The notes under the pieces: model-generated
Databases searched by the model: none
The model's input: the letters and a program-made list of their open reading frames with translations, nothing else
What the model was told of the DNA's origin: nothing
DNA from: a virus
IMG/VR virus record: IMGVR_UViG_3300024346_000022
Location: 32,748 to 96,747 of that record
Reading direction: 5' to 3' (one strand)
Length of the DNA stretch: 64,000 bases
Program-made: the position numbers and the translations under genes
In this document: positions 1 to 64,000 of the stretch, piece after piece
How the letters are laid out: each line of letters begins with the position of its first letter
Numbering within the stretch: the first letter of the stretch is position 1

Positions 1-441
1 ATTATTCTTAATAAATTCTGTCATAGATGGATATCTCATTCTCAAAGTCAGAGTATCATCCAATTTAATATCACGAGAATGTTTTGGATTCTCCTCAACA
101 TTAATTTCGTCCAAATTGATACTCATCGGAACCTGTGTCGTTTCATCATCAGGGCAGGTAATCAAAACATCTACAGTTTCTCCAACTGATTTACCTCTGA
201 TATTAAGAAACAAGTACTCAATATCAAATGTGGATAGGTCTTCTACTTTAATACCTTTGCTTAAGATACAATTCGAGATTACAGTTTTAACAGCATTTGC
301 GATTTGCTTGGAATCTTCGCTTTCCAGAGCAATAATTAGAATTTTTTCTTCTTTAACCAGAAAGGGTCTATATCTAATTTTCTTTTTTAATGATGGAATT
401 TCTAGCTCGTAAATTGGCGTTGTAATACGGGGGAGCGGCAT
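1..441 (-). CDS. gp26-like baseplate hub protein (3' end outside window)
   Basis: The frame opens with ATG at 441 (MPLPRITTPIYELEIPSLK) and stays open to the window edge, giving 147 codons with no stop. The N-terminal pattern (PTYEL..PS..KK..YRPFLVKEEKILI.ALES) followed by FDIEYLFLNIRGKSVGE and a C-terminal LTLRMRYPS stretch is typical of the small T4-family baseplate hub/assembly protein that cyanophage annotations call gp26 or gp51. It would act in the central hub of the baseplate. It lies directly downstream of the gp54 gene on the same strand and has its own late-promoter-like site at 471-478. Family membership is clear to me; the exact T4 number is less certain. Confidence 0.72.
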   Translation of the reverse strand, partial: MPLPRITTPIYELEIPSLKKKIRYRPFLVKEEKILIIALESEDSKQIANAVKTVISNCILSKGIKVEDLSTFDIEYLFLNIRGKSVGETVDVLITCPDDETTQVPMSINLDEINVEENPKHSRDIKLDDTLTLRMRYPSMTEFIKNN

Positions 442-470
442 TTTATTTAATTATAAAGTTCAGATAAACT

Positions 471-478
471 TATTTATG
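471..478 (-). promoter_or_regulatory. T4-type late promoter (CATAAATA)
   Basis: The minus strand reads CATAAATA, one mismatch from the T4 late consensus TATAAATA, about 30 nt upstream of the ATG at 441. It overlaps the last codons of the gp54 gene. Confidence 0.55.
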
Positions 479-1232
479 TTACAATTCTTGGATTTACATT
501 TCCTGGAGTAAGAATAACACCCCTTACACCACTTTCTCCAAGTGTGGAACCGGGTCTATAAACAACTCTTTGAGTATTAGATTCGCCAGTATCACTATTG
601 AAAAGTTTATTATTGTCATTATTTTGTATAAAATCCAAACTTAATGTTCTGCCACAAACATATCGTTCATAATTAAATGTTGCATTTACTTTTAATACAT
701 CAGAACCACTATACTGAACTGGTATAGAACTCAAAGAAAGTGGAAAAAGTCCAAAGAAATTATATTCAATTTCTGCGTTATAATCTCGGTCAAATTTAAT
801 AATTTTAGTCATATTGCTCTTATAGTCCTTTGGATATCTCATCCTAAAATAGTAACCGTCAACGGATGGATTCTCATTAGACCCACTGGAAATAAATTCC
901 ATCCAGTGCTCTATAAATTTTAAAGTTTTATAATCACTATCCACATAAAATTCTAGACCGATTTCTGTAAAGATTCTACGATGAGCGACTCTTTCATTTA
1001 CCCCGGTATAATTATTTGTAACCTCGGCAGTTGCCAAAGAAGTTCCGGGTAGTGATGCCGAAAAACAAAGTAATCCGGCTTCATTACTAATAAATAATGG
1101 GTCAACACCTCTTATCGCAAGATGCGATAAAAGTGGACCGGGCAGACCACCAAACACAACCTGAAAGTGTGAGCTCTGGGCGAGATTCGTAAAGAGTGGT
1201 TTAAAGTCGGATATTCTGCGGATACTAGGCAC
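474..1232 (-). CDS. 54: gp54-like baseplate tail-tube initiator
   Basis: 252 residues with a GTG start at 1232, preceded by AAAGG. The central part (SASLPGTSLATAEV, then GVNERVAHRRIFTEIGLEFYVD, then LKFIEHWMEFI) has the pattern of the T4 gp19/gp54 tail-tube family: a beta-barrel ring protein that joins the baseplate to the tail tube. The size and the neighbours (gp26-like, gp4, gp48, gp53) match the tail-assembly block of cyanomyoviruses. I call it gp54 rather than gp19 because it is longer than a tube subunit and sits with gp48. It is transcribed divergently from gp4, and their late promoters overlap. Confidence 0.68.
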   Translation of the reverse strand: MPSIRRISDFKPLFTNLAQSSHFQVVFGGLPGPLLSHLAIRGVDPLFISNEAGLLCFSASLPGTSLATAEVTNNYTGVNERVAHRRIFTEIGLEFYVDSDYKTLKFIEHWMEFISSGSNENPSVDGYYFRMRYPKDYKSNMTKIIKFDRDYNAEIEYNFFGLFPLSLSSIPVQYSGSDVLKVNATFNYERYVCGRTLSLDFIQNNDNNKLFNSDTGESNTQRVVYRPGSTLGESGVRGVILTPGNVNPRIVT

Positions 1233-1240
1233 TCTAAATA
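1233..1240 (+). promoter_or_regulatory. T4-type late promoter (TCTAAATA) for gp4-gp48-gp53
   Basis: TCTAAATA on the plus strand has one mismatch to TATAAATA and lies 33 nt before the gp4 ATG at 1274. It is the only promoter-like site ahead of the plus-strand block 1274-3697. Confidence 0.55.
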
Positions 1241-1266
1241 CCTTTTATGAGTCTTAATAGTATAAG

Positions 1267-1274
1267 TATTTAGA
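1267..1274 (-). promoter_or_regulatory. T4-type late promoter (TCTAAATA) for gp54
   Basis: The same octamer occurs on the minus strand about 35 nt before the gp54 GTG. The two sites face each other, so the two late transcripts overlap at their 5' ends by roughly 20 nt. Confidence 0.55.
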
Positions 1275-1717
1275 TGTCTTATAAGGGAAAGTTTAAACCA
1301 TCATTTCCGGAAAAGTATGTTGGAGACCCGACAAATATTATCTACCGGTCTCTGTGGGAACTGAAGTTTCTCAAATATTGTGATACGAATGAAAATATTT
1401 TAGAATATGCCTCCGAAGAACTTGCCATTCCTTATCGTTCCCCGATAGATGGTAAAGTTCATAGATATTTTCCCGATGCTTATATAAAAGTCAAGGAACC
1501 AGATGGAAGCATTAAAAAATATTTGATTGAGATTAAACCTTATAAGCAAACGATGCCACCACCAAAACCAAAAAGGCAGACCAAAGGATACATCTATGAA
1601 GCATATGAGTATGCCAAGAACCAATCAAAATGGGAAGCAGCAAGAGAATATTGTAAGGACAAAGGATGGACCTTTAGAGTTCTCACGGAAAATGAATTGG
1701 GGATTTCCAAAAAATGA
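1274..1717 (+). CDS. 4: Head completion protein gp4
   Basis: 147 residues, close to the size of T4 gp4 (also named gp50/65). The protein reads YKGKFKP.FPEKYVGDPTNIIYRSLWELKFLKYCD, then YFPDAYI, then YLIEIKPYKQT. The acidic residue ahead of an E-x-K motif fits the TnsA/endonuclease-like fold of this family. In T4, gp4 acts after DNA packaging to finish the head so that tails can attach. It heads the plus-strand late operon, and its stop overlaps the next ATG (ATGA). Confidence 0.85.
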   Translation: MSYKGKFKPSFPEKYVGDPTNIIYRSLWELKFLKYCDTNENILEYASEELAIPYRSPIDGKVHRYFPDAYIKVKEPDGSIKKYLIEIKPYKQTMPPPKPKRQTKGYIYEAYEYAKNQSKWEAAREYCKDKGWTFRVLTENELGISKK

Positions 1718-2061
1718 ACCGCATCAAACCCCTACTTAAAAAATTATATGGAACAGAAGATGCCGATGATTTAATGTTGGAGATACTTGATGTATTAAAA
1801 CAAACCACCGGTTCTCCAGAAGCAGGTAATATCTATACTTTTGTTTATAAACCAAAGACACCGGGTATAAGATATGATGCAAATCCGTTGGTTGCCGTTA
1901 CAAATGTTTATTCTTGGGGATTTAGTGGTATTAACTTCCACTGGGGGGAAAAACGACAATATACTCTTGAGGAAGTGATTGGACCTCTACATATTGTGAA
2001 TAAAAATGAGCTTGGTGATTTAAGAAGAATGCCTTTCGGACAAATCAAGATAAATAACTAA
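1714..2061 (+). CDS. Conserved cyanophage protein between gp4 and gp48
   Basis: 115 residues, starting in a 4-nt overlap with the gp4 stop, so probably translationally coupled. The N-terminus is helical and charged (LLKKLYGTEDADDLMLEILDVL); the C-terminal half is rich in aromatics (VTNVYSWGFSGINFHWGE) and ends in a basic tail. There is no signal peptide or membrane segment. I do not recognise a named domain. The fixed position inside a head/tail block suggests a virion or assembly role, but that is inference only. Confidence 0.75.
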   Translation: MNRIKPLLKKLYGTEDADDLMLEILDVLKQTTGSPEAGNIYTFVYKPKTPGIRYDANPLVAVTNVYSWGFSGINFHWGEKRQYTLEEVIGPLHIVNKNELGDLRRMPFGQIKINN

Positions 2062-2070
2062 AAAAGATAA

Positions 2071-3048
2071 ATGGTAAACGGATTTAACGTATCAGCAAGT
2101 TTATCGCCAAATGCGGAAAGAATTGCGGCGTCTGCTTCTGCAAAACTTTCCTCGTCTGTGGCACCTCTTAGATATCCACAGAAAAGTATTGGAAAAAATG
2201 ATGATTACCTAGAAATAGGTGTGATTGAGTATGTTGCCAATAAATTAACATTGGGGCAAGATAATCTTAAATTAAGATCTCAAACAGAAGCAATACAACA
2301 ATCTAATCAAAAAGCAAAACAAACAATACAACTACCAATACCATCAAATATTGGAGATACAAATCAAGTTGATTGGGGTAATGGAGATAGTTTAAATGCT
2401 CTTCAAGCTGCAGGAGTAACGAACATAGGAAATGTTCTTACAAGTAGTAATTTGGGAAAAGGTATTATTGATGCTTTTAAATCTATGGGAACAACCGCAA
2501 AGAATGTTGCAATCCAAGGTGGGGGACAAGATTTAGTTACGAGTTATTTTAGCGCAGAGTTAATAAACACATTAGGGGCAAACGTATCTCCAGAATCACT
2601 TATATCAAGAGCAACGGGTCAAGTTTTAAATCCAAATCTAGAATTACTTTTCAGTGGTGTCAATCTAAGGACTTTTCAATTTGATTTTGATTTTGCTCCA
2701 AGAGACGAAAAAGAATCTAATGTCGTTAAAGAAATTATAAGAGTCTTTAAGCAATCTATGGCACCTAGAACTGGCAGTAATACTGAAGGGGCTGGATTAT
2801 TCATTAAAGCGCCGAATGTTTTCCTCCTAAAATATAAGAGTGGAAGTCAGGAGCATCCTTATCTAAACAAATTTAAACCCTGTGCTTTGACAAGTATGGG
2901 TATGAATTATACGGGTTCTGGTTCATATGCGACTTATGCGGATAAAACTCCGGTTCATATGAAATTGTCTCTTAGTTTTACCGAACTCAATCCAATTTAT
3001 AATGAAGATTATAATAGTAGTGTTGGTCTTCAAGCAGTAGGTTACTGA
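2071..3048 (+). CDS. 48: gp48-like baseplate tail-tube cap
   Basis: 325 residues. The N-terminus is Ala/Ser-rich; the middle contains LLFSGVNLRTFQFDFDFAPRDEKESNVVKEIIRVFKQSMAP, a pattern I associate with T4 gp48 and its cyanophage homologues. This protein caps the central hub, and the tail tube polymerises on it together with gp54. It lies 9 nt after the previous gene and 1 nt before gp53, in the order seen in cyanomyoviruses. Confidence 0.78.
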   Translation: MVNGFNVSASLSPNAERIAASASAKLSSSVAPLRYPQKSIGKNDDYLEIGVIEYVANKLTLGQDNLKLRSQTEAIQQSNQKAKQTIQLPIPSNIGDTNQVDWGNGDSLNALQAAGVTNIGNVLTSSNLGKGIIDAFKSMGTTAKNVAIQGGGQDLVTSYFSAELINTLGANVSPESLISRATGQVLNPNLELLFSGVNLRTFQFDFDFAPRDEKESNVVKEIIRVFKQSMAPRTGSNTEGAGLFIKAPNVFLLKYKSGSQEHPYLNKFKPCALTSMGMNYTGSGSYATYADKTPVHMKLSLSFTELNPIYNEDYNSSVGLQAVGY

Positions 3049-3049
3049 T

Positions 3050-3697
3050 ATGTCTTATTTTAGAGAGCTTCCAGATTTAGAGTATCAATCACCTTTTGCC
3101 GATAGTAATTCCTCACAGAATTATGTAAGGGCAAAGAATTTATTTCGTCGTATAAAACTTCGTGATGACTTAAAAAATGTTTTTACTCTGTTTAATAAGT
3201 ATCAGATTCCAGAAGGAGCAAGACCCGATACTGTTGCCGAAGAAGTTTATGGAAAAGCAGATTATGACTGGGTTGTTTTATTGACCGCAGGTATTATAAA
3301 TGTCAGAGATGAATGGCCTCTTTCTAATAAAGACTTATACACATATGCGGAAGAAGTTTATGGAAATGACCTAAATGCCATACATCATTATGAAACCACA
3401 GAAGTCAAAGATTCTAATGGACGACTTATACTTCCATCTGGTAAGATTGTTGATTCTAACTTTACTATTCCAAAACCAAATGATTACTTGGCAACATTAA
3501 ATCCGGTTGTTGGGATTAGTAATTATGTATATCAAACTAGAAAAAATGAGGCAAATAGGACAATCTATCTTTTAAGAACGGATTATTTACAACAATATCT
3601 AAATGATATGAAAAAGATTATGTATTATGAAAAGTCTTCTCAATATATTAATAAAAAATTAATTCGCACCGAGAATACAAGAGTCACGATGCCATAA
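3050..3697 (+). CDS. 53: Baseplate wedge protein gp53
   Basis: 215 residues. Diagnostic stretches are MSYFRELPDLEYQSPF, NLFRRIKLRDDLKNVFTLFNKYQIPEGARPDTVAEEVYG and DYDWVVLLTAGIINVRDEWPL, which match the T4 gp53 family. gp53 joins the baseplate wedges around the hub. The gene is last in its operon and is followed at once by a bidirectional terminator shared with gp32. Confidence 0.88.
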   Translation: MSYFRELPDLEYQSPFADSNSSQNYVRAKNLFRRIKLRDDLKNVFTLFNKYQIPEGARPDTVAEEVYGKADYDWVVLLTAGIINVRDEWPLSNKDLYTYAEEVYGNDLNAIHHYETTEVKDSNGRLILPSGKIVDSNFTIPKPNDYLATLNPVVGISNYVYQTRKNEANRTIYLLRTDYLQQYLNDMKKIMYYEKSSQYINKKLIRTENTRVTMP

Positions 3698-3724
3698 AAA
3701 AAGGGGAGAAATCTCCCCTTTACT
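3696..3724. terminator. Bidirectional intrinsic terminator between gp53 and gp32
   Basis: The hairpin AAGGGGAG/CTCCCCTT has a run of seven A on the left (U-tract for the minus strand) and TTTA on the right. It separates the convergent gp53 and gp32 genes. Confidence 0.85.
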
Positions 3725-3727
3725 AAA

Positions 3728-4639
3728 CTATTCTGCTAATTTTGCGAAATATGACAATTCGTCAAAATCCTCATCATCAACCGCAACAGAGCGAGATGAT
3801 TTTAGACTATTGAGTTCTCCACGAAGATCCTCGGTGAGTGATGGTGCCGAACCACGATAGTCATCCTCATCATTAACTTCTTCATCAGTACGACGAGAAC
3901 CTTTAGTTCCAAGAACAGAATCAAGACGAGTCTTCAGTTCTTCATAAGACTTAAACTGACTTGGGGCAACAAGTTCAGCGAGAGAGTTCTGCTTCTTCCA
4001 TAGTGCCTCCAGAGCATCATCATCATCCAGAAGAGGTCCAGGAACAGCAAACTCACTCGAATCATAGTTACGATATCCGGCAACATTCTTTGCCTTCAGT
4101 TTAAAGTTAGCACCTTTCCAGAAGTCAAATGGGTCAATTGATTCCTCATCCTCAAACTCAGGTTGCATCGCCGCAGTAAGTTTGTCAAAGATTTTTTTGC
4201 CGAACTTATACAGAAAAACACCACCTTCGTTTTCTGGATTAGCGGGGTCTTTTACGACATAAATGTTGGAAATATACGTCAGTTTGCGCTTCTGTTTGCG
4301 AGCAATTTCTTTACCAGCGTCAGTTCCATTATTCCAAAGTTCAGAATTATATTCCGAAACTGGATCTTTTTCTCCAATAGTAGTCCTACTATTTTCAATA
4401 TACCAACCTCCGGTTCCCTGAAATGCGTGACTATAAAGTTTTACAAACGGCAGGTCTTCTCCATCAGGAGCAGGAAGAAAGCGAATTACCGCATAACCAT
4501 TATTTGCTTTGTCGCATTCGAGTTTCCAGAAACGCTCATCCCCCGAACTACTACTATTATTCATTTTTTGAACTTCTTTAACTAGTTTTTCAGTTAAAGA
4601 ACCTAGTTTGGATTGTTTTTTAAGATTTGCAAATGACAT
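3728..4639 (-). CDS. 32: Single-stranded DNA-binding protein gp32
   Basis: 303 residues with the three-part layout of gp32: a basic N-terminal cooperativity segment (FANLKKQSKLGSL), a core OB-fold region (AVIRFLPAPDGEDLPFVKLYSHAFQGTGGWYIENS and FKLKAKNVAGYRNYDSS), and an acidic C-terminal tail rich in D and E. It coats ssDNA and recruits gp59, polymerase and recombination proteins. The His/Cys residues of the T4 zinc site are not present; only one Cys is visible, so this version is probably zinc-free like other cyanophage gp32 proteins. It has its own strong promoter at 4683-4711. Confidence 0.93.
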   Translation of the reverse strand: MSFANLKKQSKLGSLTEKLVKEVQKMNNSSSSGDERFWKLECDKANNGYAVIRFLPAPDGEDLPFVKLYSHAFQGTGGWYIENSRTTIGEKDPVSEYNSELWNNGTDAGKEIARKQKRKLTYISNIYVVKDPANPENEGGVFLYKFGKKIFDKLTAAMQPEFEDEESIDPFDFWKGANFKLKAKNVAGYRNYDSSEFAVPGPLLDDDDALEALWKKQNSLAELVAPSQFKSYEELKTRLDSVLGTKGSRRTDEEVNDEDDYRGSAPSLTEDLRGELNSLKSSRSVAVDDEDFDELSYFAKLAE

Positions 4640-4682
4640 TTGGATTTTTTGGATAAATTGGATTTGTTTTTATGACATCTTT

Positions 4683-4711
4683 ATTATAGAAGATTTATAA
4701 AGGGATGTCAA
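4683..4711 (-). promoter_or_regulatory. Sigma70-type promoter of gp32
   Basis: TTGACA (4706-4711), a 17-bp spacer and TATAAT (4683-4688) on the minus strand form a perfect consensus, with a leader of about 35-40 nt to the gp32 ATG. The -35 overlaps the 3' end of the GIY-YIG gene. Confidence 0.9.
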
Positions 4712-5358
4712 GCCCTCGTCCAACCTTTATGGTGATTTCTTTTACCACAAATTACATGATGCATAGCTGAATCGGTGAGATTATTTTGTTCGCAAAAATA
4801 TTTGAGATTATTTGCGGTATGTATTTTTCCTTCCGGATCTTTCATTACCCAAGTTTTATTATCTCTTGCTACTTTTCTTTCTCGTATTTGCTCCCTTTGC
4901 TCTTCTGTAAGTTTTTTGCCAAGCATTCCTTTTGGAGATATTCTTCCCATATGTGATTTACTCATTTTTCTTTTGGTTTCTTCAGATGCTTTTCTATTTT
5001 TAGCAGAATCTGATATTTTCTTTCTAACTTCTGGTCTTTTTGCTGGGTTATTTTCGCCAATCATATTTTCACTTGGAGTAATATAATAAAACTTTTTAGA
5101 AGTTTGCCTTGCTTTGTTGGCAAAATGAGGATTTTTATCTACTTCATAAAAGTCGTGAAGAACACATTCTGCCTCAAGTGCATCTTCTACGCTATCAAAA
5201 GTTTCTAAAATGATTTTTTGAGTTGGTTTAAAAGTTTTGTCTCTAAAACTTCCAAAATAATTTATATCTTCTTCTGGAAGACATTTACATTCTCTTTTTC
5301 CAATATATCCATTACCAAACTCTTCATAAGAGTAATAGACATAAAAATACTTTTTCAT
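4708..5358 (-). CDS. Free-standing GIY-YIG homing endonuclease (first copy)
   Basis: 216 residues. The N-terminal catalytic module carries YVYYSYEEFGNGYIGKRE, a GIY-YIG-type motif with the following Arg, plus a later conserved Glu region. The rest is repetitive basic DNA-binding sequence: NUMOD3-like units (NPAKRPEVRKKISDSAKN, KASEETKRKMSKSHMG, KLTEEQREQIRE) and a C-terminal NUMOD1-like helix-turn-helix (NLKYFCEQNNL). Such genes spread by cutting cognate sites in related phages. It is wedged between gp32 and the DUF1825-like gene and has the hairpin/late-promoter leader at 5368-5442. Confidence 0.85.
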   Translation of the reverse strand: MKKYFYVYYSYEEFGNGYIGKRECKCLPEEDINYFGSFRDKTFKPTQKIILETFDSVEDALEAECVLHDFYEVDKNPHFANKARQTSKKFYYITPSENMIGENNPAKRPEVRKKISDSAKNRKASEETKRKMSKSHMGRISPKGMLGKKLTEEQREQIRERKVARDNKTWVMKDPEGKIHTANNLKYFCEQNNLTDSAMHHVICGKRNHHKGWTRA

Positions 5359-5367
5359 TCTTCTCTA

Positions 5368-5442
5368 ATCGGGTGACATAAGTATTTATACAAGAAAGGA
5401 GCACCGAAGCACTCCAATCTAACCTGAAAAGTGTCACCCGAT
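5368..5442 (-). promoter_or_regulatory. Hairpin leader with embedded late promoter, endonuclease 1
   Basis: An 11-bp inverted repeat (ATCGGGTGACA at 5368-5378; its complement at 5432-5442) encloses a perfect late promoter TATAAATA (5383-5390, minus strand) and a small TTCG-capped hairpin (5399-5416). The proximal arm lies 10-20 nt before the ATG. Read-through transcripts would contain both arms and could mask the ribosome site; transcripts begun at the late promoter lack the distal arm. This is the arrangement known for I-TevI of T4. Confidence 0.75.
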
Positions 5443-5465
5443 CAGGCATTTGTATTTATTACCAA

Positions 5466-5795
5466 TCAGTCAAGATAATTTTTAAGGGATTCAATAGTTT
5501 GTTTCATATTACCAAAGAGAATACTCATATCAGTATCTTGGGCGAATCCCATAATGACAACTGACTTCTTTAGATTTTCTCTGATTTCAATTGCTTCCGG
5601 ATCATCAGATAATGATATTCTCGTATACATAATCTGCTGTTTTTCAAGAAGTTCCGTCATTTTATTAATATGTTCTATTTTTTCTTCACGAGGACCCATA
5701 GTAAATGAAAACAGTCTCTCATAAAGAGTTTCTGAAAGTTCATTAATTTCTTTTAGTTCTTTCTGAACCAGTTCAGAATTAAAAAAATTACTCAT
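5466..5795 (-). CDS. DUF1825-like small cyanobacterial/cyanophage protein
   Basis: I start it at the ATG at 5795 (MSNFFNSELVQKELKEI), which overlaps the gp59 stop by 8 nt; a longer frame to 5837 is possible but less natural. The product is 109 residues, nearly all helical and charged. The opening FFNSELVQKE and the middle helix with Q..YTRISLSDDPEA resemble the DUF1825 family of cyanobacteria. Its function is unknown. It is the last gene of a gp33-gp59 unit. Confidence 0.7.
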   Translation of the reverse strand: MSNFFNSELVQKELKEINELSETLYERLFSFTMGPREEKIEHINKMTELLEKQQIMYTRISLSDDPEAIEIRENLKKSVVIMGFAQDTDMSILFGNMKQTIESLKNYLD

Positions 5796-6375
5796 TAATA
5801 ATGTCCCGCAATAGTTTTTTATAATAGAATATATCAATATGTATAAAAGGTTTATATTTTTTAATTTTAAGAGATGTCATTTCCCATATAGGGTCTATAA
5901 GTTTTTTATCATACTCTTTAGAAAATGAAAATATTGTATCATATATTACCATATTCTCAATTGATATATCATTTCTTAAGAATGTCTTTAGAATAATTGG
6001 ATGACCCTTCGAGCAGTCGAAGACACTTTTTAATTCTTTTCCCGAGAATAATGCCGTTGATTGTTCTTTGAATAAGTAGGTTAAACTCTGTTGTCTTTTC
6101 ATCCATTCTGCGTATGTTCTTTCTCCAGAATTGATAATGTGCCCGATCCATATGCTCTGGGGATTGTCTGCCGCTATAAAGTTTGATACTAAAAAATCTA
6201 CAATTTCTTTGTCATTATATTTTCTTGAAGATTTCTCGAAGAAGTATTTGTCTTTGCGTTTATTGAAAGAAGTTAGTGTTGCTCTTGTTTTTTTATATTT
6301 AAAGTAATCATATTTGGGATTACTGAAATGATTTTTCAGTCCCAAATATGCCTGATAAGTTTCAAAGGGGGACAT
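5788..6375 (-). CDS. 59: Helicase loader gp59
   Basis: 195 residues, somewhat shorter than T4 gp59 (217). MSPFETYQAYLGLKNHFSNPKYDYFKY and the later KKYKPFIHIDIFYYKKLLRDI are characteristic. gp59 binds forked DNA and gp32 and loads the gp41 replicative helicase. Its start overlaps the gp33 stop by one base, and it lies in the T4 order 33-59-(32). Confidence 0.88.
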   Translation of the reverse strand: MSPFETYQAYLGLKNHFSNPKYDYFKYKKTRATLTSFNKRKDKYFFEKSSRKYNDKEIVDFLVSNFIAADNPQSIWIGHIINSGERTYAEWMKRQQSLTYLFKEQSTALFSGKELKSVFDCSKGHPIILKTFLRNDISIENMVIYDTIFSFSKEYDKKLIDPIWEMTSLKIKKYKPFIHIDIFYYKKLLRDIINE

Positions 6376-6704
6376 TAGATAGGCAATTTGGCTTTCGAAG
6401 TTTTCTTCATAAAATTAAGATTCATCGCATCATACTTTAATCTATCTTTTAATGGTTTTGAGATCAGTTTAGTTACTGATTCGATTTCAATATTATTTTG
6501 TTCGCAAAACATAATAATAGCGTCGATATAATTACATTTTTCCTCAACAACTATATTCTCAATTTCGAGTGAAAACTTGGATGGAGAAAGAAACTTTTCA
6601 TTAATTTGCTTTTCTAATTGCTCGTTATATTTTTCTAAATCTGGGGGATCTAATTTCATGTTTTCTATTTTAATCTCTAAAAGACTTTCCAAAATGTTTG
6701 GCAT
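6375..6704 (-). CDS. 33: Late-transcription co-activator gp33
   Basis: 109 residues; T4 gp33 has 112. The core FSLEIENIVVEEKCNYIDAIIMFCEQNNIEIESVTKLISKPLKDRL lines up in pattern with T4 gp33 (IIEKMVEEFGMSYLEATTAFLEENSI). gp33 links the sliding clamp to RNA polymerase at TATAAATA late promoters, which fits the late promoters seen across this window. First gene of the 33-59-DUF1825 unit. Confidence 0.85.
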   Translation of the reverse strand: MPNILESLLEIKIENMKLDPPDLEKYNEQLEKQINEKFLSPSKFSLEIENIVVEEKCNYIDAIIMFCEQNNIEIESVTKLISKPLKDRLKYDAMNLNFMKKTSKAKLPI

Positions 6705-6725
6705 AATTTAATGTATTTTATATTT

Positions 6726-6754
6726 AGTATAACTTAAAATAATGTATTAGTCAA
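6726..6754 (-). promoter_or_regulatory. Sigma70-type promoter of gp33-gp59
   Basis: TTGACT (6749-6754), 17-bp spacer, TATACT (6726-6731) on the minus strand. It overlaps the stop of the exonuclease gene and gives a leader of about 15 nt before the gp33 ATG. Confidence 0.8.
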
Positions 6755-7427
6755 CCCCCATGAGTTCAAGTTTATCATTCACAAACTTTTTGATATACTT
6801 AACCACTAATTTCATATACTTTTTTAGGTCACTTTCTTCATAGACAACGGACTCACCATCTTCACATGCCATAATAATCACAAGTTTCTTAATTGGAGTT
6901 CCCGTCATTTCATAATATGCCATACCATAAAACATCGCTTGGACGAAATAGTTCTCAATCCACTCTCTTGGTTTTGGTTTTTTAGAAGTCTTAAAGTCAA
7001 TTACAGCGAGTTCACCATCATATTCGGCAATACAATCGGTTGTTCCGGCAACTCCAAGTTGGAGACTATAAAGTGGTCCCTCAAGGCAGTGGATATTATT
7101 AATTTTATTCAGTTCCGCCTTCGCAATCTTAAAAAGAAAATCCGGCAAAGGCGGAACTGACGGCAGAGTTTTATTATAAAGGTAGTTTTCCACAAGAGAA
7201 TGCATATCCGTGCCACGAGAAGTAGCCGCTTTAGTGATCTTTTGCGCCTCATCCTCACCAACCCTTTTACGCCATTTGACAAATATTTCACGATTAAAAT
7301 GACTAGTAACAGAGGTGATTGAAACTAATTTTAGAAGTTTATCTCCATCAGTAACATCATAGTAACGAACTCCATCGATTGTTTCTCTTTCGAGTTTTGG
7401 CAACTCAACATCAAGATGATTAAACAT
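6747..7427 (-). CDS. PD-(D/E)XK (RecB-type) exonuclease
   Basis: 226 residues. The nuclease core reads GTDMHSLVENYL (helix with His and Glu), then GVAGTTDCIAEYDGELAVIDFKTSKK (the D and E/D-x-K catalytic strands), then FVQAMFYGMAYYEMTG (the QxxxY helix), which is the order in the RecB-like PD-(D/E)XK family. It probably digests host DNA or processes phage DNA ends. It overlaps phoH by one base and belongs to the thyX-phoH operon. Confidence 0.85.
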   Translation of the reverse strand: MFNHLDVELPKLERETIDGVRYYDVTDGDKLLKLVSITSVTSHFNREIFVKWRKRVGEDEAQKITKAATSRGTDMHSLVENYLYNKTLPSVPPLPDFLFKIAKAELNKINNIHCLEGPLYSLQLGVAGTTDCIAEYDGELAVIDFKTSKKPKPREWIENYFVQAMFYGMAYYEMTGTPIKKLVIIMACEDGESVVYEESDLKKYMKLVVKYIKKFVNDKLELMGVD

Positions 7428-8179
7428 TAAAAACCTGCTTCTAATTTCGCAATAATATATTCTTTGACAAGTCCAGAACGAACAATATCATCGACACCAA
7501 ACTCAATTATATCAAAAGATGGCATTTTACGCAAGACCGTCATAAAATCAATAATACCATTTCTCTCATTTGTTTTTTGTAAATCTGATTGAGACGCATC
7601 ACCACAGAACATAATCTTGGAGTTTTCACCAACACGAGTGATAATGGAGTCAAGTTCGTGATATGACATATTTTGGAACTCATCTACAATAATAATAGAA
7701 TTATCAAGCGTGGTTCCTCTTAAAAATGAAGTGCTCCAGAACTTAATTGTTTCTTGTGACTTAAGATTACCATAAAGCATATCGAAATCTACATCACTTG
7801 GCATTTGGAACATATACTTCACCATATTCTTATAAGGAATTTGGTAAATGTCAGATTTGTCATCATAAGAACCGGGAAGAAATCCAATTTCTCTTGTGGC
7901 AACTAACGAACGGACAAGATAGATTTTTTCGTAAGGTGTTTTTTCATCTAAAACCTCACGAAGAGCATTATAAAGAGTGATGAAAGTTTTACCAGTACCG
8001 GCACATCCATAGGCAACTAAATGTTTCTGTTCCGCATAAGAATCAAAAAGTTTTTTTTGATTGTCTGTAAGTGGGTCAATATCTATTAGATATTCACCAT
8101 TTAAAGGTTTTTTACGCTTTGCTTGACGAGTGGTAAGACCAACACCGATTGGTTGCTCTGCTCTTTTTCTTCTTGCCAT
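7427..8179 (-). CDS. phoH: PhoH-like ATPase
   Basis: 250 residues. Walker A GCAGTGKT near residue 60, Walker B SIIIVDEFQN near residue 170, and the QSD/GDASQ motif near residue 195 define PhoH. Length and motif spacing fit the cyanophage form. PhoH is a P-loop nucleotidase found in most marine phages; its role is unsettled (RNA metabolism or phosphate stress). It is co-transcribed with thyX and the exonuclease. Confidence 0.93.
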   Translation of the reverse strand: MARRKRAEQPIGVGLTTRQAKRKKPLNGEYLIDIDPLTDNQKKLFDSYAEQKHLVAYGCAGTGKTFITLYNALREVLDEKTPYEKIYLVRSLVATREIGFLPGSYDDKSDIYQIPYKNMVKYMFQMPSDVDFDMLYGNLKSQETIKFWSTSFLRGTTLDNSIIIVDEFQNMSYHELDSIITRVGENSKIMFCGDASQSDLQKTNERNGIIDFMTVLRKMPSFDIIEFGVDDIVRSGLVKEYIIAKLEAGF

Positions 8180-8185
8180 AAGTGG

Positions 8186-8428
8186 TTAGAGTTTTTTTAC
8201 AGTTGATCCTGGCATCTTTTGGGCACGACCCAAAACATCGTTCCACGAAGGGTGCTTGGCGGTTAATTTGTCCCGCCAATCCCCCGCTTCTCCAACATTC
8301 ATTTGTGTTGGAATAAGAGGTCTAATATAAGGATTTTCTTTGAGATATGGTTCTTTTTCTGCCATATACATCCATTTCTCGAAGATTTCTCCTGTTTCTG
8401 TATTCTCAAATCTATAAGTCGGGCACAT
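8186..8428 (-). CDS. Small FmdB-like protein lacking a zinc ribbon
   Basis: 80 residues. MCPTYRFENTETGEIFEKWMYMAEKEPYLKENP resembles the start of FmdB-type regulatory proteins (MPTYxF...GExFE), but the CxxC pairs are absent. Small versions of this family are common next to thyX and phoH in cyanophages. No function can be assigned. Start 7 nt after phoH's boundary. Confidence 0.7.
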   Translation of the reverse strand: MCPTYRFENTETGEIFEKWMYMAEKEPYLKENPYIRPLIPTQMNVGEAGDWRDKLTAKHPSWNDVLGRAQKMPGSTVKKL

Positions 8429-8452
8429 AAGGTATAATAATTTACAAAATAT

Positions 8453-9208
8453 TTAGGGAGCGAGACGCGCTTTGTGTAATCTGCGATCTTCATAATAACC
8501 AAAGATTTCTGGAACCCATTCTCTCATTACTGACACCATTCCTTCACTTAATGCTTGGATTTCTACTTGAGCGTCTAACTTTGCTCTTAAGTCCAGAAAG
8601 TGTAGGGCAGAACGAAGAGAAAATGTAACCACAAAGTTCTGGCGAATATTTTGAGGAAGATAGTCTCTTAAATGTTCTTCTGCCATACCCCGAGTATTAT
8701 AACCCTCCGCAAACCTCTCAGATGCCGCCAGACAGAACTTTAACTGCCTTTCGTAGTCATTCTTCGTCCATTCATACTTGTGCCCTTTACGGTCAAGGTA
8801 GAGACCTTCTGGACGCACATAGAAGACCTCTTCGGGTTTAAGTTCTCCTATAGCAACCTTCAGTACGCGACGACCAGTATATCTTTGCGATTGTACGTCA
8901 AAAGAAACTCCAATACGATGAGTTCTTGCCTGAACCATTACATTATGAACGAACCCAACACAATCCAAAGTAATGGAAGGATGCTCTAATGGTCCCCAGT
9001 GCCCTCTTTCATTCGCAAGCAGGTGCTCTACCGCCCACTCACCACATTCCTTCTCATTTGGAGGAAACTTGGTGTGAATTGGTTCTTCACTATAATCATT
9101 TTTACCTGCCTGCCATACAAGAGTTTGTGGAAGTTGTGTCTGACGGATCATCACAACCTGCATACGATGATCCAGTTCCAGAAGGTCTTTTGCTTTAATC
9201 GGTTTCAT
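8453..9208 (-). CDS. thyX: Flavin-dependent thymidylate synthase ThyX
   Basis: 251 residues. ThyX makes dTMP from dUMP using FAD, NADPH and methylene-folate. The signature region is RTHRIGVSFDVQSQRY: the usual RHR-x7-S motif here reads THR-x7-S, so the first Arg is replaced by Thr with an Arg one position earlier. GPLEHPSITLDCVGFVHNVMVQARTH and FSLRSALHFLDLRAKLDAQVEIQ complete the family pattern. It overlaps the upstream small gene by 4 nt. Confidence 0.93.
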   Translation of the reverse strand: MKPIKAKDLLELDHRMQVVMIRQTQLPQTLVWQAGKNDYSEEPIHTKFPPNEKECGEWAVEHLLANERGHWGPLEHPSITLDCVGFVHNVMVQARTHRIGVSFDVQSQRYTGRRVLKVAIGELKPEEVFYVRPEGLYLDRKGHKYEWTKNDYERQLKFCLAASERFAEGYNTRGMAEEHLRDYLPQNIRQNFVVTFSLRSALHFLDLRAKLDAQVEIQALSEGMVSVMREWVPEIFGYYEDRRLHKARLAP

Positions 9209-9369
9209 TTTCCAAATCCTTTTGATGTTTTTGTCTCAAGAATTGCCAGTTCTTCCTTAATCACCCGCAATTGTGATTTCATTTGTTTCAGTTGTTCGTC
9301 ACTATAAAGATGATCCTGTCTAATCAGTTTCTCTAAAAGTTTTACCAGTTGCCGTGCTCTCTTACTCAT
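9205..9369 (-). CDS. 54-residue basic helical protein
   Basis: ATG at 9369, stop overlapping the thyX ATG (ATGA). The product (MSKRARQLVKLLEKLIRQDHLY..., ending in KTSKGFGK) is predicted almost entirely helical and is basic. ATGA coupling at both ends and a consensus promoter upstream support it as real. No family recognised. Confidence 0.65.
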   Translation of the reverse strand: MSKRARQLVKLLEKLIRQDHLYSDEQLKQMKSQLRVIKEELAILETKTSKGFGK

Positions 9370-9512
9370 TCTCCAAAAACCTCATCATAATCTTCTTCTA
9401 ATGGAACAATATCAGATATTTTATATGTCTCGTCGGTTAAAATCTCTACCTTAAGACTATCGAGAAGAAGTTCCATATTTCTCAAAATCAATTTAATTTT
9501 ATCTCTATCCAT
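9366..9512 (-). CDS. 48-residue acidic protein, first gene of the thyX operon
   Basis: ATG at 9512, stop overlapping the next ATG by 4 nt. The protein begins MDRDKIKLILRNMELLLDSLKVE and ends in an acidic stretch (PLEEDYDEVFGE). It lies about 16 nt after the predicted transcription start. No family recognised. Confidence 0.65.
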   Translation of the reverse strand: MDRDKIKLILRNMELLLDSLKVEILTDETYKISDIVPLEEDYDEVFGE

Positions 9513-9534
9513 TTAACGAGTTCATACTGTTCCT

Positions 9535-9563
9535 ATTATACAAAAAAAGAGAGAATTAGTCAA
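9535..9563 (-). promoter_or_regulatory. Sigma70-type promoter of the thyX-phoH-exonuclease operon
   Basis: TTGACT (9558-9563), 17-bp spacer, TATAAT (9535-9540). The -35 lies in the loop of the terminator hairpin at 9547-9572, and the terminator's T-run forms the spacer. Confidence 0.88.
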
Positions 9564-9574
9564 TTCTCTCTTAA
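9541..9574. terminator. Intrinsic terminator ending the 17.7-9.6 kb transcript
   Basis: Perfect 11-bp stem AAGAGAGAATT/AATTCTCTCTT, 4-nt loop, seven T on the minus-strand side. It sits just after the 9612-9980 gene. Confidence 0.88.
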
Positions 9575-9611
9575 AAACCTTTTGGGGAGATTTTTTCGCC
9601 CTTCTGGGAAA

Positions 9612-9980
9612 TCACTTTCGCCTTTTTCTTTCGGCTGGTTTATAACCCCACGATCTTGGATTTATTTTTCCACATCCAAAATCAATTTTTTTAATCACTC
9701 CGGCACCAAACTTATCATAATACATATCAAAGATACTTACTCTCTTTCCTCTACATAAGTCCAGATGCTTTTTGCCATCAATTTCATAAAATACAATATA
9801 GGCATCACTTGGATAATTGGGAGACCTCACATCATCAACTGAACCATCAGAAACTAATACCTCACAACTATATTGTGGTGGAAGTGACTTTTTTTCTTCG
9901 GGGGACCAGTTCATTAGTGTTTCCGTATTTTTTTCTCTCTCAACTACATCACGAAGTCTACTCACGAACGACCTCCCCAT
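9612..9980 (-). CDS. Conserved cyanophage protein, unknown
   Basis: 122 residues, overlapping the upstream gene by 19 nt. N-terminal SFVSRLRDVVEREKN helix, a central beta-rich part (DAYIVFYEIDGKKHLDLCRGKRVSIFDMYYDKFG) and a basic tail PAERKRRK. No signal peptide or known motif. The long overlap with 9962-10558 suggests coupled translation. Confidence 0.7.
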   Translation of the reverse strand: MGRSFVSRLRDVVEREKNTETLMNWSPEEKKSLPPQYSCEVLVSDGSVDDVRSPNYPSDAYIVFYEIDGKKHLDLCRGKRVSIFDMYYDKFGAGVIKKIDFGCGKINPRSWGYKPAERKRRK

Positions 9981-10558
9981 TTAATATCGGGATATGCCTG
10001 TGAGACAATCTCTTTTGTTATCTTATATTTAGTTTCGAGTTTCTTATCTTTGACAAGAAAAAGGATTTCTGCCTCAAGAGGATGAAGACCTTCGAGAACA
10101 TTAATAAACATCGTTTCTCTACGAAGAGAACTCAATCCATCATTTCCACCCTTGATGAAATTATAAAACTTTGTATATTCTTTGCGAATAGATGATCTTC
10201 CCTGATCTTGTGATCCCAGTGATCGGGAATTAAGTTCTTCCATTTTACCAACGGCATCTTCAATTTTGCCGGATAGTGTTCCACTAAAAGAACCTTGTTC
10301 CCCAACACTTGAGTAAGGAACAATTCCATCGGGAAGAGATGATTTAATACTCTCATCAAAGTTCCAAATTAGAATGGACTTTAATGATGGGTCTTCATAT
10401 CGTTGAAGAACCTCAACTTTCTTTAGATTAGTTCTTTGTTTTGATACAAGATTAAGAACCTCAAAGACAAATGGGTTCGCTGGAAGACTATCAACTGCAG
10501 GTACGGATTGCGATACCTTTGGTTTTGTAATTGGTGTTTTTGCTTTTGTCGCGGTCAT
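9962..10558 (-). CDS. Conserved cyanophage protein, unknown
   Basis: 198 residues. A Pro/Ser/Ala-rich N-terminus is followed by NPFVFEVLNLVSKQRTNLKKVEVLQRYEDPSLKSILIWNFDESI and a C-terminal half with LEGLHPLEAEILFLVKDKKLETKYKITKEIVSQAYPDI. The motifs NPFVFEVL and LHPLEAEI recur in a T4-like cyanophage family of unknown function that I recall (DUF6433-like). Soluble, probably nucleic-acid related, but unproven. Confidence 0.72.
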   Translation of the reverse strand: MTATKAKTPITKPKVSQSVPAVDSLPANPFVFEVLNLVSKQRTNLKKVEVLQRYEDPSLKSILIWNFDESIKSSLPDGIVPYSSVGEQGSFSGTLSGKIEDAVGKMEELNSRSLGSQDQGRSSIRKEYTKFYNFIKGGNDGLSSLRRETMFINVLEGLHPLEAEILFLVKDKKLETKYKITKEIVSQAYPDIKWGGRS

Positions 10559-10597
10559 AGTTATTTTATTAAATAATAAGTTGAAAATATTTAGTGA

Positions 10598-10867
10598 TTA
10601 TTCTTCATCATCATCGTCATCATCGTCATCATCATTAAACAGACCCCCATATTCTTGTTGAAATCCTTCATAAAAATCTGGCGAAACACTTAAAGAAACC
10701 ACTTCATCAGCGATCAAGTTTCCGTCTCTATCAAAGAGTTCTGGATGCTGTCTGGGTATCTCACGATAATTCATCATATACTCTCTGGAAACCCATCCAA
10801 TCAGTATTCCCACAACAAAAAACATTATGATAATGAACGAACCGAAAACTAAACTTGTAGCTAACAT
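10598..10867 (-). CDS. Single-span membrane protein with poly-Asp tail
   Basis: 89 residues: an N-terminal membrane segment (LVFGSFIIIMFFVVGILIGWV), a short cytoplasmic linker, then an extreme acidic tail of nine Asp and two Glu. The Asp run is coded by ATG/ATC-type trinucleotide repeats at 10602-10632. Common small membrane protein type in cyanophages; role unknown. Confidence 0.7.
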   Translation of the reverse strand: MLATSLVFGSFIIIMFFVVGILIGWVSREYMMNYREIPRQHPELFDRDGNLIADEVVSLSVSPDFYEGFQQEYGGLFNDDDDDDDDDEE

Positions 10868-10888
10868 TTGTTTTCTCCGGTGAGGAAG

Positions 10889-11065
10889 TTATTCGATCTT
10901 ACGAGTTTTGATCGATAATTCAAAGTAGATGGTTATTTCTTTCTTAAAGAGAAGAATTAACTTTTCGTAAATAATACCAAAAGGTTGCGATTTCTTTTGT
11001 TTTCCTCCGCTTAATATTAACTCAATACCACGATTTGGTGTGATATTGTTATTTAGGTTAGACAT
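10889..11065 (-). CDS. 58-residue basic protein, unknown
   Basis: ATG at 11065 shares one base with the stop of the glutaredoxin gene. The product (MSNLNNNITPNRGIELILSG..., then GIIYEKLILLFKKEITIYFELSIKTRKIE) is basic, with an amphipathic middle. No family recognised; coupling to the glutaredoxin stop supports it. Confidence 0.55.
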   Translation of the reverse strand: MSNLNNNITPNRGIELILSGGKQKKSQPFGIIYEKLILLFKKEITIYFELSIKTRKIE

Positions 11066-11331
11066 TAAACAATATGATTTTCCTGAAGGAACTTAACCGT
11101 TTCTGAAGCTCCTCCTAATTTTTTATCATTACAGATAACTTGAGGGAATGTGGAACCTTCACCAAACTCGGCATAAAACTCATCTGCTGTAAAGTGTTCT
11201 TCAAGATTATACACCACAAAGTTACTTCCTGTCAACTCAAGAACTTTCTTAATCTTGTGACAATATTGACAATTTTCTTTAGAATATATGGTAAAGTTCA
11301 TATTTTTATTAAGTAAAAAAGTATTTAACAA
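11065..11331 (-). CDS. Glutaredoxin
   Basis: The redox motif CQYC follows FTIYSKENCQYCHKIKKVLELTG; GSTFPQVICNDKKLGGASETVKFL supplies the cis-Pro (TFPQV) and the GG glutathione-binding motif. The likely true start is the internal ATG at 11301 (MNFTIYSKE), giving 78 residues, the normal size; the frame to 11331 adds 10 residues. It probably supplies electrons to phage ribonucleotide reductase. Confidence 0.88.
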   Translation of the reverse strand: MLNTFLLNKNMNFTIYSKENCQYCHKIKKVLELTGSNFVVYNLEEHFTADEFYAEFGEGSTFPQVICNDKKLGGASETVKFLQENHIV

Positions 11332-11334
11332 TCA

Positions 11335-13503
11335 TTATAACTTAAAATCTTCTAAATTTTTATTTTGTCCCTTTGTCTTCCACCAATTCATAATTTCATC
11401 ATGACATTTTACATTTAACCAATTATCAGTTGTCCCACTCCAAGTAGAATTAAAAGAAACATTTTCAACAAATAATGGAAAAGTATAAATTCCTCCTTGA
11501 ATTCCTTCAAAAGGAGAATAAATTATATTTTCCGCAGAAGGGAGGCAAAACCAATAAGCAAATACTCCAATACAATTGAAAGTTCCTTCTCTTTCTCTAA
11601 GTTCTTTATCAGTTCCTTTATATTCTAAATGAATATAATCATCTGGATAATAATTTTTTATTAAATTTTCTGCGTGTTTTCTACTGATTAAGTATGCACA
11701 GCAAGACCAATCACACCAACACCGGTCTCTCAATTTGACTTCTGGATTAAAGAAGCAAAACATATCTTCCCTAATTAAACATAATTGAACAATATTCCAA
11801 TTCTCTGGCAAAGAATTAAAAAATTTATCCCAAGTAAAGTTCCAATATTTTACAGTATCAAAAGTAAAATCATCTTCACAAATGATTGTATATTCTTCAT
11901 CCGTACTTTCATACCATTCTCTAATTGCTTTTAAATGTGAAGTGACTGGACCGTTACTAATGTGAGCAGTTAAAGGTCCCTCAATAATTTTATGATCTTC
12001 ATCACTATATCTTTTGTAAATATGGGGTGTTACATTAGAAATTCCATATTTTTCAAACATTTCATAAAGAACATCTCTACGTTCTTGAGATTCTTCAATA
12101 CTAATAAAATTAACTGAAGGAAAGTTTTTTAATTTTTCAGTAATAGTAATCTCATTGGGGACTTGAAAAATCCAACATTTTTCTGCTGTTTCAAATCCAG
12201 AAAGTTCTTCATTTACAGCTTGCTTAACTCCAGGAAACCAATCAGTTCCTTCAATATAATAATCATGTCCAGCAAGTATTCCTCCAGGTTTTACTTTAGG
12301 TAACCATGCTTTAATATCTTCTTTTACATCTTCATATTCATGAGAACCATCTATAAACACAAAATCCAAGGAATGATCCCCGAATCTAGATACTGCATCT
12401 AATGATTTCATTTTTAATGGGGTGTAATAAGATTCAACTGGTTTCATATTACTCAAGAATATATCATACAACATAGAAATTTCTGTATTATTTTTATGTT
12501 CTATGCTTCCTTCCCAAGTATCCACACAATAAAAATCAATATTCTTATTAGAATTTGCAATTTCTACTGCCATATATGCAGAAGATTTTCCTTTCCATGA
12601 ACCAACTTCTACGAATTTACTACCGGAAGGAAATTTTTCAACCATAGACTTATATAAATTTGGATAAGAAAACCACTCTTCTCCAAATTCTGAGTTTTGG
12701 CATATGTGATTAATTGTATTGCTATGAGGTAATACTTTTAGATTTAAATCATCTAAATTTTTATCTCGACCTTTTATTTTCCACCAATATTTAACATAAT
12801 TAGAAGAATCAATTTGAGACCCTTTGTGAGTTTGTTCAATAAAATGCTGATAAAAAGTTGATACAAAGTTTGTATTTTCATAAAATAATGGAATTGTATA
12901 TGCATCCATATTTGCTAATGAAAACAAACAATACTCTATGCAAGGAATTACATCATAATCTTTGATTTTTAGATAATATTTATTTTCTTGATAAAAATAT
13001 TCAATTAATTCTTTAGCATAATTTCTTCTAATTAAATAGGATCCAGCAGACCAATTCCACCATTCCCTTTGATTCAATTTCATATCATTATCTTCAATCC
13101 CATGTTCCTTAATTAAAGATAATTGAATTGCTTTCCAATTTTTTGGTAGGGCACTTACAAAATCTTGCCAAGAAAAATTCCAATCATCTACAGATTGTAT
13201 TGACATATCATCTTCAAAGAAGATTGCATACTCAGAATCTGAACTATTGTACCACTCTCCAATTGCTTTTAAATGTGAAATTGCTGCTGCAATTCCACCA
13301 GAGTCCATTTGATGAAAATAAACTCCATCAACAGTATCATTTTCTATACAATAATTAATTTTTCTACCATCATATGCTTCGATCATTTTTACATTTACAA
13401 TTTCATTTGAAAGAAATTGATTTTCAAATGATTGTTGTCTATTAATAGAATCACTTAAAGAAATATAATAAACTGGTGGAAAATTAGTTAATTTGTTTTT
13501 CAT
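11335..13503 (-). CDS. Fused GT25 glycosyltransferase - methyltransferase - GT25 glycosyltransferase
   Basis: 722 residues from ATG 13503, placed 3 nt after the previous stop. Domain 1 (about 1-245): PPVYYISLSDSINRQQSFENQF, AAISHLKAIGEWY and YAIFFEDDMSI, the GT25 pattern. Domain 2 (about 265-460): class I methyltransferase, KFVEVGSWKGKSSAYMAVEI, FYCVDTWEGS, FVFIDGSHEYEDV, VKPGGILAGHDYY. Domain 3 (about 465-722): a second GT25, NFISIEESQERRDVLYEMF, SHLKAIREWY, YTIICEDDFTF. Probably decorates a surface or virion glycan. The two GT25 modules are diverged repeats around a methyltransferase, an unusual single chain. Confidence 0.85.
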   Translation of the reverse strand: MKNKLTNFPPVYYISLSDSINRQQSFENQFLSNEIVNVKMIEAYDGRKINYCIENDTVDGVYFHQMDSGGIAAAISHLKAIGEWYNSSDSEYAIFFEDDMSIQSVDDWNFSWQDFVSALPKNWKAIQLSLIKEHGIEDNDMKLNQREWWNWSAGSYLIRRNYAKELIEYFYQENKYYLKIKDYDVIPCIEYCLFSLANMDAYTIPLFYENTNFVSTFYQHFIEQTHKGSQIDSSNYVKYWWKIKGRDKNLDDLNLKVLPHSNTINHICQNSEFGEEWFSYPNLYKSMVEKFPSGSKFVEVGSWKGKSSAYMAVEIANSNKNIDFYCVDTWEGSIEHKNNTEISMLYDIFLSNMKPVESYYTPLKMKSLDAVSRFGDHSLDFVFIDGSHEYEDVKEDIKAWLPKVKPGGILAGHDYYIEGTDWFPGVKQAVNEELSGFETAEKCWIFQVPNEITITEKLKNFPSVNFISIEESQERRDVLYEMFEKYGISNVTPHIYKRYSDEDHKIIEGPLTAHISNGPVTSHLKAIREWYESTDEEYTIICEDDFTFDTVKYWNFTWDKFFNSLPENWNIVQLCLIREDMFCFFNPEVKLRDRCWCDWSCCAYLISRKHAENLIKNYYPDDYIHLEYKGTDKELREREGTFNCIGVFAYWFCLPSAENIIYSPFEGIQGGIYTFPLFVENVSFNSTWSGTTDNWLNVKCHDEIMNWWKTKGQNKNLEDFKL

Positions 13504-13505
13504 TA

Positions 13506-16500
13506 TTAGTCCTCCGTATCGAAGAAAAACATTTGCCATAGTCTTGCATTTTCCATAACTGTTCCAAAATATTCGGAGGCAGAATGAATAGCACTCGCAT
13601 CAAAAATTACAAGGCGATTGTATACATTTCCAAGAACATCCACGGGTTCCCAAGGAGTTCCATCTAAATGACATTCTCCAGGAATATCTTTCCAGGCAGC
13701 ATCCCAACCTTCCTCATAATAAGTTCGTGCTCTCGTTTGCTTATGGGCATATAATGTAGTTCCGCACTGAAAAGGTGCGTTAGGAGTCAGATATAACATT
13801 CCTCCCCACTTTTGACTGTCGCAGTGATAAACCAGTGGTTCTCCTGACCAAGCAATTTGAAATCTTCCGTTCATTCCGTGCTCTTGCCAAGCAGTTATTT
13901 TTCTGCCTATAATTTCTTCAAATTTTTCTTTGAGATTTGGGAATAAAAATTGCTGTTCTGTGCGTCTTCCAATAAAACCTCTGCCATATCCACCCTCGGC
14001 AAATTCTTGTTCTAATGCAAATTTACGAATTTCATCCGGATTATCATAAAAATTATCTACAATCCATGAGGTTGATTTTGAATTTGTCATTAAATCAAAC
14101 TTAGATGTGGATCCATATGAAAAATAAATCATAAACTGACCAAGACAAGTAGGTTTCCACCAGTCTCTAAAATCATACAAGTATTGATCATTAAAAATAT
14201 CTTTAGTTACATCTTTACCATTCCTTTCATATACATGAAGATCTGAACAATCATTCAAATACAAATTACGAAATTCAATAAATCGCTCTACAGCATTTTG
14301 ATGATCATTAATATGCCATTCGCCGGCAAAATTTGTAACATTATTTCGAATGAATTCATAATTATCCTTTGTAAAGATTGAATACTCCCCACCCTCACAA
14401 TCGAATTTTAAGAAATCAATTTTAGAAATATTATACTCCTTAATAATTTGTTCAAATGTAGTTGTAGAATATGAATTTCCTTCATGGTCATATATATAAA
14501 CTCCATTTTCGGGTATTGATTTTATTTCTTCTTTATCCGAAATTGCTTTATTAATAAAAGTCACTGGACCGTGAGAAACATTTTTTAGTAAAGAATCTAT
14601 AATAGTATTAGATGGTTCAATACAATAAACTTCTTTTGGTTTTTTATCTAAAATTGAATAAGTAAATGATCCATAGTTCGCACCAAAATCAAACACGATA
14701 TCATTAGGTTTTACCTCTTGATGTTTTTCATATGTTCTATGAACAAAATTTTCATTCGTAAATAATTGCACATATTCTTCACTAAGATTTCCCCAATCAA
14801 ATTCTGGAGCAGTTGGATAATTAGAAATAACTTCACTCTCTTTTTTTTCATTTTCTTCCGAAGTCAACTTTTCTCTCACATAAATTTCATTATATCCAAG
14901 TTGAGAATGTTTTATATAATTTCTATCATTCATAAAAGGTTCGTAATTTAAATTATTTTGAAAATTTTCCAATACAATTACCTTCGGAAGATATTTTTCT
15001 TGGTCAAAACCCATCATAACTTCAAGTTCCCAACCCTCAGTATCTATTGATAATATATCAATACTGCTTACATCTATTTTATCCAATAAAGTATTCAGTT
15101 TAATCGTCTGTACTTCAATAACTTCTTGAGTATTATGCTCCGGAACATTATCATACTTTATTCCCAGTGAAGAAAAACTCACCTCATCATTTTCTTGAGA
15201 GTACCAATTATCGTTATTGTAATTGATAGTAAAAGTTGTTTCTTTCTCTTCATTAGAACAAGCATACTGATATACTTCACTATTATTATCTCTGTGCTGC
15301 TTTACAAATTTTGGATTAGGTTCGACTGCAATTGTTCTCCATCCATAATTTCTAAAATGTTTCGAGTTGCTTATGAATTCTTGAGGTCCAGCACCAACTT
15401 CAACCATTATCCCCTTATAACCTAAATCTGGGAAAAAATTTTCACGCAGATATTTGTCAGTTTCAAACTCGGAATAAAATTTATTACAAAAAATATAATC
15501 TTCTGCATTTTTTGTATCTTCATTTTTATCTTTCATAATATTAATAATTCGTTCATTCACTAAATCAGGATGAACCCACCAATCTTCAAATGAAGAAATT
15601 CCATCTGGAGATATATCATTAACAACTAAAACATATCCTTTGCTTTTCAAGAAATCTCTTGATTTTTGACGATATGATCTGGTCACATCAATATAATAAT
15701 CGTGTTCATAAGTAATAACCGCAAATTTATACTTATCAAATGGTATTTTTAACATACATTCATAAGTATTTCTTGCTGGTTCTATGTCCAGTTGAAGATA
15801 ATCAATTGCGGTTTCTTGAAAATTTTCCTTTAGGAGTTTTTCATAATTTATATCCAAAGCATCTTGATTCAATACTTTAGTTTTTGGTCTTTCTTTCGTA
15901 TATTCTTTTACAAATGTTTCATCTAATTCAATTGAAACACCTCTCCAGTTAAATTTCTCTTCTAAAAGAGCGGTATTGTTTCTATCAAAGGGTTTTGCTC
16001 CTCCTATTTCAAGAAAAGTTCCATTGTTTTTTCCGTTCAATACAGAAAGAACGAATATATCCTGAAGAACTTGTGAATAATTTTTTTCGATTGTATCAGA
16101 ATTTTTAAACTTAAATCTCAATTGATTAAATTTTGTCTTATCAAAATATACTGCAGATTGAGAATTTGGTCCAAGACCAATATGCATAATTTTATCTTCA
16201 ACCAAGAACCGATATTCAGAATTCATATCGTTCCAATATTCATCAACAAGGGAATGAAATAAATCTCTAGATTCTTTCATCTTACCCCACCACCAAGAAG
16301 AAATTGCTTTTTGATATACTAAAAGATATCTTCCTTCATAGTCTGGAATATTAATTGGTTCAATTTCTTTATCATAACAATTTAAACCAAGGATAGAATA
16401 AGTATAAACTTGATCCCATTCTTGTTTTTTTTCATAGATTAAACATAAGAAATAATATGCTTCTGGTCTTTCCGGTAGAATGGACAAGGCACTATGAATT

Positions 16501-16721
16501 AATGATTTTTCCGTCACTTCTCTTGTTGCTTGTTTTCTACAAGAAATTGATGCACGAAGAAGTGATGTATAAGCAAGGAGTTTATTTTCTGCTCTTTCTG
16601 CTGCCCTCAAATAATAAGTATGTGCGGATGCATTATGTCCCTGATTATCATACCATTCGGCAAGGTTATAATTTTTTTCAGGATTTTCCGTATCAGTTGC
16701 AAATAATACTAATTCATTCAT
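13506..16721 (-). CDS. Giant fusion: TPR, three FkbM methyltransferases, 2OG-dioxygenase-like domain
   Basis: 1071 residues. N-terminus (1-190): helical TPR-like repeats (NYNLAEWYDNQGHNASAHTYYLRAA, PEAYYFLCLIYEK). FkbM-type methyltransferases at about 215-350 (GTFLEIGGAKPFD, IDYLQLDIE), 420-595 (GIMVEVGAGPQEF, IDILSIDTEGWE) and 660-825 (DIVFDFGANYGSF, IDFLKFDCEGGE). The last about 190 residues read HCDSQKWGGMLYLT and RLVIFDASAIHSASEYFG, a DUF6445/prolyl-hydroxylase-like double-stranded beta-helix with H, D and distal H candidates for iron. It overlaps the GH130-like gene by 8 nt. It looks like a multi-step glycan or protein modifier on one chain. Confidence 0.85.
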   Translation of the reverse strand: MNELVLFATDTENPEKNYNLAEWYDNQGHNASAHTYYLRAAERAENKLLAYTSLLRASISCRKQATREVTEKSLIHSALSILPERPEAYYFLCLIYEKKQEWDQVYTYSILGLNCYDKEIEPINIPDYEGRYLLVYQKAISSWWWGKMKESRDLFHSLVDEYWNDMNSEYRFLVEDKIMHIGLGPNSQSAVYFDKTKFNQLRFKFKNSDTIEKNYSQVLQDIFVLSVLNGKNNGTFLEIGGAKPFDRNNTALLEEKFNWRGVSIELDETFVKEYTKERPKTKVLNQDALDINYEKLLKENFQETAIDYLQLDIEPARNTYECMLKIPFDKYKFAVITYEHDYYIDVTRSYRQKSRDFLKSKGYVLVVNDISPDGISSFEDWWVHPDLVNERIINIMKDKNEDTKNAEDYIFCNKFYSEFETDKYLRENFFPDLGYKGIMVEVGAGPQEFISNSKHFRNYGWRTIAVEPNPKFVKQHRDNNSEVYQYACSNEEKETTFTINYNNDNWYSQENDEVSFSSLGIKYDNVPEHNTQEVIEVQTIKLNTLLDKIDVSSIDILSIDTEGWELEVMMGFDQEKYLPKVIVLENFQNNLNYEPFMNDRNYIKHSQLGYNEIYVREKLTSEENEKKESEVISNYPTAPEFDWGNLSEEYVQLFTNENFVHRTYEKHQEVKPNDIVFDFGANYGSFTYSILDKKPKEVYCIEPSNTIIDSLLKNVSHGPVTFINKAISDKEEIKSIPENGVYIYDHEGNSYSTTTFEQIIKEYNISKIDFLKFDCEGGEYSIFTKDNYEFIRNNVTNFAGEWHINDHQNAVERFIEFRNLYLNDCSDLHVYERNGKDVTKDIFNDQYLYDFRDWWKPTCLGQFMIYFSYGSTSKFDLMTNSKSTSWIVDNFYDNPDEIRKFALEQEFAEGGYGRGFIGRRTEQQFLFPNLKEKFEEIIGRKITAWQEHGMNGRFQIAWSGEPLVYHCDSQKWGGMLYLTPNAPFQCGTTLYAHKQTRARTYYEEGWDAAWKDIPGECHLDGTPWEPVDVLGNVYNRLVIFDASAIHSASEYFGTVMENARLWQMFFFDTED

Positions 16722-17688
16722 TGATAAAGTCCTCCAAAAAAGATTCTGAAATTTTTAAAACATAAGCGGCATTATCTACCGCACCAAAAGTAATCAAATA
16801 ACTATTATTATATTTTGCTAAACCACAACAAAATTCTACTTTCATATTTAAGAATGAAAATAGTTTAGAAAATTTTTGAGACTTAAACTCACTATCCCAA
16901 TATACAAATCTATGTCGGTATGTACCATTCTTTCTTCCCAATTCAGAACTATACAATTGTGTTTCGTGAATGATGGTTAGATATCCATCCTTATATTTAA
17001 TGACTTGAGACCCACCTCTCATATCATTAAATCCTGGAGTATATTGATTAGTTTCAAATACCTGAGTTTCTTCACCATTTGGATTGAACTTCATAATACA
17101 AGTAGAATTAGTCCATTTCATTAGATGAAAAGGTTTATCCTCTATAGGAGTACAATTCTTCATACAATACTCATTATCCGGAGGTGGTCCTGGAATTCTA
17201 AATCTTGATACTTCTATGACTTTATCATCAGCAAATTCAAGTTCTGAAATTTCCATTCTTCCAGTCCCAATCGTATCCAAATCTCTTCTCACTCCACAAA
17301 GATATATCTTATCATTCCAATGTATTAAGCGACCATCTTCCAATCCAACAAATTCCCATTGTGGTTCGTATGTATCAAATCTTGAAGTATCAATTTTAGA
17401 ATAATGTATAATATTTAAATCTCCATCTAATTGTGCAACATAATTCCAAGTACGAAGATGCATATCATTTTCTGGATGAATATACACCATAGGTCCCCAT
17501 ATATGCTCAAATCTATCCAACTCCGAATGATATAAAGTATAATTTATATTTCGGATATTAACTATGATACTTCCATCCACAACCAATATTGATGGATTGG
17601 TTAGAGAAGGTCCCATAAAATCTTCTGAAGGAATCATTAATGGTTTTACGATTCCACCATTTTCCAAGGCAAGTTTTACAAAGTTCAT
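16714..17688 (-). CDS. GH130-like five-bladed propeller (mannoside phosphorylase/hydrolase-like)
   Basis: I choose the ATG at 17688 (MNFVKLALENGGIVKPL), giving 324 residues; the frame extends to 17733. Repeated strand patterns with PSILVVDGSIIVNIRNINYTLYHS, FVGLEDGRLIHWNDKIYLCGVRRD and GGSQVIKYKDGYLTIIHET suggest a GH43/GH130-type beta-propeller that acts on mannosides. The E-D-G-R motif at the propeller centre is visible. The assignment is by pattern, not close similarity. First gene after the promoter at 17783-17811, upstream of the large methyltransferase and GT25 proteins. Confidence 0.62.
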   Translation of the reverse strand: MNFVKLALENGGIVKPLMIPSEDFMGPSLTNPSILVVDGSIIVNIRNINYTLYHSELDRFEHIWGPMVYIHPENDMHLRTWNYVAQLDGDLNIIHYSKIDTSRFDTYEPQWEFVGLEDGRLIHWNDKIYLCGVRRDLDTIGTGRMEISELEFADDKVIEVSRFRIPGPPPDNEYCMKNCTPIEDKPFHLMKWTNSTCIMKFNPNGEETQVFETNQYTPGFNDMRGGSQVIKYKDGYLTIIHETQLYSSELGRKNGTYRHRFVYWDSEFKSQKFSKLFSFLNMKVEFCCGLAKYNNSYLITFGAVDNAAYVLKISESFLEDFINE

Positions 17689-17782
17689 AAACATAATAAT
17701 TAATAAAGTATTATTTCTCAGTAAATTTATCAATAGTGTAATTATAAAATGGATGCATCATATACTCACAATCATAAAATTT

Positions 17783-17811
17783 ATTATAACAGATTAGTTC
17801 TTAAGTGTCAA
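17783..17811 (-). promoter_or_regulatory. Sigma70-type promoter of the 17.7-9.6 kb operon
   Basis: TTGACA (17806-17811), 17-bp spacer, TATAAT (17783-17788). Leader to the ATG at 17688 is about 88 nt. Confidence 0.88.
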
Positions 17812-17850
17812 TAGATGGTTCTGGCAGGTCGTACTCGGTAGCGATGGGGG

Positions 17851-18552
17851 TCATATACCGAAACGCCTACGAAGAGCGTTGAAGTTTTGTGTGACTTCTG
17901 TTGCGGTGAGTACTCTGTTGTATGCCTGAATAGTAGCGACTTTTGCTGCATAGTTGGCCGCCGCACCAGTAAACATCGTTCTAAATGATAATGTTGTATT
18001 AGAAAATGCCGTTGCACTTGTAGTTAAGGCATATCCACTGGAGTTAAATCGGTGTATAAAAGGAGTTCTTGTGGTTGGATTTGTACCAAAAGCAATATAA
18101 GACCATGATGTAGTAACATTTCCGGAGGTAACATCAACAGGTATGTTATTATCCTTAAAATAAAATGTTGTGCCTGCAGTTCCATATGCTCCTATCTCAA
18201 TAAATGGATCTATTCTATTGAAAAAATAGTTCCATCCAGTACCTGTTTGTGGAATTGTTTGTTGTAAAAACAAACACATAGTAAATCCGGTGTTAGTGGA
18301 TAAATTCAAATCAGAATCTAGGTCTAAACGTTCATTAGTTCCATCAAAAAGCAAATGACCTCCATTGGCGCTGCTGTAAGTCGGTCCATTTATAAGAGTT
18401 CCATTATTCCTATTACCACTCAAATCAGTCCAGATGGTTCCCGAACCACGATAAGAATTTTGTTGTCCTGCATCCAGATTTAAGACAAGATCATTTGTAA
18501 CAATTTTTGGATATGTGGTTGAAATAGCAAAACTTTTACTCAAAAAACTCAT
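17851..18552 (-). CDS. LamG/concanavalin-like domain protein, tail-associated
   Basis: 233 residues. IVTNDLVLNLDAGQQNSYRGSGTIWTDLSGNRNNGTLINGPTYSS...HLLFDGTNERL is the common start of phage LamG-like (Laminin_G_3) adhesin domains, and it ends LATIQAYNRVLTATEV-like (ATIQAYNRVLTATEVTQNFNALRRRFG). Such domains bind sugars and sit on tail fibres. The start overlaps the stop of the long fibre gene by 4 nt, so it is probably part of the same adhesin complex. Confidence 0.85.
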   Translation of the reverse strand: MSFLSKSFAISTTYPKIVTNDLVLNLDAGQQNSYRGSGTIWTDLSGNRNNGTLINGPTYSSANGGHLLFDGTNERLDLDSDLNLSTNTGFTMCLFLQQTIPQTGTGWNYFFNRIDPFIEIGAYGTAGTTFYFKDNNIPVDVTSGNVTTSWSYIAFGTNPTTRTPFIHRFNSSGYALTTSATAFSNTTLSFRTMFTGAAANYAAKVATIQAYNRVLTATEVTQNFNALRRRFGI

Positions 18553-21500
18553 TTGAAGTTACCATTCACAATACCAAGAACTTGATAATTTGCAGTAGTA
18601 CTAGCAGAACCTATTGTGTTAATGCCAGTAAAGTTAAAAATATCATAAGAAGTTGTAGAAGCAGTTGAGACAACAGAACCAGGATATCTTACAGTTCTTG
18701 CAGTACCATTTAAATTTACTGTGGTACATGCATATCCAATTGAAGTTTGAATTGCAACAACTGTAAATGTAAGAACACTGTTATCAAAAGTACTATCAGT
18801 TGGAATACCAGTTACATTCAGTGTGATTGGTCCTGTTGGATTTGTACAAATAGCAATATTACCACCACCAATATTATAAACCAAACTTACAGTATTTCCG
18901 CTTACACGTATTGATTTTTCTGCAAGAGATTGGATACGAGTATCAGTTGCAGTGAAAGAACCAGCAACGGATACTGTTGTTGTTGGATTTGTGGTTCCAA
19001 TACCAAGATTACCGGATGAAGGATTGAATACAAGTTTTGTAGAAGAAATATAAGAAGTTCTAGCAATTCCTGATGTGACAGAAAGAATTCCAACATACCA
19101 ATTTGAATTTGTTGTGGTGTTATCAAATACCGTAACCCCCCCATCACTTGTACCCTGTAGTCCTTGAGTACCCTGAAGTCCTTGAGTACCCTGAAGACCT
19201 TGAGTTCCTTGAACACCTTGATTACTTAGACCTTGAAGTCCTTGAGTACCCTGAAGTCCTTGAGTACCCTGAAGACCTTGAGTTCCTTGAACACCTTGAT
19301 TACTTAGACCTTGAAGTCCTTGAGTACCCTGAAGACCTTGAGTACCCTGAAGACCTTGAGTACCTTGAGTACCAGAACCTTGAAGTCCTTGAGTTCCCTG
19401 CAATCCTTGAGTACCTTGAAGTCCTTGAGTACCTTGAACACCTTGATTACTTAGACCTTGAAGTCCTTGAGTTCCCTGCAATCCTTGAGTACCTTGAAGT
19501 CCTTGAGTACCTTGAGTACCAGAACCCTGAAGTCCTTGAAGTCCTTGAACACCTTGAGTACCCTGAAGTCCTTGAGTACCTTGAACACCTTGATTACTTA
19601 GACCTTGAAGTCCTTGAGTTCCCTGCAATCCTTGAGTACCCTGAAGTCCTTGAGTACCTTGAGTACCAGAACCTTGAAGTCCCTGAAGTCCCTGCAATCC
19701 TTGAGTACCTTGAACACCTTGATTACTTAGACCTTGAAGTCCTTGAGTTCCCTGAAGACCTTGAGTTCCTTGTAGTCCTTGAAGTCCAGCAGCAAAAGGA
19801 GTAGTCCAAGAAACTCCAGCACCTGTTGATACTAAAACACTACCGGCAGCACCTACATTATTATTGATATCTCTCAAAGCACCATCAAGTTCTACCAATC
19901 CACCGAAAGTAGAAACACCGGTAATTCTTACATCTCCTTGAACGTGAAGTTTTGATGTTGGATTGGTTGTTCCCAATCCTATATTTCCACCATAAGGTCC
20001 AAGTTGTATCGTTCCATTCGCATCTACATCGATACTTGGAATACCAGAAACATCATTAACAGAGAAGATAGAACCACTGGTGAGATTATTTGTAATACTG
20101 AATAACTGACCAGCAGAACCTTCCCAAGATAAGGTGCCTGAGTTTAGAGTATCATAAGGAATTATATCAATTACTGTACCAATTCCAAGTGCTCCAGTAG
20201 AGGGATTGAATTGAAGTTTTGTTGAAGAAACCTGAGCAGTTTTGGCGATTCCTGATGTGACAGAAATAATTCCAACATACCAGTTTGAATTTGTTGTGGT
20301 GTCATCAAATACCACAAATCCACCATCACTTGCACCCTGAAGACCTTGAGTACCTTGATTTCCTGTACCCTGGAGTCCTTGAGTACCTTGAGTACCTTGA
20401 GTTCCTTGAGTACCCTGATTTCCTGTACCCTGGAGTCCTTGAGTTCCTTGAGTTCCCTGTAATCCTTGAGTTCCTTGATTTCCTGTACCCTGGAGTCCTT
20501 GTGTTCCTTGAGTACCTTGAGTACCCTGATTTCCTGTACCCTGGAGTCCTTGAGTACCTTGAACACCCTGAAGAGCGGCATTCTGTATCGTTGCCTTTCC
20601 TACAACATTTCCAGTTACATCATAAAGAGCAATAAAATCACTACTTTGAGGGTCTGTAACAGTAGGTAATCCATTAATATCAAGATTTGTAGCAGTTCCA
20701 TTAAATCTGGTTGCGGTAATTTGACTATCGGTAATATGAACTCCACCGACTGCCAAACGAACTCCATTAGGAACTTGAGTAGAACCAATACCAACACCAT
20801 AATTGAATAACCAGGCATCAGTAGTACCGGCACCTAAAGTACCACCCTTAATCCACATAATTTGTTTATATGTGGAAGGAATACTATCAATACCAACAAC
20901 ATTAATATCAATTAATGGAGTACCTTCAGTAGATGCAATTGAAATACCACCGTGATTTGCCGTGGTATCCGTAGAAACATCCTGACCAAAGGAATTTGTT
21001 GTAAATCCCAATACAATATCTTTATCTTTTACTTGTAATTCATTAACAACAAGAAATGCTGTAGTACCACCAACAGTTATGTTTCCCGTAACATTTAGAT
21101 TTGAATTAATATTTGTAGCACCATTAACTGTAAGACCCGTAAATGTGGGATTATTAGTTAGGGTGATTGTTGCACCTACTCCAGATGATGTTGCAGTTAG
21201 ATTTCCACTTACAAAGTTAATGGAATTAACATTACCTGGAGTTCCTACAACAGAACCTTCCTCACGAATTGTAATACCAGTAATTGCACCAGCAGAAGCA
21301 GCAGCAACCCAAGTAGGTGTAGCACCAACTCCATTTGATGCAAGAACATACCCAGGTGTACCATTTGCCAAAAATACAGTAGTATCAGATGCAGATTGAT
21401 AAGGTATATTACCAATAACACCACCTTTTAGATTTGTGGCAATACCGGCATTAGAAACATAGTCGGCAATTGTGATAGTAGAAGCAGTACCAGATGCTGT

Positions 21501-24281
21501 TGCAGTTACATTCTGCCCTACAAAGTTAATGGAATTAACATTATCCGCAGTTCCTACAACAGAACCTTCCTCACGAATTGTAATACCACTAATTGCACCA
21601 GCAGAAGCAGCAGCAACCCAATCTACTCCAGAACCAGTTGATGCAAGGACTTGTCCGGGTGCTCCAGATTCATTATCCTTATCAAAGAGAGAACCACGAA
21701 GTCTAATACCACCATTTACATCTAAGTTTGTTGTTGGATTTGTGGTTCCAATACCAACATAACCTTCTGGAGTTATTCTTAATCTCTCACTAATAACTGC
21801 ACCATCTAAAGTATAAAATCTCAAAGAACCTTGGTAATCAGTTCCCACATAATCGTCCCAACCTTCTATAAGAGCGACTGGTTGTGCAAGTTCTGATGCA
21901 TTTCCTCCAACTCTAAAATCAATTGCTCCTGCTTTTCTTCCGCCAGATACTTTAAATTGACTATTTGTAAGTCTTACTGTTGCAATACCAGTACCACCAG
22001 AAATTTCAAATGTTGCTGCAGGATTAGTAGCACCAATACCAAGATTACCAGAAACATAAGCACCACCAGTAACTTGAAGTCTTTGTGATGCGGTTCCTGT
22101 TGCTGATGTAGAGTTTATAACAATATTTCCAGAACTATCAACTCTCAATCTTTCTGCAGAAGCATTTACATCATAAACCCGAAGACCATCAAAACCAGCA
22201 GCAATTGAACCCGAACCAACTCTAAAGTTGTCTCCACCTGCTCCAGTTGCAGTAAAACCAATTTCCGCAATAGATGTTCCTTGAATATGAACACCATAGA
22301 TTGGATTATTGGTTCCAATACCAACATTACCACTTGCAGTAACAACAAAAGGAGTTTCATCAGGATTTGTAGAATCTTCAATTACAAGAGCATTACCAGT
22401 TCCAAGTTGAGTGATACGAACCATATCACTTGATGTAGTTCCAGAGAACAATCCAGCAATAGAAGTTGCTGTTGGAACTACATTTAAAGTTGCTCCTGGA
22501 TTTGTGGTTCCAATACCAACTCTTTGATTTGTTGCGTCATAAACAAAATTAGTTGCACCGGCAGATACATTATTATTGTTAAAAATAACTTGAGAGTTAG
22601 AACCTGCTATTGGTCCTACAAGACCTTGAGTACCCTGAAGACCTTGAGTTCCTTGAGTTCCTTGAGTACCCTGATTTCCTGTACCCTGAAGACCTTGAGT
22701 TCCTTGAGTTCCTTGGAGTCCTTGAGTACCTTGATTTCCTGTACCCTGGAGTCCTTGAGTTCCCTGTAATCCTTGAGTTCCTTGATTTCCTGTACCCTGA
22801 AGACCTTGTGTTCCTTGAGTTCCTTGAGTTCCTTGAGTTCCTTGAGTACCCTGATTTCCTGTACCCTGAAGACCTTGTGTTCCCTGAAGACCTTGAGTAC
22901 CCTGATTTCCTGTACCCTGAAGACCTTGAGTTCCTTGAGTTCCTTGGAGTCCTTGAGTACCCTGATTTCCTGTACCCTGAAGACCTTGAGTACCCTGAAG
23001 ACCTTGTGTACCTTGAGTACCCTGATTTCCTGTACCTTGGAGTCCTTGTGTTCCTTGGAGTCCTTGGAGTCCTTGAGTACCTTGATTTCCTGTACCTTGG
23101 AGTCCTTGTGTTCCTTGAGTTCCCTGAAGACCTTGAGTACCTTGATTTCCTGTGCCCTGAAGACCTTGTGTTCCTTGAGTTCCTTGGAGTCCTTGAGTAC
23201 CCTGATTTCCTGTACCCTGAAGACCTTGTGTTCCTTGAGTACCTTGTCTACCTTGAGTACCCTGATTTCCTGTACCCTGAAGACCTTGAGTTCCTTGAGT
23301 ACCTTGTCTACCTTGGAGTCCTTGAGTTCCCTGAAGACCTTGCAACGCAGCATTTTGAATTGTTGCCTTTCCTACAACTGTTCCACTTACATCATAAAGA
23401 GCAATAAAATCTCCACTCTGCGGATCGGCAATTAAAGGAAGACCATTAATATCAAGATTTGTAGCAGTTCCAATAAATCTGGTTGCGGTAATTTGACTAT
23501 CGGTAATATGAACTCCACCAACTGCCAAACGAACTCCATTTGGTACTTGAGTGGAACCAATACCAATTGCATAATTACTTAACCAAGCGTCAGTTCCAAG
23601 TCCAACAAAAGAACCTGCCTTAAACCACATAAACTTCTTATATGTGGCAGGTAATGTTTCAATACCAACAATATTGAGATTTACAAGAGGATTTCCTTCG
23701 GTGGAGGCAATCGCAATACCACCGTGATTTGCCGTATTATCTGTTGATATATCATTCCCATTTCCATCTGTACGAACTCCAAGAACAATATCAGCATCAG
23801 CAACTTTAAATGTTTCTGTGAATAAAGTAGCGGAAGTACCACCAATCGTAATGTTTCCATTTACATTTAAGTTACGATTAACCTGAAGGTCTCTGGAAAC
23901 TGTAACATCTTGTGGTGTTGTAAATTGATTTGGAATACTTAAGATTGGTGATGAACCTTCTCCGGTTCCGGTCGTAACCGTAATTTGATTTGCAGTTCCT
24001 GTGATGTTCTTAACATAATCACCAAAGGTATCAGTTCCAAGACCAACTGAATTTACAGTAACACTTGATGCTGTTGTTGCAGTTCCTGTTAAGTTTCCAA
24101 TAAATGTGGTTGCGGTTACAACACCAGTAAAGTTTCCATCACCAACTACGGTAAGTTTTGATGTTGCATTTGTGGTTCCGATTCCAACTTTGCCTACAGT
24201 TTGTATAACAGTTCTATCTTCACTATAAGAAGATAAACCTACTTTGAGTTCTCTTTGCCTGCCGCTGACGTACTTATCCAT
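18549..24281 (-). CDS. Long tail fibre with three collagen-like tracts (1910 residues)
   Basis: The protein has a short N-terminal attachment part, then two large homologous blocks: each has FIGNLTG/INSNLNVTGNITVGGT-type beta strands, DIVLG...ISTD.TANHGG.AIAS, a GIGSTQVPNGVRLAVGGVHITDSQITATRF segment and PQS.DFIALYDV, and each ends in AALQG followed by Gly-X-Gln triplets. Collagen-like tracts fall at about residues 312-555, 1235-1315 and 1495-1710. Many GIGTTNP units between them resemble phage fibre shaft repeats. The C-terminus is a compact beta domain. It follows a late promoter through the two upstream genes. The receptor is unknown. Confidence 0.88.
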   Translation of the reverse strand: MDKYVSGRQRELKVGLSSYSEDRTVIQTVGKVGIGTTNATSKLTVVGDGNFTGVVTATTFIGNLTGTATTASSVTVNSVGLGTDTFGDYVKNITGTANQITVTTGTGEGSSPILSIPNQFTTPQDVTVSRDLQVNRNLNVNGNITIGGTSATLFTETFKVADADIVLGVRTDGNGNDISTDNTANHGGIAIASTEGNPLVNLNIVGIETLPATYKKFMWFKAGSFVGLGTDAWLSNYAIGIGSTQVPNGVRLAVGGVHITDSQITATRFIGTATNLDINGLPLIADPQSGDFIALYDVSGTVVGKATIQNAALQGLQGTQGLQGRQGTQGTQGLQGTGNQGTQGRQGTQGTQGLQGTGNQGTQGLQGTQGTQGLQGTGNQGTQGLQGTQGTQGLQGTGNQGTQGLQGLQGTQGLQGTGNQGTQGTQGLQGTQGLQGTGNQGTQGLQGTQGTQGLQGTGNQGTQGLQGTQGLQGTGNQGTQGTQGTQGTQGTQGLQGTGNQGTQGLQGTQGLQGTGNQGTQGLQGTQGTQGLQGTGNQGTQGTQGTQGLQGTQGLVGPIAGSNSQVIFNNNNVSAGATNFVYDATNQRVGIGTTNPGATLNVVPTATSIAGLFSGTTSSDMVRITQLGTGNALVIEDSTNPDETPFVVTASGNVGIGTNNPIYGVHIQGTSIAEIGFTATGAGGDNFRVGSGSIAAGFDGLRVYDVNASAERLRVDSSGNIVINSTSATGTASQRLQVTGGAYVSGNLGIGATNPAATFEISGGTGIATVRLTNSQFKVSGGRKAGAIDFRVGGNASELAQPVALIEGWDDYVGTDYQGSLRFYTLDGAVISERLRITPEGYVGIGTTNPTTNLDVNGGIRLRGSLFDKDNESGAPGQVLASTGSGVDWVAAASAGAISGITIREEGSVVGTADNVNSINFVGQNVTATASGTASTITIADYVSNAGIATNLKGGVIGNIPYQSASDTTVFLANGTPGYVLASNGVGATPTWVAAASAGAITGITIREEGSVVGTPGNVNSINFVSGNLTATSSGVGATITLTNNPTFTGLTVNGATNINSNLNVTGNITVGGTTAFLVVNELQVKDKDIVLGFTTNSFGQDVSTDTTANHGGISIASTEGTPLIDINVVGIDSIPSTYKQIMWIKGGTLGAGTTDAWLFNYGVGIGSTQVPNGVRLAVGGVHITDSQITATRFNGTATNLDINGLPTVTDPQSSDFIALYDVTGNVVGKATIQNAALQGVQGTQGLQGTGNQGTQGTQGTQGLQGTGNQGTQGLQGTQGTQGLQGTGNQGTQGTQGTQGTQGLQGTGNQGTQGLQGASDGGFVVFDDTTTNSNWYVGIISVTSGIAKTAQVSSTKLQFNPSTGALGIGTVIDIIPYDTLNSGTLSWEGSAGQLFSITNNLTSGSIFSVNDVSGIPSIDVDANGTIQLGPYGGNIGLGTTNPTSKLHVQGDVRITGVSTFGGLVELDGALRDINNNVGAAGSVLVSTGAGVSWTTPFAAGLQGLQGTQGLQGTQGLQGLSNQGVQGTQGLQGLQGLQGSGTQGTQGLQGTQGLQGTQGLQGLSNQGVQGTQGLQGTQGVQGLQGLQGSGTQGTQGLQGTQGLQGTQGLQGLSNQGVQGTQGLQGTQGLQGTQGLQGSGTQGTQGLQGTQGLQGTQGLQGLSNQGVQGTQGLQGTQGLQGTQGLQGLSNQGVQGTQGLQGTQGLQGTQGLQGTSDGGVTVFDNTTTNSNWYVGILSVTSGIARTSYISSTKLVFNPSSGNLGIGTTNPTTTVSVAGSFTATDTRIQSLAEKSIRVSGNTVSLVYNIGGGNIAICTNPTGPITLNVTGIPTDSTFDNSVLTFTVVAIQTSIGYACTTVNLNGTARTVRYPGSVVSTASTTSYDIFNFTGINTIGSASTTANYQVLGIVNGNFK
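19150..19795 (-). repeat. Collagen-like coding repeat tract 3
   Basis: About 215 codons of GTQ/GLQ triplets with a different interruption (GLSNQGVQ and GSGTQ), so it was amplified separately from tracts 1 and 2. A higher-order unit of about 34-36 residues repeats five times. Confidence 0.9.
20335..20575 (-). repeat. Collagen-like coding repeat tract 2
   Basis: About 80 codons with the same GTQ/GLQ/GTGNQ units as tract 1. It lies in the second copy of the duplicated block. Confidence 0.9.
22616..23345 (-). repeat. Collagen-like coding repeat tract 1
   Basis: About 245 codons of GTQ/GLQ triplets regularly interrupted by GTGNQ. On the DNA this is a dense 9-18 bp repeat family, hence the spurious long frames on the opposite strand. 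Confidence 0.9.
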
Positions 24282-24284
24282 TTG

Positions 24285-24632
24285 CTAGTTGAGAGTTTCT
24301 AAGATACTTGCTATGAACTTAATATTAGTATTACTACTTGCAGAAAATCTAAGAACATCACTTGATTCTAGAACTAATTTTCCCGACAACAAATTTGCAG
24401 TATCATTTCCAGAGATAGGATATGACAAAATAATTTCAGTCGTAACTGCAATTCCAGTTCTTTTATTAGTTCTTTGATGTGCGAATGAAACTGTTTGAGT
24501 TTGTGTCCCAATGTTTGCTGCCTGTGCTAAAAGTACAACTCCAGTATATCCAACTGGAGATGTATAAATGCCAACATTATTAGTACTGCCAACAGCAGTT
24601 ATCGTCTTGAATACATTAAGTGCTAATGCCAT
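24285..24632 (-). CDS. Small structural protein of the fibre operon
   Basis: 115 residues, all-beta pattern (ALNVFKTITAVGSTNNVGIYTSPVGYTGVVLLAQAANIGTQTQTVSFAHQR). Short spacing (3 nt) to both fibre genes. Small proteins of this type commonly accompany cyanophage tail fibres. No enzymatic motif. Confidence 0.72.
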   Translation of the reverse strand: MALALNVFKTITAVGSTNNVGIYTSPVGYTGVVLLAQAANIGTQTQTVSFAHQRTNKRTGIAVTTEIILSYPISGNDTANLLSGKLVLESSDVLRFSASSNTNIKFIASILETLN

Positions 24633-24635
24633 TAT

Positions 24636-27600
24636 TTAATCTCCTCCTAGTGCTAGAATAAATGGTGTGATGGTAGAAAATAAACTCTTTGAATAAAATG
24701 TACCAGAAATAGTACCAGCCTGCTGATCAATTACAACGCCATCACCAATTCTAAAGTTTCCTGATTGGTCGGTACTTGTAAATACAACTAGTCCACCATT
24801 ACGGGCATCAGTTTCATTTTCCTGAATAGGAACACCACCAGTTGCAGGAAGAGCAGTTGCAATTTCAGTACCAGAACCAATATATTCTAGTGAATGACCT
24901 GTTGCCAAAACACGACTCTGTTTGAAAAATGGAACCAGTGTTCCTATTCCAACGTCATAAGGAACATTATCATTTATCGTGATCGTACAAATACCAGCAG
25001 AAATTGGCGTAGAACTTAATATTGAATAATAAGTTGGAACCATTATAGGTATCGCTACTGCTGTATTTATTCCAACTTCAGGACCGGTTAATGTAACAGT
25101 TGGAGTATAAGTATATCCTCTACCACTAGAAACCATATCAATTGAAACCACCACTCCATCTTTAACTTCGGCAACTGCCTGTGCCGCAACTCCAAAATTA
25201 GTTTCTGGATCAGATATATCAATTTCCGGAGAGATAAAATATCCAGATCCACCATTACTCACTAATATCTTTTCTACTGTATAATAAAGTTTACTAAAAT
25301 ATACAACCTGACCATCAAATGGTCTTATAACATTAATTTTTGCCGTGCCTGTATTGGGAACATAAGTATGCGGTAATGTAGAAACTCCAACATTCGCAGT
25401 AAACACGGTGCTTGCCCTTGATGCAGTAGTTGGAATACTAGAAGTATTTCCTGATGCAATTGATGTAGTAAGAATTCCTACAAGGTTGTCAATAGTGTTC
25501 TTGACATTTGAACAGGAATCTTCATCCTGATTAGAACCGGTAAGAGGGTCTATCTGTAATGTTAAATCTTGGTAGTTCAGTAAATTATTAATTGCCTTTT
25601 TTGAATAATCTCTAACAGCATGGAATGCCGTAATTGACTCGGTTACTTCTCCAACTAATCCATTAGAAAGCGGATTTCCATTTATATCAAAATAAGATTC
25701 GGTTGCAATAATAATATTATTATTCGTAAATTCCTCTAAATCATCCGCAATAGCATCAACTACATATCCAATATCTCTACGACACTTATTTTGACCCGTT
25801 ACAAATATTCCGGGATTTATATTAATTGAATTTAGTACTGTTAAATTGCCACTACTAATTGCTTGGATGGAGATACCAACAAGAGTATCAATTGCATCCC
25901 GAACATTTGTGCAAGAATTAGGATTCGTATTTGAAGATATTCCAGAACTTGGAGTTGGATCAGCAGTAAGAGTTAAATCCTTTCTATTCAATTGATTTGT
26001 AATTGCTTTTTTGGCATATTCTCTTGCAGAAGCAAATGCATAAACAGACTCCGATTCTTCACCCAAAAGAGAAGTTGTAGCAGATCCAACATTATCAAAA
26101 TAAAACTTAGTAAAGGCAATAGAATATGAATTTCCACCAGTAAATATATCAGTAGAAATTGCATCAACAAAGTATCCCAAATCTCTGGCACATTTGTTTG
26201 TTGTTGAAATACCTAGATTTTCATTAAATGTTAATAATGAACCAGTTGTTCCAAGACCGATAACGGTGGTCACAATTCCAACAAGATTGTCAATATTTGA
26301 TTGGACATCGGCACAAGAATTTGGATTACCAGATTGTAAAACAAGTAAAGAAGTTCCTATTCCACCATAAGATGCTGGTCCAGAACTAATTCCAAGATTT
26401 TTAAAATTCAATTGATTTGTGATAGCCTTTTTCATCAAATCTCTAGACGCATTAAAGGCAGTTACAGATTCTACAGTTTCTCCGACTAACCCATTAGAAA
26501 TTGGATTTCCTGAGTTATCAAAATATTGAAGAGTAAAATCTCTAGAATACTTATTACCACCAGTAAATACATCAGTAGAAATGGCATCAATAAGATACCC
26601 AAGATCTCTCGCACACTTATATCCGCCAGGGGAACTTGTGGAACCAATACCAACACTTAAATTAAAATATCCAAAATTTGTATTTGGTAAAGAAGAGGTA
26701 TTTCCTGAACCAATTACCGTGGTTACAATTCCAACAAGATTATCAATATTCGTTCTAACATTGGCACAGGAACTTGGGTTTGTGTTCGATCCAGTTAATG
26801 GATCTGCAGTAATAGTTAAATCACTATAAGCAGCACCAACTAAAGTATTGGTGATTGCACTCTTCATTAATTGCCTTGCTTCAACAAATGCATAATTTGA
26901 TGCAACCTCCTCACCCTGAAGACCATTTGTAATTGGATTTCCAGCACTATCAAAATATTTTAAGGTAAATTGGCGAGAATAATTATTTCCACCAGTTAAA
27001 ATGTCTGTTGAAATTGCATCTATAAAAAATCCAAGATCTCTTTTACATTTTTCCTCAGAAGTTGCAATTCCCGGATATACATTATAAGTATTCGTCCAGG
27101 CAATGCTTACAACTACATCCTTATTTTTTTGAATTAATCTATAAGAATCAAAATATCTTGACCTAGAATTAGTCTGAATGTCTCCAGGGAAATAGAAATC
27201 TGAGTGTGCTATTGCAACTGATCCTAAAGATTTATCAACGATTTCTTGTTTATTAATTTGAATTAATCTCGATGCATCATAATATCTAGATCTAGCATTA
27301 GTTTCTGGTTCATCCGGAAAATAAAAATCTGACGGAAATCCAACAGCAATTGATGCAAGTGATTTATCTACAATTTCTTGCTTGTTCTGTTGAATTAATC
27401 TATATGAATCATAGAATCTAGAATACTGTGTTGTCTGAGGATCACCGGGAAAATAAAAATCAGGATGATTGAGGGCAATTGCCGCAAGTGATTTATCTTG
27501 TATTTCTGTTCTATTTGCACGAATTGAATTTGCCGCATCAACATATCTTCCCGGAGCAACAGTTTTTGTCTCAAATACATATCCCTTATTACCACTTGGA

Positions 27601-28640
27601 TATGTAACAATTCCAGGACCAGAAGGGCAACTAAACTGAAGTCCGGAAAGAGAAATACCCATACCAACCGTGAATTTATGAGCACTATTGGTATAGGCAG
27701 TTAAAAGTCCTGTCCTATTATCATAAAGAGCATTTACTATATTTAAAGTTGGTACATTTAAATCAAGAACAAAAGTATCCGAATTTTCTGCCGCAGCACT
27801 TGTGACTATTCCTGTATATTTTAAGGGTCCTATACCATCGGAAATTAGTCCATAGTTACCAAAGGAAGAGTTTGAGTTTGTAAGATCACAAGCAGCACCA
27901 CTTCCACAAAAAACTGCAATATCACTACAAATTGTGAAGAGAGAAACTAACTGTGCATATCCCTCATTTGTAATTGAGATTCCAATACCACCTTGATTAT
28001 ATTGAGTATAAGAGTCAAGAACCATACTCTTAGTTGGTCCAATTGCTTTGGAACCATCAATTCTCATTCCAATACTTCCAGGAATAAAATTGGTTCCGTT
28101 CTGTACATAAGGTGATTGATCAAAATATCCTATTTGATCAGGATTAAAGGAGAAGATTGCCCTACCAGGATTCATCGTTCCGGTATAGGACATTTCTGCA
28201 ACATAAACCCCATTTGCCACATAGAACAAATCTTGATCTGGATTCTGTGGTGATACTGATACTTCTCTTAGACTATCACCGACGATTGAGACTTGTTCTG
28301 GAATGGTTAGAGGATTGTTCTCTATATAAGATCCAGCACTAACTTTAATAACTGATCCTGTTGTTGCCTGTGTGAGTGCTGCTCCAATTGTTCTTTTGGC
28401 GTCTCCGAGTTTGAGTCCGGTGTTTGTGTCGTTTCCGTCTTTTGTGACATATAAAATATTTGTGACTGTTGTTCCGGCACCGATGCGAATAATGTCAGTT
28501 CCTATTCCAGGACGATCCCTTCTACCCGTAAGTTCACCATCATAGGTATTATACGCTAGTTCGCCACTTAAGAGTTGATTGATTGTGGGTCTTTTGCCAG
28601 GAACAGCAGACCTTTTAATCCTAATTGGAGTTCCGTCCAT
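24636..28640 (-). CDS. Large tail-fibre/adhesin protein with two sets of internal repeats
   Basis: 1334 residues. Residues about 60-250 read YVTKDGNDTNTGLKLGDAKRTIGAALTQATTGSVIKVSAGSYIENNPLTIPEQVSIVGD, a pectate-lyase-like right-handed beta-helix start common in phage adhesins. Residues about 375-520 hold four copies of a 43-residue unit around NKQEIVDKSLASIA..FYFP. Residues about 530-1080 hold four copies of a 140-residue unit beginning CARDLGYLIDAISTDVFTGG. The C-terminal third is beta-rich. First gene after the late promoter at 28692. Confidence 0.85.
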   Translation of the reverse strand: MDGTPIRIKRSAVPGKRPTINQLLSGELAYNTYDGELTGRRDRPGIGTDIIRIGAGTTVTNILYVTKDGNDTNTGLKLGDAKRTIGAALTQATTGSVIKVSAGSYIENNPLTIPEQVSIVGDSLREVSVSPQNPDQDLFYVANGVYVAEMSYTGTMNPGRAIFSFNPDQIGYFDQSPYVQNGTNFIPGSIGMRIDGSKAIGPTKSMVLDSYTQYNQGGIGISITNEGYAQLVSLFTICSDIAVFCGSGAACDLTNSNSSFGNYGLISDGIGPLKYTGIVTSAAAENSDTFVLDLNVPTLNIVNALYDNRTGLLTAYTNSAHKFTVGMGISLSGLQFSCPSGPGIVTYPSGNKGYVFETKTVAPGRYVDAANSIRANRTEIQDKSLAAIALNHPDFYFPGDPQTTQYSRFYDSYRLIQQNKQEIVDKSLASIAVGFPSDFYFPDEPETNARSRYYDASRLIQINKQEIVDKSLGSVAIAHSDFYFPGDIQTNSRSRYFDSYRLIQKNKDVVVSIAWTNTYNVYPGIATSEEKCKRDLGFFIDAISTDILTGGNNYSRQFTLKYFDSAGNPITNGLQGEEVASNYAFVEARQLMKSAITNTLVGAAYSDLTITADPLTGSNTNPSSCANVRTNIDNLVGIVTTVIGSGNTSSLPNTNFGYFNLSVGIGSTSSPGGYKCARDLGYLIDAISTDVFTGGNKYSRDFTLQYFDNSGNPISNGLVGETVESVTAFNASRDLMKKAITNQLNFKNLGISSGPASYGGIGTSLLVLQSGNPNSCADVQSNIDNLVGIVTTVIGLGTTGSLLTFNENLGISTTNKCARDLGYFVDAISTDIFTGGNSYSIAFTKFYFDNVGSATTSLLGEESESVYAFASAREYAKKAITNQLNRKDLTLTADPTPSSGISSNTNPNSCTNVRDAIDTLVGISIQAISSGNLTVLNSININPGIFVTGQNKCRRDIGYVVDAIADDLEEFTNNNIIIATESYFDINGNPLSNGLVGEVTESITAFHAVRDYSKKAINNLLNYQDLTLQIDPLTGSNQDEDSCSNVKNTIDNLVGILTTSIASGNTSSIPTTASRASTVFTANVGVSTLPHTYVPNTGTAKINVIRPFDGQVVYFSKLYYTVEKILVSNGGSGYFISPEIDISDPETNFGVAAQAVAEVKDGVVVSIDMVSSGRGYTYTPTVTLTGPEVGINTAVAIPIMVPTYYSILSSTPISAGICTITINDNVPYDVGIGTLVPFFKQSRVLATGHSLEYIGSGTEIATALPATGGVPIQENETDARNGGLVVFTSTDQSGNFRIGDGVVIDQQAGTISGTFYSKSLFSTITPFILALGGD

Positions 28641-28667
28641 TTATTACATTCGGTATTTACCAAAATT

Positions 28668-28685
28668 AGACAGTATATACTGTCT
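28668..28685. promoter_or_regulatory. 18-bp perfect palindrome at the start of the fibre mRNA
   Basis: AGACAGTATATACTGTCT is perfectly self-complementary and begins about 7 nt after the late promoter, so it would be at the very 5' end of the transcript: either a 5' stabilising hairpin or an operator. Confidence 0.6.
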
Positions 28686-28691
28686 TCAAGT

Positions 28692-28699
28692 TATTTATA
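28692..28699 (-). promoter_or_regulatory. T4-type late promoter (TATAAATA) of the tail-fibre operon
   Basis: Perfect TATAAATA on the minus strand, about 50 nt before the ATG at 28640. Confidence 0.8.
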
Positions 28700-28704
28700 A
28701 AACC

Positions 28705-29076
28705 TTATGACGCATTATTTTTTCTTGGGCGATAAGAATAAAGATTTGTGGGTGATGGAGGTTTCATCCAATTTTCTATTTTATCAAATCTTTCTTCACT
28801 ATAAAAATCTTGCTGGACATACCACAGTTTCCAGTGCTCGTGCCCTTTGGATTGATTACAAGAATGGCAAGAGCATACTACATTCGTGGTAGTATCTAAT
28901 CCACCTTTTGATTGAGGAAGTATGTGGTCTATTGTAAGATTATCTTCAGACTCACAATAGGCACACTTATGATTCCAACTCTCTTTGATATCTTTTCTCC
29001 ATATTCGTTTAGCATCCCCAGAACTTGTCGTATAAAGATTAAACAGGTACTCTTTAGGCGAATGGAGAGGTCCCAT
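28705..29076 (-). CDS. HNH homing endonuclease (first copy)
   Basis: 123 residues. The HNH core reads CAYCESEDNLTIDHILPQSKGGLDTTTNVVCSCHSCNQSKG: DH of the first His, the central Asn, and two CxxC pairs that bind zinc. The N-terminal segment (SPKEYLFNLYTTSSGDAKRIWRKDIKESWNH) is a helical DNA-contact region. Free-standing HNH genes between structural genes are typical homing elements. The ATG lies inside a small hairpin next to a late promoter (29074-29104). Confidence 0.88.
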   Translation of the reverse strand: MGPLHSPKEYLFNLYTTSSGDAKRIWRKDIKESWNHKCAYCESEDNLTIDHILPQSKGGLDTTTNVVCSCHSCNQSKGHEHWKLWYVQQDFYSEERFDKIENWMKPPSPTNLYSYRPRKNNAS

Positions 29077-29104
29077 AAGTTACTGCGACTTATGATTATT
29101 TAGA
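29074..29104 (-). promoter_or_regulatory. Start-codon hairpin with adjacent late promoter, HNH 1
   Basis: A 7-bp inverted repeat (29074-29080 and 29088-29094) has its proximal arm covering the ATG. A late-promoter-like TCTAAATA (29097-29104, minus) lies just upstream, so late transcripts would begin within or just after the distal arm. Confidence 0.6.
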
Positions 29105-29178
29105 GTTATTGAGATGGTTTCTTTTAGACAAATCCAAATATAATGAAACTGTTCGGATAATGTTGTCTTATACTTCAT
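29080..29178 (-). CDS. 32-residue possible peptide
   Basis: ATG at 29178 overlaps the previous stop (ATGAA); product MKYKTTLSEQFHYIWICLKE plus a short polar tail. Supported only by position and coupling between the 29-codon frame and HNH. Confidence 0.35.
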   Translation of the reverse strand: MKYKTTLSEQFHYIWICLKETISITLNNHKSQ

Positions 29179-29264
29179 TCTTCTTTATTTCTTCCAAAAT
29201 TATAACCCCAATATATGATATAGAGGTCTATGAGAACATTAAACCAATTGATGTTTTGTATCAT
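29175..29264 (-). CDS. 29-residue possible membrane peptide
   Basis: ATG at 29264 overlaps the stop of 29261-29638 (ATGA). Product MIQNINWFNVLIDLYIIYWG followed by YNFGRNKEE: one short hydrophobic stretch then charges. Coupling is the main support. Confidence 0.4.
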   Translation of the reverse strand: MIQNINWFNVLIDLYIIYWGYNFGRNKEE

Positions 29265-29638
29265 ATCACTACAGGTTGTCCCTGACCTTCTGGAAGTTGT
29301 GGTGCTTTAGAAGAAACCACAGGGTTCTTATTTGAGTTTTTAATAACGATAAAGGCATCTTTTTGATAAGTAATTGTCCCATAAGGTTTAGACCACTTTG
29401 GATTTGCGTCTGGATGAGTTGCGGTTCCTGTCGCAGAACATCCACCAATATTGACCTCAAAAGTATCTTCACCAGTCCAACCAAGAGAACGCATTACCTG
29501 AAATACATCTTTCATTACATACTGAAACTTTGATTCCTCTCTTGATGCTAACGCAAGGTCATTAATCATTTTTGTGTATAGGTCGTCAATATTTTTTTCT
29601 CCGGAACGAAAAGGATTACCATAGGTTTCTTTTGTCAT
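29261..29638 (-). CDS. Unknown protein with own promoter
   Basis: 125 residues. The N-terminal half is helical (NIDDLYTKMINDLALASREESKFQYVMKDVFQVMRSLGW), the C-terminal half beta-rich (FEVNIGGCSATGTATHPDANPKWSKPYGTITYQKDAFIVIKN). It ends in a Pro/Gln-rich tail. No motif recognised. A promoter (29661-29689) makes it a separate unit. Confidence 0.7.
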   Translation of the reverse strand: MTKETYGNPFRSGEKNIDDLYTKMINDLALASREESKFQYVMKDVFQVMRSLGWTGEDTFEVNIGGCSATGTATHPDANPKWSKPYGTITYQKDAFIVIKNSNKNPVVSSKAPQLPEGQGQPVVI

Positions 29639-29660
29639 TTGGTTTTTATGTCTTTGTAGT

Positions 29661-29689
29661 ATTATACGTCATTTATGAGGTTTTGTAAA
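29661..29689 (-). promoter_or_regulatory. Sigma70-type promoter (TTTACA-N17-TATAAT)
   Basis: -35 TTTACA at 29684-29689, -10 TATAAT at 29661-29666, spacer 17. Leader about 20 nt to the ATG at 29638. Confidence 0.8.
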
Positions 29690-29698
29690 GACTATTAT

Positions 29699-29750
29699 AG
29701 TAGAGATATAAGGAAGAGGAACATACCGAATGCTATGAAGGCTGCGAGGA
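29699..29750. repeat. 52-bp direct repeat, left copy (truncated copy of a tiny gene)
   Basis: Identical to 30525-30576 at 51 of 52 positions. In the intact right copy this DNA encodes most of a 21-residue membrane peptide on the minus strand; in this left copy the frame has no start codon, so it is a pseudo-copy. Confidence 0.92.
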
Positions 29751-29756
29751 TAAATA
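29749..29756 (+). promoter_or_regulatory. Late-promoter-like site (GATAAATA) of the inserted cassette
   Basis: One mismatch to TATAAATA, located exactly where the left repeat ends and 15 nt before the ATG at 29771. The right repeat copy lacks it, so it belongs to the inserted DNA. Confidence 0.45.
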
Positions 29757-29770
29757 CAAATAAAATTCTT

Positions 29771-30166
29771 ATGAAAACTTATAAAGAATTTATATCAATA
29801 CTTGAAAAGTTTAAACCATTTCCTGAAGATAGTGTAAGTAGACAAATTGAAAGAAAAAAGAAAAGTGGTTCTAATGAAGATGCTCATAAGATGAAGGTTG
29901 CTAAAAATTTTATGACTAAATCAGGTAATAGTAATAATGCAAAAAGGTCAGTAGATACTATTAAAAAGAATTTATATGCAACTGTTCATAAAGGAAACCC
30001 AGACGGTATTAATGCTAAAAATGTGGATGTTATTAGTAGGATTGTAAAAGGGCACACTAAAAAGTCTAAATTAAAAGATTTAGACCAACAGTCGGATTTT
30101 AACAAGAAAAACAAAGACGCAAAAAATAAACTCAATAAAATATATCAAAGAAATGAAAATACCTGA
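29771..30166 (+). CDS. Cassette gene A: highly basic protein, unknown
   Basis: 131 residues from ATG 29771 (MKTYKEFISILEKFKPF); the frame runs back to 29675 but the upstream part is repeat DNA. It is strongly basic (many Lys, Arg, Asn), e.g. QIERKKKSGSNEDAHKMKVAKNFMTKSG and IKKNLYATVHKGNPDGINAKNVD. This suggests a nucleic-acid-binding protein. Oriented opposite to all neighbours. No family recognised; a toxin, an endonuclease helper or a capsid-processing peptide are all possible. Overlaps gene B by 14 nt. Confidence 0.65.
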   Translation: MKTYKEFISILEKFKPFPEDSVSRQIERKKKSGSNEDAHKMKVAKNFMTKSGNSNNAKRSVDTIKKNLYATVHKGNPDGINAKNVDVISRIVKGHTKKSKLKDLDQQSDFNKKNKDAKNKLNKIYQRNENT

Positions 30167-30524
30167 AAAAACAAAATTATTAGAATTGTATTCTTATGGT
30201 ATTGAAAGTTTTGTATTAAATCTTCAAGATTACTTAAAGACTGATAATAAGGTATCCGAATTAAAATCTCATATTGGATTTAAACTTTCAGAAATTTCTG
30301 GTATCATATTTGATTATAATGGAGACAAAAAATTATTCCTGATGAGATTAAAGAGAAATAAGAAGCAAACGGTTACTTACTGCCTTGAACTATTATCTGT
30401 TGAATGGTGTGAAGATATTATAGTTCTTATGAAAAGGATTAGTAATAAAAAACACTGCTGGAGAATAGTTCAAGATAAAAAGTTAGAGTATTCTTGGGAT
30501 TTTATTGAGAACATTTTTGATTAA
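30153..30524 (+). CDS. Cassette gene B: unknown soluble protein
   Basis: 123 residues, starting inside gene A (14-nt overlap), so the two are coupled. MKIPEKTKLLELYSYGIESFVLNLQDYLKT, then a beta-rich stretch (KLSEISGIIFDYNGDKKLFLMRLKRNKKQTVTYCLELLSVEWCED) and a helical end. It could be the partner of gene A (for example an antitoxin-like protein). The stop lies at the right repeat, convergent with the tiny membrane gene. Confidence 0.65.
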   Translation: MKIPEKTKLLELYSYGIESFVLNLQDYLKTDNKVSELKSHIGFKLSEISGIIFDYNGDKKLFLMRLKRNKKQTVTYCLELLSVEWCEDIIVLMKRISNKKHCWRIVQDKKLEYSWDFIENIFD

Positions 30525-30586
30525 AGTAGAGATATAAGGAAGAGGAACATACCGAATGCTATGAAGGTTGCGAGGATTGTTAGCAT
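30521..30586 (-). CDS. 21-residue hydrophobic peptide
   Basis: ATG at 30586, right after the stop of the 30588-30797 gene. Product MLTILATFIAFGMFLFLISL plus Leu: a single membrane helix, in the size class of small photosystem or cytochrome subunits, but no match is recognised. The 3' 52 bp is duplicated at 29699-29750. Confidence 0.5.
   Translation of the reverse strand: MLTILATFIAFGMFLFLISLL
30525..30576. repeat. 52-bp direct repeat, right copy
   Basis: Partner of 29699-29750 (one C/T difference). Both copies have the same orientation and bound an 0.8-kb plus-strand two-gene cassette. Confidence 0.92.
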
Positions 30587-30587
30587 T

Positions 30588-30797
30588 TTAGTTCTTATAA
30601 AGGTCTTCTAATCTTTCTTTGGTGAGGTCAACATATAAAAGTTCATCACCTTCTTTTGGTGCCTCTGGGTGTTGAGGTTTTCTTGGAGTTCTCATTTCTT
30701 TATTGATGGATTGGATGTTTCCCCACATCATCGCAAAGGCACCTCCGGCGATGACTGCGAAGAATGTGAAGTAGATGAAGATTAGAAAGGGGTTCAT
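30588..30797 (-). CDS. Conserved small membrane protein
   Basis: 69 residues from ATG 30797 (MNPFLIFIYFTFFAVIAGGAFAMMWGNIQSINKEMR): one N-terminal membrane span followed by a Pro/Lys-rich cytoplasmic tail ending in DLTKERLEDLYKN. The start overlaps the GIY-YIG stop by 4 nt. I recall similar proteins near psbA/hli in cyanophages; role unknown. Confidence 0.72.
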   Translation of the reverse strand: MNPFLIFIYFTFFAVIAGGAFAMMWGNIQSINKEMRTPRKPQHPEAPKEGDELLYVDLTKERLEDLYKN

Positions 30798-31504
30798 TTT
30801 CTTCCAATCCTCCAACCATCACCAGGGCATTCTAACACAAGTTTACAATTTCCGAGACCATCATTCCACCATTTTTTACCTTTCTTTGCTTCACTTAATT
30901 TTTTCCGGGTTTCTTCTGTTGGTTGTTTACCTTTATGTGCTTCACTCATTTTCTTTCTAGTTTCTTCTGAATATTTTCTTCCTATCATATATTGATTACC
31001 TTTTTGTGCCTCACCAACTTTTCTTTTAGTTTCGTCTGAAAGTTTTTTACCAACATTCCAAGTATTTCCAATCATTCTCTGTCTGATTTTATCTTTGTGT
31101 TCCTCCGATAGTTTTATTCCTTTTCTTTTTTCACTTATTTGTCGTTTTTGTTCTTCACTCATTTCTTTCCCATAGTTGGGATTTTTTTCACCGACTCTTA
31201 GTTCACTTAATTTTTTTCTTGTTTCTTCACTTACTAAAAGTCCAGAAACACCTTCACCACCATCGGTTCTGTTTCTTAGTATACCAGTTCTCAAATCTTT
31301 TCTACCAAATACGACGATCATATAGATTTCGTGTCTAAATGCTTCTGTTTCGGTTAAGTTCTTTTTAAGAAAGATTATTCTTGATTTATCTTTCGGTGGT
31401 CTTATATCACCTTTATTTTTATTAAATATTCTATTTCCTTTACCTTTACCAATATAGTAAGGGGTACTGTCTTCACGCAAATATGCGTAGGTATAGTAAT
31501 ACAT
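30794..31504 (-). CDS. Free-standing GIY-YIG endonuclease downstream of psbA
   Basis: 236 residues. Catalytic module: YYYTYAYLREDSTPYYIGKGKGNRI (GIY-YIG equivalents YTYAYL and YYIGKGKG) with AFRHEIYMI supplying the conserved Glu and Asn/Tyr region. Then five or more NUMOD3-type repeats (NPNYGKEMSEEQKRQISEKRKG, KLSEEHKDKIRQRMIG, KYSEETRKKMSEAHKG). Endonuclease genes just downstream of psbA are known in intron-bearing cyanophages and help spread the introns, so one of the psbA intron-insertion sites is the natural target guess. Leader hairpin with late promoter at 31519-31584. Confidence 0.88.
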   Translation of the reverse strand: MYYYTYAYLREDSTPYYIGKGKGNRIFNKNKGDIRPPKDKSRIIFLKKNLTETEAFRHEIYMIVVFGRKDLRTGILRNRTDGGEGVSGLLVSEETRKKLSELRVGEKNPNYGKEMSEEQKRQISEKRKGIKLSEEHKDKIRQRMIGNTWNVGKKLSDETKRKVGEAQKGNQYMIGRKYSEETRKKMSEAHKGKQPTEETRKKLSEAKKGKKWWNDGLGNCKLVLECPGDGWRIGRK

Positions 31505-31518
31505 TTCTACTCTGTTAT

Positions 31519-31584
31519 GGTTCGCAATACTATTTATACAAGAAAAGGTGCCGAAGCACCTCTTTCACCTGATAGATGCGAACC
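31519..31584 (-). promoter_or_regulatory. Hairpin leader with embedded late promoter, endonuclease 2
   Basis: An 8-bp inverted repeat (GGTTCGCA at 31519-31526, complement at 31577-31584) surrounds a perfect TATAAATA (31531-31538, minus) and a hairpin AGGTGC-CGAA-GCACCT (31546-31561). The proximal arm is 15-22 nt before the ATG. The core (hairpin, then CTTGTATAAATA) is nearly identical to the leader of endonuclease 1. Confidence 0.72.
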
Positions 31585-31597
31585 ACACAGGTATTAG

Positions 31598-31605
31598 TAT
31601 TTATA
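31598..31605 (-). promoter_or_regulatory. T4-type late promoter (TATAAATA) after psbA
   Basis: Perfect TATAAATA on the minus strand directly after the psbA terminator T-run. Transcripts from here would include the whole endonuclease 2 hairpin. Confidence 0.6.
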
Positions 31606-31606
31606 T

Positions 31607-31633
31607 AAAAAAAGGAACTCCGAAGAGTTCCCT
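31607..31633 (-). terminator. Intrinsic terminator of psbA
   Basis: GGAACTC-CGAA-GAGTTCC stem with seven T following on the minus strand, 27 nt after the psbA stop. Confidence 0.9.
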
Positions 31634-31659
31634 TATTATACCATTATTTGGTTTTTATA

Positions 31660-33671
<2,012 letters not shown>

Positions 33672-33829
33672 TTGTTAAAAAGGGGGTAAGTATGAGTTCG
33701 GGGGACGAACTTGGTATAGTATACTCCACGATACCCTCCGTCGTGGATATGAGGGATGCTTTACTTCTCTTGATCCCGGTTTGAGAAGACACGGTTCTCA
33801 GAATTGTCACATTCCTTAACCCCGTGTAT
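33672..33829 (-). promoter_or_regulatory. psbA 5' leader with hairpins
   Basis: About 158 nt between the promoter and the ATG. Contains stems TCCACGA/TCGTGGA (around 33724-33747) and GTTCG/CGAAC (around 33694-33709), and a pyrimidine/GGG-rich stretch before the ATG. May stabilise the mRNA or control translation. Confidence 0.45.
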
Positions 33830-33835
33830 GTATAT

Positions 33836-33864
33836 ATCATACCATTGTGTGGAAATCCTGTCAA
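33836..33864 (-). promoter_or_regulatory. Sigma70-type promoter of psbA
   Basis: TTGACA (33859-33864), 17-bp spacer, TATGAT (33836-33841). Confidence 0.88.
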
Positions 33865-33890
33865 TAGGTGGAAATACCCATAAGACCTGG

Positions 33891-33898
33891 TATAAATA
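33891..33898 (+). promoter_or_regulatory. T4-type late promoter (TATAAATA), plus strand
   Basis: Perfect octamer 46 nt before the GTG at 33944; drives the block of small late genes up to 35078, divergent from psbA. Confidence 0.8.
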
Positions 33899-33943
33899 AA
33901 GGGTTTTTAATAAATATAAGTGTAATCAAAACATCTCATCTCC

Positions 33944-34057
33944 GTGCCAAAATCACCGAACAAAGGTAAGAAAGGTTCTACTGGAGGAAAGCGTCCCAAA
34001 CAAAATCAGGGAAATGCGGCCGCTAAAAAAGCAAAGAATGGCGGCAAGAAGAAGTGA
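33944..34057 (+). CDS. 37-residue lysine-rich protein (GTG start)
   Basis: GTG CCA AAA..., product rich in Lys, Gly and Asn, ending AKKAKNGGKKK. Preceded by a late promoter and followed 6 nt later by the next gene. Composition suggests binding to nucleic acid. No family recognised. Confidence 0.55.
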   Translation: MPKSPNKGKKGSTGGKRPKQNQGNAAAKKAKNGGKKK

Positions 34058-34063
34058 GGAATT

Positions 34064-34258
34064 ATGCCACGCGAATTCAACACTCCTCATAGAAAAGATT
34101 GGAACGCACCGATACATAACATTCTCAAAGCAATAGATAATCATACTCAAGAATACTTTAAAAGTGGCGATACTTGGCATCTACAAAAAGCACAAATACT
34201 CCGTGAGTATGTTGCGGAATTAAAAACTTGGATACATCTTCAGGAAAAAATTAAATAA
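34064..34258 (+). CDS. 64-residue unknown protein
   Basis: Product MPREFNTPHRKDWNAPIHNI..., helical and charged (HNILKAIDNHTQEYFKSGDTWHLQKAQILREYVAELKTWIHLQEKIK). Second gene of the plus-strand late block. Cyanophage-type small protein; function unknown. Confidence 0.65.
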   Translation: MPREFNTPHRKDWNAPIHNILKAIDNHTQEYFKSGDTWHLQKAQILREYVAELKTWIHLQEKIK

Positions 34259-34272
34259 ATATTTCAAAAACG

Positions 34273-34485
34273 ATGGACTTCAAAATTAATATGGGAACAT
34301 TACTTACTTCTGTTCTTGGTGCTGCTTTGATTGGTGGTTTCACTGGATTTTGGACTGTCTCCCAGAATACTCTAGTGAATACTAAAGATGTAGAGAAAGT
34401 CAAAGAAGACGTACAAGAACTTAAAAAAAATCAAGAAAAACAAAATGATTTATTACTTCAAATTCTACAAAATACTAAAAAATGA
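34273..34485 (+). CDS. Single-span membrane protein with coiled coil
   Basis: 70 residues: N-terminal membrane segment (LLTSVLGAALIGGFTGFWTV) then a heptad-like stretch (TKDVEKVKEDVQELKKNQEKQNDLLLQILQNTKK). This layout is found in holin-like and spanin-like proteins; proximity to the endolysin genes makes a lysis role possible. Overlaps the next ATG by 4 nt. Confidence 0.65.
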   Translation: MDFKINMGTLLTSVLGAALIGGFTGFWTVSQNTLVNTKDVEKVKEDVQELKKNQEKQNDLLLQILQNTKK

Positions 34486-34622
34486 CTGACCCAGTATGGA
34501 GCGTAAATATCATACTTGCCCTTGGAATGCTTGGTGCTGCCTGGGTAATATACTACATACTCATATTAGACACTAAAGAAAATGTATCAGTACAAAATCA
34601 AAAAGATACACAGAATCATTGA
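34482..34622 (+). CDS. 46-residue membrane peptide
   Basis: ATG at 34482 inside the previous gene's stop. Product has one membrane helix (VNIILALGMLGAAWVIYYILI) and a polar tail. It overlaps the nuclease start by 41 nt in another frame. Confidence 0.55.
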   Translation: MTDPVWSVNIILALGMLGAAWVIYYILILDTKENVSVQNQKDTQNH

Positions 34623-34923
34623 TGGGGATACGGTTGATGTAGAAATAAGTTTAGGGTTTGGTATTACATTATCTCAAAGAGTTCGTCTCAAAGGAATTGA
34701 TGCTGCCGAAACAAAAACCAAAGATCTCAAAGAGAAAACTGAAGGTCTCCTAGCAAAAGAATGGTTGGAGAAAGAACTTTCCAAACCCGGTGAATGGATT
34801 ATAGAAACCACAAAAGATGATAAGTACGGAAGACTACTTGGAACACTATACCTAGTTGGAGAACCAGTAACCGTGAATGAGAGAATGGTAAATGATGGAA
34901 TAGCAAGACCTTATATGGTATGA
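34582..34923 (+). CDS. Thermonuclease-like (SNase) protein
   Basis: 113 residues. Staphylococcal-nuclease motifs: IDGDTVDVEISLGF, VRLKGIDAAE (catalytic Arg and Asp area), DDKYGRLLGTLYL (second catalytic Arg) and ERMVNDGIARPY. A compact OB-fold Ca2+-dependent nuclease. No signal peptide, so probably cytoplasmic, acting on host nucleic acid late in infection. Confidence 0.9.
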   Translation: MYQYKIKKIHRIIDGDTVDVEISLGFGITLSQRVRLKGIDAAETKTKDLKEKTEGLLAKEWLEKELSKPGEWIIETTKDDKYGRLLGTLYLVGEPVTVNERMVNDGIARPYMV

Positions 34924-35078
34924 GAAAGAGACTTCTTCCAATTCTCATTCTATTAAGATTACTGACTAATGATGGAATGTTTTTAGAAAATAGAAGACCT
35001 CTACCGAAACGACAACCAGTAGAGGTCTTGAGATTTATAAGAAGACCTGCGAAAAAAGGCAGGACGTTATTTAGATAA
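34920..35078 (+). CDS. 52-residue Arg/Leu-rich peptide
   Basis: ATG overlaps the nuclease stop (ATGA). Product begins [19 protein letters not shown] and ends with repeated Arg ([12 protein letters not shown]). Overlaps the end of the convergent endolysin gene by 8 nt. Confidence 0.5.
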
Positions 35079-35739
35079 CACTAATACATCTATTATAATA
35101 TTTTTTACGATCTTCTAATCCACGATAACCACCATTTACTTTTCTGGTTACATCTTCTACGGTAGGATTTTTATCACATAAGGCATTCATATTATTATTA
35201 TGCCACCAAAAACCGCCGCTGGTTGCTGGATACTTAACTGCGACATAATCTACTCCATTCATAATCTTTGGATCATTCATATACTTGGAGAATGATGCGT
35301 AGTTTACTCTGCCCGTAAGTTGAATAAATCCGGCGCCTTTGTACTTTCTTCCGTCACCCGGTTGAGTATTTCCTATATCTCTTCTTCCCTCATAAGCATC
35401 ACCGGAAGCAAGTTCTTTCATCCATTTCCCGGCACCAGATTCGTGCGAGATTTGAGAAATAAAATGTCTCATTCGGGACTGGGTATTAATCTTAAAAAGA
35501 TTTAGACAACTATTCAAGTCATTAATTACAGCGTCCGTGATTGAGTTTTCGTTTGATCCCCAAATAGAAGCAAGTTGTTTCTTGGTGATAAGTAATTTAA
35601 CTTCAGGTTGTTTACGATATAATTTTTCAAACTCTTCTAAAACATATGGAAGAGTATTTTCTTGTAGGTACTCAAATGCTTCTATTTGTTCTTTGGTTCC
35701 CTTAAAATGTTTTGCAGCGTCTGTGAATTTGATAGTCAT
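35071..35739 (-). CDS. GH19-type endolysin (chitinase/lysozyme fold)
   Basis: 222 residues. The GH19 region reads [25 protein letters not shown] (catalytic Glu in HES), then [39 protein letters not shown], then [16 protein letters not shown]. The N-terminal 60 residues are helical. It would cut the peptidoglycan glycan chain at lysis. No signal peptide, so a holin is needed; candidate membrane proteins lie at 34273 and 34482. Confidence 0.9.
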
Positions 35740-35741
35740 AA

Positions 35742-36251
35742 TTAACTCTCCTGATATACGGATACAAAGACTGTTCCGGTTTTTGTAAGTGGTAATACCT
35801 TATCTCTTAAGTCTTGATTATGCATTCTCACACATCCGTGAGTGGAGAATAGTTTCTGTTTTGGTAACCAAGCGCCAGGCCAACCACAGGCACTACCGCC
35901 ACCGTGTATCATAATGCCTCCACGACCATACTTATTTTCCTGATTCTCAAGTTCCACCAAATCAAAACTATACCATCCAAATGACATTAGAGTTCTATCA
36001 TAGGATGGAGTTGGATCCTTTTCATAGTCCTTATGAATTGTTCCAATTTTATAAAGACCAGGTGGGGTATCGGTAGTTTGTAATTTATACTCAAAATCAC
36101 TTCCCTGACCTCTCGCCAGTGCCGGAAGTTCCCATAGTACTTTTCCAGAAAAATCAAATGCCTTAACTTTTTCGGTAATGTCATTCACTACCAAATGACT
36201 ATCACCTTTTTTAAATCCAAAATCTTGTGGGCGTTTTTTGGGACCAATCAT
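35742..36251 (-). CDS. L,D-transpeptidase (YkuD) family protein
   Basis: 169 residues. The active-site signature HGGGSACG...[15 protein letters not shown] contains the YkuD His and the S-x-GC-V-R Cys. Upstream, [16 protein letters not shown] and [12 protein letters not shown] fit the beta-sandwich. These enzymes cross-link or edit peptidoglycan. Placed 3 nt before the GH19 endolysin, so it may modify the wall before lysis or protect it. No signal peptide seen. Confidence 0.9.
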
Positions 36252-36277
36252 TTTTTAATACCTAAACTCTTCTAATT

Positions 36278-36285
36278 TATTTAGG
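36278..36285 (-). promoter_or_regulatory. Possible late promoter (CCTAAATA) of the lysis pair
   Basis: Two mismatches to TATAAATA, 27 nt before the L,D-transpeptidase ATG. Confidence 0.35.
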
Positions 36286-36307
36286 AGTTTCTTGGTATAT
36301 AATAAAA

Positions 36308-36331
36308 AAACTCCCCCAATATTTAGGAGGA
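36308..36331 (-). terminator. Intrinsic terminator of the hli operon
   Basis: Stem ACTCC/GGAGT with extra G:C pairs, followed by seven T on the minus strand. Confidence 0.75.
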
Positions 36332-36397
36332 GTACATTGATGCTTTAATTACAATCGCAGATATGCATAATACGATGAAAATATCCACAATTAACAT
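36323..36397 (-). CDS. 24-residue possible membrane peptide
   Basis: Product begins MLIVDIFIVLCISAIVIKAS and ends in YSS-type residues; a single hydrophobic helix. The stop lies in the terminator stem. Weak support, but it follows two other tiny genes in the hli operon. Confidence 0.35.
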   Translation of the reverse strand: MLIVDIFIVLCISAIVIKASMYSS

Positions 36398-36434
36398 TTT
36401 AGTAAGTTTGTAAGGTTGTTAAGAGTATAATATA

Positions 36435-36554
36435 CTAAAAAACTCCAGGAAGTAATTGTCCGGTGGTAAGATAAGTACCAACGGCAATTACAAAGCCCAA
36501 CATCGCAAGTCTTCCGTTTAGAATTTCTGCCTCGGGGGTAAATCCAAATTTCAT
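36435..36554 (-). CDS. hli: High-light-inducible protein (Hli), 39 residues
   Basis: MKFGFTPEAEILNGRLAMLG followed by a hydrophobic helix ending LLPGVF. The ExxNGRxAMxG motif is the chlorophyll-binding signature of Hli/LHC-like proteins. A good Shine-Dalgarno (AAGGAG) lies 9 nt upstream. It protects photosystems from excess light together with phage D1. Confidence 0.93.
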   Translation of the reverse strand: MKFGFTPEAEILNGRLAMLGFVIAVGTYLTTGQLLPGVF

Positions 36555-36565
36555 AATTTTTCTCC

Positions 36566-36652
36566 TTAATAAGTTTCAGAAAGTTGATTGATAGAATGTG
36601 CGAAAAGCACAATAAGAGTAATACTTGTGATAGTAAAAATAAATTCACTCAT
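36566..36652 (-). CDS. 28-residue membrane peptide between two hli genes
   Basis: ATG overlaps the upstream hli stop (ATGA); product MSEFIFTITSITLIVLFAHS then NQLSETY-like polar end. Its stop is followed directly by the Shine-Dalgarno of the second hli. Coupling and position argue that it is real. Confidence 0.55.
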   Translation of the reverse strand: MSEFIFTITSITLIVLFAHSINQLSETY

Positions 36653-36861
36653 CAGAATACACCAAAGAAAAGGTTTCCTGTGAGTGTATAAGAGACAACT
36701 GCGGCGACAAATCCAAGCATCGCCCATCTTGAATTTGCCTTTTCTGCCTTTTCTGCATAAGTCTCAAGTGCATAACGCTCTGCGTCATCAGGAGACACAT
36801 ACATTTCAGGTTCTTTAGCGAACATATTCATTTGCCCGCGTTCATCAGTCGTAACAGTCAT
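36652..36861 (-). CDS. hli: High-light-inducible protein (Hli), 69 residues
   Basis: An N-terminal soluble extension (MTVTTDERGQMNMFAKEPEMYVSPDDAERYALETYAEKAEK) is followed by ANSRWAMLGFVAAVVSYTLTGNLFFGVF. The E(K)xNxRxAMLGF motif matches Hli, with the Glu position occupied by the preceding AEKAN. First gene of the hli operon, directly under a consensus promoter. Confidence 0.92.
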   Translation of the reverse strand: MTVTTDERGQMNMFAKEPEMYVSPDDAERYALETYAEKAEKANSRWAMLGFVAAVVSYTLTGNLFFGVF

Positions 36862-36888
36862 TGTAGTTTCATTAAGAACTATAACAAT

Positions 36889-36917
36889 ATTATATATGAG
36901 AAGACGGGTCTTGTCAA
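36889..36917 (-). promoter_or_regulatory. Sigma70-type promoter of the hli operon
   Basis: TTGACA (36912-36917), 17-bp spacer, TATAAT (36889-36894), perfect consensus; the -35 is flanked by two AGACCC copies. Confidence 0.92.
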
Positions 36918-36943
36918 GGGTCTTAAGTCAGCATCCTCTAACT

Positions 36944-37726
36944 TTATGACGGGTTTGTAATTCTTCCAAGATATGGATCATAATTCATCAAGTCATCGAT
37001 TGTCATATCAGAACCCTGGGTTTCCCAGAACTGAAAAAGACCATCACGACTTTGGCGATGAAAAACATCAATGTGCTCTGGATGTATAGTGGACCCCAAC
37101 TCTATCTTATAAAGAAATAAAGGAATTGAAAAAGTATTGCCAGAATTATAAATCAAATCATCCGCCACTGCTCTGGGTTTGACCCCCTGATCGAGTTTAT
37201 ACTTATCACCACGACAATGAAGGTCAATTAGTTTTTTTGCGTGATGGCGAGTAATGATATATGCCGCTGTTGAAAAATCATTCACAAATCTCTTATGAAG
37301 TTTAACGTGTAAATCACCAGTACAAATAATCGCAAGTTGAATTACATCATAATCATAAGGAACTTTAGCGACAAAATCACTCCAAGTAAAGTTCCAGAAC
37401 TTTGCTGTCTGTAAATCTACATCATCCTCCATAATGACCGCATATGGACTTTCAGAGGTTTCTATCCAGTGCTTGAGTGCCTTAAGATGAGAGGTGGTAC
37501 ATCCAATCTCACCGGTAGTCATATTATCCGGATACTTTCCCTTGATAATTTCACTCAAGTCATCTTCTCTTCCATCATATGCAGAGATACGAGTATAGTT
37601 TTCAATTTCCCAGTACTTAAACTGCTCTTCCATATAGTCCATTCTTTCTGGTTGCCCATCAAGATTTAGGTAATATATCGGTCCAATATTTTTAAATTTA
37701 TATGCTGCCTTATTTTTATCCATCAC
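36944..37726 (-). CDS. GT25 family glycosyltransferase
   Basis: 260 residues. GPIYYLNLDGQPERMDYMEEQF (first strand and helix), TTGEIGCTTSHLKALKHWIETSESPYAVIMEDDVDL (the GCxxSHL and EDD motifs) and SIPLFLYKIELGSTIH are GT25 hallmarks. It likely adds a galact- or glucosyl unit to a surface glycan. Last gene of the long glycan operon. Related to both ends of the 11335-13503 fusion. Confidence 0.88.
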   Translation of the reverse strand: MMDKNKAAYKFKNIGPIYYLNLDGQPERMDYMEEQFKYWEIENYTRISAYDGREDDLSEIIKGKYPDNMTTGEIGCTTSHLKALKHWIETSESPYAVIMEDDVDLQTAKFWNFTWSDFVAKVPYDYDVIQLAIICTGDLHVKLHKRFVNDFSTAAYIITRHHAKKLIDLHCRGDKYKLDQGVKPRAVADDLIYNSGNTFSIPLFLYKIELGSTIHPEHIDVFHRQSRDGLFQFWETQGSDMTIDDLMNYDPYLGRITNPS

Positions 37727-37729
37727 GAA

Positions 37730-38575
37730 TTAAATTTTATTTAAAGTATAAGATTGATATTGTCTTAAGTATTTTTGGGATTGGTAATGTCTATCTAATT
37801 GTTTTTGATTTAAACTTTGCAAATATTGCCATAATTCATTATTTTTTTTAATGTATGGATTACCAAAACCAGAATTATGTCCCCTAAAATGTTCTAAATG
37901 GTATACATAAGACTTGTCAATCCTACCTATCTTATATCCAAGAACACTAAATCTAAAATATCTTTCCTTATCTTCTGGGGACCAGGAGATAAAGTTTTCA
38001 TTTTCCATCCCCCCGCTAATATAGGATTTTGTTTTAAAAAATTGAACATGCCCAAACTCGGATCGATGAACATCATAACTTTTTTCCAAAACTGAAAAAT
38101 CAAAATTTTTATTAATAAACTCACTTACAAGTTCATCAGTTGTAAAAATTTGATATTGGTAATCACCAAGTCCATAGGGATAAACTAAATCATAATTTTG
38201 ATTCAAAATAAGGTTTACTGCCTCAACACATGTTTCCGGTTTTAATAAAGCATCGCAATCATAATTGACAACAACATCAGTGACTACCTTATCTAACATT
38301 TCATTTATAATTTTCATTCGATGAAATTCGGGATTATCAGATTGCTTAAACACATATGTTAAATTATTAAGTTCATCTTCATTTAAAAATTCTCCAATTT
38401 GTTCTATTACATATTCTTGTACAAGAGATTTTTCATCAGATTCCTTTAATATTACTTTAGTATTAAAAGTTTTAAGAAGATAACAAAGAACTGTAGTAAT
38501 ATTTCTAGTCCTGTCTTCGGAGTCAATCCTAATAGGAATTATAAAAGTGCAATTTGATAAATCTATTTTTTTCAT
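37730..38575 (-). CDS. GT2/GT7-like glycosyltransferase
   Basis: 281 residues. TFIIPIRIDSEDRTRNITTVL opens the GT-A fold, VVNYDCDALLKPETC holds the DxD-like motif, and SYISGGMENENFISWSPEDKERYFRFSVLGYKIGRID matches the C-terminal part of galactosyltransferase-type (GT7C) enzymes with the GGxxxE and WGxED-like segments. Overlaps the fucosyltransferase by 4 nt. Confidence 0.82.
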   Translation of the reverse strand: MKKIDLSNCTFIIPIRIDSEDRTRNITTVLCYLLKTFNTKVILKESDEKSLVQEYVIEQIGEFLNEDELNNLTYVFKQSDNPEFHRMKIINEMLDKVVTDVVVNYDCDALLKPETCVEAVNLILNQNYDLVYPYGLGDYQYQIFTTDELVSEFINKNFDFSVLEKSYDVHRSEFGHVQFFKTKSYISGGMENENFISWSPEDKERYFRFSVLGYKIGRIDKSYVYHLEHFRGHNSGFGNPYIKKNNELWQYLQSLNQKQLDRHYQSQKYLRQYQSYTLNKI

Positions 38576-39354
38576 ATTTTAATCCAATCATTCAAATATA
38601 AATCATGTGTTTGATTTTTGGAGGTATTACCTTCTGTACCAAACCAATGTTTGGGTGCTATCACTTTTTTGGATTTTGCTAACCAAGCGCCCCACCATGA
38701 GAATGATGAATTGGCAATGATGTGATTATGACACATACTCATTAAACACAAATCAATAGATCCATTATGAGATTCGGAAATCATAAATCTATCAGAATCA
38801 AATAAAGATTGAGATTGACACCATCCGACATCATCAGAAAAAATCATTACAGGAATATTGGCATCAAATCGATCTAATGCTTTTTCATAATATGAAAGAT
38901 TGCATGGAGGGTGATTTGCAGAATTAGAAACATAATCAGTTCTCCTTACATGTAGAGCAATAATATCATCAAAATTAAAATTAGACATACAAGGTTCTAA
39001 AATATATTTTTTGAACTTAAAGTCTTCTCTGATACTGTCTTCGATGTGTTTGAAATATTTTTCACTCTGGTAATATCCATGTAAATTCACATTATCTGAG
39101 CATTTATCTACATACTCAGGATCATAGTGAAATTGTTTTTCTGGATAAAATTCTGCCGGTATAAATCCAATATTATTTACATTACCCATTTCAAAAACAT
39201 CAAATAGTTTGTTATCTTTCCACTTATCACCATAATCGGTTTTAGGAATACAAAAATTATAACCTTTAGTTGCGGCAATTCCCCTCAAAGAAGCATACTG
39301 AAACATTTGATTTGCTAATCTACCATATTGTCCAAGATAATTAAATCCAATCAT
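38572..39354 (-). CDS. GT11 alpha-1,2-fucosyltransferase
   Basis: 260 residues. GRLANQMFQYASLRGIA (motif with NQMFQYA), IALHVRRTDYV (the HxRR-x-D donor motif), PVMIFSDDVGWC and IIANSSFSWWGAWLA (NSSFSWWGA) are the conserved GT11 blocks. Transfers fucose (or a related sugar) from GDP-Fuc in alpha-1,2 linkage to galactose. Sits next to the GT6 gene, which in animals acts on exactly this product. Confidence 0.93.
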   Translation of the reverse strand: MIGFNYLGQYGRLANQMFQYASLRGIAATKGYNFCIPKTDYGDKWKDNKLFDVFEMGNVNNIGFIPAEFYPEKQFHYDPEYVDKCSDNVNLHGYYQSEKYFKHIEDSIREDFKFKKYILEPCMSNFNFDDIIALHVRRTDYVSNSANHPPCNLSYYEKALDRFDANIPVMIFSDDVGWCQSQSLFDSDRFMISESHNGSIDLCLMSMCHNHIIANSSFSWWGAWLAKSKKVIAPKHWFGTEGNTSKNQTHDLYLNDWIKI

Positions 39355-39358
39355 TTTA

Positions 39359-40147
39359 TTAAGAATAAAGAATATTTTTTTTATCGGCGGGTGAATGAAT
39401 CATCTTTGCGGAAAAATCAAACTCATTATCGGGATAATTTCCAGGCTTTGCAAAGGAAGGATGTAGTATGTGAAAATCATCATAATTTTCAATCCTATAT
39501 CTATTTAAATGACTTTCATCATGTGCCGATGCCATTACATTATTTTCCAAATCTTTTTTGATTCTTTCATCAAGTTCATCAATTAATTTAAAAATTTCTG
39601 GAATTTTACCACCCCAAATACATCCCTGAAGATATATATCATCCTTTTCTTCTTCTTCAGTTACACACGATAAAGATCTTTCATTCCTTTCAAAAGGCAA
39701 ATATTGAAGAAATTTACTCCAGTGATTACTAAAAGTTGGATGCTGAACTCCAAAGAATGATTTTTTATCGTTAAAAAACTCTTGATATGCAATGAGTTGA
39801 TTACAACAATACATATCAGCATCAAAGTACACATACCAATCATAATATTTTAAACGATCTTCAATTTTTTTAATCTCACCAAATCTTCTCAATCCACCAA
39901 TACTATTATACATCAAATTATACCAATTGTCTGCAGAATAATCTGATGTTGTAATTTCAATATTTTCAGATGATGATACAATTTTAATATTGTCCGGAAT
40001 ATCTTCCCCAAGATCTCCATCAGTAAAAACAAAAAAATCTTTTTCACATTCTGGGACAAAATATTCCATCAGTGTCTCATAATATCTTGGAAAAAACTTG
40101 AGGTAATTTCCAGTTCCAATGAAGTTTATTGCTATTTTTTTGTTCAT
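39359..40147 (-). CDS. GT6 family (ABO-type) glycosyltransferase
   Basis: 262 residues. YYETLMEYFVPECEKDFFVFTDG, WYVYFDADMYC (a DxD motif, unlike the NxN of most bacterial GT6), PFERNERS, YLQGCIWGGKIPEI and ASAHDESHLNRYRI are the GT6 blocks of ABO blood-group, alpha-Gal and Forssman transferases. It should add Gal or GalNAc in alpha-1,3 linkage. Members in cyanophages have been noted before (P-SSM2). Directly downstream partner of GT4 and upstream of GT11 in this operon. Confidence 0.93.
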   Translation of the reverse strand: MNKKIAINFIGTGNYLKFFPRYYETLMEYFVPECEKDFFVFTDGDLGEDIPDNIKIVSSSENIEITTSDYSADNWYNLMYNSIGGLRRFGEIKKIEDRLKYYDWYVYFDADMYCCNQLIAYQEFFNDKKSFFGVQHPTFSNHWSKFLQYLPFERNERSLSCVTEEEEKDDIYLQGCIWGGKIPEIFKLIDELDERIKKDLENNVMASAHDESHLNRYRIENYDDFHILHPSFAKPGNYPDNEFDFSAKMIHSPADKKNILYS

Positions 40148-40148
40148 A

Positions 40149-41096
40149 TCAGTTGTTGGAAATTATTTTTTCAATGGAGGGAATATAATACTTTTGAAGT
40201 ATTTCTTTCCAATCAAATTGCTTTGAGTATTCTACAATTTCTTTTCTATTATTTACGGCATATTTTCTATTCTCATTAATTTTATCCTCAACATACTCCA
40301 AATCAGAGATTTTATTTTCAGGAATAATCGTAATAAATTCTTTACTACTATCTAAGTTTGCCTTTCCCCATTCACAAACAACTACACCAAGTCCAGCAGA
40401 AAGTGCTTCCATACAAACAAGTGGATGTGCCTCTCCATCAGAAAGAAGAACAAGGTTTCCGTATTGAGTTAAGTCCTCATATAATGTATCTTTATTCCAC
40501 TCACCTAGATAATTTTTAGAAGTATCAAATCTACCATCAGAAATGTTTCCAGCATACCAAAGACTAGAAATAGATTGGAACATAAACTGACGTTTTCTAT
40601 AATCTATCTTTGCAAGATAAATGGAACGATCAGGATATTCAGGATTATCTACATAATTAAATTTAGATCTATTAACTCCATTTGGTGTCAGAAATAACTT
40701 ATCTTCAGGAATATTCAATAATACTTTATACATATTCTGAATTCCTCCAGATAAACAAAAAGTATTCGGTCTAAGACGAGCAAATTCATTGGCAATATTT
40801 GCATATCCACCAAAGAGTTCAGGTCTCTCTAAGTAACCATAATGACTCGTAATTGCCTTTGGTTGTTGAATATGAGGATATAAAGTAATAAATTCATCAT
40901 AATGAATGTGAACAAAATCAGGTTCAAAAGAATTGACATCTTTTATAATCTGATTATAATCTTTAGTATTCACAATTTGAACTTGATGTCCTAAAGATTC
41001 TAAAGCAATTTTAGTGTCCCATATAAGAATTTCTACCGCACCCCAACCAAGAGGTGGAATGGGCATAATTCCGGGACCGATTATAGATATTTTCAT
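40149..41096 (-). CDS. GT4 family glycosyltransferase
   Basis: 315 residues from ATG 41096 (MKISIIGPGIMPIPPLGWGAVE; the frame runs to 41117). The N-terminal GPGIMPIPP..GWGAVE loop, FVHIHYDEF, NGVNRSKF and the C-terminal SDGEAHPLVCMEALSAGLGVVVCEWG (E-x7-E of GT-B retaining enzymes) define GT4. Builds a polysaccharide backbone or side chain. Confidence 0.92.
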   Translation of the reverse strand: MKISIIGPGIMPIPPLGWGAVEILIWDTKIALESLGHQVQIVNTKDYNQIIKDVNSFEPDFVHIHYDEFITLYPHIQQPKAITSHYGYLERPELFGGYANIANEFARLRPNTFCLSGGIQNMYKVLLNIPEDKLFLTPNGVNRSKFNYVDNPEYPDRSIYLAKIDYRKRQFMFQSISSLWYAGNISDGRFDTSKNYLGEWNKDTLYEDLTQYGNLVLLSDGEAHPLVCMEALSAGLGVVVCEWGKANLDSSKEFITIIPENKISDLEYVEDKINENRKYAVNNRKEIVEYSKQFDWKEILQKYYIPSIEKIISNN

Positions 41097-41899
41097 GCCA
41101 TTTCTTGAAATAAACAAAGATGATTTTTACCATTGACTCTATGAAACTTAGTAAAAAGATTCTCTTTTGTTTTACAGAGATATCCAATTGCTATTTGTTC
41201 ATTATTTACAATTTTATTCTCAATCATATAATCCAAAACATAATCAATTTCATTGCTGATATTTTCAATGGCAGTTTTATTTCCACCAAACATACTTCCA
41301 CAAATAAAGGAACGATTATCCCAAAAATAACTTTCGGATAATGTTTGAGAATTTACAAGGTCAGGATAACATTCAGTATTATACTGGATTAAGAAGGTAT
41401 TGTCAAGTTGATCCAATTCCAAAAGCGCATCTTCACTAGGGTAATCGTTTTCAAGATTACAATCATACAAAAATCGACTAGCACCTGCATCCAACCAAAA
41501 GAAAAATTTAGAGTCAAAAGAATTATTTTCGGATGCTTTTTTCAACCATTTAAATTTAGAATATTGAATGACAGGATACATTGAATAGTTACACTCAACC
41601 CTATTTGTGTCTGCCATATTTTCTTTATAAAATTCAGAATCAATAACTTCTTGAATTGAATTTTTTAAATGAAAATATGGGATTTGTTCTAGAGGTTCAA
41701 CAATAATTTCAGTTGGCAGGTCTTGTCTAATTTCTTTAATGGTTTCAACCAGATACTCTTCAGTAAAAATAATAAAAGGACATTTTATTTGTAGTGTCTT
41801 TGAAAACCATTCAAGATAATCTTCCCAACTTCTATTATCATCTCTTTGCAGTTCTTGGACATTATACAGAGAAGTAACAATTGCAAAATCAGTTTTCAT
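41093..41899 (-). CDS. HtrL/YibB family protein (probable glycosyltransferase)
   Basis: 268 residues from ATG 41899 (MKTDFAIVTSLYNVQELQRDDNRSWEDYLEWFSKTLQIKCPFIIFTEE). The opening and the later FFFWLDAGASRFL, SFICGSMFGGNKTAIEN and NNEQIAIGYLCK stretches are typical of YibB/HtrL (PF09612). The family is found in LPS clusters; the reaction is not known but the fold looks like a GT-A transferase. Confidence 0.85.
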   Translation of the reverse strand: MKTDFAIVTSLYNVQELQRDDNRSWEDYLEWFSKTLQIKCPFIIFTEEYLVETIKEIRQDLPTEIIVEPLEQIPYFHLKNSIQEVIDSEFYKENMADTNRVECNYSMYPVIQYSKFKWLKKASENNSFDSKFFFWLDAGASRFLYDCNLENDYPSEDALLELDQLDNTFLIQYNTECYPDLVNSQTLSESYFWDNRSFICGSMFGGNKTAIENISNEIDYVLDYMIENKIVNNEQIAIGYLCKTKENLFTKFHRVNGKNHLCLFQEMA

Positions 41900-42461
41900 T
41901 TTTATAGAGGTAGATAATGTCGTCATATTTATTTTTATTTGCTCTTAAATCAATGACTTTAAAAGTATTAAGAAATTCTTGATTCTGCCAACCTGGATTG
42001 GCATCAACATCTTCAATAATATAATAACCACCTGGTTTAAGTTTTGATTTAAGAATGTTCCAAGTTTTTAGTGTAAGACCTGGGTCATGAGAAGCATCAT
42101 CAATGATTAAATCAAATTGTGGGCAGTTTTCAAATAAACTTGAATCATCTTGTGATCCTTCTGGTAATAAAATAAATCTTCCTCTTTCTTCTTCTGTGAG
42201 TTGGAGATTCGAATATTCTTTATCAAATCCATAGATTTTAGTTTTATCTGAAAAAATATCTCTCCACATTCTCAGACTATATCCAGAAGATACTCCCACT
42301 TCCAAGATACAAAGATCTTTGTTATCTTTAACTTTCTCAAAAACTTCAGGATAAAAAAGTTCATAAGAATGATCAGATCCTTTATCACTACACCCAGTCC
42401 ATGGAGTAGAACTATAGTGTTGAATAATTTCTTTTGCTTTTTCTTTAAATGATTTTGCCAT
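41889..42461 (-). CDS. Class I SAM-dependent methyltransferase
   Basis: 190 residues. ILEVGVSSGYSLRMWRDIF (motif I), IYGFDKEY, FDLIIDDASHDPGLTLKTWNIL and KPGGYYIIEDVD mark a Methyltransf_24-type enzyme of the sugar O-methyltransferase group. Overlaps the YibB gene start by 11 nt. Probably caps or decorates a glycan. Confidence 0.88.
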   Translation of the reverse strand: MAKSFKEKAKEIIQHYSSTPWTGCSDKGSDHSYELFYPEVFEKVKDNKDLCILEVGVSSGYSLRMWRDIFSDKTKIYGFDKEYSNLQLTEEERGRFILLPEGSQDDSSLFENCPQFDLIIDDASHDPGLTLKTWNILKSKLKPGGYYIIEDVDANPGWQNQEFLNTFKVIDLRANKNKYDDIIYLYKNEN

Positions 42462-42462
42462 T

Positions 42463-43341
42463 TTATTTCATATTTTTAAAGTGTTCAAAGTTAACATGCT
42501 CAACCCAATGTGGCCACATGTCAATTTCTAAAGGTTTGAAAGATTCGTAATCGAAATTGTTAATATAAAATTTAGAATCAATTTTATATTTTTCATACCA
42601 ATCTGTTGCTTGTTTATATATGATCGCTCCAAAGTCACCCAGTCCAACATTTAAATTTTTTCGAGAACAAACTTCTATACAATAATCTCGTATATGAATC
42701 ACACCATTTTCGTAGGCACTTGGAAGAAATTCATACCACCCAGACAGAAACTTTTCCATAGATTCTAGTTTCCCTAAGAAAAACCAATCGCAGGGATTAT
42801 TAGGAAACTCTCCAGCATATAAATGACCTCCACCCATCGAACTTTGGAAATATATTGTATCTGATTCTAGAGTTACTTGTGATAATATATCCTTAATTGG
42901 TTTGGTTAAAATAACATCTGGTCTAGATTTGATAACAACATCAATATCTTGATATTTTTTAGTTTGCAAAAATGCTTGATAATTGGAATAAGTTTGACTC
43001 AATATTCCATATAAAATTATTGGAGTAATGATTTTATAATGCTCTATACTTTCATCTTTCCAAACATCAAAATTAAATTTTTTAAAAAAAGTAATATCAA
43101 AATCTTTGTGCTTTTCAACGATAGAATCAGTTACCATATACCTTTCTATAAACTCCTCATCTAAATTTTCACTATTAAAGGTGTCTGTAAACCACAACTT
43201 ATAAACTTTTTCATGATAAGATTTGTCCCACCAAAGATGAGAGCAAACCTTATCATTTTCATCTATCTGATAGTTGGAAAAATAATCAAGGGTTGTTTGA
43301 TAAAAAATTGGTTGTCCGGAAAATAAGTATGCAAAATTCAT
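42463..43341 (-). CDS. LSGQP-type glycosyltransferase-like protein
   Basis: 292 residues from ATG 43341 (MNFAYLFSGQPIFYQTTLDYF). The opening LFSGQP, IDVVIKSRPDVILTKPI and the later DWFFLGKLESMEKF match the second such protein at 47906-48649 (LCLSGQPR, IIALRYDVSPSV, DWFGMGSPKVM). The family occurs in viral and bacterial glycan clusters; the reaction is unknown. Overlaps the methyltransferase stop by 4 nt. Confidence 0.75.
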   Translation of the reverse strand: MNFAYLFSGQPIFYQTTLDYFSNYQIDENDKVCSHLWWDKSYHEKVYKLWFTDTFNSENLDEEFIERYMVTDSIVEKHKDFDITFFKKFNFDVWKDESIEHYKIITPIILYGILSQTYSNYQAFLQTKKYQDIDVVIKSRPDVILTKPIKDILSQVTLESDTIYFQSSMGGGHLYAGEFPNNPCDWFFLGKLESMEKFLSGWYEFLPSAYENGVIHIRDYCIEVCSRKNLNVGLGDFGAIIYKQATDWYEKYKIDSKFYINNFDYESFKPLEIDMWPHWVEHVNFEHFKNMK

Positions 43342-44003
43342 TTTTCGAAAATAAAATTTGAAACTTGGAGAGTATATTCCCCACAATGAATTGTAAAAGG
43401 ATCTGGTTCAGAATAATCACAAGTTCCAATCAGATTTAATCCAGATGATTCAATCAGTTTAATAACCAATTCTGGTTTAATAAACTCACCAAATTCATTA
43501 TTAATGTCAACATCAGAAACAATAATAAATTTGCCGGCGGGTTTCAGAACTCTATAAACTTGTTCTGCAATATCTTTCCATCCCTGATTATTAATTTTAT
43601 TAGTGTGAGATCCATTAAAATGTGTTACGGCACAAGAATCTAAAAAATAATCTACTGAATTATCTCCCATATCCTTAACTTCGGCAAGAGCATCATTCAA
43701 AACCATGCGAACTAAACTTCCAGAAAATGAATGACTAACATCACTAATATCAATGGCTGTAACATCATGCCCAAATGAAGAGATAATATGGGGTAGGGGA
43801 GAATTAGAACATCCGAGATCTACAACATTCTTTTCAGTTTCACTAAGTTCTTTAAAATAATTAGCAATCAATCCCCACTTCATAATTGCATCATCACTAG
43901 ACCAATTTATGTGGGGAAATTTATCAAGATACCCATATTCTTTAACTTTATTACTACAAAACTCCAAATCAGTTCTATTCAGTAATTTACTATCAAAACT
44001 CAT
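43338..44003 (-). CDS. Class I SAM-dependent methyltransferase
   Basis: 221 residues from ATG 44003. NVVDLGCSNSPLPHIISSFGHDVTAIDISD (motif I and acidic residue), DNSVDYFLDSCAVTHF, QVYRVLKPAGKFIIVSDVD and a C-terminal strand block define a Methyltransf_11-like enzyme. It follows the next upstream gene by a short overlap. Confidence 0.88.
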   Translation of the reverse strand: MSFDSKLLNRTDLEFCSNKVKEYGYLDKFPHINWSSDDAIMKWGLIANYFKELSETEKNVVDLGCSNSPLPHIISSFGHDVTAIDISDVSHSFSGSLVRMVLNDALAEVKDMGDNSVDYFLDSCAVTHFNGSHTNKINNQGWKDIAEQVYRVLKPAGKFIIVSDVDINNEFGEFIKPELVIKLIESSGLNLIGTCDYSEPDPFTIHCGEYTLQVSNFIFEK

Positions 44004-44004
44004 A

Positions 44005-44694
44005 TCAAACAACCTCTTTCCACTGAGCCGAGTTTTCAATCACTTTCATATCAGTAATCAATCCAACCCCAACAATGTCTTCATGATACTCTGAAGTAAC
44101 GTCAGTATATGTTGGAACATAAAGTTTTGCCCCATTCAATGCCCCCATAACTTCGGAGGGTCCACAAATTTTTGTCCAATTATTGCAAATATCAAATTTA
44201 GCCTGAGGAACGTATGGATTTTGGAAGTCATCAATAAAAATTGAATAGTTTTTAAGTTTGCTGGTTACAAAATTGACTTCATCAAACAAGGGCCAGGAAT
44301 ACATATACTGTCCGTTTTCCATCCACTCCCCATGTGCATCGAACCAGAAAACAGTTCTCTTATCTTTCAAATCTAGTTCTTTAGCAAAGACATAATGAAG
44401 AATTTCTGGTGATGGCATTTTTTGCATATCAACGTTCTTAAAATCCTTTAAGATATCATAAGACACCGAATATCTGGAGTCATCAATCTCGCAAGTATAT
44501 ACTTTTTTATCTGAAAAATTATCAGCAATAAAATAGGAACTTTCAGCATAAGCAGTTCCAGTTTCAATAAAAATATCCGAATCTTTCATACACTCATACA
44601 CAGTATCAATAATATAAGTGTCTCCGTGAAAGGGATTACCATGCTCCCAACCTGCGGGATCTTTACTAAAGTTGGCTATTTTGTATTTTGCCAT
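44005..44694 (-). CDS. Methyltransferase-like protein
   Basis: 229 residues. DIFIETGTAYAESSYFIADNFSDKKVYTCEID resembles a motif I region, KRTVFWFDAHGEW the metal/SAM loop of Methyltransf_24-type enzymes, and YSIFIDDFQNP a later strand. Unusual loop sequence; a related but non-canonical methyltransferase is the best guess. Overlaps the upstream gene by 19 nt. Confidence 0.7.
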   Translation of the reverse strand: MAKYKIANFSKDPAGWEHGNPFHGDTYIIDTVYECMKDSDIFIETGTAYAESSYFIADNFSDKKVYTCEIDDSRYSVSYDILKDFKNVDMQKMPSPEILHYVFAKELDLKDKRTVFWFDAHGEWMENGQYMYSWPLFDEVNFVTSKLKNYSIFIDDFQNPYVPQAKFDICNNWTKICGPSEVMGALNGAKLYVPTYTDVTSEYHEDIVGVGLITDMKVIENSAQWKEVV

Positions 44695-45422
44695 TTTCCT
44701 CCGTAATTAGTTGAATAAAGTTCTCTATGTTGATGTAATAATGGATGCCCAGAGTTTTTCCAATTTGGATTTCTGATACACTCGGTTTGGTCTGGATTAT
44801 CCGTATAAGTGTACCCAAACACAGAAAAAAGAAAAGCAAGTAGATAATCATAACAAATCATTCTTGGATCTAATTCCAAACCACCAGAAAGTTTATCAAG
44901 ATCATTCATCAACTTATCATACATCCCATAAAATGAAGATGTTTTCATGACACCGCCAGCGGGTCCCCAAGTTCCATTATTTTTACCCATATTCATTATA
45001 ACATATTTTTGAATGATTTCGGGCATTACATTCGCCGTTGGTCCCACAAGATCAGCATCAAATGAATGCAACTCTCCTCTTACCAAAACATCAGGTTCCA
45101 TCAAAACCATATATTCAGTTTTACAAAAGTCACATCCATTTTTTAGTCTTCTCAAAAACTCAAGTGAAATTCCCATAAAAAGGTCAATATCTCCAGAGTT
45201 TTCTCTAATATATTGATCCACATCTCTAGCAATACCAACTACCTCCGTAGTTTCTTTTATAGTCTCAATATTTCCAAAATTTTCTTTTAGATAAGAAAAA
45301 TCTAAACCATTATCAGAAACAAGATAAATTGGATTTTCTGGGTAAAATTGTCTAAACTTTTCCAAAGAATACTCAATCGCCGCCTGCTCTTTGTAGCAGA
45401 TATAAAATACACCTAAGTCCAT
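44676..45422 (-). CDS. GT2-like glycosyltransferase
   Basis: 248 residues. FYICYKEQAAIEYSLEKFRQFYPENPIYLVSDNG opens a GT-A fold, TEYMVLMEPDVLVRGEL carries a P-D-V-L variant of the DxD motif, and LVGPTANVMPEI follows. Cyanophage-type GT of unknown donor. One base after the start of the next gene's stop. Confidence 0.75.
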   Translation of the reverse strand: MDLGVFYICYKEQAAIEYSLEKFRQFYPENPIYLVSDNGLDFSYLKENFGNIETIKETTEVVGIARDVDQYIRENSGDIDLFMGISLEFLRRLKNGCDFCKTEYMVLMEPDVLVRGELHSFDADLVGPTANVMPEIIQKYVIMNMGKNNGTWGPAGGVMKTSSFYGMYDKLMNDLDKLSGGLELDPRMICYDYLLAFLFSVFGYTYTDNPDQTECIRNPNWKNSGHPLLHQHRELYSTNYGGKWQNTK

Positions 45423-45423
45423 A

Positions 45424-46914
45424 TTATTTGATCACCAAAAGAATATTATTATCAATGTTATTATTTGGATTCGGAAGTTTCATTAGTTTGATATAATCTA
45501 AAGAATACTCATTTTGCAAATTTGGAAGTATTCTTTCAAATGAATTATAAGTTGAAACAGTTAAATCCTCAACAATAAAAATGCCACCTGATTTAAGTTT
45601 ATAAATTGACTCTTTAAAAAAGTTTAGATTGGAAATAAATTCATGTTTTCCATCATCGATAATGACATCAAACTCAGTATCATTCAAAGAATTACTTTTC
45701 CACATACTTTGAATTGACTGTGGATTGTCTTGATCACAATAAAAATATTCAACATCAAGATTTGAAATAGATAAAAAAGTTTCTTTATCGACATCTGCAG
45801 TATAAATTTTTGCCTTCGAAAAATATTCTCTCCAACTCTTTACCGAAGACCCATGATAAATTCCCACTTCAAAAAAGTTGATTTCTTCATCTCTAAAATG
45901 CTTAAAGAAATAATCATAAAGAGCAGAATAATTATGCCAATTTGAACATTTGTCCGATCCATACTTTTCAAGAATATTACAAAGATCCGTTCTTTGTGTC
46001 AGTCGATTTAAATCTAAAAATGAAATTATTTCATTTTCAGTAATTTCAAGTGAGGTATTTTCCATATAATTTAATAATTCAGTATTTTTTAATTCACTAA
46101 TACCCGTAAAATGATAATTATCATTATTTACACCACTCCAAAGAAATGGTCTGTTTTCGTATCTTAACACCCGATATAAGAAAGAAAATCTTGGAAAAGT
46201 TCTAGGTAATTTTCCATCTAGTATATATCGGTATACCAAACAATTCAAAACATCTTGATCACCACAAGACCATTGAAACTCTGGGTCTGGACTATGATTG
46301 GGACTCTTTGCGATTAAATCTTTATTCTTACACAATTCAAGATATTCGGAAATAAATTTTCTTCCAAAATCATTATTTCTAATTAAAATTTTAGCAGCAT
46401 TAATTAAGTGACAATTTTTTATTACTTCTTTTTCTTTTTCATTAAAGAAATAATCTAATGTATATTCTTTAACAAATGACTTTACATAACAATTATCCCT
46501 TTCCATTTGAAACCAAATATCACTTGAGTTTTCACTCAACATATTCTCACAAATCGAATTTAAATTTTCCCAATCAGATTGCCAATATTGTTCTTGACGA
46601 ATGAAATTACCATCATGATATAAAAGTAAGGAACCTTCTGGAATTTTCTTTAATGTATAACCAATAATAAAAGGTTTAAAATCAAAGTATCCAAAATTAT
46701 GAACATTCGGATTTTGATCTAGTGGTTCATCATAACAATTACAAATATCTTCACTAGCAGGAAGAAGTTTTAATGTTCTTTTTGTATAAAAAATAATTTC
46801 TTCAAAAAATGGTGACAATCTTTCTTTAATTTGATTCGATGTTTCTAGTAAAGAAAATCCTTCATCGTGTGGCGGACCTTCTGAGCAAAAAGATAAAAAA
46901 TACATAAAATTCAA
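45424..46914 (-). CDS. Glycosyltransferase-like N-terminus fused to methyltransferase
   Basis: 496 residues. N-terminal half (1-310): MYFLSFCSEGPPHDEGFSLLETSN, LLLYHDGNFIRQEQYW and SPDPEFQWSCGDQDVLNCLVYRYIL, a transferase-like segment. C-terminal half (about 315-496): NILEKYGSDKCSNWHNYSALYDYFF then FFEVGIYHGSSVKSWREYFSKAKIYTADVD, FDVIIDDGKHEFISN and GGIFIVEDL, a macrocin/mycinamicin O-methyltransferase-like domain. Overlaps the upstream gene by 4 nt. Confidence 0.8.
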   Translation of the reverse strand: MNFMYFLSFCSEGPPHDEGFSLLETSNQIKERLSPFFEEIIFYTKRTLKLLPASEDICNCYDEPLDQNPNVHNFGYFDFKPFIIGYTLKKIPEGSLLLYHDGNFIRQEQYWQSDWENLNSICENMLSENSSDIWFQMERDNCYVKSFVKEYTLDYFFNEKEKEVIKNCHLINAAKILIRNNDFGRKFISEYLELCKNKDLIAKSPNHSPDPEFQWSCGDQDVLNCLVYRYILDGKLPRTFPRFSFLYRVLRYENRPFLWSGVNNDNYHFTGISELKNTELLNYMENTSLEITENEIISFLDLNRLTQRTDLCNILEKYGSDKCSNWHNYSALYDYFFKHFRDEEINFFEVGIYHGSSVKSWREYFSKAKIYTADVDKETFLSISNLDVEYFYCDQDNPQSIQSMWKSNSLNDTEFDVIIDDGKHEFISNLNFFKESIYKLKSGGIFIVEDLTVSTYNSFERILPNLQNEYSLDYIKLMKLPNPNNNIDNNILLVIK

Positions 46915-47909
46915 TAATTAACTACTTCAATAAGTTCTTTAGCACGATTTATATATGTGTGGTTTTCTTTGACAAAAAGCATTTGAGATTTAATCAGGTC
47001 ATAATTTTCTCTTTCTTTTTGAGCATCGAAGAATAATTGATAGGTATCTTCATTGTAGATGATATTACCATCAAAAAATTCATATACTGGTTTTGAATTA
47101 GTCATACCCAGTTGACCATAACTAATATTTTTAAAGTTTCTACATGGAATATATCCCCACTCTTTAAATGCTTTGTGTCTCACATCTGGCGCAAGATAAG
47201 ATTTTTGAATAATTTTTCTCTGTTCTTCAAAAGATTGGGGACTAATCCAAGGACAATTATACTTAAATTCAATACCGTTCTCTTCACAAGCTTGGATAAA
47301 AAGATTTAAATAAACTAAATTATCATACTCAGGTGGTGCAGTTTTACAATTTTTTGGACCACCTTGTCCACCACCAATTGTTCCGGCAAAGAAAACATAA
47401 TTTTCTTTGGAAATATACATATCTTCCAAATTTATTTCATCAGGCAATAAGTCAGTTGCCCAAGTTGTATAGAAATAATCATAATCCGAACCTTTCTCAA
47501 AATAACAACCAGCGCCAATCTTCGTTGCTTTACTACGATCTAAAGAATAGTTGTAATTTTTATCAACCCATTTATCAGCATTATATCTAACATCAATCAA
47601 TCGTCCAACCTTACCAAGATAGGCACCTGCTCCAGGATTTCCCTCAACACGAGTATCTTTATTCCCAATGTAATGAACTGCATAAGTTGAATTGCTGAAT
47701 AAAGGAATATTTGGGTTTCCAATAACTGCCCACTGTTCTGTGAAAATTAAAGCGTCATTAAACAATTGCGGGTCAAAGTTATCTCTACCATCAATCCAAT
47801 AAGTTTCATATCCAAGATTCTTAAAGGCATTATAATACCCAGCATGAATATATGAATGTGTATGAGAATGAAGTTTATAACCCCATATAATAATTCTTTT
47901 ATGTTTCAA
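46911..47909 (-). CDS. Glycosyltransferase-like protein
   Basis: 332 residues. KRIIIWGYKLHSHTHSYIHAGYYNAFKNLGYETYWID opens a Rossmann-like N-terminal domain; the later WISPQSFEEQRKIIQKSYLAPDVRHKAFKEWGYIPCRNFKNISYGQLGMTNSKPVYE resembles the C-terminal donor site of exostosin/GT-B type enzymes. Similar proteins occur in cyanophages and giant viruses. Substrate unknown. Confidence 0.65.
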   Translation of the reverse strand: MKHKRIIIWGYKLHSHTHSYIHAGYYNAFKNLGYETYWIDGRDNFDPQLFNDALIFTEQWAVIGNPNIPLFSNSTYAVHYIGNKDTRVEGNPGAGAYLGKVGRLIDVRYNADKWVDKNYNYSLDRSKATKIGAGCYFEKGSDYDYFYTTWATDLLPDEINLEDMYISKENYVFFAGTIGGGQGGPKNCKTAPPEYDNLVYLNLFIQACEENGIEFKYNCPWISPQSFEEQRKIIQKSYLAPDVRHKAFKEWGYIPCRNFKNISYGQLGMTNSKPVYEFFDGNIIYNEDTYQLFFDAQKERENYDLIKSQMLFVKENHTYINRAKELIEVVNY

Positions 47910-48649
47910 AACGATACTCCCAAATCAATTGCTTGCGTTTTTATTTGATTATTTTTCAAGTGATTTTTAAGTAAAAGTTCATTACAAAAAATGTTTTCCT
48001 CAGAAATAACTTGATGATATACTGGTTCAATATGATTATAAACTCCTCCCCAAACATTCATTACTTTAGGTGACCCCATTCCAAACCAATCACTAACCAT
48101 ATTTAATGGGTGATTTAGATCTTGATAATAAAAAGTATCTAGATCAATTTTACTATTTAAAAAATCTGTTTTAACAGATGGACTTACATCATATCTTAAT
48201 GCAATAATAATATCATAAGTTATATTATTTTCAATGGAATACTTATCCCTCAAATAATTCACCATCATTTTACTATACCACTGACTGTAGCAAATGTCAA
48301 CTATATATTTTCCAAATGATTCAATACCATTTGGATCATTTAATCCATAATCAAAACATCTTTTTATATTTTCTTCACTAATTTTCATATTTGAATTTTT
48401 CCAATGTTTTGGTTTTTCAAAAAGATATGACTTAGGTTTATAAACTTCTAACAGTTTTTTATCAATATCACAGTCAGAAGATATTCCCCAATGACCGGGC
48501 GCCCTTTTTCCAAAGTTTAAGTTTTCTGGGTCATGCCAACAGTGTAGAAAAACATCAACATCATTACCACTAATGATTGATTCATTTATTCTTTGTGCTG
48601 TTTTAATGGCATTTCGTGGTTGACCAGACAAACATAACGCCATTTTCAT
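47906..48649 (-). CDS. LSGQPR-type glycosyltransferase-like protein
   Basis: 247 residues. MALCLSGQPRNAIKTAQRINESII, DVDVFLHCWHDPENLNF, YDIIIALRYDVSPSVK and MVSDWFGMGSPKVMNVWG. Paralogue-like to 42463-43341. Often found with epimerases and transferases in phage and virus glycan clusters. Function inferred only from company. Confidence 0.75.
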   Translation of the reverse strand: MKMALCLSGQPRNAIKTAQRINESIISGNDVDVFLHCWHDPENLNFGKRAPGHWGISSDCDIDKKLLEVYKPKSYLFEKPKHWKNSNMKISEENIKRCFDYGLNDPNGIESFGKYIVDICYSQWYSKMMVNYLRDKYSIENNITYDIIIALRYDVSPSVKTDFLNSKIDLDTFYYQDLNHPLNMVSDWFGMGSPKVMNVWGGVYNHIEPVYHQVISEENIFCNELLLKNHLKNNQIKTQAIDLGVSF

Positions 48650-49635
48650 AACGAAATTTCCTCAACAACTTTTTTAATAAGAGATTTAATATCTGTATCT
48701 GGTTCCCAGTTAAGGATCTGTTTTGCCTTTTCATAGGAACCTCTAGAATATTTATTGGTCTCTTTGGCAACGATTTCTTTGCTCAGGGAATAAGGTCCAT
48801 CGAACAGTTTTGGGTAATTGTCCCAAAGTTTTGAAGCATCCCTATAAACTGGATCAATGTCACTTTCAAAAATTTCACGAATACAATTTACAATTTCATT
48901 AACAGAAATAAGAGTTCCGGAACATACATTAAATGTATCATTTGATTTTTGTTCTAAGCAAATATTAATCAATCTCACCACATCATCAACATGAACATAA
49001 TCTCTTCTTTGCTGTCCATCAGAATGCAATATCGGAGAACTATTGTTTCGAAGTTCTTTAACAATATAATTAATCAGGGGCGGGTGCTTTCTATGAATAT
49101 CTTGCCTGGGACCAAATACATTGAAAAATCTGAGAGTAGTAATTTCCATATCATAGTTGATACGATACGACTCACATATTTCTTCTGCCATCTTTTTAGA
49201 TAGAGAATACCAAAGACGTGGATTAATATCTAGATTTTCAGTGAATAATTTTTCTTTATTATTTTCATACACTGCACTGGTGCTTGAGAAAATAACATGA
49301 GGAACATTCCACATTCTAGCGCACTCTAGAATATTCATTGTTCCGGAAACATTTACATTTATAGTTTCAACTGCATTCGTTTCACAATCAGGAAGAGCAG
49401 TGATTGCTGCAAGATGAACAATACAATCGTAATCATCTTTAAGTAATTCAACAATATCTGGATTGCAAATACTTAGATTATAAAACTTACCAAATGATTT
49501 ACCATTGATTATTAAATTTTCTTCATACCCATTTCTTAGATTATCAACAAGTGTAAGTGTATGACCCTTCTTATAAAGATAATATCCTAGAGTAGATCCT
49601 ATTCCACCAGCGGCACCAGTTAAAAGTATTTTCAT
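48646..49635 (-). CDS. NAD-dependent sugar-nucleotide epimerase/dehydratase
   Basis: 329 residues. GAAGGIG NAD-binding loop, VDNLRNGYE, CIVHLAAITALPDCE, SSTSAVYE, YSLSKK (Y-x-x-x-K catalytic pair), LRFFNVFGPRQD and DYVHVDDV: the extended SDR pattern of UDP-glucose/galactose 4-epimerase and related enzymes. Makes an activated sugar for the transferases of this operon. Confidence 0.9.
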   Translation of the reverse strand: MKILLTGAAGGIGSTLGYYLYKKGHTLTLVDNLRNGYEENLIINGKSFGKFYNLSICNPDIVELLKDDYDCIVHLAAITALPDCETNAVETINVNVSGTMNILECARMWNVPHVIFSSTSAVYENNKEKLFTENLDINPRLWYSLSKKMAEEICESYRINYDMEITTLRFFNVFGPRQDIHRKHPPLINYIVKELRNNSSPILHSDGQQRRDYVHVDDVVRLINICLEQKSNDTFNVCSGTLISVNEIVNCIREIFESDIDPVYRDASKLWDNYPKLFDGPYSLSKEIVAKETNKYSRGSYEKAKQILNWEPDTDIKSLIKKVVEEISL

Positions 49636-50690
49636 CTTAAGAACTCATTCAAATTATCACTATTTCTCGGTAGGTTAATTGCTTCACAAGAAGGGTATGG
49701 ATTACTTTTTGCAAAATCATTAATAATAACTCGTTTACAGTGTGGCAAACCCATAATCAACTCATCATATAAAATATTTTTTTTCTCCAATTCAGAAATT
49801 GTTATATCTTTCATATGTTTGGGTCTACTTGTCGTCAAAATTATTTTTACTTTACCAGATTCATGTAAACAATTTAAATGATCAATATTATTTTGTAATG
49901 ATGATGCATTTCCAACATATGGTGGAAAATGAATTGAAGAATTTATAACTAAGGTCCCATCAATATCAACAAACAAACATTTATATTGTGACTTATATTT
50001 GTTCCAAGCATCGATGGTTCCCCAATCTTTAAAATTTGATGTTTTGATTCCATAAAATATTGAACCAGATAACATCATCTCAAAAATAATATGACTAATA
50101 TAACACTCTCCCTCCATGTCCTGGAGTTTCTCATAGGTAATACAAAACTCCTTCGAATCGGCAAATCCATAACCACCACTCGAAAAGGTGGAACTAATCA
50201 CATGTTTTTCTACAATATTAGTTACCATTCGGTTGATATCAAGTTCAACATAACTTTTAGTTCGAGCATTAATATCATCCATATCATTTAAGTCAAAATA
50301 TGCAATCTGGTTTTTTTCTTCTACCAGTTTACATTCATAATATCCATCAGAGTCTTTAATAAGAATAAATCCATCTACTGGATTATTACTCAAAAAATTA
50401 TAAACAGTTTCTGATTGAGATTTGGTTTGATCCGAAAGCAAAACAATATTTGTCTTTTCTTTTAAGTCGAGTTGCTCAAGTTCTTCAGTAAAACCTTTTA
50501 CAAATTTATACTGGTCCTCATGTTCTTGTAGACAAATAAAATATATGTTATCAAAAAAGTCTAAATTCAATCCCAAAATAGATTCTGTCACCATAAACCG
50601 ATTAGTCATAGGATGTGTTAACATCCATTTAGGTCGCATATTTGGGAAACGACTAGACCGTCCCGCCATAGGAATTATTAAAGTTCGCAT
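49632..50690 (-). CDS. Sugar/choline nucleotidyltransferase fused to HAD phosphatase
   Basis: 352 residues. LIIPMAGRSSRFPNMRPKWML is the NTP-transferase signature (residues 3-23); FILIKDSDGYYECK is the central strand. From about residue 235 FVDIDGTLVINSS begins a HAD domain (DxDGT), with ILTTSRPKHMKDIT (motif II) and RVIINDFAKSNPYP (motif III). Single chain with both activities. With the downstream kinase-like gene it resembles a LicA/LicC-type module or a sugar-1-phosphate pathway. Confidence 0.85.
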   Translation of the reverse strand: MRTLIIPMAGRSSRFPNMRPKWMLTHPMTNRFMVTESILGLNLDFFDNIYFICLQEHEDQYKFVKGFTEELEQLDLKEKTNIVLLSDQTKSQSETVYNFLSNNPVDGFILIKDSDGYYECKLVEEKNQIAYFDLNDMDDINARTKSYVELDINRMVTNIVEKHVISSTFSSGGYGFADSKEFCITYEKLQDMEGECYISHIIFEMMLSGSIFYGIKTSNFKDWGTIDAWNKYKSQYKCLFVDIDGTLVINSSIHFPPYVGNASSLQNNIDHLNCLHESGKVKIILTTSRPKHMKDITISELEKKNILYDELIMGLPHCKRVIINDFAKSNPYPSCEAINLPRNSDNLNEFLR

Positions 50691-51480
50691 ATAACTTTGA
50701 TGATTTTACTATTATATCAAGTATACTTCTTTGGTGAGAAAAAGTCAAGTAGGGTTCAATTCTAACACTATTCATTGCTTCCAAAATATCAAACTCATCA
50801 GTATCAATAAACTTAGAGTATCTACAATAAAGTTGATTCCAGATATGTTTATAAATTTGCTCTAGTCTATTTGACTGTATGTTTTGAGTTTTGATGCTCC
50901 AGAGATGGTAAAGATCTTGTTTTAATTTGACAAGATCAGAAATAAAGCTATCAATATAACAATCAAGAAAATCAATAAAAAATAATCTATTTTTATGAAA
51001 AATGATATTATTAAAGGTTAAATCTCCATGACAAAAAGTTTTAGGAACATAGACATTTTGTTTTTTAATTAAAAGTTCAATGTATTCCAAATAATTTTTA
51101 TAACAAGTTTTATTTTTTAAAACTTTAATTTTTTCATCAATATTTGATTGAACATTAATTAATCGATAATTTAAAATAAGAGAATCAAAATATTCAAATA
51201 AAGTATCAATGACAAATTCTATGTCCTTAATAGAAGATGTAGAAAAAAATTCCACAAAAGATTTTCCAGGAATGTATTCCATATCAAAATACTCACCCTG
51301 AATATTATGAACTTTAGGGGTATCTACATTCTTTAAAATTCTACGAGAAAATAAAACTTGTTTATTAACCTGCAAAGAAAGTCTTGAGTTATAACTAATT
51401 GATGAAGAATACTTTCTAAGTACTCTACTATCAATTAATTCAAGTTTACATCCAGATAACCCTACAGAAAAATCTAACAT
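50653..51480 (-). CDS. APH/choline-kinase-like phosphotransferase
   Basis: 275 residues. The kinase motif FCHGDLTFNNIIFHKNRLFFIDFLDC contains the Brenner HGDLxxxN and DF Mg-binding residues; the N-terminal lobe has VLFSRRILKNVDTPKV. The family phosphorylates choline, aminoglycosides or sugars. It overlaps the nucleotidyltransferase by 38 nt, so the two likely act in sequence: phosphorylation, then nucleotide activation. Confidence 0.8.
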   Translation of the reverse strand: MLDFSVGLSGCKLELIDSRVLRKYSSSISYNSRLSLQVNKQVLFSRRILKNVDTPKVHNIQGEYFDMEYIPGKSFVEFFSTSSIKDIEFVIDTLFEYFDSLILNYRLINVQSNIDEKIKVLKNKTCYKNYLEYIELLIKKQNVYVPKTFCHGDLTFNNIIFHKNRLFFIDFLDCYIDSFISDLVKLKQDLYHLWSIKTQNIQSNRLEQIYKHIWNQLYCRYSKFIDTDEFDILEAMNSVRIEPYLTFSHQRSILDIIVKSSKLYANFNNSYGGTV

Positions 51481-52262
51481 TAAAAATATTGCTGTATTTT
51501 AAAAAGATTATGATCTATTCCATGAGTAAATAACAATCTATAAAATCTCCCAAAATTATCAGCAAAATGATTACCAACATCTTGGATGGTTTTCTTTTCA
51601 TCATTATCTAAAAGGTAATCCCAAGATTTTGAACTTGGATGAAATCTTTCTAACAAATACTTATAAACATCTATTGGATGCCTTTGTATTAAATTTTTAC
51701 TTACAGAAAAGCAATGTGCATGGTCAAAGGCATAAATTTTTCCAGGAAGATTGCTTCTATCCGGAAAAATATGGTTGTACCAATCTTCAAATACTTCCCA
51801 TCTCTTTGCTCTGCCATCAAAATTAAACGGATTACCAGTTACATATGGACTATCTACATTAATATAAGTATCTCCCAATATTTCCTTTAGATGTAAATTG
51901 TCATTATTATACCAAATATATGATCGCAATCCAGATCCCACTTCACAATAATCATAATTTATACAATTATCAAGTAAATAATAAAAATTTATACCTTGCT
52001 CTTTCCAATTAATTTTTGTAAATACTGTATGCTCAGGAAGAATGGTATAATTATCTACAATATAACTTAAAAAAGCATAGTCAGATTTTCCATAATTTGG
52101 TATTAAAATTTGATTTTCAACTATTTTATTCTCACCTATTTTTAAATCATCAGATTTTTTATAAATGATTAAATTATAATTTTTTTGGTGGACTAGATTA
52201 TCCCAATCCAACTTATACAAATCAATATAATAAGAAGTTATTACATTTATATTATTTTTCAT
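51480..52262 (-). CDS. DUF3431-like protein
   Basis: 260 residues. NVITSYYIDLYKLDWDNLVHQKNYNLIIYKKSDD, NQILIPNYGKSDYAFLSYIVDNYTILPEHTVFTKI resemble the DUF3431 pattern (W..L....Y....IYNKG, LPNxGREx..YL.YI...Y..LPD). Proteins of this family appear in glycan clusters and look transferase-like. First gene of the 18-gene glycan run, after a 23-nt gap with hairpin GTACT/AGTAC (52270-52283). Confidence 0.7.
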   Translation of the reverse strand: MKNNINVITSYYIDLYKLDWDNLVHQKNYNLIIYKKSDDLKIGENKIVENQILIPNYGKSDYAFLSYIVDNYTILPEHTVFTKINWKEQGINFYYLLDNCINYDYCEVGSGLRSYIWYNNDNLHLKEILGDTYINVDSPYVTGNPFNFDGRAKRWEVFEDWYNHIFPDRSNLPGKIYAFDHAHCFSVSKNLIQRHPIDVYKYLLERFHPSSKSWDYLLDNDEKKTIQDVGNHFADNFGRFYRLLFTHGIDHNLFKIQQYF

Positions 52263-52285
52263 AAAGGGGGTACTGAGCAGTACTT

Positions 52286-52543
52286 TTAGAAATTTTCAAT
52301 GTCTTCATCATTGTCTATCACATAACAAGGTACTCTATCTGGGTCCAACCATTTAGCATAATTAAAGTCTTCCATAGCAGTCAAGCACTGCATCTGATTA
52401 TCAAACAGATAGATATCATTCCATCGTTTGGTATAATAATCTTTTTTCTGAAGACGATAATCGGGTTTGTTGTTAAGTTCAATAACACCCTTTTCTACAA
52501 ACCGATATTCTTCTCGTTCTAATAAAACTTTAGGTTGAATCAT
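52286..52543 (-). CDS. 85-residue unknown protein
   Basis: Overlaps the upstream gene by 4 nt. Product MIQPKVLLEREEYRFVEKGV..., then LFDNQMQCLTAMEDFNYAKWLDPDRVPCYVID and an acidic end. Charged, soluble, no motif. Confidence 0.65.
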   Translation of the reverse strand: MIQPKVLLEREEYRFVEKGVIELNNKPDYRLQKKDYYTKRWNDIYLFDNQMQCLTAMEDFNYAKWLDPDRVPCYVIDNDEDIENF

Positions 52544-52755
52544 TTTACTTCAACAGTTTCAAGGTCTTGATCGAGATAGTCCATTAGAATATCATAATTA
52601 TCGAGAGGATCATCAGAAAAAATTACTCCTTGATTCTCATAAAATCGGCGGACTTTTTTATAAAGTTTTGGATTTTTTACATCAAGATAAAAATCACCAT
52701 TAGTAGCACCACGAAGGGTACTAACGTCTTTCTTAAATTTTTGAATCAGAGACAT
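52540..52755 (-). CDS. 71-residue unknown protein, first gene after promoter
   Basis: Product begins MSLIQKFKKDVSTLRGATNG and continues FYLDVKNPKLYKKVRRFYENQGVIF to an acidic C-terminus. A consensus promoter lies about 25 nt upstream. The same transcript may run on into the glycan operon, since no terminator is evident before 36944. Confidence 0.7.
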   Translation of the reverse strand: MSLIQKFKKDVSTLRGATNGDFYLDVKNPKLYKKVRRFYENQGVIFSDDPLDNYDILMDYLDQDLETVEVK

Positions 52756-52778
52756 TGTTCTGTTTTGTTTACCTCACT

Positions 52779-52807
52779 ATTATAGTGTATTTGAATTTTT
52801 TTGTCAA
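52779..52807 (-). promoter_or_regulatory. Sigma70-type promoter ahead of the glycan operon
   Basis: TTGACA (52802-52807), 17-bp spacer, TATAAT (52779-52784), perfect consensus. A hairpin GCCAGT/ACTGGC (52812-52829) lies just upstream. Confidence 0.92.
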
Positions 52808-52831
52808 GTGTGCCAGTCATAAAACTGGCAA

Positions 52832-52903
52832 TCGGGGTGGGAGGTAACGCTCCCCCTTCGCTGCGTCCCAAACGCAGAGTTATAACTTTTCTACTACACC
52901 CCG
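52832..52903 (-). tRNA. tRNA-Pro(TGG) with non-canonical D- and T-loops
   Basis: 72 nt. Perfect acceptor CGGGGTG/CACCCCG with C1:G72 and A73 (bacterial tRNA-Pro hallmarks), perfect anticodon stem CTGCG/CGCAG, loop TTTGGGA with U33, anticodon TGG and G37. T-stem GGGGG/CCTCC closes a 7-nt loop AGCGTTA instead of TTCRANY; the D-arm is weak and lacks GG. The same T-loop occurs in the tRNA-Asn-like element at 57376. Confidence 0.7.
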
Positions 52904-52910
52904 TTTCTTT

Positions 52911-53057
52911 TCATAGGACCCAATGTCTTATCAACCATATAGAATGTATAATACCAAAAACAAACAAGGAACCAATAATTCCACTAATAATTCCAACACG
53001 AATTTCGTGATTTTTTATGGATTCATTTATCATTTTTTCTATTTCATCTCTATCCAT
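52911..53057 (-). CDS. 48-residue membrane peptide
   Basis: ATG at 53057. An N-terminal charged helix (MDRDEIEKMINESIKNHEIR) is followed by a membrane span (VGIISGIIGSLFVFGIIHSI) and a basic end. Overlaps the upstream stop by 8 nt. Confidence 0.6.
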   Translation of the reverse strand: MDRDEIEKMINESIKNHEIRVGIISGIIGSLFVFGIIHSIWLIRHWVL

Positions 53058-53250
53058 TCATAAAGTCCTCATATGTCTTTAAGATTTCTCTATCAATATC
53101 ATCTAAACTTTTATAAGAAGATTTCCAATTAGACTTAATTAATCTATCAATAAATTGATATACTTTAGTTGTTAGAGAAATTTTCATACGAACAAAAGAA
53201 CTTAAAAAAAATTGTCTTTTTTGCCAATTTTTATCCTTGATGTTCTCCAT
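53050..53250 (-). CDS. 66-residue basic protein, unknown
   Basis: MENIKDKNWQKRQFFLSSFV..., helical, basic. Starts inside the upstream frame and overlaps the next. No motif. Confidence 0.55.
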   Translation of the reverse strand: MENIKDKNWQKRQFFLSSFVRMKISLTTKVYQFIDRLIKSNWKSSYKSLDDIDREILKTYEDFMNG

Positions 53251-53386
53251 TTAGATATTTTGATAATGGATCTTTTTTAGTTTTTATAATTTCACAAGCT
53301 CTATTATAGAACATATTATCAGTATTACCAGATTCTTCAAATGTTTGTTTAATTTTTACCCAATTGTTATAGGCATGATCGTCCAT
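53231..53386 (-). CDS. 51-residue unknown protein
   Basis: ATG at 53386; MDDHAYNNWVKIKQTFEESG then NMFYNRACEIIKTKKDPLSKYLNG. Part of a run of small overlapping genes. Confidence 0.55.
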   Translation of the reverse strand: MDDHAYNNWVKIKQTFEESGNTDNMFYNRACEIIKTKKDPLSKYLNGEHQG

Positions 53387-53471
53387 TTAAATTTATAGTT
53401 AATAATAATAATTTATCTTAAAGATAATATTGACTTTAATTTTTATGTGTGGATTTTATGACACAAAATAT

Positions 53472-53732
53472 TTAACGAATCTCAAAATCTAAACGGCGAA
53501 CTTTACGCTGGCGTCTTTCTTCTTGCCACATTAAATCCTCATTACGAAGAACATTACTTGTGGTTTTTTGAGTTTGATTATTCAGCATTACTATCATTGA
53601 CAAATCAAGAGCAGTAATTTTAGCATTACGAATAATGGTTGCCATATTAGAGCAACCACAAGAAACTGATTTTGCGGCATTTCCTTCTATCTCCTTTTCA
53701 CAAGAGCGACATCTAATTCTTAAGTTTTCCAT
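53472..53732 (-). CDS. Small zinc-ribbon-like protein
   Basis: 86 residues. CRSCEKEIEGNAAKSVSCGCSNMATIIRN provides four closely spaced Cys in CxxC and CxC arrangement, suggesting a zinc site, followed by a helical charged tail (MWQEERRQRKVRRLDFEIR). Cyanophage-type protein of unknown role. Confidence 0.7.
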   Translation of the reverse strand: MENLRIRCRSCEKEIEGNAAKSVSCGCSNMATIIRNAKITALDLSMIVMLNNQTQKTTSNVLRNEDLMWQEERRQRKVRRLDFEIR

Positions 53733-53752
53733 TTGTCATTATAAGTTAATTT

Positions 53753-54187
53753 TTATTCGGTAAATGAACGTAGCATCCAAACAAACTTACCGTGTGCTTC
53801 GTTTAAATCATCAGCAAGATTAACAGTTCCTCTTGACTTTTGTGCGTCTGCTTCTTCGGCAACTTCACCTAACATATCTATAATCTTTTTATGACCCTCA
53901 AGTAGATCTTTAATCATTTCCATTTCAGAGATATTAGTTTTTGCTTCTCCTACACCAGAAACTTCTACAACTCTAGACAAAGAACTAATAGGTTTGATTC
54001 CTAAAAATCTCATATGTTCTGATATACGATCAACTTCTTCCTGAAGTTCTTCATACTGCTCTCCAAACAAATCGTGAATTTGTTTAAAGTCGGATCCCAC
54101 AACATGCCAATGATAGACCCAGGTTTTTTGAAATAACAAAAAAAGTGATGCTTGTGTATCACTTATAAGTTTATACAGTTTTTCCAT
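53753..54187 (-). CDS. Dps-like ferritin-fold protein
   Basis: 144 residues. The N-terminal helix pair WVYHWHVVGSDFKQIHDLFGEQYEELQEEVDRISEHMRFLG has the Dps ferroxidase pattern (H, H, D/E, D, E with W-H-V-x-G). The rest is four-helix-bundle sequence. Dps proteins store iron, consume H2O2 and bind DNA; a phage copy may limit oxidative damage during photosynthesis-driven infection. Possible late promoter CCTAAATA at 54210-54217. Confidence 0.88.
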   Translation of the reverse strand: MEKLYKLISDTQASLFLLFQKTWVYHWHVVGSDFKQIHDLFGEQYEELQEEVDRISEHMRFLGIKPISSLSRVVEVSGVGEAKTNISEMEMIKDLLEGHKKIIDMLGEVAEEADAQKSRGTVNLADDLNEAHGKFVWMLRSFTE

Positions 54188-54212
54188 TATACTAAATGTT
54201 TTAAGTATTTAT

Positions 54213-54377
54213 TTAGGAACCACTTATCATATATTCTACAGTATTTGCCACATCATTCATCGCTTCTCGTAGATTTTCACTTTGACCAGATTCTTGTTTG
54301 CGAACAGGACGAGAACTATTACAAAGAGTCCACCGCCACTGATTCATAGAATCACACCACCATAAGTTAATTTTCAT
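54213..54377 (-). CDS. 54-residue unknown protein
   Basis: ATG at 54377; MKINLWWCDSMNQWRWTLCN followed by a charged helix (SENLREAMNDVANTVEYMIS). Trp- and Cys-rich N-terminus. Starts 11 nt inside the preceding gene. Confidence 0.6.
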   Translation of the reverse strand: MKINLWWCDSMNQWRWTLCNSSRPVRKQESGQSENLREAMNDVANTVEYMISGS

Positions 54378-54525
54378 TCTTATAGTGCTCCAGCTCAATC
54401 CATTTAAGAAGTGTATTAAATGAAGTAATAGATGCCTGAGTACAATTATCGTCCTTAAGTCTTTGAATATAATACTCAAGTGCCTCAATAACCATTTGGC
54501 GGTCTGTTTGTGATATTAGTGACAT
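54367..54525 (-). CDS. 52-residue helical protein
   Basis: ATG at 54525; MSLISQTDRQMVIEALEYYI then KDDNCTQASITSFNTLLKWIELEHYKNEN. Overlaps the next gene. Looks like a small helical bundle; no family named. Confidence 0.6.
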   Translation of the reverse strand: MSLISQTDRQMVIEALEYYIQRLKDDNCTQASITSFNTLLKWIELEHYKNEN

Positions 54526-54554
54526 AAAAATCTTAACTCCAAGTTATAGTACAC

Positions 54555-54580
54555 AAAAAAGGGGGTTTTGCCACCCCCCC
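54555..54580 (-). terminator. Intrinsic terminator of pstS
   Basis: Stem GGGGG/CCCCC followed by six T on the minus strand, 7 nt after the pstS stop. Confidence 0.88.
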
Positions 54581-54586
54581 TATGTA

Positions 54587-55552
54587 TCATTCCTTAATTT
54601 GATTTACAGCAGCCTGTGCTTTTGCTTGAATTGCATCCTTAAGAGGAACATATCCAAGATCATCAGCAAATGCCTGTGCCTTATCACTCAGCATATAATT
54701 GATAACACCTTTAATAGCATCAGTCTTAGCACCATTACCAGTTCTATAGGCAAGCAGATAAGTCAGTGTTGCAATGGGATATGCACCTTTTGCAGAAGGA
54801 TTTGGATCCTGCCCTGCAAGGTTTTTATTCAGAACAATACCATTCAGTGCCTTGGCACCGGAAGCATAACTAGGGAGAACAAACTCACCAGACTTATTCT
54901 GAACTGCCGCTGCTTTCAGATTACCTTTGACAAAGGATTGATTGAGATATCCAATAGATCCGGGAGTTGTTGCAAGAATACCGGCAACGCCATCATTACC
55001 TTTACCACCAACACCAACTTTCCAATTTACAGACTTAGCAGATCCAAGTGTCCATTCTTTAGAAAATGCTTGCATTGATTCGGTGAATGCAGCAGTGGTT
55101 CCAGAACCATCAGAACGGTGTGCTACGGTGATTTTACCAGCAGAGCAACCAAGTTCTTTCCAGTTATCAATAGAACCCATAAAAACAGATACTGCTTGCT
55201 TCTGAGTGAGTTTCAGTTTGCAAGCAGGATTATTGTAGGCAATTGCAATTGTTCCACCAACAGTAGGAATTTGTACCACACCACGAGAAACTTTAGCACG
55301 ATCCTTATCACTAATTGGATCATCAGTAGCACCAAGGGCAACTGTTTGGTCAATGAATGCCTTACGACCACCACCAGAACCAATTGCTTGATAATTGACT
55401 TTGGGACCGTCAGATTTGGCAAGATTAGAGAACCAACGAGTATAGATGGTTTCAGGAAATGTAGCACCAGCAATATTGATTCTTGCAGGCAATGCAAATG
55501 CTGCGGTAGGAGAAAGAGCAAGACCAATAGCAATAAAATGTTTGAGTTTCAT
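54587..55552 (-). CDS. pstS: Phosphate-binding protein PstS
   Basis: 321 residues. Signal peptide MKLKHFIAIGLALSPTAAFA, then INIAGATFPETIYTRWF, GSGGGRKAFIDQ, RSDGSGTTAAF (phosphate-binding loop) and GSIGYL: typical PstS. It binds phosphate in the periplasm for the host PstABC transporter. Common in cyanophages and induced by host PhoR/PhoB. Own terminator downstream; the porin gene upstream ends in its own terminator. Confidence 0.96.
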   Translation of the reverse strand: MKLKHFIAIGLALSPTAAFALPARINIAGATFPETIYTRWFSNLAKSDGPKVNYQAIGSGGGRKAFIDQTVALGATDDPISDKDRAKVSRGVVQIPTVGGTIAIAYNNPACKLKLTQKQAVSVFMGSIDNWKELGCSAGKITVAHRSDGSGTTAAFTESMQAFSKEWTLGSAKSVNWKVGVGGKGNDGVAGILATTPGSIGYLNQSFVKGNLKAAAVQNKSGEFVLPSYASGAKALNGIVLNKNLAGQDPNPSAKGAYPIATLTYLLAYRTGNGAKTDAIKGVINYMLSDKAQAFADDLGYVPLKDAIQAKAQAAVNQIKE

Positions 55553-55598
55553 AAAAATGTTTTAAAGTTAAATTTTGGTTAAATGTACCTTAATATCA

Positions 55599-55620
55599 AA
55601 AATCCCCCTTGCGGGGGAAT
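55599..55620 (-). terminator. Intrinsic terminator of the porin gene
   Basis: CCCCC-TTGC-GGGGG stem followed by TTTTT on the minus strand, 27 nt after the porin stop. Confidence 0.85.
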
Positions 55621-55646
55621 AAATTGATATTGTACCTTATAGGTTA

Positions 55647-57131
55647 TCAGAACGTAAACTTAGTCTGAATTACGCCACCCCACTTGGAGGAGTTTTGATA
55701 ACGTTGGTTGTTATCAGCATAAAATATTGCCGGAGTAATACTAATGTTATCGGTGACTTGATACTTATAGAAGATCTCAATCATTAGAGCATCAGATACT
55801 TTTGAAACTTCTGCCGAGGGTGCTTGACCCACAGCAACGCCAGCACTATTACCCTTGGCAAATACATCAGACCACTGAAGACCAGCAAACCACGAATCCG
55901 AGTTCGTAGCACCATTTTTACCAACACGACCAGTTACGGAGTTATATCCATAACCAGCACTGATAGAAGGAACCCAACCAGATTCGACCGGTTGCCAATA
56001 AGCATTCAGAGCAACAGAGTTTGATTCCTGACCACTATCAAGAGCACCATTGGCACCCAGAAGACCGTTGTAGGTGCGAGGACGAGTGTTGACACCACCA
56101 TAGCGGTAACCAACAGCAACTCCCCACTGAGGAGCACGATAACCCACCTGAGCGAGCACGTTTAGACCACCATCAGAATCAAATACACCTGTTTCAGAAA
56201 ACTCACCATCTTGTGCGACATAGTTCACACCAGCCATGAAACCACCTTGACCTTTTTGAGTAGGTTGTTTCCATTGAGCACCGAAACCAGCACCAGTTGC
56301 CTTGTTATAGACACCAGAAGTACCAGCAAGTTGGAAAAAGTCAAGGATTTCTGACTTATAGGCAGAAGGAATCCACGACATCTCGGTATTACGAACCAAA
56401 GGACCAGCAGTTAGAGTTACACTCTTACCGACTGGGAATTGATAGTAAAGACGATCAATCACTGCTTGATCGGAATAAGATTCTGCCTTATCAACTTTGA
56501 ACAGAGAAGAGGAAGAACCAAAAGGATCAGAACTAAAGTTTCCTGAACGGAGACGAGTACGAAGCAAATCCTTACCCGTGAATGAAGTATCAAAGTTCAG
56601 ACGGAGATCATAGTTGAATGCGGTGTTGCCGACGTTTCCACCTTTATTCGTTTTAAGACCAGGAACTCCACCAAGAACAAAGTTTGCTTCACCCTTGAGT
56701 TTGGTTGTAGTAGAGAATTGTGTTGCCTGAAGTTGACCAACTTTATTCTCAAGACCATCCACACGAGAAGTCAATACAGTCAATTCTGCATCAAATTCTG
56801 CTAGGAGTTTTTTGAGTTCATCAGTAACTTCTGTTACACGATCTAGACAAGCATTAAGAAGAGCAGCAGCCTCAAAGCGAGTCATTGACTGACCGCCCTT
56901 ATAGGTTCCGTTAGGATATCCTGCCACACAACCATAACGCTCTACAAGATTGCTGAGTGCTTGATATGCCCAGTCAGTTGTTTGGACATCAGAGAATTGA
57001 GTAATGCTAGTAACTTGTTCCGAAGAGGCATATTGATTTACACCCTCAAGATTCAGTTCAGCAGCAGTTGCGGTAGGAGCGATAAGTCCCAGAGCAACCG
57101 GAGCAAGCATTAATTGTTGAAAAAATTTCAT
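55647..57131 (-). CDS. Som-type porin with SLH domain
   Basis: 494 residues from ATG 57131. Signal peptide MKFFQQLMLAPVALGLIAPT (cleavage near TATA-AEL). Residues 45-100: SLH motif FSDVQTTDWAYQALSNLVERYGCVAGYPNGTYKGGQSMTRFEAAALLNACLD. Then coiled coil (LKKLLAEFDAELTVLTSRVDGLENKVGQLQ) and a beta-barrel (OprB-like) ending in FTF. This is the standard cyanobacterial outer-membrane porin architecture, so the gene is host-derived. It likely raises outer-membrane permeability, plausibly to phosphate given its neighbour pstS. Confidence 0.93.
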   Translation of the reverse strand: MKFFQQLMLAPVALGLIAPTATAAELNLEGVNQYASSEQVTSITQFSDVQTTDWAYQALSNLVERYGCVAGYPNGTYKGGQSMTRFEAAALLNACLDRVTEVTDELKKLLAEFDAELTVLTSRVDGLENKVGQLQATQFSTTTKLKGEANFVLGGVPGLKTNKGGNVGNTAFNYDLRLNFDTSFTGKDLLRTRLRSGNFSSDPFGSSSSLFKVDKAESYSDQAVIDRLYYQFPVGKSVTLTAGPLVRNTEMSWIPSAYKSEILDFFQLAGTSGVYNKATGAGFGAQWKQPTQKGQGGFMAGVNYVAQDGEFSETGVFDSDGGLNVLAQVGYRAPQWGVAVGYRYGGVNTRPRTYNGLLGANGALDSGQESNSVALNAYWQPVESGWVPSISAGYGYNSVTGRVGKNGATNSDSWFAGLQWSDVFAKGNSAGVAVGQAPSAEVSKVSDALMIEIFYKYQVTDNISITPAIFYADNNQRYQNSSKWGGVIQTKFTF

Positions 57132-57190
57132 ATAGTTTGTTAAGAAATACAACTACGATGTTTATTTAGCTCCCCTGATATTTGAGGGGA

Positions 57191-57261
57191 AGCGGATACA
57201 CGGATTTGAACCGAGGATAAAAGTTTGGAAAACTCTTGTGTTACCACTACACCATATCCGC
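57191..57261 (-). tRNA. tRNA-Gly(TCC)
   Basis: 71 nt. Acceptor GCGGATA/TATCCGC, anticodon loop TTTCCAA (TCC), canonical T-arm (GGTTCAAATCC). Its promoter (57272-57300) starts transcription within a few nt of the mature 5' end. Confidence 0.92.
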
Positions 57262-57271
57262 ATTTGAGAGA

Positions 57272-57300
57272 ATTATAAGACATAATGAGTATTATGTCAA
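57272..57300 (-). promoter_or_regulatory. Sigma70-type promoter of tRNA-Gly
   Basis: TTGACA (57295-57300), 17-bp spacer, TATAAT (57272-57277); overlaps the 3' end of tRNA-Thr. Confidence 0.88.
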
Positions 57301-57373
57301 GCCCCCAGCGAGGATTTGCACCCGCGACTATCGCTTACAAGGCGATTGTTTTAACTACTACAACTATGGGGGC
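57300..57373 (-). tRNA. tRNA-Thr(TGT)
   Basis: Acceptor GCCCCCA/TGGGGGC, anticodon stem ATCGC/GCGAT, loop CTTGTAA (TGT), T-arm GCGGG-TGCAAAT-CTCGC (loop slightly unusual, TGCAAAT). Confidence 0.85.
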
Positions 57374-57375
57374 AA

Positions 57376-57448
57376 CTCCCCTCCTAGGTAACGCTCCTAG
57401 CTATCTCGAATTAACAGTTCGGCCCATTCGCTTGCTTGGTCGAGGGGA
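57376..57448 (-). tRNA. tRNA-Asn(GTT)-like with non-canonical D- and T-loops
   Basis: 73 nt with exact canonical spacing: perfect 7-bp acceptor TCCCCTC/GAGGGGA, G73, anticodon loop CTGTTAA at positions 32-38, 4-bp anticodon stem CGAA/TTCG, T-stem CTAGG/CCTAG. T-loop is AGCGTTA (same as tRNA-Pro), D-arm 3 bp and no GG in the loop; position 8 is G instead of T. Either a degraded tRNA or a working atypical one. Confidence 0.55.
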
Positions 57449-57454
57449 ATGATG

Positions 57455-57535
57455 GTAGGAGGGATTTCTATGTGCCGATAGAATCACCTTTCACATCATC
57501 TAGCAGAAACCAGAGAGCGGTGTTGCACTTCCTAC
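57455..57535 (-). ncRNA. 81-nt structured element, unknown
   Basis: Ends pair (GTAGGA/TCCTAC); inside are hairpins TTCTAT/ATAGAA and CACC/GGTG. Tried as a class II tRNA without success (no valid T-arm). It lies first in a transcript that also contains tRNA-Asn-like and tRNA-Thr. Confidence 0.4.
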
Positions 57536-57539
57536 ATTT

Positions 57540-57559
57540 TGATAGAGGCGCCTCTATCA
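57540..57559. repeat. 20-bp perfect palindrome
   Basis: TGATAGAGGC joined to its own complement, between the promoter at 57566 and the structured element; would form a 5'-end hairpin or bind a dimeric protein. Confidence 0.75.
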
Positions 57560-57565
57560 GTTTAT

Positions 57566-57594
57566 ATATTACACCATTTCTGGGATGGTGTCAA
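57566..57594 (-). promoter_or_regulatory. Sigma70-type promoter of the tRNA-Asn/tRNA-Thr unit
   Basis: TTGACA (57589-57594), 17-bp spacer that itself folds (CACCAT/ATGGTG), TAATAT (57566-57571). Confidence 0.75.
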
Positions 57595-58061
57595 GTCCAA
57601 AGATTATGATCATATTCCCAATGACAATTTGGGCACAAAGGCATTATATTTTGTTTTGAGTTTATTTCACTAATCAATATATCATCACTAAAGGAAGAAA
57701 TGGGTTTTATATGTGCAACTTCTATATGTTTATTATATCCACATTTAAGACACTCAGTAAATCCAAGTTTTTTAGCAATTGCTCTCGCTCTTGTTCTTAC
57801 CAAGGAGAATGCCGATGACTTGTGGTGATTTTCATATATCGCTTCTTTAAGAGTCATATCTTTTACTTCTTTATTCTTTATCCATATCAAATAGTGTTCC
57901 ATACAACGAGCACGATTTGCTGTTATTGGTTTTCCACAATCCAAACATTTATGTTCAGGTTTTCTTTTAGGAACCTTTTTATTGTTATAAGAAGCAGCAC
58001 AACTTCTACTGCAAAATTTGGGATTAGAAGTATGCTTTTCGCAAAATAAACATTTAATCAT
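57591..58061 (-). CDS. HNH homing endonuclease (second copy) with zinc fingers
   Basis: 156 residues. N-terminal zinc modules CLFCEKHTSNPKFCSRSC and CLDCGKPITANRARCMEHY; the HNH core CLKCGYNKHIEVAHIKPISSFSDD...NIMPLCPNCHWEYDH has CxxC, the HI-x-P strand, the central Asn and the final CxxCH. It sits in the tRNA region, a usual home for homing genes. Leader hairpin and late promoter at 58065-58104. Confidence 0.88.
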   Translation of the reverse strand: MIKCLFCEKHTSNPKFCSRSCAASYNNKKVPKRKPEHKCLDCGKPITANRARCMEHYLIWIKNKEVKDMTLKEAIYENHHKSSAFSLVRTRARAIAKKLGFTECLKCGYNKHIEVAHIKPISSFSDDILISEINSKQNIMPLCPNCHWEYDHNLWT

Positions 58062-58064
58062 AAT

Positions 58065-58104
58065 GGAACCTTTAGTTACTATTATTTATACGCTAAAAGG
58101 TTCC
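58065..58104 (-). promoter_or_regulatory. Hairpin leader with embedded late promoter, HNH 2
   Basis: Inverted repeat GGAACCTTTAG (58065-58075) and its near-complement (58093-58104, one extra base) encloses a perfect TATAAATA (58083-58090, minus). The proximal arm contains AAAGG, the likely ribosome site, 3-14 nt before the ATG. Confidence 0.75.
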
Positions 58105-58109
58105 AAAAA

Positions 58110-58228
58110 CGTCTCGTGCAAGATTCGAACTTGCGACCCACTGCTTATCACCTTATAAGGAATTGAACCTTATCATAACCACCCGGAAGGCGGAAGGCAG
58201 TTGTTCTAATCCGCTGAACTAACGAGAC
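58110..58228 (-). tRNA. tRNA, probably Arg(TCT), with 45-nt insertion in the anticodon loop
   Basis: 119 nt. Acceptor GTCTCGT/ACGAGAC, normal D-arm (TTCAGCGGATTAGAAC), anticodon stem ACTGC/GCAGT and canonical T-arm GCAAG-TTCGAAT-CTTGC are all intact. The loop is 52 nt (58145-58196) instead of 7. Removing 45 nt gives CTTC|TAA, anticodon TCT. The insert folds into two hairpins: CCGCC-TTCCG-GGTGG and ATAAGG-TTCAATT-CCTTAT, the latter looking like a T-arm. Confidence 0.7.
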
Positions 58229-58236
58229 ATAAGACA

Positions 58237-58265
58237 ATCATAACAGACGATGCTAGGATTGTCAA
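58237..58265 (-). promoter_or_regulatory. Sigma70-type promoter of the interrupted tRNA
   Basis: TTGACA (58260-58265), 17-bp spacer, TATGAT (58237-58242); the start site would be almost at the tRNA 5' end. Confidence 0.85.
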
Positions 58266-58340
58266 ATGGGTTCGGTGGGGTACGATCCCACAACCTTTGC
58301 CTTAAAAGGGCACTATTCTTCCAGTTGAATTACGAACCCA
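58266..58340 (-). tRNA. tRNA-Lys(TTT)
   Basis: Acceptor TGGGTTC/GAACCCA, anticodon arm GTGCC-CTTTTAA-GGCA(A), anticodon TTT, T-stem GTGGG/CCCAC with loop ATCGTAC. Confidence 0.88.
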
Positions 58341-58389
58341 TAAGAAGAGAAGACCCAGACCTTCTCTATGGTCTCTCAACCACCCTCAT

Positions 58390-58418
58390 AGAATAGCACC
58401 CAAGACCCGTGCTGTCAA
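58390..58418 (-). promoter_or_regulatory. Sigma70-type promoter of tRNA-Lys
   Basis: TTGACA (58413-58418), 17-bp spacer, TATTCT (58390-58395); overlaps the stop of the next gene. Confidence 0.75.
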
Positions 58419-58603
58419 TCCTTTGCTTCCTTACGGGCGTTCTTTTCTTCGGTAATCTCGCCTCTACGGGTCTTTACCAGTTTTGACATTTCTTGTAGTG
58501 CCTTGCGAGCACGAGTTCCGGCAGCATTATTACCGGCAGCGAACTTTTCGTCTTCTACTTTCCATTCTTCAACGGCATTCAGTAGTTCTTGTGATGTAGA
58601 CAT
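58415..58603 (-). CDS. Histone H1/Hc1-like small protein
   Basis: 62 residues from ATG 58603 (MSTSQELLNAVEEWKVEDEK); the frame runs to 58660. NNAAGTRARKALQEMSKLVKTRRGEITEEKNARKEAKD matches the pattern of Hc1-type DNA-binding proteins (AGxRARKxLQEL..L....R..I...KN). Possibly compacts or organises phage DNA. Confidence 0.7.
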   Translation of the reverse strand: MSTSQELLNAVEEWKVEDEKFAAGNNAAGTRARKALQEMSKLVKTRRGEITEEKNARKEAKD

Positions 58604-58646
58604 AATGATTTCTATAAAAAATAAGATATGTTTATATATAACATTT

Positions 58647-59078
58647 TTATTCGCATCCATCTATCCATGGAGCACATAAACGCATTTCTCCACCGAGTGA
58701 CTTACATTCTTCGGTATAACACACAGATTCATCAACTGGTTTCTCAATATACTTTGGTTGATATTTGCGATCATAATCGGCAATAATTCTATCGTACTCT
58801 GGTCTTACATTTTCGATTGCTCTATCAACTTCTAATTCAATTCTTACTTCTAATTCTTTTTTACTTTCAGTTCTTGGCAACTCATGATTTAACCCAAATT
58901 GTTGAAGAATTAAAGTATAAATTTTCCAAAGGTCTTTTTCACCAATCTTCAACCATCCAGATAAAGAAACTATAATCAGCACGATAATAGAACTCAGAAC
59001 AACTGACTTTATTTTTTTAGAAGTTGCATCAGGAAGAGTGATAAGTTTTCCATTCTTAATCTCAAAAAGTCTAAGCAT
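58647..59078 (-). CDS. Membrane protein with Cys-rich C-terminus
   Basis: 143 residues from ATG 59078 (MLRLFEIKNGKLITLPDATSKK). One membrane span (VVLSSIIVLIIVSLSGWLKI), a long charged helix, and a C-terminus with four Cys (VCYTEECKSLGGEMRLCAPWIDGCE), possibly disulphide-bonded outside the membrane. The layout is spanin-like but unproven. Overlaps the next upstream gene by 8 nt. Confidence 0.68.
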   Translation of the reverse strand: MLRLFEIKNGKLITLPDATSKKIKSVVLSSIIVLIIVSLSGWLKIGEKDLWKIYTLILQQFGLNHELPRTESKKELEVRIELEVDRAIENVRPEYDRIIADYDRKYQPKYIEKPVDESVCYTEECKSLGGEMRLCAPWIDGCE

Positions 59079-59352
59079 TATTCTTCTCGTATTCTTTAAT
59101 TGACTTATCCAAAACTCTTTCAATTCTATAAGTAATCAATTCAGAATCTTGAATTATATAATCATTTAGAATATCAATACCCATAGAAGACTGAACTTCA
59201 TCCAGTAAATTGAAAACTTTTTTCTTTTGAATTCCTGGAATGAGTGAAATTGCATCTAATGAGAAATGAACAATTGCACCAATCTTAATCCACTCCTTTA
59301 GAGATTTGTTTTCTTTTCCATACTTAAACTCAAAGATATTAAATTTACTCAT
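59071..59352 (-). CDS. 93-residue unknown protein
   Basis: Starts MSKFNIFEFKYGKENKSLKE, helical with a hydrophobic centre (WIKIGAIVHFSLDAISLIPGI). Coupled by overlaps on both sides. Always seems to travel with its neighbours in cyanophages as far as I recall; function unknown. Confidence 0.68.
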   Translation of the reverse strand: MSKFNIFEFKYGKENKSLKEWIKIGAIVHFSLDAISLIPGIQKKKVFNLLDEVQSSMGIDILNDYIIQDSELITYRIERVLDKSIKEYEKNNA

Positions 59353-59632
59353 TCAAGAAGTCCTCCAAAGCATCATCTAGCATTTGTTTAGCATCTATTT
59401 GTTTTCTGGGTTCTCTCATCTTTTTCGTATCAAAGGTAAGTATAGGTGTAATATTTCCACTTTCTTCCATTTTTACCTTTGCTCCAAATGGCGTTCCTTT
59501 GGGTTGAACTTCAAATGAATTATGAGAATTTAATTTAATCTCACCAATATCAGTTTGTACCTTTAAGTATCCCACTCTGGCGGCAATATCTATAATATCT
59601 TTTGGTTCTTGTGGAAGATTTTCTATTGACAT
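59345..59632 (-). CDS. 95-residue unknown protein
   Basis: Starts MSIENLPQEPKDIIDIAARV; beta-rich centre (KVQTDIGEIKLNSHNSFEV) and acidic C-terminus (KQMLDDALEDFLNE). The ATG follows a terminator T-run directly, leaving no clear ribosome site, so a downstream start is possible. Confidence 0.62.
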   Translation of the reverse strand: MSIENLPQEPKDIIDIAARVGYLKVQTDIGEIKLNSHNSFEVQPKGTPFGAKVKMEESGNITPILTFDTKKMREPRKQIDAKQMLDDALEDFLNE

Positions 59633-59633
59633 G

Positions 59634-59661
59634 AAAAAAGGAGGGTTATGAGTTCCCTCCT
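59634..59661 (-). terminator. Intrinsic terminator after the tail-lysozyme-like gene
   Basis: AGGAGGG/CCCTCCT stem followed by TTTTT on the minus strand; it runs into the ATG of 59632. Confidence 0.82.
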
Positions 59662-59684
59662 ATATTTATTAAATTTTATGAATT

Positions 59685-60326
59685 TTAGACTTCGGTAAGA
59701 ACCATTCGCTTTGAATAATCATAAGCATAGTCAGTTCTTGCTCCGTGATCGCCCCAGCGTATCCACTTTCTAGCAAGTCGCATATAATCATTAATCGACT
59801 TACCAGGTGTTTTCATATGAGGTTCAATCATCTTCCAATCACCTTCATACAACATATAATCAAGTTGAGTATCAAGTGAAGAAGGATTGGCACCAATACG
59901 AGCAGCGTGTTTTCCTAGTCCATAAAAGCGAGAAGCATTAGTCCATTGAATTAATCCATACCCTCCACCGCAATTAGGATAAGACACTCTCACACCACCC
60001 TCACATATGTTAGGTGTGAAAGTAGACTCTTGGCGAATATTACCCATAATCGTCGCTAGGGCATTTTTGTCAGTAACTCCACGATCCTGGAGGAAGTCCA
60101 GAGTTCGTGATTCATTATGATTACATCCTTTACAAATTAATCGTGTAACTTTAGGTTTTTCGGGAACAACCTCTTTGGTCTCTGTCTCTCGAATAGGACC
60201 TTCAGGAACAATCGCAAATGGTGGTTGTACTGAAGATGTTGCCATACTCGGTGCTGGCAGTATTGCCGCTGATGTTGTAACCGCACCCAAAATCGCTACG
60301 GTCACATTTGTTAGGTTTTTAAGCAT
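59685..60326 (-). CDS. Secreted phage tail-lysozyme-like protein
   Basis: 213 residues. N-terminal signal-like segment (MLKNLTNVTVAILGAVTTSA...), a Pro-rich linker, a CxxC (CKGCNHNESR), then ALATIMGNIRQESTFTPNICEGG...GGGYGLIQWTNASRFYGLG: the Glu in QES and the GLIQWT motif define the tail-lysozyme family (Phage_lysozyme2-like). Cleaves peptidoglycan at entry or exit. Confidence 0.85.
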   Translation of the reverse strand: MLKNLTNVTVAILGAVTTSAAILPAPSMATSSVQPPFAIVPEGPIRETETKEVVPEKPKVTRLICKGCNHNESRTLDFLQDRGVTDKNALATIMGNIRQESTFTPNICEGGVRVSYPNCGGGYGLIQWTNASRFYGLGKHAARIGANPSSLDTQLDYMLYEGDWKMIEPHMKTPGKSINDYMRLARKWIRWGDHGARTDYAYDYSKRMVLTEV

Positions 60327-60339
60327 TTAAGTTAATAGA

Positions 60340-60425
60340 ATTCGGCATCCGTTTAAAAGGGGGGTATACCAACCCTCTCGGGAGGCACCTTCCACGGCTC
60401 TAGTTTTCAAGTCAAAGACTCATTA
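60340..60425 (-). promoter_or_regulatory. Structured leader RNA upstream of the tail-lysozyme-like gene
   Basis: GC-rich region containing GGAAGGTGCC, a CCTC-CCGA-GAGG hairpin and GGTATACC, unlike the AT-rich surroundings. It looks like a conserved cis-RNA (riboswitch-like), but I cannot name it. Confidence 0.4.
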
Positions 60426-60453
60426 TGAAAAAACCCACCTTTGGAAGTGGGTT
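60426..60453 (-). terminator. Intrinsic terminator just after a promoter (attenuator-like)
   Basis: AACCCAC/GTGGGTT stem with six T on the minus strand, only a few nt after the start site of the promoter at 60460. Confidence 0.8.
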
Positions 60454-60459
60454 CGTGAC

Positions 60460-60488
60460 ATTATATGCGATTATTTAGGGTTTGTCAA
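60460..60488 (-). promoter_or_regulatory. Sigma70-type promoter ahead of the structured leader
   Basis: TTGACA (60483-60488), 17-bp spacer, TATAAT (60460-60465), perfect consensus; overlaps the end of the 60475 gene. Confidence 0.88.
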
Positions 60489-60717
60489 GGGGTCGGTCGT
60501 CCAAGGCACTAATATCGATATACATAATGTCAATTTCCTTTACTTCTTCTGGAATATGAATCCATTCCTCAAACTCTTGTTGCAGAGCTTTAGCATTTTT
60601 ATGCCTATCTGATTCATGAAGTAAATCAATTTTATTGACAGCCCAATCCTTAATGTCGCATAAGGTATTATTATCCAATAATTCTTTCAAAATCTGATTT
60701 GATAAGGTTAGTGTCAT
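60475..60717 (-). CDS. 80-residue unknown acidic protein
   Basis: From ATG 60717 (MTLTLSNQILKELLDNNTLC); the frame runs to 60744. Helical, acidic end (EEVKEIDIMYIDISALDDRPLDKP). The promoter -10 covers this ATG, so the true start may be elsewhere. Confidence 0.6.
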   Translation of the reverse strand: MTLTLSNQILKELLDNNTLCDIKDWAVNKIDLLHESDRHKNAKALQQEFEEWIHIPEEVKEIDIMYIDISALDDRPLDKP

Positions 60718-60744
60718 TATAATGGGTCTGTGCTTCCGCGTCAA
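60716..60744 (-). promoter_or_regulatory. Sigma70-type promoter (TTGACG-N17-TATAAT)
   Basis: -35 at 60739-60744, -10 at 60716-60721. It overlaps the only good ATG of the downstream gene. Confidence 0.6.
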
Positions 60745-60783
60745 GGGATGTGCCTACATACTATGATTAGGAATACTTATCAT

Positions 60784-61209
60784 ATGACTTGGCAGTACAA
60801 CAAAGAGGACTTTACCGATGTACCCAAAGGTATGGAAGGATTTGTTTATGTCATTACAAATCTAACTAATGATAAAAAATATATTGGAAAAAAGAACTTC
60901 TGGACTCGTCAAAAAGATCGTAAGACTGGTCGTAGAAAAACTAAAGAAAGTGATTGGCAGAAATACTTTGGTTCTTGTGATGAACTGATTGAAGATGTAA
61001 AGTTATTAGGTCAAGATAAGTTCTCCAGAGAAATCTTGTATTTGTGCCCTCATAAGAAATCTATGAGTTATTATGAGACGATGGAACAATTTAAGCGTGA
61101 TGTAATCTTAAGAGAAGATTATTACAACACAAATGTTGAAGGTAAGTTCTTTAGTAGCGAAGTAGAGAGACTTTATGAAATTGTCCTTAAGAGTTCTAAC
61201 GCGTCTTAA
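60784..61209 (+). CDS. GIY-YIG-like protein (third, degenerate type)
   Basis: 141 residues from ATG 60784 (MTWQYNKEDFTDVPKGMEGF). FVYVITNLTNDKKYIGKKNFWTRQKDRKTGRRKTKESDWQKYFGSCDEL has a GIY-YIG layout (VYVIT ... YIGKK) with downstream DKFSREILYLCPHKKSMSYYETMEQFKRDVI containing the conserved Glu. No NUMOD repeats, unlike the other two. Common in cyanophages; perhaps a domesticated nuclease. Only plus-strand gene here; a small inverted repeat TATGAT/ATCATA precedes the ATG. Confidence 0.78.
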   Translation: MTWQYNKEDFTDVPKGMEGFVYVITNLTNDKKYIGKKNFWTRQKDRKTGRRKTKESDWQKYFGSCDELIEDVKLLGQDKFSREILYLCPHKKSMSYYETMEQFKRDVILREDYYNTNVEGKFFSSEVERLYEIVLKSSNAS

Positions 61210-61247
61210 AGTACTTAAAGCTCCCTGTTCTCAAAAGCAACAAACCT

Positions 61248-61276
61248 ATTATAGCGACAAAAAAGCACCTTGTCAA
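61248..61276 (-). promoter_or_regulatory. Sigma70-type promoter firing antisense to the GIY-YIG-like gene
   Basis: TTGACA (61271-61276), 17-bp spacer, TATAAT (61248-61253), perfect consensus; the -35 is in the loop of the terminator at 61258-61286. Confidence 0.82.
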
Positions 61277-61286
61277 GAGGTGCTTT
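61258..61286. terminator. Bidirectional terminator between GIY-YIG-like and Pro/Ala-rich genes
   Basis: 9-bp stem AAAGCACCT/AGGTGCTTT, 7-nt loop, T-runs on both sides. Confidence 0.88.
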
Positions 61287-61308
61287 GAGTTATGTTAAGG
61301 TTTTATAA

Positions 61309-62649
61309 TTAACCTTTTGTTTTCTTACCTCTTCTTTCTCTGTGCTCTTCTCTACGGGCCCGCTGCTGACCGCCACCCAATGCTAAAGCACCACTTGGAT
61401 TATCATATCTATTAAGCCTAGCACCAGACCTTTTGTGTTCTGGGAGTTTTTCATCTACCTTTGCCTCAATAATACTACCAATCATCTCAGCATCCAACTC
61501 AAGCATTACATAATTTGCTTCTTCTAAGGTGTCTGCGTGACCCTGTGAGAGGAGATACTCAAGCACGAGGTCATAGGCATCATATTCTTCCTTCTTCAGT
61601 TTACTGGGTGCTACAGTATTACTTAATGTATTGCTTGGAGCAACTTTAGGAGCCTCTGTTGGGGTTGGTGGTGCTGTTGAAGTCGCAGCACTTAATTTAG
61701 CAGCAAGTGGGGCAGTAGGAACTCCAAAACCACTAGGACGAGATGTTACTGCTGGTTTTGATGCTGATTTTCCTGCCTCTACGCCAGCTTTGACTGCCGC
61801 TTCTTCGGCACCCTTTGTATCTCCTGCTGCCTTTGCCGCCGCTCTTGCTGCTTTTGCCGCTCTCAATTCTGCACTAGTTGCCGCCCTTCTTTCAAACTTA
61901 GTTCCACCTGCGGTAGTTCCAATAGCAGGTTTTGTGGGTCCTGCTGGTGTTGGTTTGGGTGTTGGTGTTGGTGAAACTTTAGCGGGAGCAGCGGCGGCGG
62001 GTCTGGCGGCAGGAGCAGCAGCAGGGGTTCTGGTAGGAGGAACGGGTTTATCTTTATCGACAGGAGGAACGAGTTTATCTTTATTGACAGGAGGAACAGG
62101 TTTAGCGGAAGATTTAAAAAGTGGAGTAGCGGGTTTTGCTTCTTTTGATGGCAAATAAACAGTTCTATTCCCACTTTGAGCTGGGAAAAGTGTTCTTCCT
62201 CCAACATTAATTTGTTGAGTTTCTCCGGGCTTAAGTGGTTTATTTACAACAACACCTTGTCTCCCACCAGAGACAGCTCCAAATCCTCTTCCTTGTGCTG
62301 TTCCAGTTGTAGCCCCCCTAACATTAATACCCCTACCTTGCCCAAGAGCAGTTTGTACTTGTCCTTGTGCGGTAGAACGGGTTGCTTTATCTTTGTTTGA
62401 TTGTGCTACTGCTTGATTATAACGAGCTACATCTGGGTTTCCATAATTCCTCGCCGGAGCCTCCTCCAAATAAGACTCAAACATCTCTTCCCAAGTATAA
62501 TCACTCAGGTCATAACCTTCTTCGATGAGTGTATTGACCCACTCTTCCACTTCTTCCCATACCTGTTCTTCGGTGAGTTCTTGAGGAGCATATACTGCCT
62601 GATATGCCTCCATCAATCCTCTAACATCATTACCTGTAAGTGTAGACAT
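61309..62649 (-). CDS. Pro/Ala-rich cyanophage virion-type protein
   Basis: 446 residues. Folded N-terminus (about 1-70: EEQVWEEVEEWVNTLIEEGYDLSDYTWEEMFESYLEEA), a long low-complexity middle rich in Pro, Ala, Lys, Thr with VPPVNKDK/VPPVDKDK repeats, and a conserved C-terminal piece (EEYDAYDLVLEYLLSQGHADTLEEANYVMLELDAEMI) seen in several cyanophage structural proteins. A late promoter (62676) suggests a virion protein. Function unknown. Confidence 0.75.
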   Translation of the reverse strand: MSTLTGNDVRGLMEAYQAVYAPQELTEEQVWEEVEEWVNTLIEEGYDLSDYTWEEMFESYLEEAPARNYGNPDVARYNQAVAQSNKDKATRSTAQGQVQTALGQGRGINVRGATTGTAQGRGFGAVSGGRQGVVVNKPLKPGETQQINVGGRTLFPAQSGNRTVYLPSKEAKPATPLFKSSAKPVPPVNKDKLVPPVDKDKPVPPTRTPAAAPAARPAAAAPAKVSPTPTPKPTPAGPTKPAIGTTAGGTKFERRAATSAELRAAKAARAAAKAAGDTKGAEEAAVKAGVEAGKSASKPAVTSRPSGFGVPTAPLAAKLSAATSTAPPTPTEAPKVAPSNTLSNTVAPSKLKKEEYDAYDLVLEYLLSQGHADTLEEANYVMLELDAEMIGSIIEAKVDEKLPEHKRSGARLNRYDNPSGALALGGGQQRARREEHRERRGKKTKG

Positions 62650-62675
62650 CTTTTCTTTTAAGTTCTTTATAGTTT

Positions 62676-62683
62676 TATTTATA
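62676..62683 (-). promoter_or_regulatory. T4-type late promoter (TATAAATA) of 61309-62649
   Basis: Perfect octamer directly following the terminator T-run at 62684-62706; 27 nt before the ATG. Confidence 0.82.
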
Positions 62684-62706
62684 AAAAAAGGGTCTCAAGG
62701 ACCCTT
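62684..62706 (-). terminator. Intrinsic terminator after nrdB and the 49-residue gene
   Basis: AAGGGTC/GACCCTT stem with a 5-nt loop and T-run on the minus strand; the stem contains the stop codon of 62695-62844. Confidence 0.85.
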
Positions 62707-62844
62707 ATCTAACCAAACATAAGAATAGTCGTGATCTCCAAAAAGAACATCATCATATTCGGCAGCATCTTTATAACATTTTATAATTTCTTCTTCACAC
62801 CACTCATCGTAATTTCCATCACTATTGAGTATTTTTGGTGTCAC
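62695..62844 (-). CDS. 49-residue acidic protein after nrdB (GTG start)
   Basis: GTG start overlaps the nrdB stop (GTGA). Product begins (M)TPKILNSDGNYDEWCEEEI and ends DHDYSYVWLDKGP; very acidic. The terminator follows immediately. No family recognised. Confidence 0.6.
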   Translation of the reverse strand: MTPKILNSDGNYDEWCEEEIIKCYKDAAEYDDVLFGDHDYSYVWLDKGP

Positions 62845-63983
62845 AACTTGAATCCGGAGAAAGTATCAGATTTTACATCAGACTTAATACCACCAACCAA
62901 ATATGAAGTTATCTCCGATTCTTGTGGTGCTATTTGTACTTCTCTTGAATTCAACCAGTGTGAGGTCCAAGGAAGAGGATTATTCTTCGCCGGAACATCA
63001 TAAACAGGACGAAGACCGATTGCCTTCATTCTACGATTAGCGGTCCATTCCACATACTGCTGAAGAAGTTTATCATTTAAACCAATCATCGAACCATCCT
63101 TAAAGAGATATTCAGCCCAGTGTTTTTCCTGATTGACTGCGTTCTCAAAGGTCTTATAAACCCACTGCTCTTCTTCCTGTGAGATTTTCTTCATATCAGG
63201 GTCATCACCCTCCTTCCACTTGTTTAGAATGTTCTGGGTGATGACTAAATGCTGACTTTCATCTCGGGCAATCAAACCGATGATTTTTGCACTTCCTTCC
63301 ATAAGTTTGAGTTCGCCAAATGCAAAACTGCAAGCGAAACTAACATAAAAGCGAATACCTTCAAGAATATTAACATTTGCAACTGCTCTGTAGAGTTTGC
63401 GTTTGAGTTCATATCTTTCTACCTGTGCGTAAGGAACTTGTTCTTGAGCGTGTTTCCAAAGTTCAGAAGTTCCATAATGTTGAGCACTATTGATAAAGTC
63501 ATTATAAGCCTCAGTTACACTTGCCGCTCTTTCCATAATACGATCATCACAAAGAATTGTATCAAAAACATCAGAAGGATTTGAATATACATTCTTAATA
63601 ATATAGGTATATGAACGAGAATGAATCATCTCCATAAACTCCCATACTTTCATACATGCTTCTAGTTCTGGTAGAGAGCAGTACGGAGCAAATGCCATAC
63701 CGGGACCTCTTCCCTGAACCGAATCAAGCATAATCTGATATTTTAGATTACTCGTGAAAATATGTTTTTGTTCGGGTCGTAGAGTCTGATAGTCTCCACG
63801 ATCTTTTTGTAATGAGATTTCTTCGGGTCTCCAAAAGTATCCAAGTTGTTGTTGAGTCAATTTATCAAAGATTGGATACTTATAAGAATCATATCTTTGT
63901 ATTCCCAGTGGTTGACCAAAAAACATAGGTTGTTTTTTGGTATCCACTTCTTGGGTATTAAAAACGGTCATAGATTCGACCAT
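62841..63983 (-). CDS. nrdB: Ribonucleotide reductase class Ia beta subunit NrdB
   Basis: 380 residues. ATG at 63983 has AAGGAG 7 nt upstream, which decides the start. YFWRPEEISLQKDRGDY, WEFMEMIHSRSYTYII (metal-ligand Glu and His), NVNILEGIRFYVSFACSFAF and IARDESQHLVITQNIL (Glu and His ligands) are the NrdB di-iron motifs. It holds the tyrosyl radical cofactor for making deoxynucleotides; the large subunit NrdA is presumably just upstream of the window. Confidence 0.95.
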   Translation of the reverse strand: MVESMTVFNTQEVDTKKQPMFFGQPLGIQRYDSYKYPIFDKLTQQQLGYFWRPEEISLQKDRGDYQTLRPEQKHIFTSNLKYQIMLDSVQGRGPGMAFAPYCSLPELEACMKVWEFMEMIHSRSYTYIIKNVYSNPSDVFDTILCDDRIMERAASVTEAYNDFINSAQHYGTSELWKHAQEQVPYAQVERYELKRKLYRAVANVNILEGIRFYVSFACSFAFGELKLMEGSAKIIGLIARDESQHLVITQNILNKWKEGDDPDMKKISQEEEQWVYKTFENAVNQEKHWAEYLFKDGSMIGLNDKLLQQYVEWTANRRMKAIGLRPVYDVPAKNNPLPWTSHWLNSREVQIAPQESEITSYLVGGIKSDVKSDTFSGFKL

Positions 63984-64000
63984 TAGATTCTCCTTTGTAC

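Follow-up and report, generated by a model that had tools for sequence, protein, structure and literature searches.

Two tRNA genes on the minus strand of the 64,000-nucleotide stretch of cyanophage DNA analysed here (the window) share the T-loop AGCGTTA and have D-loops without GG, as the first-pass annotation had reported, and both lie where it had placed them. The tRNA-Pro(UGG) gene (52832..52903) has the acceptor stem CGGGGTG/CACCCCG with C1-G72, the discriminator A73 and the anticodon TGG. Its T-loop, A54 G55 C56 G57 U58 U59 A60, was read directly at 52845..52851, while its D-loop, AAAAGTTA (52883..52890), follows the ARAGORN structure, with A18 (52887) and G19 (52886) assigned by inference, from natural pairs of tRNAs that have A18/G55 in one and G18/U55 in the other. 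The tRNA-Asn(GUU) gene (57376..57448), recognised by direct reading and from its relatives, has the acceptor stem TCCCCTC/GAGGGGA, G73, the anticodon GTT and the D-arm CCA-AGCAAGCGAA-TGG; its T-loop (57389..57395) and D-loop (57427..57436) were read directly, with A18 inferred at 57432 and G19 at 57431. The description of these genes as well formed holds for acceptors, discriminators and anticodons; the tRNA-Asn is not perfect throughout, having a D-stem of only 3 bp and a C-A mismatch at 27-43. That standard finders would miss such genes is true of tRNA-Asn, which was not detected by ARAGORN or by Rfam (fast scan, RF00005), but not of tRNA-Pro, which ARAGORN found and which scores 37.6 bits against RF00005 despite its absence from the fast Rfam scan list. 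An 11-mer common to both genes, GGAGCGTTACC, has exactly two occurrences in the window and none on the rest of the 96.7-kb contig, against a chance expectation of 0.19 in the window when up to one mismatch is allowed. The bare 7-mer AGCGTTA (four occurrences in the window, three expected) is not unusual by itself; hence its significance comes from its placement in two tRNA folds and from the relatives.

In ordinary tRNA, G18 pairs with Psi55, G19 with C56 and U54 with A58, and the three contacts are presented as universal in cytosolic tRNA. The window genes agree with the canonical elongator tRNA (RF00005) in the cloverleaf, the 7-bp acceptor, the 7-nt anticodon loop, the 7-nt T-loop with its G53-C61 closure, and discriminators and anticodon loops that fit an amino acid; the anticodon loops, TTTGGGA and CTGTTAA, are ordinary-looking, although host sequence and cut sites were not compared. 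CCA is encoded by neither gene and by most of their relatives. They differ from it in the elbow, where G18-U55 and U54-A58 are the conserved features (PMC7912444, PMC4810234): G18-G19 with U55-C56 gives way to A18-G19 with G55-C56, and the intraloop pair U54-A58 to A54-U58. The elbow contact had been described as lacking, which is correct for the missing GG; the contact is, however, not simply absent, as G19-C56 is predicted to stay and A18 faces G55 in place of G18-U55, a contact that is itself inferred. With A54-U58 replacing U54-A58, such an elbow would leave the L shape intact, together with the exposed face at 19-56 that the ribosome and RNase P use.

The elbow variants are not limited to these two genes. 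The tRNA-Thr(UGU) gene (57300..57373, minus strand; ARAGORN, RF00005) has a second form of the rewired elbow, U54 G55 C56 with an AG D-loop, and its T-loop TGCAAAT (57314-57320) is followed by one additional base on the 3' side. The tRNA-Lys(UUU) gene (58266..58340, minus strand; ARAGORN, RF00005) has only the A54-U58 swap, in the T-loop ATCGTAC (58280-58286), together with a normal GG D-loop; the D-loop GG is likewise present in 69 of 69 tRNAs of the T-loop class ATCRT. Elsewhere on the contig, beyond the window, a tRNA-Met combines U55-A56 with G18-U19, while the tRNA-Gly(UCC) at 57191..57261 (minus strand; ARAGORN, Rfam) has an ordinary elbow and serves as an internal comparison. An HNH-endonuclease-like ORF (57591-58061) adjoins the tRNA genes.

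The co-change of D-loop and T-loop was observed across 2,045 distinct tRNAs, in which G18 accompanies U55 and A18 accompanies G55. The D-loop had GG in 1,583 of 1,601 tRNAs with UC at 55/56, and AG in 344 of 355 with GC; GG was lacking in 337 of the 356 G55-C56 tRNAs. Position 56 covaries with position 19 in smaller groups, UU at 55/56 being joined by GA in 38/39 (U56 with A19) and UA by GU in 10/10 (A56 with U19). A pairing rule built on these positions fits 421 of 451 non-canonical tRNAs (permuted mean 340, maximum 360), and 328 of 357 when AGCGTTA is excluded (permuted maximum 276). The permutation treats rows that lack phylogenetic independence, and for A56/G56 the acceptance of either pyrimidine at 19 was fixed post hoc, with the data already seen. 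The contigs were picked for AGCGTTA, so the counts of the non-canonical classes do not measure prevalence.

Scanning of public collections yielded 238 parsed tRNAs that have the AGCGTTA loop; about 26 anticodons are represented, and the genes lie on phage or viral and on bacterial contigs. Their discriminators are appropriate to the isotype (Asn G, Ile A, His C, Cys nearly all U), those for Tyr and Ser have long variable arms, and CCA is encoded in most, although several scans demanded CCA and one also an AAGT D-loop. Full tRNA geometry was met by 97 of 132 CCA-scan matches versus 3 of 2,640 mononucleotide shuffles. A tRNA-Ile with both AGCGTTA and CCA is encoded by the cultured Pseudomonas phage 16Q. 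The Acinetobacter phage DLP3 was rejected as a further case, as its tRNA-Phe loop in the region fetched, TGCAATT, is a G55 variant and not AGCGTTA; likewise, the pattern CTGTTAA..AGCGTTA without a closing G53-C61 gave mostly chance matches, which were filtered. Of the tRNAs read on two phage contigs, 20/23 and 21/24 have G55, and at three Verrucomicrobia loci the converted tRNAs amount to 13/13, 13/13 and 11/11; ordinary-elbow tRNAs are also retained in many of the phages.

It is very probable that the window tRNA-Pro and tRNA-Asn are working elongator tRNAs whose elbow is built from a different, compensated set of bases, although there are no expression, charging or structural data, and their expression, aminoacylation and activity in translation in this phage are inferred. 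The earlier proposal of a working tRNA class with a different elbow is thus supported by the conserved loop, by its co-changing D-loop partner and by the tRNA-Cys genes described below. The variants may be functional and yet neutral, with positions 18/55 and 19/56 drifting in compensated pairs under relaxed selection and without benefit. Several alternative combinations coexist, including those of tRNA-Gly and tRNA-Pro in Saccharibacteria, and single-sided intermediates, rare as they are, do exist; the near-complete conversion of the sets just mentioned, on the other hand, exceeds what independent drift would easily yield. Neutral drift remains quite possible, at somewhat under an even chance, and it concerns only why the variants exist, so that it is compatible with the window genes being working elongators.

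A different topology of the same loops is improbable. In place of the canonical register with A18-G55, it would have an antiparallel two-base helix between the D- and T-loops, formed by G19-C56 and Y20-G55, and a pyrimidine does follow AG in many D-loops. Position 20 is A, however, in several others (AATAGAA, AACAGATA, AACAGACA), and the classes with U56-A19 and A56-U19 retain the canonical register. Natural switches, moreover, alter the base before G19 and not the one after it. For example, only 4 of 74 positions distinguish two tRNA-Val genes (L440 and L389), namely the acceptor pair 6-67 and the pair 18/55, and the same 18/55 switch is seen in Ile, Lys, Thr and Phe tRNAs.

The relatives of the window genes support the rewired elongators over decaying pseudogenes of ordinary tRNAs. 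BLAST of the single window genes against cultured phages initially gave no close homologue that shares their T-loop. The tRNA-Pro gene has an identical copy on another contig and a divergent homologue with encoded CCA on a third, and the 57-nt interior of the tRNA-Asn is identical in several divergent cyanophage contigs, where the proteins encoded nearby show 43-83% identity. The Asn acceptor variants stay paired (TCCCCTC/GAGGGGA, TCCCCAC/GTGGGGA, TCCTCAC/GTGAGGA), and the third D-stem pair, A-T in the window, is G-C in two relatives (L269, L316). Uncompensated stem changes, by which a pseudogene would be recognised, are hence not found in the tRNA-Asn acceptors of relatives. Decay could account for the low scores, the loss of GG and the failure of finders to detect tRNA-Asn, and in the syntenic phage S-SRM01 the Pro and Asn tRNAs are of the ordinary kind; decay is nevertheless very unlikely, and for the class already contradicted, given that one loop recurs in many isoacceptors, that changes in the stems are compensated and those at 18/55 matched, and that the sole tRNA-Cys found in two cellular genomes is of this type. 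The first-pass annotation would have been refuted by a lack of conservation in relatives, which is contradicted by an AGCGTTA T-loop conserved across many isoacceptors with quite different stems.

In each of two near-complete Saccharibacteria genomes, which have 41 and 39 tRNAs, a single tRNA-Cys was found, and its T-loop is AGCGTTA; both genomes are, however, MAGs that consist of one contig of about 0.9 Mb. From gene content, without experiment, it is inferred that translation in at least one organism depends on an alternative-elbow tRNA. Of the 61 genomes of the class that were sampled, only 5 have the alternative tRNA-Cys. In Saccharibacteria, tRNA-Gly and tRNA-Pro show further alternative elbow combinations. 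The tRNA-Cys of Rothia and Micrococcus plasmids, examined as possible members of the alternative class, are ordinary relatives of the Saccharibacteria gene (TTCGAGT/TTCGAAT with GG). A tRNA-His of Blackburnbacteria was dropped as a second only-isoacceptor case because ARAGORN finds two tRNA-His genes there. A tRNA-like fold whose loop is kept for a non-translational role (a recombination or homing target, a regulator, or cell-wall aminoacylation) would suit the HNH-endonuclease-like ORF beside the window genes, homing endonucleases being common in phage tRNA clusters, but is scarcely credible against isotype-specific discriminators, normal anticodon loops, the CCA encoded in the class and the sole tRNA-Cys.

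The absence of U54 and U55 makes T54 formation by TrmA and Psi55 formation by TruB impossible in the rewired elongators, which bears on only a part of the resistance to tRNA-cutting or -modifying defences that the first-pass annotation had suggested. Evasion of elbow-directed nucleases is plausible, in the absence of nuclease data, and any selective reason, such as escape from standard-elbow enzymes, is inferred. A broader reading, tentative and rather unlikely as a whole, is that a second tRNA set, competent in translation, is carried by phages and by mobile tRNA arrays, its elbow re-coded as a set (A18-G55, often A54-U58) and thereby invisible to host or competing enzymes that recognise the standard TPsiC elbow, and that some bacteria adopted one such tRNA as their only isoacceptor. 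Examples of such enzymes would be T54/Psi55 modifiers, elbow-directed tRNases or a phage nuclease destroying host tRNA. If whole-set conversion is adaptive, phage and host would also be in conflict over the tRNA elbow, at a level that has gone unrecognised.

Defence-evading phage tRNAs (PMC10264068, PMC11555353, PMC13096335) are similarly phage-encoded and may escape enzymes that act on host tRNAs. The study of van den Berg 2023 (PMC10264068) deals with mutations of the anticodon loop, and its text gives no match for T-loop, D-loop or elbow; the abstract of PMC13096335 describes a tRNA-Tyr cleaved in the variable loop. In the window class, it is the elbow that is changed, and the anticodon loops look ordinary. 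The tRNA array units and clusters (PMC5966550, PMC6409571, PMC12803027; Anabaena trn operon, PMC10272220) are likewise dense sets beside housekeeping tRNAs, located on phages, plasmids or chromosomes; neither the T-loop nor the D-loop was found to be mentioned in PMC10272220 or PMC12803027. Searches of the open-access literature on AGCGUUA, on covariation at the elbow and on the T-loops of CPR tRNAs found no publication that describes the class.

Suppressor tRNAs selected with changed D- and T-loops are active with other elbow combinations, but they are laboratory selections and not natural sets. Natural compensated variants reveal which elbow features are needed, and are ready-made double mutants with which the role of the elbow can be tested in RNase P processing, in modification, in EF-Tu binding and in translocation. 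The standard elbow is taken for granted by search and design tools: ARAGORN detects 109 of the 238 AGCGTTA tRNAs, overlooking more than half, and phage tRNA sets are probably undercounted by standard annotation. In the eukaryotic initiator tRNA, the 18-55 and 19-56 contacts are otherwise of the ordinary kind. Its T-loop, like that of the window class, naturally has A54, which forms A54-A58 there (PMC7912444) versus A54-U58 in the window class. In a published tRNA-design pipeline, the D-loops are aligned on the GG motif (PMC12037408).

The window's two tRNAs with the T-loop AGCGTTA are encoded on a 96.7-kb viral contig of a T4-like cyanophage, a relative of Synechococcus phage S-SRM01. The tRNA-Pro(UGG) at 52832-52903(-) reads CGGGGTG.TA.GTAG.AAAAGTTA.TAAC at its 5' part and has the T-arm GGGGG-AGCGTTA-CCTCC, while the tRNA-Asn(GUU) at 57376-57448(-) reads TCCCCTC.GA.CCA.AGCAAGCGAA.TGG and has the T-arm CTAGG-AGCGTTA-CCTAG, matching the first-pass annotation of a shared loop without the D-loop GG. 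The 11-mer GGAGCGTTACC is present in the contig at these two genes only, and the corresponding neighbourhood of S-SRM01 has a tRNA-Pro and a tRNA-Asn of the ordinary kind. The expectation that standard finders would miss such genes holds for tRNA-Asn, which was undetected by ARAGORN and absent from the listing of a permissive Rfam scan, but fails for tRNA-Pro, which ARAGORN detects and which scored 37.6 bits in the Rfam scan.

The AGCGTTA-class molecule is a tRNA, and it is found well outside this contig. A scan for tRNA-Pro with the window's T-arm found an identical gene in one contig (L129) and a divergent, CCA-ended homologue in another (L130), in which only the loops and acceptor are kept. 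Wider scans, three of viral contigs and one of bacterial genomes, with matches parsed for cloverleaf geometry, left 135 and 103 AGCGTTA tRNAs, respectively, with about 26 anticodons, isotype-appropriate discriminators, and long variable arms in tRNA-Tyr and tRNA-Ser; the loop is present in other phage contigs and in bacteria, which contradicts the refuting condition of the first-pass annotation, absence of the loop from relatives. Most encode CCA, but as one viral scan and the bacterial scan demanded CCA (the latter also the D-loop AAGT), this frequency is informative solely for the two viral scans without that requirement. In the CCA-requiring viral scan, full tRNA geometry was obtained for 97/132 matches vs 3/2,640 of their mononucleotide shuffles. 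Among cultured phages, Pseudomonas phage 16Q has a tRNA-Ile with AGCGTTA and a tRNA-Pro with AGCGTAA. Since contigs were picked for containing the loop, these data give no estimate of the prevalence of the class. No paper describing the AGCGTTA elbow was found in the open-access literature (subscription literature was not covered); laboratory selections of elbow variants exist.

The earlier proposal of a working class is borne out by gene content and conservation, with no expression or charging data. Saccharibacteria bacterium 47-87 (a single 900-kb contig) encodes 41 tRNAs for all 20 amino acids, and its sole tRNA-Cys has the T-loop AGCGTTA and the D-loop GAGAAGTTA. Likewise, a second genome (G002, a single 905-kb contig, 39 tRNAs) has one tRNA-Cys of this type; both also have a single tRNA-Gly(GCC) with U19-A56 and a single tRNA-Pro(UGG) with A19-U56. 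The alternative tRNA-Cys is limited to part of the Saccharibacteria (5/61 sampled genomes of that bacterial class). Over its 57-nt interior, the window's tRNA-Asn is matched base for base in cyanophage contigs such as L297, L360, and L290; proteins encoded nearby in these contigs share about 43-83% identity with those of the window, and the acceptor differs by compensated changes only. The tRNA-Ile(GAU) of phage T5 (28210-28286; L623 3211-3287) has A19-U56, with the T-loop TTTAAAT and the D-loop AGCGATCTA, and is an amber suppressor once its anticodon is replaced (GenBank note), which suggests that a compensated elbow is functional in E. coli.

The elbow covaries. When ARAGORN structures of all collected sequences were tabulated by 55/56 class, the D-loop had GG in 1,583/1,601 U55-C56 tRNAs, AG in 344/355 G55-C56 tRNAs (337/356 of a slightly larger set lack GG), GA in 38/39 U56 tRNAs, and GU in 10/10 U55-A56 tRNAs. 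The corresponding pairing rule (U55-G18, G55-A18, C56-G19, U56-A19, A56/G56-Y19) is satisfied by 421/451 non-canonical tRNAs, compared with a mean of 340 and a maximum of 360 over 2,000 permutations of the T-loops, and without AGCGTTA, the search sequence, by 328/357 vs a permuted maximum of 276. The Y19 part was set post hoc, and the counts include related, hence non-independent, sequences. Near-identical tRNA pairs are, on comparison of the genes, the cleanest evidence: tRNA-Val(UAC) of contigs L440 and L389 differs at 4/74 positions, namely the acceptor pair 6-67 (T-A or G-C) and 18/55 (A/G or G/U), and the same switch occurs in Ile, Lys, Thr, and Phe pairs amid few to many further changes. 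The reversal of U54-A58 to A54-U58 is an axis separate from the 18/55 change, being found with G55 (n=112) and with U55 (n=71), where GG is always kept (69/69 ATCRT tRNAs). The window's own tRNAs span these variants: tRNA-Pro and tRNA-Asn have both changes, tRNA-Thr (57300-57373(-)) G55 only, tRNA-Lys (58266-58340(-)) A54-U58 only, and tRNA-Gly (57191-57261(-)) is ordinary; a tRNA-Met on the same contig has U19-A56.

In the ordinary elbow, R57 is sandwiched in a stack between G18-Psi55 and G19-C56, and U54-A58 sits beneath; the exposed G19-C56 face is a recognition site for the ribosome, among other partners, and the TruB target is GUUYRANYC (PMC7912444, PMC4810234). The AGCGTTA class retains G19-C56 and G57, whereas positions 18 and 55 change together, A-G replacing G-U, and 54-58 is reversed; A18-G55 is inferred to hold the same fold. 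With no uridine at positions 54 and 55, neither T54 nor Psi55 can form, which follows from the sequence and is not a measured result. Some tRNA sets are converted nearly whole: the G55 form accounts for 20/23 and 21/24 of the tRNAs read in two phage contigs (the second count leaves out a few lower-scoring tRNAs), for all tRNAs of several Verrucomicrobia loci (13/13, 13/13, 11/11), and for 12/15 in a one-cluster array of Chthoniobacter flavus, where elbows were read in the array only and further tRNAs are dispersed on other contigs. Such conversion would be consistent with escape from enzymes or nucleases that read the elbow, an untested motive, and compensated neutral drift is a serious rival.

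Several other RNAs were observed. Some AGCGTTA-loop tRNAs with the anticodon CAU (L389, L399, L405, L446, and others) recall initiator tRNA, having a 1-72 mismatch and a very short D-loop, AAGT. Plasmids of Rothia and Micrococcus carry ordinary tRNA-Cys genes (5001-5074 of L710 and of L711) within metal-resistance regions; the PLSDB table, which leaves out RNA genes, lists no gene there. The window's tRNA-Arg(UCU) at 58110-58228(-) has its anticodon loop interrupted by an insert of about 45 nt carrying a T-arm-like hairpin; an identical copy is found in a second contig (L274), which belongs to this virus or to one very closely related to it, and the gene is either functional only if spliced or else broken. 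Between it and tRNA-Asn, a 156 aa ORF (57591-58061(-)) looks, from its sequence alone, like an HNH homing endonuclease. Four group I intron matches fall inside 1.3 kb at 31737-33037(-), near a PhotoRC-II RNA at 33711-33800, and S-SRM01 has an abiF RNA family match (L003 7598-7634, 49.3 bits) just beyond its tRNA cluster.

Follow-up and report, generated by a model that had tools for sequence, protein, structure and literature searches.

The 64,000-nt stretch of DNA analyzed in this study (hereafter the window; positions 32,748 to 96,747 of the virus record IMGVR_UViG_3300024346_000022) contains a tRNA gene with additional nucleotides in its anticodon loop, which raises the question of whether the gene has been broken or whether it carries an intron. 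The source virus (record of 96.7 kb) looks like a T4-like cyanophage, judging by its SegE-type GIY-YIG endonuclease, phosphate-binding-type PBP protein and OprB-type porin; among isolates, the closest found were Synechococcus phages.

The interrupted tRNA gene and its insert

The features of the locus are as follows.

58237..58265, (-) strand: sigma-70-type promoter TTGACA-17-TATGAT, read from the sequence by eye, just upstream of the tRNA
58110-58228, (-) strand: outer tRNA-Arg(UCU), whole gene, 119 nt (Rfam RF00005)
58193..58228, (-) strand: 5′ half of the outer tRNA-Arg(UCU), GTCTCGTTAGTTCAGCGGATTAGAACAACTGCCTTC (Rfam RF00005)
58148..58192, (-) strand: insert of 45 nt, a nested mini-tRNA and proposed intron, delimited by comparison with the uninterrupted syntenic tRNA-Arg of L090, L148 and L118
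58186..58192, (-) strand: inner acceptor stem, 5′ strand CGCCTTC, of which 6/7 positions pair with 58149-58155; proposed RNase P cut just 5′ of it
58173..58185, (-) strand: 13-nt linker CGGGTGGTTATGA with a D-loop-like GG
58156..58172, (-) strand: inner T-arm TAAGG-TTCAATT-CCTTA, a 5-bp stem with a 7-nt TTCRANY loop, kept in L417 and L430
58149..58155, (-) strand: inner acceptor stem, 3′ strand TAAGGTG, with the same letters in the window, L417 and L430
58148..58148, (-) strand: inner discriminator base, A, with the proposed RNase Z cut immediately 3′ of it; CCA is not encoded, as in the outer tRNA
58110..58147, (-) strand: 3′ half of the outer tRNA-Arg(UCU), TAAGCAGTGGGTCGCAAGTTCGAATCTTGCACGAGACG, without encoded CCA (Rfam RF00005)
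57591..58061, (-) strand: HNH endonuclease gene (Pfam HNH_2 2e-9, PHROG 1271), directly downstream of tRNA-Arg

The gene matched the Rfam tRNA model with 53.2 bits (E 2.9e-9), the extra bases falling in the anticodon loop, and ARAGORN, which missed the outer tRNA in default mode, called a 45-nt intron in intron mode. Both results bear out the initial annotation, which had reported a 45-nt insertion in this loop, and its view that the tRNA is intact elsewhere also holds, as all outer helices are fully Watson-Crick paired (acceptor 7/7, D 4/4, anticodon 5/5 and T 5/5, read from the sequence). The consensus promoter that it had noted upstream was recognized as well: TTGACA (58265-58260) and TATGAT (58242-58237) are separated by 17 nt, and 8 nt lie between the end of the latter and the tRNA 5′ end. 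A similar promoter precedes the tRNA-Arg of L125. A second contig (IMGVR_UViG_3300027278_000381, L002) shares 4609 bp identical to the window, including the interrupted tRNA, which is therefore not confined to one assembly.

Alignment to the relatives places the insertion point at C35|U36 of the outer tRNA, and removal of the insert leaves a 7-nt loop, CUUCUAA (CTTC+TAA), the same as in uninterrupted relatives. The layout of the insert is 7 + 13 + 17 + 7 + 1 nt and its ends correspond exactly to tRNA positions 1 and 73. The T-arm-like hairpin described previously was found (UAAGG-UUCAAUU-CCUUA); as is general for tRNAs, it adjoins the 5′ side of the acceptor 3′ strand, after which there is a single unpaired base. 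To judge by these letters, the insert is a tRNA acceptor/T-arm minihelix, that is, a tRNA minus the D-stem and anticodon arm. The earlier suggestion that it might be the 3′ half of another tRNA thus stands as regards a tRNA origin and falls short as regards extent, since both acceptor strands and the T-arm are present. The outer tRNA is otherwise intact and contains a tRNA-like fold within its anticodon loop; this inner element (45 nt, without D-stem and anticodon arm) is not a full-length tRNA.

The inner acceptor stem of the window includes one G-U pair and one C-U mismatch. The two hairpins that had been proposed for the insert are the minimum free energy fold of the bare 45-mer (−9.6 kcal/mol), with the minihelix, in which the ends pair as an acceptor stem around the T-arm, as the alternative (−7.2 kcal/mol); in the full 119-nt context, the centroid fold is the minihelix. 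The two-hairpin fold is favoured in the bare inserts of the window (by 2.4 kcal/mol) and L430, and the minihelix in that of L417.

No Rfam intron or ribozyme matched the window insert, and no group I core (RF00028) was matched within window positions 50000-64000 at E<=1, whereas the introns of relatives match this model at 61-67 bits. Inspection of the sequence and folds of the window insert did not reveal a bulge-helix-bulge (two 3-nt bulges with a 4-bp helix between them) across the junctions.

Relatives of the gene and the neighbouring HNH endonuclease

Relatives with the same gene order have a tRNA-Arg(UCU) at this place, which is mostly uninterrupted; the uninterrupted gene that the initial annotation had advised looking for is present in the syntenic L090, L148 and L118. 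A homologous insert at the same position of the same tRNA-Arg was found in L417 and L430, two diverged cyanophage-like contigs, whose outer halves differ from those of the window at 16 and 22 of 74 positions, respectively. These outer tRNAs are still well paired, with compensated changes in the acceptor, D and T stems, and the three inserts differ very little in the T-arm and acceptor strands. The maintenance of the insert in diverged tRNAs with compensated stems argues against a recent breakage, which the initial annotation had considered, and the relatives accordingly do not present the simple decay that it had named as contrary evidence. Horizontal spread of the insert into tRNAs that had already diverged may be an alternative to its long conservation.

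When tRNA-Arg genes containing an insert of 30-60 nt were sought under strict criteria, the near-identical contig was the only match, and similarity searches for a nested copy in cultured phages gave ordinary tRNAs only, or nothing. The insert was also considered as a copy of another tRNA and rejected, because across 162 loci it matched L001-L003 only, all of which carry this very gene. An origin as a remnant of the group I intron of relatives was likewise discarded: the insert shows no evident sequence similarity to that intron, lacks an Rfam match and is inserted one base away. Other interrupted or unusual RNA genes were observed: L031 (1699-1816) contains another interrupted tRNA, 118 nt in length, with an insert unlike a nested tRNA in appearance; in L417 (about 6370-6700) the start of a tRNA-Leu is followed by an apparent intron of ~200 nt and then by a tRNA 3′ half; and the cyanophage contig L004 (3491-3740) contains a tmRNA-like match, at which the permuted and cyanobacterial tmRNA models overlap.

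Close homologues of the HNH protein (>=80% identity) are encoded in about 30 contigs, mostly behind a tRNA-Arg(UCU) with a group I intron (RF00028) of ~200 nt, which sits at U34|C35, one base from the insertion site in the window. In L004-L018, L021-L028 and L030-L032, the cyanophage tRNA-Arg(UCU) contains an intron of ~200 nt (group I where scanned), and an HNH gene follows immediately downstream. Thus, phages of a single group carry either a group I intron or a mini-tRNA at almost the same site of the anticodon, and HNH may have driven both. In L417 and L430, the mini-tRNA is present and no HNH relative was detected within the stretch examined. Between tRNA-Arg and the HNH gene of the window there is a T4-like late promoter (TATAAATA, 58083-58090), enclosed by an imperfect inverted repeat (GGAACCTTT...AAAGGTTCC, about 58070-58107); HNH homologues in other loci are preceded by similar repeats.

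Nested tRNAs in other phages

A T-loop spacing of ~31 nt marks a tRNA lying inside an anticodon loop, and this spacing was therefore used as a pattern for scanning viral contigs. The matches were passed to a detector of nested tRNAs, which requires good outer stems plus an inner acceptor stem and T-arm. At least 87 distinct matches were obtained in the fetched loci and none in the same 4.19 Mb reversed or block-shuffled, which excludes chance at the level of the class. The same pattern occurred in 57 viral stretches, compared with 10 in 257 Gb of cellular genomes; of these ten, only two (L512 and L514) look nested.

The scan patterns put no constraint on the 5′ side (the 3′ side was partly selected in some scans), so the length of the residual loop provides a real test. 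In at least 52 nested genes (52/87 among the matches listed), removal of the inner tRNA, from nucleotide 1 to the discriminator or CCA, leaves a loop of exactly 7 nt. Among the matches listed, the loop is split 3+4, 4+3 or 5+2 across the insert, and the restored anticodons are those for Lys, Asn, Ile, Arg, Gln, Thr, Glu, Leu and Gly, with no stop anticodon. CCA is encoded by both inner and outer tRNAs in 33 cases, by neither in 10 and discordantly in 6 (agreement in 43/49, P about 4e-6, among the matches listed). A preference for U at position −1, as a sign of RNase P, was not significant among the matches listed (40/49 versus 36 expected).

In these further tRNA-in-tRNA genes, at least 50 or so, the inner part ranges from a full-length tRNA down to minis of ~44 nt. 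Apparently complete inner tRNAs are (i) Asn in Lys (L307, L374), (ii) Phe in Arg (L481) and (iii) Gly in Asn (L330). L387 and L376 represent intermediate forms, with a D-arm and no clear anticodon arm, and the minis comprise inner elements of 40-46 nt. Among the matches listed, a linker GG is present in 14/14 distinct minis and starts at linker position 2-4 in 13 of them, which is consistent with a contact between D-loop and T-loop. The existence of intermediate and full-length inner forms in other phages leads us to file the window insert as a variant of phage nested-tRNA introns rather than as a plain member. The recurrence of the arrangement in dozens of phages suggests a little-recognized kind of tRNA intron.

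Most detector matches that do not leave a 7-nt loop belong to a class of their own, distinguished by an additional module on the 5′ side. Its members (L232, L258, L308, L398, L399, L411, L413, L419, L420, L427, L439, L445, L449, L457, L460, L461 and L463) have a conserved module of ~30 nt (like AUACAGAGUGGUUCACUGAAACGAACC), which follows the 5′ outer half and precedes the inner tRNA. This module looks like a covarying H-type pseudoknot and is possibly a ribozyme or another type of intron; no Rfam match to it was found in the seven loci scanned. At the end of L420, a locus holding a nested tRNA, there is a partial match to GOLLD RNA (2215-2488). L496 and L504, considered as nested introns with an endonuclease gene, were rejected for want of a convincing 5′ outer half.

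Proposed splicing, rival readings and known systems

The insert behaves like the unusually short intron that the initial annotation had envisaged as one possibility, and we infer from its structure both excision and ligation, as well as their order. It is probably a tRNA-derived intron: host RNase P and RNase Z would excise it, and a phage T4-type RNA ligase 1 would seal the remaining nick. In the proposed pathway (i) the 119-nt precursor would fold as a tRNA with a second, shrunken tRNA (acceptor stem and T-arm) on its anticodon stem, (ii) host RNase P would cut after C35, where the inner minihelix begins, (iii) host RNase Z would cut after the inner discriminator base, before U36, the two cuts yielding a free 45-nt RNA and an outer tRNA nicked in the anticodon loop (3′-OH, 5′-phosphate), and (iv) the phage ligase would seal this nick, giving tRNA-Arg with the loop CUUCUAA, in which ...CUGCCUUC is joined to UAAGCAGU.

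The single steps have precedents. Both nucleases are present in cyanobacteria (PMC10989914), and minihelix substrates are cleaved by bacterial RNase P in vitro (PMC11221534). RNase Z cuts CCA-less pre-tRNA directly after the discriminator, leaving a 3′-OH, and is inhibited by cytidines at the following positions (PMC7479834); the base after the discriminator of the window insert is U. Ends of the 3′-OH and 5′-phosphate type can be joined by ATP-grasp RNA ligases (PMC7824862), and breaks in the anticodon loop of tRNA-Lys are resealed by T4 Rnl1 (PMC3014915). Several points count against the proposal: the bare window insert prefers the two-hairpin fold, and its acceptor stem is imperfect (the G-U pair and the C-U mismatch). 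In addition, leader and trailer are base-paired to one another 3-4 nt from the cut sites, a possible hindrance to the nucleases, and phages that encode CCA need a cut precisely behind CCA, a less standard reaction in many bacteria.

The contig of the window encodes, outside the window itself, a T4-type Rnl1 of 388 aa (PF09511, 114 bits, above the cut-off; TIGR02308, 132 bits, below the equivalog cut-off of 242) with the KxDG motif in the form KLDG (in EKLDGSM). Among contigs of >=80 kb, and uncorrected for kinship or completeness, Rnl1/Rnl2-family matches at E <= 0.001 were found in 26/30 nested contigs versus 12/31 tRNA-bearing controls (P 0.0002), so that four nested contigs gave no match in this search; with Pfam-curated cut-offs only, the enrichment was weaker, a ligase being detected in 19/30 versus 12/31 (P 0.07), under the same restrictions. 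RtcB was rejected as the sealing ligase: none of 31 records contained a match, and this enzyme needs ends other than 3′-OH and 5′-phosphate. We lean towards a form of tRNA splicing that is widespread among phages, in which tRNAs would serve as introns, cut by RNase P and a tRNA 3′-end nuclease and sealed by Rnl1/Rnl2-type ligases, with a reductive series leading from functional inner tRNAs to minihelices of ~44 nt acting as mere cut signals.

Several other readings were weighed against this splicing route. The direct repeat GCCTTCC-GCCTTCC at the 5′ junction of the insert is of the kind left by illegitimate recombination, and phage tRNA genes turn over fast, both of which would suit a decaying pseudogene, killed when a fragment of another tRNA recombined into its anticodon loop. 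We consider this quite unlikely, in view of the 21/21 paired positions of the outer helices, the intact promoter, the persistence of the insert in two diverged phages with compensated outer stems, and the exact 7-nt loops restored in at least 50 or so other nested genes. It is very unlikely that the insert is kept as mobile DNA, destroying the target of the neighbouring HNH homing endonuclease, with RNA removal secondary or absent: L417 and L430 contain the insert without an HNH relative in the stretch examined, other HNH copies adjoin uninterrupted tRNAs, and the remaining nested tRNAs were found without reference to HNH. What speaks for this reading is the HNH gene behind the tRNA, together with its close homologues behind tRNA-Arg(UCU) genes whose group I intron lies one base from the insertion site in the window; this reading is, moreover, compatible with splicing.

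Excision is independent of the ligase, and some large nested contigs contain no ligase match, so that cleavage might also occur without ligation, freeing the inner RNA and leaving the outer halves nicked or as tRNA fragments, e.g. a decoy against anticodon nucleases. This appears unlikely, because in at least 52 genes the two halves together make up a canonical loop of 7 nt that contains a sense anticodon, a property that matters only upon ligation. Removal by other machinery, i.e. a bulge-helix-bulge endonuclease or a self-cleaving RNA, is highly improbable for the window insert, which has neither the ~30-nt module nor an Rfam intron or ribozyme match and whose acceptor stem is flush with the junction, leaving no bulge-helix-bulge; to our knowledge, bacteria lack the corresponding endonuclease. 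The related nested class does carry the conserved 5′ module, which is potentially catalytic.

If the proposed splicing by RNase P, RNase Z and a phage ligase is correct, a route without a dedicated splicing endonuclease is added to the known ways of tRNA splicing, phage RNA ligases gain a regular job besides the repair of damage by host nucleases, the "enigmatic" tRNA introns of megaphages are explained, and it becomes clear why such genes escape default tRNA finders. In a limited search of the open-access literature, no previous description of the minihelix form was encountered.

The closest known counterparts are the tRNA introns of Lak megaphages, called enigmatic in the accessible text of Devoto et al. 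(2019, PMC6784885), according to which the intron of tRNA-Thr(UGU) may itself encode a tRNA; a similar remark on tRNA-encoding introns appears in the accessible text of a 2026 survey of 262 jumbo phage genomes (PMC13037316). As in the window gene, tRNA-like sequence lies inside a phage tRNA, but the Lak element is described there as a possible tRNA of very large phages, whereas the window insert is a 45-nt minihelix of a cyanophage. The accounts of Lak and jumbo phages, in these same parts, propose no boundary rule, enzymes or ligase; a boundary rule across at least 50 or so genes is given here. In related cyanophages, group I introns (RF00028) also occur within the tRNA-Arg(UCU) anticodon loop, but they are catalytic RNAs of ~200 nt at U34|C35, in contrast to the 45-nt insert at C35|U36, which has no group I core. 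The protein-spliced tRNA introns of archaea and eukaryotes are likewise short, located in the anticodon loop and processed by an endonuclease and a ligase; they usually lie one nucleotide 3′ of the anticodon and depend on a dedicated endonuclease (in archaea recognizing a bulge-helix-bulge), whereas the window intron would carry its own tRNA-like cut signals. Finally, in the Pnkp/Rnl1 repair of tRNA-Lys in T4, Rnl1 also seals an anticodon-loop nick, but there the host nuclease PrrC introduces the nick, whose ends need healing, while the ends proposed to be generated here by RNase P and RNase Z would be ready to join.
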